16,427 nucleotides of DNA from an uncultured Lachnospiraceae bacterium (lineage in GTDB: Bacteria; Bacillota; Clostridia; Lachnospirales; Lachnospiraceae): the NCBI GenBank assembly GCA_902782815.1, contig CACZOS010000096.1, positions 1 through 16,427 on the forward strand, written 5' to 3'. This document shows positions 1 through 16,427 of this stretch, piece after piece. Position numbers and translations under genes: made by a program. Below the pieces are notes generated by a model, which was not told where the DNA came from, did not search any database, and saw only the letters and a list, made by a program, of their open reading frames with translations. Position 1 is the first letter of the stretch; each line of letters starts with the position of its first letter.

Positions 1-1
1 C

Positions 2-952
2 AAGAGCTTTGAGGATGTAAAGGCTTTTACCAACAGCATGGGCGTTGATGCTTACAGTATCGTGGAAAGCACACAGCCCATCTGTTTTGAAAATGTAAAA
101 TGGGCATATGAGCTCGGCGCAGCGATCGCCATCAAAGAAGGGGCGAAGACTGCTGCAGAGGCTGCCAAATGGATCGGTACAGGACTGCAGGCTTTCTGTA
201 TTCCCGGTTCTGTTGCGGACCAGCGTCAGGTTGGTATCGGACATGGTAACCTGGGCGCTATGCTCCTTGACGAAGAGACCGAATGTTTTGCGTTCCTTGC
301 AGGACATGAGTCTTTCGCAGCGGCGGAAGGTGCCATCAAAATTGCCCTTAACGCCAACAAAGTTCGGAAAAAACCACTCCGTGTTATCCTTAACGGTCTT
401 GGCAAAGACGCAGCCATGATCATCAGCAGGATCAACGGATTTACCTATGTACAGACCAAGTACGATTATCTGTCTGCAGACGTAAAAGAGGACCATGCGC
501 TGACCATCGTGAGCAAGACGGCCTACTCCGACGGAGATCGTGCAAAGGTTAACTGCTATGGCGCGGATGATGTCCGTGAAGGCGTAGCCATCATGTGGCA
601 TGAGGGTGCAGATGTTTCCATCACCGGAAACTCCACCAATCCGACCCGTTTCCAGCATCCGGTAGCCGGAACATATAAGAAAGAACGTTGGGAAGCCGAA
701 AAGAAATACTTCTCCGTAGCTTCCGGCGGCGGTACCGGCCGTACTCTGCATCCCGATAATATGGCTGCAGGTCCTGCTTCCTACGGAATGACCGATACCA
801 TGGGACGTATGCATTCCGATGCCCAGTTCGCCGGTTCTTCCTCCGTGCCCGCTCATGTTGAGATGATGGGCTTCCTTGGCGCAGGAAATAACCCCATGGT
901 CGGCATGACCGTGGCTGTAGCTGTAGCAATCCAGCAGGCAGTAGCCGACTAA
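2..952 (+). CDS. GGGtGRT family protein (5' end outside window)
   Basis: The reading frame is open from base 2, so the true start lies to the left; 316 codons are visible, ending in TAA at 950-952. The C-terminal third carries the motif that names the family (GGGTGRT, encoded at 725-745), followed by LHPDNMAAGPASYG and a conserved tail rich in Gly, Met and Ala (GAGNNPMVGMTVAVAVAI). The family is about 330 residues long, is common in anaerobic Firmicutes and Bacteroidetes, and has no established biochemical function that I know of. There is no signal peptide in the visible part and no clear membrane segment, so it is probably cytosolic. The Gly-rich motifs may form a nucleotide or phosphate loop, but that is inference. 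A strong terminator follows at once, so this gene ends its transcription unit. The family call is firm; function is unknown. Confidence 0.88.
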   Translation, partial: KSFEDVKAFTNSMGVDAYSIVESTQPICFENVKWAYELGAAIAIKEGAKTAAEAAKWIGTGLQAFCIPGSVADQRQVGIGHGNLGAMLLDEETECFAFLAGHESFAAAEGAIKIALNANKVRKKPLRVILNGLGKDAAMIISRINGFTYVQTKYDYLSADVKEDHALTIVSKTAYSDGDRAKVNCYGADDVREGVAIMWHEGADVSITGNSTNPTRFQHPVAGTYKKERWEAEKKYFSVASGGGTGRTLHPDNMAAGPASYGMTDTMGRMHSDAQFAGSSSVPAHVEMMGFLGAGNNPMVGMTVAVAVAIQQAVAD

Positions 953-983
953 GTCGGACTGCGATTGATATTTTACGGATAAT

Positions 984-1016
984 AAAAGCTCCCGAAGTTG
1001 TCTTCGGGAGCTTTTT
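984..1016 (+). terminator. Rho-independent terminator after the GGGtGRT gene
   Basis: A perfect 14-bp stem (984-997 with 1002-1015) closes a 4-base loop (TTGT). The stem core is GCTCCCGAAG and it is followed by a run of five T. It sits 31 bases after the stop codon of the GGGtGRT gene and only 33 bases before the next start. The flanking A run also lets it act on the opposite strand, but no minus-strand gene ends here. Confidence 0.93.
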
Positions 1017-1049
1017 GACCTGAATCCCGTTATAAGAGAGGGAAGAGAT

Positions 1050-1517
1050 ATGGATCACGCGGAGAAAGCGAAAAAACTGTTTATGGAGGGTTATAACTGT
1101 GCCCAGGCTGTGGCCTGCGCCTTTACAGATCTTACCGGACTGGATGAGGAGACAAGCGCCCGTATGGCCTCCTCTTTTGGAGGAGGCATGGGAAGGCTCA
1201 GGGAAGTCTGCGGGACCGTCAGCGGGGCCCTTCTGGTTCTGGGTATGCTGCACGGATACGAAGATCCCACGGATCAGGAAGCAAAAAAAGCCCATTATGC
1301 TCTTGTCCGCGAATTTGCCCGGCGTTTCCGGCAGATAAACGGGACGATCATCTGCAGGGAACTCCTTGAGGGAGTCAGGGTAAGACCGGGTGATGACCCT
1401 GAGCCGCGGACGCGGGAATACTACGCCTGCCGTCCCTGCCTTCGCCATGTGGGTGAGGCTGCGGCCATCGTGGATGAATTGCTTGAAAACGGCTTTCAGG
1501 GGCATGAAGTCTCATGA
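1050..1517 (+). CDS. C_GCAxxG_C_C family protein (putative redox protein)
   Basis: This is a 155-residue protein of the C_GCAxxG_C_C family, small proteins with spaced conserved cysteines that are suspected of redox or metal-binding roles. Visible family features are YNCAQAV (C17), the Gly-rich block FGGGMGRLREVCGTVSGA (residues 43-60, C54), ICRELL (C102) and a C-terminal ACRPC (C127, C130). The family's usual GCAxxG reads CGTVSG here. There is no signal peptide, so it is probably cytosolic. The ATG is preceded by GAGAGGGAAGAGAT, a reasonable ribosome site. The TtcA-like thiolation gene follows after 32 bases on the same strand, so the two are probably co-transcribed. Because that neighbour is expected to carry an Fe-S cluster, an electron or sulfur transfer role is possible but is inference only. 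I found no clear promoter in the 33 bases after the upstream terminator. Confidence 0.85.
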   Translation: MDHAEKAKKLFMEGYNCAQAVACAFTDLTGLDEETSARMASSFGGGMGRLREVCGTVSGALLVLGMLHGYEDPTDQEAKKAHYALVREFARRFRQINGTIICRELLEGVRVRPGDDPEPRTREYYACRPCLRHVGEAAAIVDELLENGFQGHEVS

Positions 1518-1535
1518 GTATTTGACGGTAGAGTT

Positions 1536-1552
1536 AAGAGGACGGAGAATTG
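1536..1552 (+). promoter_or_regulatory. Ribosome binding site that sets a TTG start
   Basis: AAGAGGA at 1536-1542 lies 7 bases before TTG at 1550. An in-frame TAA at 1535-1537 bars any earlier start, and the first in-frame ATG lies inside the PP-loop region at 1709. The only other early candidate is GTG at 1580, which has a poor ribosome site. TTG is therefore the best start for the TtcA-like gene. Confidence 0.75.
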
Positions 1553-2392
1553 AGAGAAAGTACAGATTTTCAAAAAGAAGTGGAGCAGGGTATACGCAAA
1601 ACATTCCATAAACGCCTGTTTACCCCTTTTGTCAAGGGAATCAACCGATACCGTCTGGTGGAGGAGGGGGACAGGATTGCCGTTTGTATTTCCGGAGGAA
1701 AGGATTCCATGCTTATGGCCAAACTTTTCCAGGAATTAAAGCGGCATGACAAATTTCCCTTTGAACTGGAATTTTTGGTGATGGATCCCGGATACAGCCG
1801 GGCTAACCGCCTGGCTATTGAGGATAATGCCCGTATGCTGGGTGTTCCCATTACCATATTTGAGACCGAGATCTTTGACGCAGTATATGATATCGAAAAG
1901 TCTCCCTGCTATCTCTGTGCCAGGATGAGGAGGGGGTATCTTTACAGCAATGCCAGGAAACTGGGATGCAATAAGATTGCTTTGGGACACCACTATGACG
2001 ATGTGATCGAGACGATCCTTATGGGAATGCTTTACGGGGCCCAGGTCCAGACCATGATGCCCAAGCTTCACAGCACCAATTTTGAAGGAATGGAACTGAT
2101 CCGTCCCCTGTATCTTCTGCGTGAGGAGGATATCATCCGGTGGGCTGCCCATCACGGACTTCACTTTCTGCAGTGTGCCTGCCGGTTTACCGAAGGATGT
2201 TCCCACACCAGGGAAGACGGGACCTCGGAATCAAAAAGAATGGAGACCAAACAGATCATCGCAAGGATGAAACAGTTTAATCCCCATGTGGAATCGAATA
2301 TATTCAACAGTGTGTCCAATGTGAACCTGAGTACGGTCATTGCCTATAAAGATAAGGAAGGAATGAAACATAACTTCCTGGATGAATACTAG
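1550..2392 (+). CDS. TtcA-like PP-loop ATPase, putative tRNA 2-thiolation enzyme
   Basis: This 280-residue protein belongs to the PP-loop (N-type ATP pyrophosphatase) superfamily, TtcA group. TtcA enzymes activate a tRNA cytidine with ATP and replace its oxygen with sulfur, using a [4Fe-4S] cluster held by three cysteines. The PP-loop is SGGKDS at 48-53. The cluster motif CYLC is at 120-123 and is followed by ARMRRGYLY, as in TtcA. The LGHHYDD motif is at 145-151. E. coli TtcA has its third ligand near residue 222; here three Cys fall in that region (C209, C211, C217), so the exact ligand is uncertain. It starts with TTG, which may limit translation. The gene lies 32 bases after the C_GCAxxG_C_C gene. 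The substrate (C32 of tRNA or another base) cannot be read from sequence, so I leave the symbol empty. Confidence 0.85.
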   Translation: MRESTDFQKEVEQGIRKTFHKRLFTPFVKGINRYRLVEEGDRIAVCISGGKDSMLMAKLFQELKRHDKFPFELEFLVMDPGYSRANRLAIEDNARMLGVPITIFETEIFDAVYDIEKSPCYLCARMRRGYLYSNARKLGCNKIALGHHYDDVIETILMGMLYGAQVQTMMPKLHSTNFEGMELIRPLYLLREEDIIRWAAHHGLHFLQCACRFTEGCSHTREDGTSESKRMETKQIIARMKQFNPHVESNIFNSVSNVNLSTVIAYKDKEGMKHNFLDEY

Positions 2393-2415
2393 GCTGCTGC
2401 CTCAAAGAGGCTGGA

Positions 2416-3228
2416 TCAGTACACCAGGATATAGCCTCCGTTAGCTTTAATAGATGTATAGTATAAGCTGCGGCTTTTAGATTTTGTGGGTACCATGTAA
2501 TGCACCAGACTGCTCATCTTGGTATATTTAATCCGCTGGTTGGTTCCGGACCAGAGCCTGGTAGCGGAGTCCGCCACGATTACATTCCCGGTATTCGTCA
2601 TGCCGAGAAGGGCCATGGTGTGTTTTGTTGTGGCCCATTTTTTATCATATTTTCTGGAGATCCTTCCATTGGTCTGCCGGTGATTATTGACTTCGATGAT
2701 CACCGGTTTTCCTTTTCTCAGATGATTCTCGATTTCTTTTACCGCTTTGGCATCCTTAAAGTTGCGGACATATTTTGATCTGATCCCGCAGTAAGAAAGA
2801 ATTCTGGTGATTCCATATAAGGAAACCGGCATCTGTTTGGCTGGGCGTTTCGAATAGTTTGCCCTCCACTTCTTCAGGCCGAAAACCTTCTTTTCCAGGG
2901 TCTGATAGGTCATGGTCGGTGTATAGTCGGCATATTTGGGAGAATGGGCAGTAAGGATTGTGGTCAGGGCACTTACCGCACATCCATGGATCGCGACATA
3001 ACTTTTTTCACTCAATGTCGAGGCTCCCTGGGAGAAAACGTGATAGGAACGGGTTGTCCCGTTGGCACTGTTCACATCCACCACATATTCGTCTATGTTG
3101 GTATCCTGCGGCAGCTTCGCGTAAGGGGTGGTGATCCCTGTGACGGCAGCGGATGCCTCAAAGGAGAAAAGCAGGGCCGCGGCCAGTATCGTGGAAAAGA
3201 TATGTTTAATTTTATTGGATCTAAACAT
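2416..3228 (-). CDS. Secreted C39-like cysteine peptidase
   Basis: This 270-residue protein has a signal peptide (positively charged start, hydrophobic stretch at about 10-24, probable cleavage near SAA at 26-28). The mature part looks like a papain-fold peptidase of the C39-like (Peptidase_C39_2) type. The candidate catalytic Cys is C83 in HGCAVSALTTIL, the His is H203 in KHTMALLGM and the Asp is D220 in VIVADSA, in the right order and spacing. The usual GCGP around the Cys reads GCAV, and I do not see the Gln that normally forms the oxyanion hole just upstream, so the substrate may differ or activity may be altered. No ABC exporter or bacteriocin gene is nearby, so it is unlikely to be a leader peptidase. 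The start has GGAGG seven bases upstream. It converges with the TtcA-like gene, with 23 bases between the stops. Confidence 0.72.
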   Translation of the reverse strand: MFRSNKIKHIFSTILAAALLFSFEASAAVTGITTPYAKLPQDTNIDEYVVDVNSANGTTRSYHVFSQGASTLSEKSYVAIHGCAVSALTTILTAHSPKYADYTPTMTYQTLEKKVFGLKKWRANYSKRPAKQMPVSLYGITRILSYCGIRSKYVRNFKDAKAVKEIENHLRKGKPVIIEVNNHRQTNGRISRKYDKKWATTKHTMALLGMTNTGNVIVADSATRLWSGTNQRIKYTKMSSLVHYMVPTKSKSRSLYYTSIKANGGYILVY

Positions 3229-3271
3229 TGTTTATCCTCCGTATATCATCTGTTTTTTGCCATGTTGTTCC

Positions 3272-3300
3272 ATTATACATGAATAACCCGGAAGAGTCCA
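3272..3300 (-). promoter_or_regulatory. Predicted sigma-A promoter of the C39-like peptidase gene
   Basis: Read on the minus strand, a perfect TATAAT -10 (3277-3272) lies 17 bases from a TGGACT -35 (3300-3295, four of six consensus bases). Transcription would start around 3265, giving a leader of about 37 bases with GGAGG before the ATG. Confidence 0.6.
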
Positions 3301-3341
3301 GTTCTTTTGTCTGTTTTGTGAATTCTGACGGAAAGGGATTC

Positions 3342-3370
3342 TTGTCATTACTTAAGGTATATGTTACCAT
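3342..3370 (+). promoter_or_regulatory. Predicted sigma-A promoter of the DUF554 gene
   Basis: TTGTCA at 3342-3347 and TACCAT at 3365-3370 are separated by 17 bases. A TG one base before the -10 gives an extended -10. The start codon lies about 48 bases downstream of the -10. Confidence 0.5.
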
Positions 3371-3417
3371 GACAATGATTATTGCAGTCGGAATAAAAGA
3401 GGAAAAGAGGTAGAGAA

Positions 3418-4146
3418 ATGCCGATCGGAGTGCTGGTCAATGTATTGAGTGTCATATTCGGCGGGATAGTGGGAAGCCTGGCGGGACATAAGCTGACAGA
3501 GGAATTCAAAGAAGGACTCAATTCCGTTTTCGGCGTATGTGCTATGGCTATCGGAATCAGTTCCATCGTCCTTATGACAAATATGCCGGCAGTGATCTTT
3601 GCGGTGATCGCCGGTACAGCCATCGGCCTTCTTCTTCATCTGGGAGAAAAGATCAACCGGCTTGGGGAGATGATGATGCATGTCATGGAAAAGATTCTCA
3701 GGTTGGACAGAGGGGATGAGGATGAGGCCGGGAGAAACCTTCTGGTGACCACCATAGTCCTTTTTTGCTGCAGCGGGACGGGAATCTATGGGTCAATGGT
3801 GTCAGGGATGACCGGTGACCACAGTATCCTGCTTGCCAAATCTGTTCTGGATTTTCCTACTGCCATGATTTTTGCCTGTTCTCTCGGTTTGGTGGTCGCT
3901 TTGGTTGCTGTTCCTCAGCTGGCAGTTTTTCTTGTACTTTTCTTTCTGGCAAAACTGATCTACCCCTTGTGCAGTCCGGAGATGATCAATGATTTTAAAG
4001 CATGCTGCGGAATTCTGCTTCTTGCTACCGGCTTCCGCATTGCAAGGATAAAAAGCTTTCCCATTGCGGATATGATTCCTGCCATGATCCTGGTTATGCC
4101 GGTGAGCCATTTGTGGACAAACTATATTATCCCTCTTCTGGGTTGA
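3418..4146 (+). CDS. DUF554 family integral membrane protein
   Basis: This 242-residue hydrophobic protein matches the DUF554 family (YdfK/YqgA-like), whose function is unproven. The start MPIGVLVNVLSVIFGGIVGS is typical: a first membrane helix with small residues. Further hydrophobic segments lie at about 36-54, 57-75, 108-125, 148-182, 195-207 and 214-230, giving about seven helices. Small-residue motifs (GGIVGSLAG, GTAIGLLLHLGEKI, FCCSGTGIYGSM) suggest tight helix packing, as in a transporter or channel, but no substrate can be assigned. A charged loop (DRGDEDEAGR, 97-106) separates the two halves. The length is normal for the family. It is alone in its unit: its own promoter lies upstream, and its stop codon sits inside a shared palindromic terminator. 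Confidence 0.85.
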   Translation: MPIGVLVNVLSVIFGGIVGSLAGHKLTEEFKEGLNSVFGVCAMAIGISSIVLMTNMPAVIFAVIAGTAIGLLLHLGEKINRLGEMMMHVMEKILRLDRGDEDEAGRNLLVTTIVLFCCSGTGIYGSMVSGMTGDHSILLAKSVLDFPTAMIFACSLGLVVALVAVPQLAVFLVLFFLAKLIYPLCSPEMINDFKACCGILLLATGFRIARIKSFPIADMIPAMILVMPVSHLWTNYIIPLLG

Positions 4147-4198
4147 TAAGGTATAAAAAAACGTTTCCTTTCGGAAACGTTTTTTTATACCTTATCAA
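4143..4198. terminator. Perfect 26-bp palindromic terminator shared by two converging genes
   Basis: The arms 4143-4168 and 4173-4198 are exact reverse complements over 26 bp around a TTTC loop. The core is ACGTTTCC with flanking A7/T7 runs, so it works as an intrinsic terminator in both directions. The stop codon of the DUF554 gene (TGA, 4144-4146) and that of the L,D-transpeptidase gene (TGA on the minus strand, 4197-4195) are symmetric parts of the two arms. Confidence 0.93.
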
Positions 4199-4974
4199 TA
4201 GGAAATGACGGTAGTTCTCTTTGGGATTTTCTGATAGATATATTTTGCGTCTTTGTCATAAAGGCGGATACATCCGTTGGATCCCGGCGCACCCAATTCC
4301 GGGTAATAGTATCCTCCACCGTAGGCTTTTTTTCGATGAATTCTGGTATGAAAGGCGTTCCTTCCTTTAAAGCGGGTGATGTAAGAAAGATACCGGTTGT
4401 AGTAATTCCACCTTTTCTCCTTCCTGCCGACCTTGAATACTCCCTGGGGAGTACGGCGCAGATGACTGCCCGCTGTGCAGGGATAGGTTTTGATCAGTTT
4501 CCATTTCCCTTTTTTCCCTTTAAAGATATTGACTTCCTGGGTATAAAGGCTGATCCAGATCAGAAATTTTGTCGAACTCTTGTATCCGTTGACGAAAGCC
4601 AGTTTCTGGGAGGTGTTATATTTGAGTCTTGTAAAGTTGCAGGAAGTGTAGACCATAAATTTCTGTTGGACATAGTAAAACCCGTTATCATAACGTACAT
4701 ACAGGTAGCCAAGCTTATTATTCCTTGAAAGGATCTCCATCTGTGTTCCTGCGGGAATCTCCAGGACAGGCTGGCGAAAGTACTTATCCTGATAAAGGAA
4801 AGTGTTTTTTGTATTATGCCCGTTATAGGTGATGGTCCGGACCCGGTCGCTTAACTGATTTGCCTGCTCCCCTGTATCCTGTACCGAAGTGGCGCTTACC
4901 TTTACGGGGCTCAGGATAAAAAGGAAGACAATCGCAGCAATGATAAAGAAAGAGAATCTTGCACTGTATCTCAT
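4195..4974 (-). CDS. L,D-transpeptidase (YkuD domain), secreted or membrane-anchored
   Basis: This 259-residue protein carries a YkuD catalytic domain in its C-terminal half. Such enzymes make 3-3 cross-links in peptidoglycan or attach other molecules to it through an active-site Cys. The active-site signature is present: H209 in AFHTRI, then S232-N-G-C235-I-R237. The upstream TPQGVF block (175-180) is also typical. An N-terminal hydrophobic stretch (8-22) is a signal peptide or anchor. The region 45-110 looks like an SH3-like wall-binding domain (YVRYDNGFYYVQQKF), which is inference from its beta-rich pattern. The mature protein is rich in Lys, Arg and Tyr. It lies 38 bases downstream of the PHP-domain gene on the same strand, preceded by AAAGGAT, so the two are probably co-transcribed. 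Confidence 0.87.
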   Translation of the reverse strand: MRYSARFSFFIIAAIVFLFILSPVKVSATSVQDTGEQANQLSDRVRTITYNGHNTKNTFLYQDKYFRQPVLEIPAGTQMEILSRNNKLGYLYVRYDNGFYYVQQKFMVYTSCNFTRLKYNTSQKLAFVNGYKSSTKFLIWISLYTQEVNIFKGKKGKWKLIKTYPCTAGSHLRRTPQGVFKVGRKEKRWNYYNRYLSYITRFKGRNAFHTRIHRKKAYGGGYYYPELGAPGSNGCIRLYDKDAKYIYQKIPKRTTVISY

Positions 4975-5012
4975 CAGAGATTATCCTTTCGTTTTCAAAC
5001 TTTTTTCGTTTT

Positions 5013-5885
5013 TTAAAGTCCGGGAAATCCTTCCAGTACGGAGGGAGGGACATTCAGGTTCCCGGTTCCCCGGAAAAGTCCGATGTCCGGTTTGCTGAAC
5101 CCGTGATAGTCAGATCCTCCGGTGATACGGAGGTTGTATTTTTCGGCCAGGGACCGGAAGCGGTCGGTATCTTTCTGCTTATTCCTGCTGTAGTATACTT
5201 CCAGGCCGTCCAGCCCCGAATTATGCAGGTTCCGGATCAGCTCTTCCAGCTCTCCTTTGTCCAGTTTGGTATAGAGTACGGGATGGGCCAGGACGGCTAT
5301 GCCCCCGCTGGAATGGATCAGACGGATCACTTCCTCAAGAGTGGGGCGGATCCTTTCCACATAACAGGGTCTTCCTCTGTTGAGGTATCTCTGGAAAGCT
5401 TCCTCAACACTGGATACATAGCCCATCTTTATCATATGCATGGCGATAGCCGGTCTCCCCACGGAGGAATCGGAAGTGAGCGGTTCGATATCCCTTGGGA
5501 ATATTTTCATTCCCATCGTGTTCAGTCTCTCCAGTATCCGCATGTTCCGGATATCACGACTGTGACGGAACTCCTCCAGTCTTTCCCGAAGTTCTTCGTT
5601 GGTGAAATCAATCCCATAGCCCAGCATATGGATGGTCTGTCTGATTCCGTTCTCTTTCTGAAAATAAGTGGAAAACTCCACGCCGCCTATGGCATGGACC
5701 CTGGAAGGGTATTTAGAGGCTTCGTCAAGAAATTCGGGAATGCCAGAAACGGTATCATGATCCGTGAGGGCCATGGTTACCGGAGCGGAATATCTGTCTG
5801 CCCACTCTGCCCCGAGTCCGATGATCTCTGCCGGACTCTTGCTTCCGTCGGAGGCGGTGGAATGGATATGTAGATCGATCATCAT
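5013..5885 (-). CDS. PHP-domain metal-dependent phosphoesterase
   Basis: This 290-residue protein is a stand-alone PHP domain of the YciV/TrpH type. Characterised relatives hydrolyse 3',5'-nucleoside bisphosphates or trim short RNA or DNA 5' ends with divalent metals. Metal-ligand motifs appear in the usual order: H6-I-H8 with D13, TDHDT (41-45), E70 in GGVEFS, H201 in VLAHPV, and D259/H261 in SDYHGFSKPDIG near the end. An inserted helical region (about 95-195) is standard for the group. There is no signal peptide, so it is cytosolic. The start is the first of two adjacent ATG codons, with AAGGA about nine bases upstream. It heads a probable two-gene unit with the L,D-transpeptidase. A TATGAT on the minus strand (5924-5919) could be its -10, but I see no good -35. 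The exact substrate cannot be read from the sequence. Confidence 0.87.
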   Translation of the reverse strand: MMIDLHIHSTASDGSKSPAEIIGLGAEWADRYSAPVTMALTDHDTVSGIPEFLDEASKYPSRVHAIGGVEFSTYFQKENGIRQTIHMLGYGIDFTNEELRERLEEFRHSRDIRNMRILERLNTMGMKIFPRDIEPLTSDSSVGRPAIAMHMIKMGYVSSVEEAFQRYLNRGRPCYVERIRPTLEEVIRLIHSSGGIAVLAHPVLYTKLDKGELEELIRNLHNSGLDGLEVYYSRNKQKDTDRFRSLAEKYNLRITGGSDYHGFSKPDIGLFRGTGNLNVPPSVLEGFPGL

Positions 5886-5997
5886 AATGTCTGTCCTTAT
5901 TTTTCAGTATTTGTTCAAATCATAAAATCAGCTATTACTCTATCAGAAATCCGCCTGAAATGCAAGAAAGAGATAGGTCCGGGATCATGGCAGGATG

Positions 5998-6026
5998 TTG
6001 TCAGAAAATCCGAAAAGTGATACAAT
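5998..6026 (+). promoter_or_regulatory. Predicted sigma-A promoter of the acidic DnaB-like gene
   Basis: TTGTCA (5998-6003) and TACAAT (6021-6026) are spaced by exactly 17 bases. Each differs from consensus at one position. Transcription would start near 6033, giving a leader of about 50 bases that ends in AAAGGGGA (6069-6076), a strong ribosome site nine bases before the ATG at 6086. Confidence 0.72.
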
Positions 6027-6085
6027 AAATAAGATTAGGAGTCTGTGAAAAAGACGATAATATATTTGAAAGGGGATACACATAG

Positions 6086-9000
6086 ATGGAAGACATTATC
6101 AAAGCTTTGCTTGACGTTGTCCGGGCGCAGCATTCGGCGACCGAGGGAACGGATGAAGCACCTTTTGATATGGATGATGTTCTGGACATGGCGATGAATC
6201 TTCTGGGCAGACCTGAGGAAAAGGGAGAAGAGGAAGCCATGGTGGACGAGATCCAGAAGATGGTGGAGTCTTTGGCTCCTGATATTTTTCCTCCCAAGAC
6301 ATTTGAGCAGATGGATGATTCGGAAAAGGTCATCTCTGCCGCAAATATGATCGAGAACCGTCTTATGAGAGGTAACGAAAATTCTGATCGGAATCCGGAC
6401 CGGACTGCTGATTTTTCCACTTCCCAGGAGTCCTATTCCTACGGGGAAGCTGAGGAGGATGAGCAGGAGGAGCCGGATGTAGGGGATCTGAATGATCTGA
6501 TCTATAAAAACTTTATGGAGATGATGGGTCTTTCCGCCCCCCAGGTAGAGTATCCTTTCGACCGGAGTCAGATCGTGTACGGGAAAGAGAAATCCGCCAC
6601 GGAGATGCTGGCTGAGGAAGAAGAGGAGAGAAGGAGAAGAGAAGAGGAGGATGTTCAGAGAGACAGGAAGCTGTCTGCTCTGGAACTGGCGCAGAATGTG
6701 ATCGATCAGGATGAGGCAGCTCATGCCAAGGAAGAGTATGTCCCCAAACCCATCGAACAGCCGGTGGCCAGGTCGGCCTCCCAGATGGCGAATGAGGCGA
6801 TCCGAAAAGCGCAGGAAGAGGACAGAATGAAACTTGAGATAGAGAAACAGGCAGAAGCCCTGATGGCAGAAGCCAGGAAACGGGGACAGGACCCCATGGA
6901 TTTCATGCTCCACCAGCAGGAGATCCTCCGCTATATGGAGAAGAACAGCGATGAACTGGTATCTTTTGAAGACTATGAGGATCTGAGTCCCGAGGAGAAG
7001 CTGGAGATCGAGAGGCAGATCCACATAGACCGGCAGATTGCCGAGGGAGTTGACCCGGATCAGGTGGATACCAATGTTCCGGAACAATATATCCCGGAAG
7101 GATTGAAAGAACAGTCTCCCGCTCCCCTGCCCGAGAAGGAGACGACCTTTGATGAGGATGTTCTGCGGGCTTTATCCCAGCAGGTTCTCAGCGAGAATTC
7201 CGATATGATCCTCTCGGAAAACGAGAATGAAGACATGGTGAGTCTGCAGGAGGAATTATTCCAGAACCTGAAGAGGATGATGAACGGAAGCGGCACACCT
7301 GTTCCTCAGGAAAATGTGGCTTCCCTGCTCTCCCAGGCAGCCAGCAATTTCATGGCCGGAAATGATGAAGACCAGGAGGAGGCCGGTGAGGATTCCGCTC
7401 CGGCAATGGAGGAGAAAGAGATTCCCGAAGAAACGGACCATGATACCGATAAGGATGCAGGCAGTCCTGTTACTCCTCCGGCTGAGGAAAAACCTTTATT
7501 TACCAGGCCTATGTCCGCTGTAGAGCTTGCCCTGGCCGCCCAGAAGGGGATGAAACCCGGGCAGGAAGAGGAAGAGCAAAAGAAGGCGGAGGCTGAACTT
7601 ATCGAGGAGATTGACCTGTCCTTTGATGAGATGGATGATCTTTTTGAGGAGGACAGGCCGGAAGAGGAACCACTGGAGGATATTAAGCCGGAAGAAGATG
7701 AACCGCCAAAAGAGATTTCCGGAAGTGAAGCTTCCGGGGAGGAAGCAGAAGAAGGGGAACCGTCTGCAGATCAAGTCCCCGGGGAAGAGGCATCCGAAGA
7801 GGAACCTTCCGGAGACGAACCCGCCCGGGATGAGACAGGGGAAGAGAAATCGTCCGAAGGTGAAAATTCCCTCGAGGAATCGTCCGAAGAGGATACAATT
7901 GAAGAGAAAATTCCCGAAGAGGATGAATACGAATACATTGACCCGGATGAGCTGGTCCTGGGTGATCATACCCAGGCAGAGATTGACGAGGCTATGGCTA
8001 ATCTGAGCAGCCTGGGCCTGGAAGGTGAAGTATTTGAGAGAGCAAAAAGGATGCTCCTTTTAGAACTTGCCGGTTCCGAAGCCGTCCTGGACGCGTGGCT
8101 TAAGGAACAGGAACAGACAGGGAAAAAGAAAGCGGATGTTCCTGCTTTTGAAGAGGATAGTTTGGATGATTTATCGGACTTTGATGAAGATCTTTTTGAA
8201 AAAGAGCTTGACCAGGCAATTGATAAGGATTTTGAAGAAAAAGATTCCGGGGATTGGGAAAACGGTAAAGAAAAACCGGAAGAAATCGGAGAAGAGACCG
8301 GAGAAGAAGGAACCGATGAACCGGAGATCCTTGACTTCCGGGGTGACATCGAGGAGGTCGGATACGAGGAGGCGGAAGAAATCTATACCGAGACGGATTC
8401 TGACCAGGGCCTGGAAGAAATACCGGAAGTCTCAGAAGAAAAAAATGAAGAAGTAGAACAGAAGAAGACCCGGATACCCCGGGGAAATAAAGGACGTAAG
8501 GGTGTAGTTCACAAGAGGGAGAAAACGTCCCGGGCCGAAGAGGAAAAGACTCCGACTCCGCAGAAGGAAACCGGTGCGGAGGAGAGAGGATATCAGATTT
8601 CTGTCCGTAAACCCTTTATCCTGAAGAATTCCACCAGCTTCATGGACAAGCTGGAGGATTTCATCACGGAAAACCAGGAGAACAGAAAGCTCAGTACAGG
8701 ATTTAAAAAGCTGGATGGGCTTCTAAGATTCGGACTTCATAAAGGAAGCTATTTCATTGATGCCCAGCCTCAGTTCCTGAAGAATGCCTTCATGCAGCAG
8801 ATCGCCGATCAGGCGGCAGAAAGCGGTGTGGATGTTCTCTATATCTCTACGGAGCTTTCCCGCTATGATCTTATGGTGGATTCCATCTCCAGGCTCAGCT
8901 ACGAGATGAACGGCCATGATCCGTCCAAAGCCCACTCTGTCATGTCCATCATGACCGGAGAAGAGGGAGCCGGCCTCTCCCAGCTTTCCGACGAGCTCAA

Positions 9001-9547
9001 CTGGTATCGGGGAAGGATCAGTGAGCACCTGTTCATTCTTGACCAGGAAGCCGTGGATGAATTTATCGATGGCATGGAAGAAGAGGCTTCCGCAGGAGCG
9101 ATTCTGGAGGAACTTATCCGGTCCATCGTGACGGAGGGATCCCACAAACCGGTTGTCTTTATCGATAATATCGAGAACATTCTGTCGGTGGAGGATTCCG
9201 AAGATATGAAACCCCTCATGGATGGAATCGGTAAGCTGGCTAAAGAGCTGAACATTCCCATCATTATGTCTTACGGGTATGAGCAGGCGGAGAACGAGCA
9301 GGAAATGTCCTATGAGGAACACCTGTATCACGAATCTCTCGGAAATATGTGTGATGTTTATCTGGAGTTGAAGTACGCGGATATGATCACCGAAGATTCG
9401 GTGGAACTGACCATCGATGATATCCGGGAGATGGCGGAAGACGGGGAAAGCCTTCTGTTCGATGTGCAGATTTATCGCAACCGCAGACCTATGCGGGCTT
9501 CCTGCCAGATTCAGGGAACACCCAAATTTAATTTCTTTGAAGAATAA
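6086..9547 (+). CDS. Large acidic protein with C-terminal degenerate DnaB/RecA-like ATPase domain
   Basis: This 1153-residue protein has no assigned function that I recognise. Residues 1-100 are helical. Residues 165-345 are charged and probably coiled coil. A SAxELA-like motif recurs at 170, 197, 230 and 477. Residues 545-614 are an acidic five-residue repeat. A small helical segment (633-675) follows, then more acidic sequence and a short basic linker (796-816). From about 850 to the end the sequence matches a replicative-helicase (DnaB) C-terminal domain: LSTGFKKLDGLL (869-880), VLYISTEL with E923 at the SLEM glutamate, Walker B VVFIDN (D1027), SYGYEQ (1062-1067) in place of SQLNR, and YRNRRP (R1131) near the RNG motif. 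The Walker A equivalent, AQPQFLKN (893-900), keeps the Lys but lacks the Gly and Ser/Thr of GK(T/S), so ATP hydrolysis is doubtful. It is monocistronic, with its own promoter and terminator, and has no signal peptide or membrane segment. The gene call is certain; the domain call is by motif reading. Confidence 0.82.
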   Translation: MEDIIKALLDVVRAQHSATEGTDEAPFDMDDVLDMAMNLLGRPEEKGEEEAMVDEIQKMVESLAPDIFPPKTFEQMDDSEKVISAANMIENRLMRGNENSDRNPDRTADFSTSQESYSYGEAEEDEQEEPDVGDLNDLIYKNFMEMMGLSAPQVEYPFDRSQIVYGKEKSATEMLAEEEEERRRREEEDVQRDRKLSALELAQNVIDQDEAAHAKEEYVPKPIEQPVARSASQMANEAIRKAQEEDRMKLEIEKQAEALMAEARKRGQDPMDFMLHQQEILRYMEKNSDELVSFEDYEDLSPEEKLEIERQIHIDRQIAEGVDPDQVDTNVPEQYIPEGLKEQSPAPLPEKETTFDEDVLRALSQQVLSENSDMILSENENEDMVSLQEELFQNLKRMMNGSGTPVPQENVASLLSQAASNFMAGNDEDQEEAGEDSAPAMEEKEIPEETDHDTDKDAGSPVTPPAEEKPLFTRPMSAVELALAAQKGMKPGQEEEEQKKAEAELIEEIDLSFDEMDDLFEEDRPEEEPLEDIKPEEDEPPKEISGSEASGEEAEEGEPSADQVPGEEASEEEPSGDEPARDETGEEKSSEGENSLEESSEEDTIEEKIPEEDEYEYIDPDELVLGDHTQAEIDEAMANLSSLGLEGEVFERAKRMLLLELAGSEAVLDAWLKEQEQTGKKKADVPAFEEDSLDDLSDFDEDLFEKELDQAIDKDFEEKDSGDWENGKEKPEEIGEETGEEGTDEPEILDFRGDIEEVGYEEAEEIYTETDSDQGLEEIPEVSEEKNEEVEQKKTRIPRGNKGRKGVVHKREKTSRAEEEKTPTPQKETGAEERGYQISVRKPFILKNSTSFMDKLEDFITENQENRKLSTGFKKLDGLLRFGLHKGSYFIDAQPQFLKNAFMQQIADQAAESGVDVLYISTELSRYDLMVDSISRLSYEMNGHDPSKAHSVMSIMTGEEGAGLSQLSDELNWYRGRISEHLFILDQEAVDEFIDGMEEEASAGAILEELIRSIVTEGSHKPVVFIDNIENILSVEDSEDMKPLMDGIGKLAKELNIPIIMSYGYEQAENEQEMSYEEHLYHESLGNMCDVYLELKYADMITEDSVELTIDDIREMAEDGESLLFDVQIYRNRRPMRASCQIQGTPKFNFFEE
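7718..7927 (+). repeat. Diverged 15-bp tandem repeat encoding an acidic pentapeptide array
   Basis: Residues 545-614 of the acidic protein divide cleanly into fourteen five-residue units of the form (S/P/x)-x-(E/D/G)-E-x, for example SGEEA, PGEEA, SEEEP, SGDEP, SEEDT, PEEDE. At DNA level each unit is 15 bases. The units have diverged, so the array is old rather than a recent exact expansion. The period also shows in the neighbouring frame as recurring Lys/Arg-rich blocks ending in Pro. Confidence 0.7.
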
Positions 9548-9565
9548 ACCGGTCGGGTTAATAGG

Positions 9566-9602
9566 TAAAAGCCGTTCTTCCAATCAGGGAGAACGGCTTT
9601 TA
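9566..9602. terminator. Bidirectional terminator between the acidic DnaB-like gene and the LCP gene
   Basis: A perfect 13-bp stem (9566-9578 with 9590-9602), extended inward by a T-G and two C-G pairs, closes a 5-base loop. The core is GCCGTTCT, with A4 on the left and T4 on the right. It lies 18 bases after one stop codon and 18 bases before the other, serving both converging genes. Confidence 0.9.
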
Positions 9603-9620
9603 TTCAAGATAGACGTATTT

Positions 9621-10763
9621 TTAAGGATATATACCTATGCTGTCGGTGACCACTTCAATCTTGCTACTGATTTTTCCCAGTTCTTCCGTGGGCTCATAGC
9701 CGGAAGTTCCGAAAAGATATTCATGAGCGGATGCCGCGTTGGAGGCGGCAGTAAGGGGGAACCCGTAATAAATGCCCCCGTAACGTTCATCCTGTGAGTT
9801 GAAGGGATAAGCCTGGGAATCCACGATCTTACAACGCAGGAGTCTGGTGCTCAGGCCGGTCATCTCCCCGGCGGACAGACTGGTCACGCACTGAGGAAGA
9901 ACAGTGTTGATGAGTTTGTTGAGTTTCCAGGGTTTTTTCTTTACCGCCCGGACCAGCCCTTCCACCACCAGCCGCTGGTGCCCGGCCCTGGCATGGTCGC
10001 CGCCCTCCATGTAGCGAATACGGGAATAAGCGACTGCCTGGTTGCCGTCAAACACTGCCCGGAAGGGGTATTCCTCAGGTTTTTCAAAAGTGGGAGAATC
10101 CCCGCCGTTGATATGGTTCATGTTTTTGATATAGTCATTCAGGTTTTTTCTTTCCTTGTCCGACTGAACAGTGAGTGAGATGCCGCCCACGATGTCTACA
10201 GCATCAGCAAGGGCTTTGAAGTTTACCGTGGCAAAATCTGTGATATCCAGATCCAGATTCCGGTTGATGGTACTGATGGCCAGTTCCGGGCCTCCGTAGG
10301 AATACGCCGCATTGATCTTGTCATATTGACCGTTTATGCTGACGTAGGTGTCCCGGTAAATGGACATGAGTTTCACTTTCCCGCTCTTTTTGTGGATACT
10401 GGCTACGATGATACAGTCTGTTCTTGAACCGGTATCCCGGATGACATTATCCTGACTGTCCACACCGAAAAGAGCGATATTCTGATAGGAACCCATATGT
10501 TTATCCGATTCTCTCGCTCCCTCGTTTATGACTACAGCAGATTCATCCAGGGGATAGCGGCTGACCTTGCCCAGGGTATATCTGAGTCCTGCCCGGACAC
10601 CCAGAACCAGGAGGATCAGGATTACCGGAAGGAGGACAAGGCGCGGCAGACAGCCTTTTTTCTTCTTCTGATTCTTCTCTGCCCTATGGACAGAATCGGC
10701 CTGCTTCCATGAAGCAGACCGAGGGGTATCATTCCTGTAGGAAAGGTTTCTTTTTTTCATCAT
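9621..10763 (-). CDS. LytR-CpsA-Psr (LCP) family cell-wall glycopolymer ligase
   Basis: This protein of about 380 residues belongs to the LCP family. These membrane enzymes move wall teichoic acid, capsule or other glycopolymers from undecaprenyl carriers to peptidoglycan. A Lys/Arg-rich cytoplasmic start leads into one membrane helix (about 38-60), then an extracellular LCP domain. Family motifs include LFGVD (98-102), GSRTD (112-116), SIYRDTYVSI (134-143, with the key Arg and Asp), DKINAAYSYGG (148-158), DAVDIVGGI, and YSRIRY then GDHARAGHQR (255-264), whose arginines bind the lipid pyrophosphate. I chose the start at 10763 (MMKKRN), which has GGAG five bases upstream, over an ATG seven codons earlier. 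It lies 122 bases downstream of the sugar-1-phosphate transferase on the same strand, with no terminator between, so the pair probably starts and finishes one surface glycopolymer. Confidence 0.9.
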   Translation of the reverse strand: MMKKRNLSYRNDTPRSASWKQADSVHRAEKNQKKKKGCLPRLVLLPVILILLVLGVRAGLRYTLGKVSRYPLDESAVVINEGARESDKHMGSYQNIALFGVDSQDNVIRDTGSRTDCIIVASIHKKSGKVKLMSIYRDTYVSINGQYDKINAAYSYGGPELAISTINRNLDLDITDFATVNFKALADAVDIVGGISLTVQSDKERKNLNDYIKNMNHINGGDSPTFEKPEEYPFRAVFDGNQAVAYSRIRYMEGGDHARAGHQRLVVEGLVRAVKKKPWKLNKLINTVLPQCVTSLSAGEMTGLSTRLLRCKIVDSQAYPFNSQDERYGGIYYGFPLTAASNAASAHEYLFGTSGYEPTEELGKISSKIEVVTDSIGIYP

Positions 10764-10772
10764 TTCATCTCC
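10764..10772 (-). promoter_or_regulatory. Ribosome binding site deciding the LCP start
   Basis: On the minus strand GGAG (10772-10769) stands five bases before ATG at 10763. The upstream in-frame ATG at 10784 has no purine-rich site in front of it, so the longer form with seven extra residues is less likely. Confidence 0.65.
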
Positions 10773-10885
10773 GATTATAAACATATTCCCGGGCCGGCTG
10801 TTTTTTTCTTATTGTAATCCCGGCTCCGGGATCAGACCACAGGCTGCCTTTATCCGAATTTACGGGGGAGATGGGGACAGCGGTC

Positions 10886-12301
10886 TTAATAGGCATTTTT
10901 ATTGACGAATCCTTTGAAGACTGTCAGGAAAAGAATCTTGATATCAAATCCCATGGTCCAGTTTTCGATATAGAAAATATCGTGTTCGATCCTGCCCAGG
11001 ATGGAGGTGTCCCCCCGGAATCCGCAGACCTGGGCCCAGCCGGTCATGCCGGGACGGACCTGGTGCTTGATCATGTAACGGGGGATTTCTTCTTTGAACT
11101 TCTCCACAAACTGAGGACGCTCGGGGCGCGGACCGATCAGGCTCATATCGCCTTTGAGCACATTGAAGAGCTGCGGAAGCTCATCGATGCTGGTCTTACG
11201 GATCACTTTTCCCACGGAGGTGACCCTGGGATCGTTCTGGGTCGTCCACCCCTCTTTCTCCTTGTCGACGGTCTGGACACCCATGGACCGGAATTTATAC
11301 ATTTTAAAGGGTTTGTTATGCAGGCCGATCCTTTCCTGACAGAAGAGGATCGGTCCGGGAGAGTTCCGCTTTACGGCGATGGCGGTGACCAGCATGACAG
11401 GAGAGAAGATCACGATACAGATAAGGGATCCCACAATGTCCATCAGACGTTTGATGAATCGGTTGAAACTGTTGGTCAGGGGGACATTGCGGATATTGAT
11501 CACAGGGAGACCGTTCAGGTCCTCCGTCACCGGATGGGTGGGGATGAACTTGTAGTAATCGGGAATCAGCTTGGTGTGTACGCCACTCTTTTCACAAATA
11601 TTTACGATAGCTTCCAGTTTATGGTATTCCCGCAGACTGAGAGCGATGGCCACTTCGTCCAGAGAATTCTCGATAAGGTATCCCTGGAGCTGATGGATCT
11701 TCCCAATACAAGGGATATCTTTATAGGAAAAACCTTCGGGTACATTGTCCGCAAAGATGCCATGGACATAGTAACCCCATTGGGGATTTGCCTTGATCCG
11801 GTCGATATATGCCCTGGAAGCCGCACTTTCCCCCACCACGATGATGTGCTTTAAGTTGCGGCCCTGCTTCCTTTCTCTCTGAAGGATCAGCCTGATGACC
11901 AGCCTTACCAGGAGAGACAGAAACATGCAGACAATATAGAAGATGATCAGAAGACTTCTCGGCACATGCTCAATCTTCAGAAAGAAAATGTAGATGAAGA
12001 AGAAAAGCATTCCGCAGGAATTCGCTTTAAATAAGGCCGAGATCTCCGTCCAGGGGTGCTGGAAACGTTTTGGCTTATAGAGCCCGAAGTAGGCGTAAAG
12101 GATGAGAAATACGGGAACGATGACCAGGAGCATGCTCTGGTACTGGGAGAGAAGCCGGTAATAGCGGGTGGGGGGCATGAAAGGTTTCAGAAAATCGATT
12201 TTAAACCTTATTACATAGCTGAGACAAAATGAGCAGTAGATCACTATGGCATCAAGTACAATGTGCAATCGATTTAGATTCTTCTGATTCTGTTTAATCA
12301 T
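10886..12301 (-). CDS. Polyprenyl-phosphate sugar-1-phosphate transferase (WcaJ/WbaP-like)
   Basis: This 471-residue membrane protein is an initiating glycosyltransferase. It moves a sugar-1-phosphate (glucose or galactose in known relatives) from a UDP-sugar to undecaprenyl phosphate, the first step of exopolysaccharide or capsule synthesis. Hydrophobic helices lie at about 12-32, 53-73, 95-110 and 113-140. A Rossmann-like middle domain starts with HIIVVGESAASRAYI (152-166). The catalytic domain runs from 281 to 471: membrane re-entrant segment LMDIVGSLICIVIFSPVML, FKMYKFRSM (332-340), the Asp-Glu dyad in SIDELPQ (D373, E374), GPRPERP (390-396), RPGMTGW and a C-terminal basic end. The length is typical of the five-segment WcaJ type. 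The ribosome site is GGGAGG six bases before the ATG, and a good promoter lies upstream. No other polysaccharide genes appear in the window apart from the downstream LCP gene, so the rest of the pathway must be elsewhere. Confidence 0.9.
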   Translation of the reverse strand: MIKQNQKNLNRLHIVLDAIVIYCSFCLSYVIRFKIDFLKPFMPPTRYYRLLSQYQSMLLVIVPVFLILYAYFGLYKPKRFQHPWTEISALFKANSCGMLFFFIYIFFLKIEHVPRSLLIIFYIVCMFLSLLVRLVIRLILQRERKQGRNLKHIIVVGESAASRAYIDRIKANPQWGYYVHGIFADNVPEGFSYKDIPCIGKIHQLQGYLIENSLDEVAIALSLREYHKLEAIVNICEKSGVHTKLIPDYYKFIPTHPVTEDLNGLPVINIRNVPLTNSFNRFIKRLMDIVGSLICIVIFSPVMLVTAIAVKRNSPGPILFCQERIGLHNKPFKMYKFRSMGVQTVDKEKEGWTTQNDPRVTSVGKVIRKTSIDELPQLFNVLKGDMSLIGPRPERPQFVEKFKEEIPRYMIKHQVRPGMTGWAQVCGFRGDTSILGRIEHDIFYIENWTMGFDIKILFLTVFKGFVNKNAY

Positions 12302-12380
12302 AATTGCCTCCCACAGCGTTTTCTGTTATGATAGACAGGATGAAATAGATTTTGCCGGATCCTGTTATATTCTCCATAAG

Positions 12381-12409
12381 ATTATACATTCCCAACCGGT
12401 ATTCTACAA
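12381..12409 (-). promoter_or_regulatory. Predicted sigma-A promoter of the sugar transferase-LCP unit
   Basis: Read on the minus strand, a perfect TATAAT -10 (12386-12381) lies 17 bases from TTGTAG (12409-12404), a weak -35. Transcription would start near 12374, giving a leader of about 73 bases before the ATG at 12301. Confidence 0.6.
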
Positions 12410-12459
12410 GGTTTTTCTTTTTTTCGACACAAAGCAGACACATTTTTTTCACATATTGC

Positions 12460-12468
12460 TGTTATGAT
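12460..12468 (+). promoter_or_regulatory. Possible extended -10 promoter of the htrA-like gene
   Basis: TGTTATGAT contains an extended -10 (TGn) and TATGAT, one base from consensus. There is no convincing -35 at the proper distance. The leader would be about 60 bases, with GGAAAGGATGAGG just before the ATG. The same ten bases CTGTTATGAT also occur at 12323-12332. Confidence 0.4.
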
Positions 12469-12535
12469 TGGCTCCGAAAAAGGAAACAGAGAAAAAATCT
12501 TTTTTGAAAACTTTTTACGGAAAGGATGAGGATAA

Positions 12536-14101
12536 ATGAGCGAATTTGAAAACGGCTATAAAGAGGGAAACGAAGGTTTCGGGGAACAGGATTCCGATGT
12601 CCGGCAGGACAATGAGGCATCTGTCTGGGCCTACGGCGCAGATCCGGCTGAAGAGCAGCAGGAGCAGCCCCGGGAAAGATTTCATTATTCAAGGGAAGGA
12701 GCCGGATCATCCGGCACCGGTTTTTCTCCCAACAGGCCGGACAGGAAAACCAGAAATAAAAGCGGTGGCAGTAAGATCCTGAAACTCATCGCGTCGGCTT
12801 TCCTTTTCGGTCTGATCGCCGGGGCGACCATGATCGGTGTGGAAGCGGCCAAAGACAGGTTCTTTCCTTCTTCCATCACCCAGATAGAAACCACGGACAA
12901 AGCCGCAGACAGTACGGAAGAGTCAACGGAGAAGGCAGATAACGAAAGCAATACTGCCGCGGTTACTCCCCAGACTTCGGTTACCGCTACGGACGTGTCC
13001 GGTGTGGTTCAGCAGGTGATGCCTTCTGTGGTATCCATCACCTCTACCATCACCAGCAGCAATTATTTTTACGGGACCACACAGTCCCAGGGAGCAGGAT
13101 CGGGATTTATCCTTTCCAAGGATGCCGATAAGCTGTATATTGCAACCAATAACCATGTTGTGGCGGATGCAACAGCCTTAACCGTAGGTTTTGCGGACGG
13201 GTCAACGGCAGAAGCAGAGATTGTGGGAACGGATTCGGATGCCGATCTGGCTGTGATCTCTGTCAAAGCGGAGAAGATCTCCAAGGAGACTGCTTCAGTT
13301 ATCAAGGTTGCCGCACTGGGTAATTCCGATTCCCTTAAAGTGGGGGAACCTGTTATTGCCATCGGTAATGCTCTTGGTTACGGACAGTCTGTCACCACCG
13401 GTGTTGTAAGTGCCAAAGACAGGGAAGTGTCCTTCACTGACGGAACCATGGTCCTGCTGCAGACCGATGCGGCCATCAATCCCGGAAACAGCGGCGGTGT
13501 TCTGATCAACCAGCGCGGTGAGGTCATCGGCATTAACAATGCCAAGCTGGAGGATACCTCCGTGGAAGGAATGGGCTATGCCATACCTATTACCACAGCC
13601 AAAGGAATCCTTGATGACCTGATGAATTCCACAAATATCACAGAGGCTGAGACTTCCTTCCTGGGTGTGGTTGGCCGTACCATTGACAGCACCTATTCCC
13701 AGACTTTAGGCATGCCCACCGGAATCTATGTCACCCAGGTGATCTCCGGATCTCCGGCCGAACAGGCAGGGATAAGTGCGGGAGATGTTATCGTGGCGTT
13801 TGACGGAAATAAAGTTTCCACCATGGACGGGCTGAAAGCAAAACTTGCCCGAAAAGCTGCCGGAACCAAGATCAGTCTGACCGTTAAGCGGGCAAACCAG
13901 AACGGAGAATATGAGGAACAGACCATAGATGTGACCCTGGGTAAGAAAAGTGATTTTGCCGATGCCGCCGCCAATCCGGATAATCAGGAAGAAGGCCGGC
14001 AGGAGCAGGAAAACGGAAGCCAGGGTAACGGAGACCGGGATAACGGGGGTTACTATTTCAACAATCCTTACGATTTCTTCTTCGGCAACGGCAACTGGTA
14101 A
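12536..14101 (+). CDS. Membrane-anchored HtrA/DegP-like serine protease (S1C) with PDZ domain
   Basis: This 521-residue protein is an HtrA-type envelope quality-control protease, which degrades misfolded proteins outside the membrane. It has a polar, acidic cytoplasmic part (1-79), one membrane helix (81-104), a Ser/Thr/Glu-rich linker, a trypsin-like domain and a single PDZ domain (about 375-470; GIYVTQVISGSPAEQAGI opens it). The catalytic triad is complete: H207 in NNHVVAD, D237 in DSDADLAV and S319 in NPGNSGG. The tail after the PDZ domain is low in complexity (Glu, Gln, Gly, Asn) and ends in an aromatic stretch (YYFNNPYDFFFG). The lipid kinase gene starts 22 bases later, so the two form a unit. 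I give no symbol because htrA, htrB and degP paralogues cannot be told apart here. Confidence 0.93.
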   Translation: MSEFENGYKEGNEGFGEQDSDVRQDNEASVWAYGADPAEEQQEQPRERFHYSREGAGSSGTGFSPNRPDRKTRNKSGGSKILKLIASAFLFGLIAGATMIGVEAAKDRFFPSSITQIETTDKAADSTEESTEKADNESNTAAVTPQTSVTATDVSGVVQQVMPSVVSITSTITSSNYFYGTTQSQGAGSGFILSKDADKLYIATNNHVVADATALTVGFADGSTAEAEIVGTDSDADLAVISVKAEKISKETASVIKVAALGNSDSLKVGEPVIAIGNALGYGQSVTTGVVSAKDREVSFTDGTMVLLQTDAAINPGNSGGVLINQRGEVIGINNAKLEDTSVEGMGYAIPITTAKGILDDLMNSTNITEAETSFLGVVGRTIDSTYSQTLGMPTGIYVTQVISGSPAEQAGISAGDVIVAFDGNKVSTMDGLKAKLARKAAGTKISLTVKRANQNGEYEEQTIDVTLGKKSDFADAAANPDNQEEGRQEQENGSQGNGDRDNGGYYFNNPYDFFFGNGNW

Positions 14102-14123
14102 TCGGTAATCAAAGAGGGAAAAT

Positions 14124-15098
14124 ATGATGAAGAAAGTTCTGATGATCGTTAATCCCATCTCCGGACGCAGCCAGGTGGGAAGATATCTGCTGGATATCAC
14201 CAACCAGTTTTCCCGGGAGGGGATATTCCTTACCACTTATGTGACCCAGGCAAAATCGGATGCCTTCCGGAAAGCAAAGGCGGAGGCAGGGAATTATGAC
14301 ATCATTGCCTGCTCCGGCGGGGACGGCACCCTGGATGAAGTGGTGGCCGGGGTATCGAAATCGGGATATACTCCCAAGATCGGCTATATCCCTTCAGGCA
14401 GCACCAATGATTATGCCCAGAGCCTGCAGCTGCCGGCCGACATGGTGAGGTCGGCCCAGATCATTGTGGAAGGCCATGCCCTCACGGTGGATATCGGTAC
14501 CATCAGAGATATCGGGAAAACCAATGAGTGGTATTTTGTATATGTTGTTGCCTTTGGGGTCTTTTCCGATGTGTCCTACAGGACCAGCCAGGATATGAAA
14601 AATATGCTGGGGCATATGGCCTATGTGCTGGAAGGGGCCAAAAGCCTGCTGGATATCAAACCCTATCGCATGACCATCACCATTGATGATGACCAGGTCC
14701 TGGAAGGGGATTTTATCTACGGGATGGTGGCGAATTCGGAGTCTGTCGGAGGTGTCAATAATATTGCCGGCAACGATGTGGAACTGGATGACGGCTATTT
14801 TGAAGTGGTGCTGGTGCGCAATCCGGTCACTCCCTTTGACTGGCAGCCCATTATTTTCGGCCTTCTCAACAAGGAATCTGACGGAAAGCTCATCTACTAT
14901 CTGAAAGCCAGAAAAGTTCGTATCCAATGTGATCAGCCTGTGGCCTGGACAGTGGACGGAGAGGACGGGGGGAGCCATGATAATGTGGAGGTCGTCGTCC
15001 ATGAAAAGATGCTGGATATATTTGTAGATAAGGATTATCTGAAACTTCTTCATAAAGATACCGGGACCGAAGATGAAAAGGGACCGGAAAATCTGTGA
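14124..15098 (+). CDS. YegS/BmrU-type lipid kinase (diacylglycerol kinase catalytic domain)
   Basis: This 324-residue protein is a diacylglycerol kinase-like lipid kinase, which phosphorylates a lipid such as diacylglycerol with ATP at the inner face of the membrane. Family motifs are present: NPISG (10-14) for the start of the nucleotide fold, SGGDGTLDEVV (64-74) as the ATP-binding loop, and IPSGSTNDYAQSL (89-101), where most relatives have P-x-GTxND. The C-terminal domain is beta-rich, includes VAWTVDGEDGG and ends in a polar tail. There is no membrane segment; such kinases bind the membrane peripherally. GAGGGAAAAT precedes two adjacent ATG codons and either may be used. It shares a unit with the HtrA-like gene. 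The true lipid substrate is not readable from sequence; recycling of diacylglycerol released in lipoteichoic-acid synthesis is one possibility. Confidence 0.9.
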   Translation: MMKKVLMIVNPISGRSQVGRYLLDITNQFSREGIFLTTYVTQAKSDAFRKAKAEAGNYDIIACSGGDGTLDEVVAGVSKSGYTPKIGYIPSGSTNDYAQSLQLPADMVRSAQIIVEGHALTVDIGTIRDIGKTNEWYFVYVVAFGVFSDVSYRTSQDMKNMLGHMAYVLEGAKSLLDIKPYRMTITIDDDQVLEGDFIYGMVANSESVGGVNNIAGNDVELDDGYFEVVLVRNPVTPFDWQPIIFGLLNKESDGKLIYYLKARKVRIQCDQPVAWTVDGEDGGSHDNVEVVVHEKMLDIFVDKDYLKLLHKDTGTEDEKGPENL

Positions 15099-15113
15099 TC
15101 TTTTATAAGAATT

Positions 15114-15183
15114 AAAGCCTGTTCTGAAATCTGTGCGGGGCCTTTTAAGGGGCCTTGCGCAGAATATTCAGAACAGGCTTTTT
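15114..15183. terminator. Long imperfect hairpin terminator between the lipid kinase gene and htpG
   Basis: The arms 15114-15128 and 15167-15181 are perfectly complementary over 15 bp (core GCCTGTTCTGAA). A second inner stem (about 15131-15142 with 15149-15163, containing GGGGCC on the right arm and some wobble pairs) stacks on top, giving a hairpin of nearly 70 bases. A T5 run follows on the plus strand. On the minus strand the T run is only three bases, so it should stop the lipid kinase transcript best. Confidence 0.85.
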
Positions 15184-15209
15184 CTTTACCGTTTTTATGT
15201 GGTCAGTTT

Positions 15210-16427
15210 TTATTTGGTCAGGAGATTGAGAAGTTTGTTGGACCTGGCCACGAAGGCGGTCATCTCCTCCGGCTTCAGCGGATGATTTGACAATTTAGCC
15301 AGATCGTAGATCTGCTGGCAGAGCAGGTCTGTATTTTCCTCCTCCGGGTGATCCATGACAAACTGAACCAAAGGATTGTTGAGGTTCAGAACCAGGGTCT
15401 CGCCCTGAGCACCCATACCCGTGGGGCTGTTATCCATACCGTACATCTCCATCATCTCAGCCAGACGTCTGGTCTGTTCCTGTACGGTGATCATGGAGGT
15501 GACCTCCGGATTTTTCAGCTTCTCGGCCTTGACGATCAGCTGATCGATGCCGGTGGCCTTCTTAAATATGTCGGCCAGTTTCTTCGTGCTCTCCTTGGCA
15601 TCATCTTCAGAGAGATTTTCCTTCAGGATGTCGGTGACATCGGAATCAATTCTCAGGAACTGGACCTCGCGGTTTCTCTGTTCAAGATAGGTGATGAAAG
15701 TGCTGTCGATGGGATCCACCAGGTAGACAGCATCCACACCCTGTTCCCTGAATATGTTCATGTATTGGGACTGGGTCACTTCATCAGAGATGTAGAAGAC
15801 TTTGTTCTCGTTGGTTTCTTTCGCACTCTCAAGGTATTCCGGAAGGGTGATGTATTTTCCTTCCATATTCTTGAAAATGATGTAATCCTTCATCCGGTCA
15901 CTGAACTTGTCATCCCGGATACAGCCGAATTTGATAAAGGGAGAGATGTCATCCCAGTATTTCTCATAGGCTTCGCGGTCGGTCTTACACATGCCGGAAA
16001 GCTTCTCGGCTACCTTTTTCGTGATATAGTTGGCGATCTTCTTTACGAATCCGTCGTTCTGCAGAGCACTACGGGATACGTTGAGAGGAAGATCCGGGCA
16101 ATCTATGCAGCCCTTTAAGAGCAGAAGATATTCCGGAATGACTTCCTTGATATTGTCGGCGATAAATACCTGGTTGTTGTATAACTTGATGGTTCCCTCG
16201 ATGGTGTCGTACTGGGTATTGATCTTGGGGAAGTAAAGGATTCCCTTCAGATTAAAGGGGTAATCCATGTTCAGATGGATCCAGAACAGGGGCTCCTTGT
16301 AATCGTGGAAAACGTTCCGGTAGAATTCCTTGTATTCCTCCTCACTGCACTCATTGGGGTGCTTTGACCATAAGGGATTGATCTGATTGATAGGCTTTGG
16401 ACCCTTGTCCTCCTCATCATCCTCGTC
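15210..16427 (-). CDS. htpG: Hsp90-family chaperone HtpG (N-terminal part outside window)
   Basis: The frame is open to the right edge, so 405 codons are visible of a gene usually coding for 620-680 residues. HtpG is the bacterial Hsp90, an ATP-dependent homodimeric chaperone of the cytosol. The visible part opens with an acidic linker (DEDDEEDKG) after the missing N-terminal ATPase domain. The middle domain follows, with NPLWSKHP, EEEYKEFYRNVFHDY, PLFWIHLNMDYPFNLKGILYFPK (split here by the ATG at 16268, which is internal and not the start), then VFIADNIKEVIPEYLLLLKG and the conserved block LPLNVSRSALQ. The C-terminal dimerisation domain ends normally in NKLLNLLTK. The promoter is not visible. 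Nothing suggests damage to the visible part. Confidence 0.95.
   Translation of the reverse strand, partial: DEDDEEDKGPKPINQINPLWSKHPNECSEEEYKEFYRNVFHDYKEPLFWIHLNMDYPFNLKGILYFPKINTQYDTIEGTIKLYNNQVFIADNIKEVIPEYLLLLKGCIDCPDLPLNVSRSALQNDGFVKKIANYITKKVAEKLSGMCKTDREAYEKYWDDISPFIKFGCIRDDKFSDRMKDYIIFKNMEGKYITLPEYLESAKETNENKVFYISDEVTQSQYMNIFREQGVDAVYLVDPIDSTFITYLEQRNREVQFLRIDSDVTDILKENLSEDDAKESTKKLADIFKKATGIDQLIVKAEKLKNPEVTSMITVQEQTRRLAEMMEMYGMDNSPTGMGAQGETLVLNLNNPLVQFVMDHPEEENTDLLCQQIYDLAKLSNHPLKPEEMTAFVARSNKLLNLLTK

Follow-up and report, generated by a model that had tools for sequence, protein, structure and literature searches.

The closest described systems to the gene considered here are DnaB-type helicases, whose C-terminal domain (PF03796) has a RecA-type fold and a GK[ST] P-loop. 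In DnaB, the glutamate at the SLEM position is catalytic, and the K-x-R motif near the C-terminus provides an arginine finger that can act in trans on the ATP site of a neighbouring subunit. RadA/Sms and KaiC-like ATPases belong to the same superfamily. To our knowledge, pseudoenzymes on replicative-helicase folds have rarely been described in bacteria, and no literature on the present family was found among open-licence PubMed Central articles, as judged by title and start of the abstract. The only names met in the databases used were a DnaB-domain label and 'hypothetical protein'. NCBI lists P0045, a protein of the same family with 77% identity in the domain, as 'DnaB helicase C-terminal domain-containing protein', a label that is apparently automatic and silent on the lost P-loop, the N-terminal domain and the motifs.

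The gene lies in a stretch of 16,427 nucleotides from an uncultured Lachnospiraceae bacterium, here called the window. Its homologues fall into two subfamilies, A (120 close homologues) and B (25 proteins). Our best explanation, to which we give about an even chance, is that of a conserved scaffold derived from an ATPase fold (a pseudo-ATPase), in which the N-terminal domain and short motifs would dock partners.

A DnaB-type domain with an altered ATP site

The gene and the features of its C-terminal domain are:
6086..9547, + strand: whole gene, 1153 aa, with N-terminal domain, motif module, acidic arm and pseudo-DnaB C-terminal domain
8591..9544, + strand: pseudo-DnaB C-terminal domain, residues 836–1153, from structure and profile
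8759..8785, + strand: altered Walker A slot DAQPQFLKN, residues 892–900
8843..8857, + strand: ISTEL, position of the DnaB SLEM glutamate (E923); E in 120/120 of A, D in 25/25 of B
9152..9169, + strand: VVFIDN, retained Walker B aspartate (D1027); D in 145/145
9476..9487, + strand: RNRR, DnaB K-x-R (arginine-finger) position; R in 120/120 of A, D in 25/25 of B

The C-terminal domain has a DnaB-type RecA fold. A preliminary description of this DNA had proposed such a fold, and both structure comparison and profile (Pfam DnaB_C) place the domain in the RecA/DnaB superfamily. Fold (residues ~866–1150), order of motifs and Walker B aspartate are shared with DnaB, and subfamily A additionally shares the SLEM-type glutamate and the K-x-R arginine. 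However, a GK[ST] Walker A was present in none of the 145 homologues. In subfamily A, the positions of G, G, K and T are occupied by D, L, K and N (120/120) within a nearly invariant slot PQ[YF]LKN, and the lesion in subfamily B is the replacement of K-T by A-D (25/25). The earlier observation of a broken Walker A, with lysine kept without glycine or Ser/Thr, was therefore confirmed, and the proposed comparison of homologues found LKN fixed throughout subfamily A and not confined to one mutated copy.

Strong purifying selection acts on the domain: among eight C-terminal domains, 11 of the 28 possible pairs gave dN of 0.03–0.19 with dS that was saturated or no lower than 1.3. Together with the invariant slot, these values rule against damage to a single copy or a decaying pseudogene. 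Relatives also have intact long frames.

A DnaB N-terminal domain, which had been reported as missing, was likewise not detected here. Pfam matched nothing besides DnaB_C in the 1153-aa protein, and profile comparison of its islands with seven DnaB N-terminal halves (from seven of nine DnaB loci, the other two being left out because they could not be cut) yielded probabilities of at most 0.5%. A remnant of this domain in island 4, prompted by a single long VIA alignment with 9oa1_A (619–1149, rmsd 22.4), was rejected at an hhalign probability of 0.1% against the DnaB N-terminal halves. Ahead of the domain, a helix at residues 849–863, a candidate for mediating ring formation, appears with low confidence in one model and is absent from the other, which leaves oligomerisation putative.

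A possible but unlikely explanation is that the protein acts on the replicative helicase as a regulatory or poison subunit. Its dead domain would join or cap rings of the cell's DnaB or meet the loader, and the arms would recruit other factors. The fold is the same, and true DnaB occurs alongside, as an ordinary separate DnaB gene was found in the window's genome and in 8/8 genomes searched for it, five of which carry the family. Action in trans would be conceivable from the arginine-finger position and Walker B aspartate retained in subfamily A. However, subfamily B has neither the arginine nor the glutamate (D at both, 25/25), so poison action would not be a mechanism shared by the family. 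The missing DnaB N-terminal domain also speaks against it, as does the low score of the genome's own DnaB with the family profile (20.8 bits, compared with up to 108.5 for primase-helicase-like relatives).

It appears less probable still that the protein is an enzyme, active or nucleotide-gated, whose P-loop is non-canonical, with PQ[YF]LKN of subfamily A forming a rewired nucleotide site. The lysine in 120/120, the nearly invariant slot and the retained Glu and Asp would suit such a site, but both glycines and the threonine are lost in A, and since B carries Ala and Asp in place of Lys and Thr (25/25), this chemistry is not kept by the family as a whole. For subfamily A, some nucleotide or trans-catalytic role may nevertheless be thinkable, a point against the scaffold reading, because the lysine, the SLEM-type glutamate, the Walker B aspartate and the K-x-R arginine are found together in 120/120 aligned rows.

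Relatives, origin and distribution

Top profile scores outside the family include L098 (108.5 bits), L099 (96.7), P0146 (80.8) and L100 (49.0). By these scores, the closest intact relatives are DnaB_C proteins, primase-helicase-like and stand-alone, from putative mobile elements. They resemble the window protein in the helix that follows the P-loop (GKTTFCLQIADQIAKQ in L098, LKNAFMQQIADQAAES in the window protein) but retain GK[TS]. A further difference is that the window gene is chromosomal and at a fixed locus. Three of the four bear a Toprim domain, one of those with a zinc finger, and one of the four lies near an integrase-like gene. On the profile scores, a DnaB-type helicase, probably one from a mobile element, would have been the source of the C-terminal fold.

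In the tree, subfamilies A and B form one clade (support 100/100). A mobile-element origin was left undecided by the tree (AU p 0.42), in which DnaB row G479b is absent, as it could not be cut, and for which the AU test is post hoc because row L100 was omitted from the tested group after the first tree had been seen. Seven rows, which we take to be RadA from motif and length and not from a family search, form their own clade (100/100) with the family outside it, in a tree that contains long branches. NCBIfam matches to RadA/Sms and KaiC-like ATPases near TGFKKLD and the P-loop were below cut-off.

The gene was found in 22/24 genomes of its own genus (21 plus one with a contig-cut copy), and subfamily B in 3/3 genomes of a second Lachnospiraceae genus. 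Across a sample of 396 Lachnospiraceae genomes, it was confined to these two genera; matches of the N-terminal profile in six further genomes (E 0.007–0.009) were taken as chance given the 396 genomes. Within each genus, the locus is fixed wherever readable, and the two genera carry the gene at unrelated loci. At the metG-tatD site, no copy was present in six genomes, five from other genera and G005, whose gene lies elsewhere.

These data also bear on the domestication of a phage or mobile-element helicase to interfere with incoming elements as a dominant-negative or decoy defence, which we regard as very unlikely. The nearest intact relatives by score, with their Toprim domains and integrase-like neighbour, the small number of genera and the unrelated loci would agree with such an origin. 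However, the gene is near-universal per genus at a fixed locus where readable, which most defence genes are not, and neither P0001 nor P0121 matched any PADLOC family at E 0.01.

N-terminal domain, motifs and acidic arms

Upstream of the pseudo-DnaB domain, the protein is composed of the following parts:
6086..6379, + strand: N-terminal helical domain, residues 1–98, four predicted helices
6479..6610, + strand: conserved island 2, residues 132–175, LNDLIYKNFMEMMGL...PFDRSQI
6674..6700, + strand: S-A-x-[EQ]-[LM]-A motif SALELAQNV, residues 197–205
6773..7045, + strand: motif module, residues 230–320, SASQMANEA ... EARKRGQDP ... FEDYEDLSPEEKLEIER
7046..7930, + strand: variable, strongly acidic arm, residues 321–615
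7514..7540, + strand: S-A-x-[EQ]-[LM]-A motif SAVELALAA, residues 477–485, subfamily A only
7931..8125, + strand: conserved island 4, residues 616–680, predicted three-helix unit
8126..8590, + strand: second variable acidic linker, residues 681–835

The preliminary description had recorded about 850 acidic, coiled-coil and repeat residues here. Acidity was found in subfamily A; the conserved N-terminal domain and the S-A-x-[EQ]-[LM]-A repeat had been overlooked, as had subfamily B. Both the N-terminal helical domain and the motifs are conserved across the two genera. Residues 1–72 are common to both subfamilies (probability of 97% and E 3e-11 when A was compared with B in hhalign), and block pLDDT over the N-terminal domain is 79–90 up to residue 90 and 64 thereafter. 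Residues 190–271, which hold two motifs, can also be aligned to subfamily B (hhalign probability 91.5%, E 9e-7).

N-terminal of the pseudo-DnaB domain, the motif occurs three or four times in 66/66 full-length A proteins and twice in 25/25 B proteins, and in each of four proteins the observed count was reached by 0/2000 shuffles. An exact DNA pattern of the motif, which recovered one of the three stringent motifs in the window gene and could thus miss further carriers, was found at nine places in two genomes, four of them in the family gene. The remaining five were rejected as carriers. Two were single matches in longer frames resembling unrelated enzymes, one lay in a 61-aa frame, and two read R-A-x-Q-F-A.

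Island 2 has at least 80% identity in 76% of columns (135–175), with part of the island at pLDDT <50. Island 4 has 80% conserved columns and pLDDT of 72–90 across 621–680; Pfam gave no match for it, and hhalign no alignment to subfamily B. In the acidic arm, pLDDT is <50 over about two thirds of residues 321–615, with helices at 357–428, and just 17% of columns are conserved across 313–615. The linker (681–835) has 15% conserved columns and pLDDT mostly <50 except for a helix at 701–717. A helix-loop-helix repeat linking the N-terminal domain, residues 375–430 and the B equivalent was discarded at hhalign probabilities of 0.5–1.7%, and N-terminal profile matches among PDB sequences (two weak ones and two to BurrH repeat proteins in which no individual stretch passed) were taken as chance.

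That the acidic region mimics DNA, as had been suggested, would fit the composition of the middle region (net charge −155 over 758 aa, pI 4.1). This is highly improbable, since the acidity is limited to subfamily A, with 0 to −20 in 25/25 B proteins, and few parts of the protein are as poorly conserved as the acidic stretches.

Proposed role and gene context

As the ATP-gripping site is lost, the protein is probably a scaffold and not a motor. In such a pseudo-ATPase scaffold, a DnaB-type helicase fold, probably from a mobile element, would no longer work by ATP hydrolysis and would serve as a putative fixed platform for binding or oligomerisation. Partner proteins would dock on the N-terminal domain and on the short motifs that recur along flexible arms. 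A binding or regulatory module had been proposed before; for a protein that is maintained by selection and has neither a canonical P-loop nor a DnaB N-terminal domain, binding or a structural task is indeed likelier than a motor, but acidity did not hold as a general principle. Given its DnaB fold, the protein might be tied to chromosome replication or to DNA. More tentatively, and with some doubt, the gene might represent a lineage-specific pseudo-helicase family of Anaerobutyricum-like gut bacteria, with a probably mobile-element-derived DnaB-type fold that has no ATP site and has become a multivalent hub through the addition of an N-terminal domain and of S-A-x-[EQ]-[LM]-A docking motifs arranged like a ladder, and with a part in a core cell function such as replication, nucleoid or division.

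Almost every genome sampled from this butyrate-producing gut genus carries the gene. Subfamilies A and B lack the P-loop in different ways and have the same N-terminal domain and motif, which offers clear tests, and their comparison favours docking parts and fold over ATP chemistry or acidity as what matters.

Candidate signals flank the gene, the latter two read off the sequence:
5998..6026, + strand: sigma-70-type promoter-like site, TTGTCA, 17 nt, TACAAT, with TG ahead of the second hexamer
6069..6075, + strand: likely ribosome-binding site AAAGGGG, ATG 10 nt downstream
9567..9601, + strand: possible terminator, perfect inverted repeat of 12 bp followed by a T-rich stretch

The promoter-like site is a consensus match only (10/12), and its region gives 7 such sites compared with a mean of 3.4 (sd 2.1) in shuffles. 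The inverted repeat, which is absent from an automated scan with a loop limit of 8, sits between the gene and a convergent LCP gene.

Loss of the P-loop in two subfamilies

The altered Walker A motif of the pseudo-DnaB domain (residues 836-1153), pointed out in the preliminary description, is not peculiar to the window's copy, where it reads DAQPQFLKN (residues 892-900), and the LKN that closes it is fixed among the subfamily A homologues examined. LKN ends the slot in 20/20 rows of the genus alignment, and the G, G, K and T positions read D, L, K and N in 120/120 listed database matches of subfamily A, which are the best 120 of 4369 at E <= 0.001 and include many near-copies. Subfamily B was first met as a match in another Lachnospiraceae genus (genome G213); 25 full-length proteins (P0121-P0145) followed, taken from 26 matches after exclusion of P0146, an intact Toprim-DnaB_C protein. 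All 25 carry A and D at the K and T positions, and 21 retain the second G. The Walker B aspartate is retained throughout both subfamilies (145/145). The glutamate of SLEM and the arginine of K-x-R are likewise retained in subfamily A, and both positions are D in subfamily B. As read from these alignments, loss of the P-loop is common to the two subfamilies, and the lesions are different. The domain is not decaying, because in the 11 computed pairs dN was 0.03-0.19, with dS either saturated or no lower than 1.3.

In the databases, a DnaB-domain label (P0045) and "hypothetical protein" (P0145) were found as names for the family, and no paper on it was found, as judged by titles and the starts of abstracts.

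The N-terminal part and a possible role

The preliminary description had placed about 850 residues of acidic, coiled-coil and repeat sequence ahead of this domain. The acidic middle region holds for subfamily A (net charge -119 to -181) and not for subfamily B (0 to -20), and conserved islands, an N-terminal domain and a motif module had been overlooked. Among 22 subfamily A representatives, residues 1-79, 135-175, 230-312 and 616-680 equal the C-terminal domain in conservation, and the stretches between them show 11-17% conserved columns, except for 176-229 with 43%. The N-terminal domain has four predicted helices up to residue 98 (block pLDDT 79-90 up to residue 90) and aligns between the subfamilies with a profile probability of 97% (E 3e-11). 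Also alignable (91.5%, E 9e-7) is a module in which the S-A-x-[EQ]-[LM]-A motif occurs twice and which closes in a common R-G...D-P end. Ahead of the C-terminal domain, three or four copies of the motif are present in 66/66 full-length subfamily A proteins (the rest of the 120 are shorter, lack the N-terminus or are under 1000 aa) and two in 25/25 subfamily B proteins. For the stringent form, four proteins were shuffled 2000 times each, and the observed count was never reached (0/2000 per protein). When two genomes were scanned for the pattern, no other protein with a motif series emerged, a weak negative since the scan also failed to pick up two of the three stringent copies present in the gene itself. 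As had been stated earlier, no DnaB N-terminal domain is present, with island profile comparisons giving probabilities of at most 0.5%, and a Pfam scan of three protein pieces taken singly gave no family above the cut-off.

Outside the C-terminal domain, the fourth island (616-680; window 7931-8125) is the most conserved stretch of subfamily A; hhalign found no counterpart in subfamily B (0.2%).

Common to both subfamilies are the N-terminal domain, at least two motifs and a DnaB-like fold without an ATP site, and a scaffold would be the economical reading. DnaB-type domains form rings, and the fold may provide a fixed interface, perhaps an oligomer, while the N-terminal domain and the motifs would act as putative docking sites on flexible arms. 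With its retained arginine and glutamate, subfamily A might still act as a helper within a mixed ring; subfamily B, however, has lost both residues.

Gene context and distribution

The following features were found at the gene:

5998-6026, + strand: promoter-like site (pattern scan)
Ahead of the ORF, + strand: likely ribosome-binding site (read from the printed sequence)
6086-9547, + strand: ORF of 1153 codons, ATG to stop (read from the sequence)
After the stop: 12-bp inverted repeat with a T-rich end (read from the printed sequence)

Together these signals suggest that the gene is transcribed alone; the flanking PHP-domain and LCP genes are both on the opposite strand. The rest of the window (1-5885 and 9621-16427) holds ordinary-looking neighbours. 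Besides PHP and LCP, a C_GCAxxG_C_C redox protein, a PP-loop protein, a C39-like peptidase and a YkuD L,D-transpeptidase were identified, and a sugar-phosphate transferase, an HtrA-like protease, a diacylglycerol-kinase-like protein and HtpG were recognised by eye.

The genus is probably Anaerobutyricum, given 76% identity to Anaerobutyricum hallii DSM 3353 (locus L034). The domain was matched in 21/24 genomes of this genus, or 22 with G019, where a contig end cuts the copy. The remaining two are not clean absences: in G003 the PHP and LCP neighbours likewise have no close match, and the G023 contig starts beside LCP. Ten genomes of a 396-genome sample of the Lachnospiraceae matched the profile, of which three hold the protein family (the window's own genome, G005 and G213), the same three in which alone the N-terminal profile matched strongly. 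The other seven matches all have an intact GK[ST]; judged by eye, four of them resemble DnaB_C and three RadA. A class-wide scan of 392 genomes gave 140 matching genomes; all inspected matches (L098, L099, L100 and the profile-scored rows) have GK[ST], and most of the others are short and fall within frames roughly 440-520 aa long.

PHP and LCP flank the gene in 4/10 loci compared (L033, L034, L035 and L051). In L031, L036 and L038, LCP is present at one flank, and the opposite flank is cut or shows no PHP match. L032 and L037 end before LCP, and L050 belongs to subfamily B. In the second genus, 3/3 genomes carry the gene upstream of tatD and ksgA; in two of the three loci, metG is located one or two genes upstream of it. 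In G444, a membrane-protein-like gene (L075, 7070-7726, - strand) stands between it and tatD and is absent from the G213 and G445 loci. No copy was found at the metG region in six genomes (five other genera and G005). Judged by methionyl-tRNA synthetase, the second genus is about equally close to Anaerobutyricum (83%) and to G071 and G074, two genera where no copy was found (84%; 46 genomes compared).

One contig encodes an 859-aa protein (P0066) in which the C-terminal domain is joined to carboxyltransferase domains (PF01039 and PF03255), possibly a misassembly.

Relatives of the pseudo-DnaB domain

Outside the family, the highest profile scores belong to intact GKT DnaB_C proteins (L098, 108.5; L099, 96.7; L043, 89.5 bits), and RadA-like rows (24-43 bits) and the genome's own DnaB (20.8 bits) score lower. 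The L099 protein (7253-8362, - strand) is a stand-alone DnaB_C protein of 369 aa with intact GKT; by eye, an integrase-like gene and a small helix-turn-helix regulator are found in its region, which is likely a prophage or integrative element. With this integrase-like neighbour and the Toprim domains of L098, L100 and P0146, these four proteins are probably mobile. The DnaB_C proteins of the putative mobile elements have kept their P-loop, whereas the pseudo-DnaB family has lost it.

In a tree of 32 rows with some long branches, subfamilies A and B group in a single clade (100/100), and the RadA-like rows fall in a separate one (100/100). A grouping of the family with the mobile proteins, chosen post hoc, was neither favoured nor rejected (AU p 0.42). 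DnaB is encoded by a separate gene in the window's own genome and in the eight genomes searched, five of which carry the pseudo-DnaB family.
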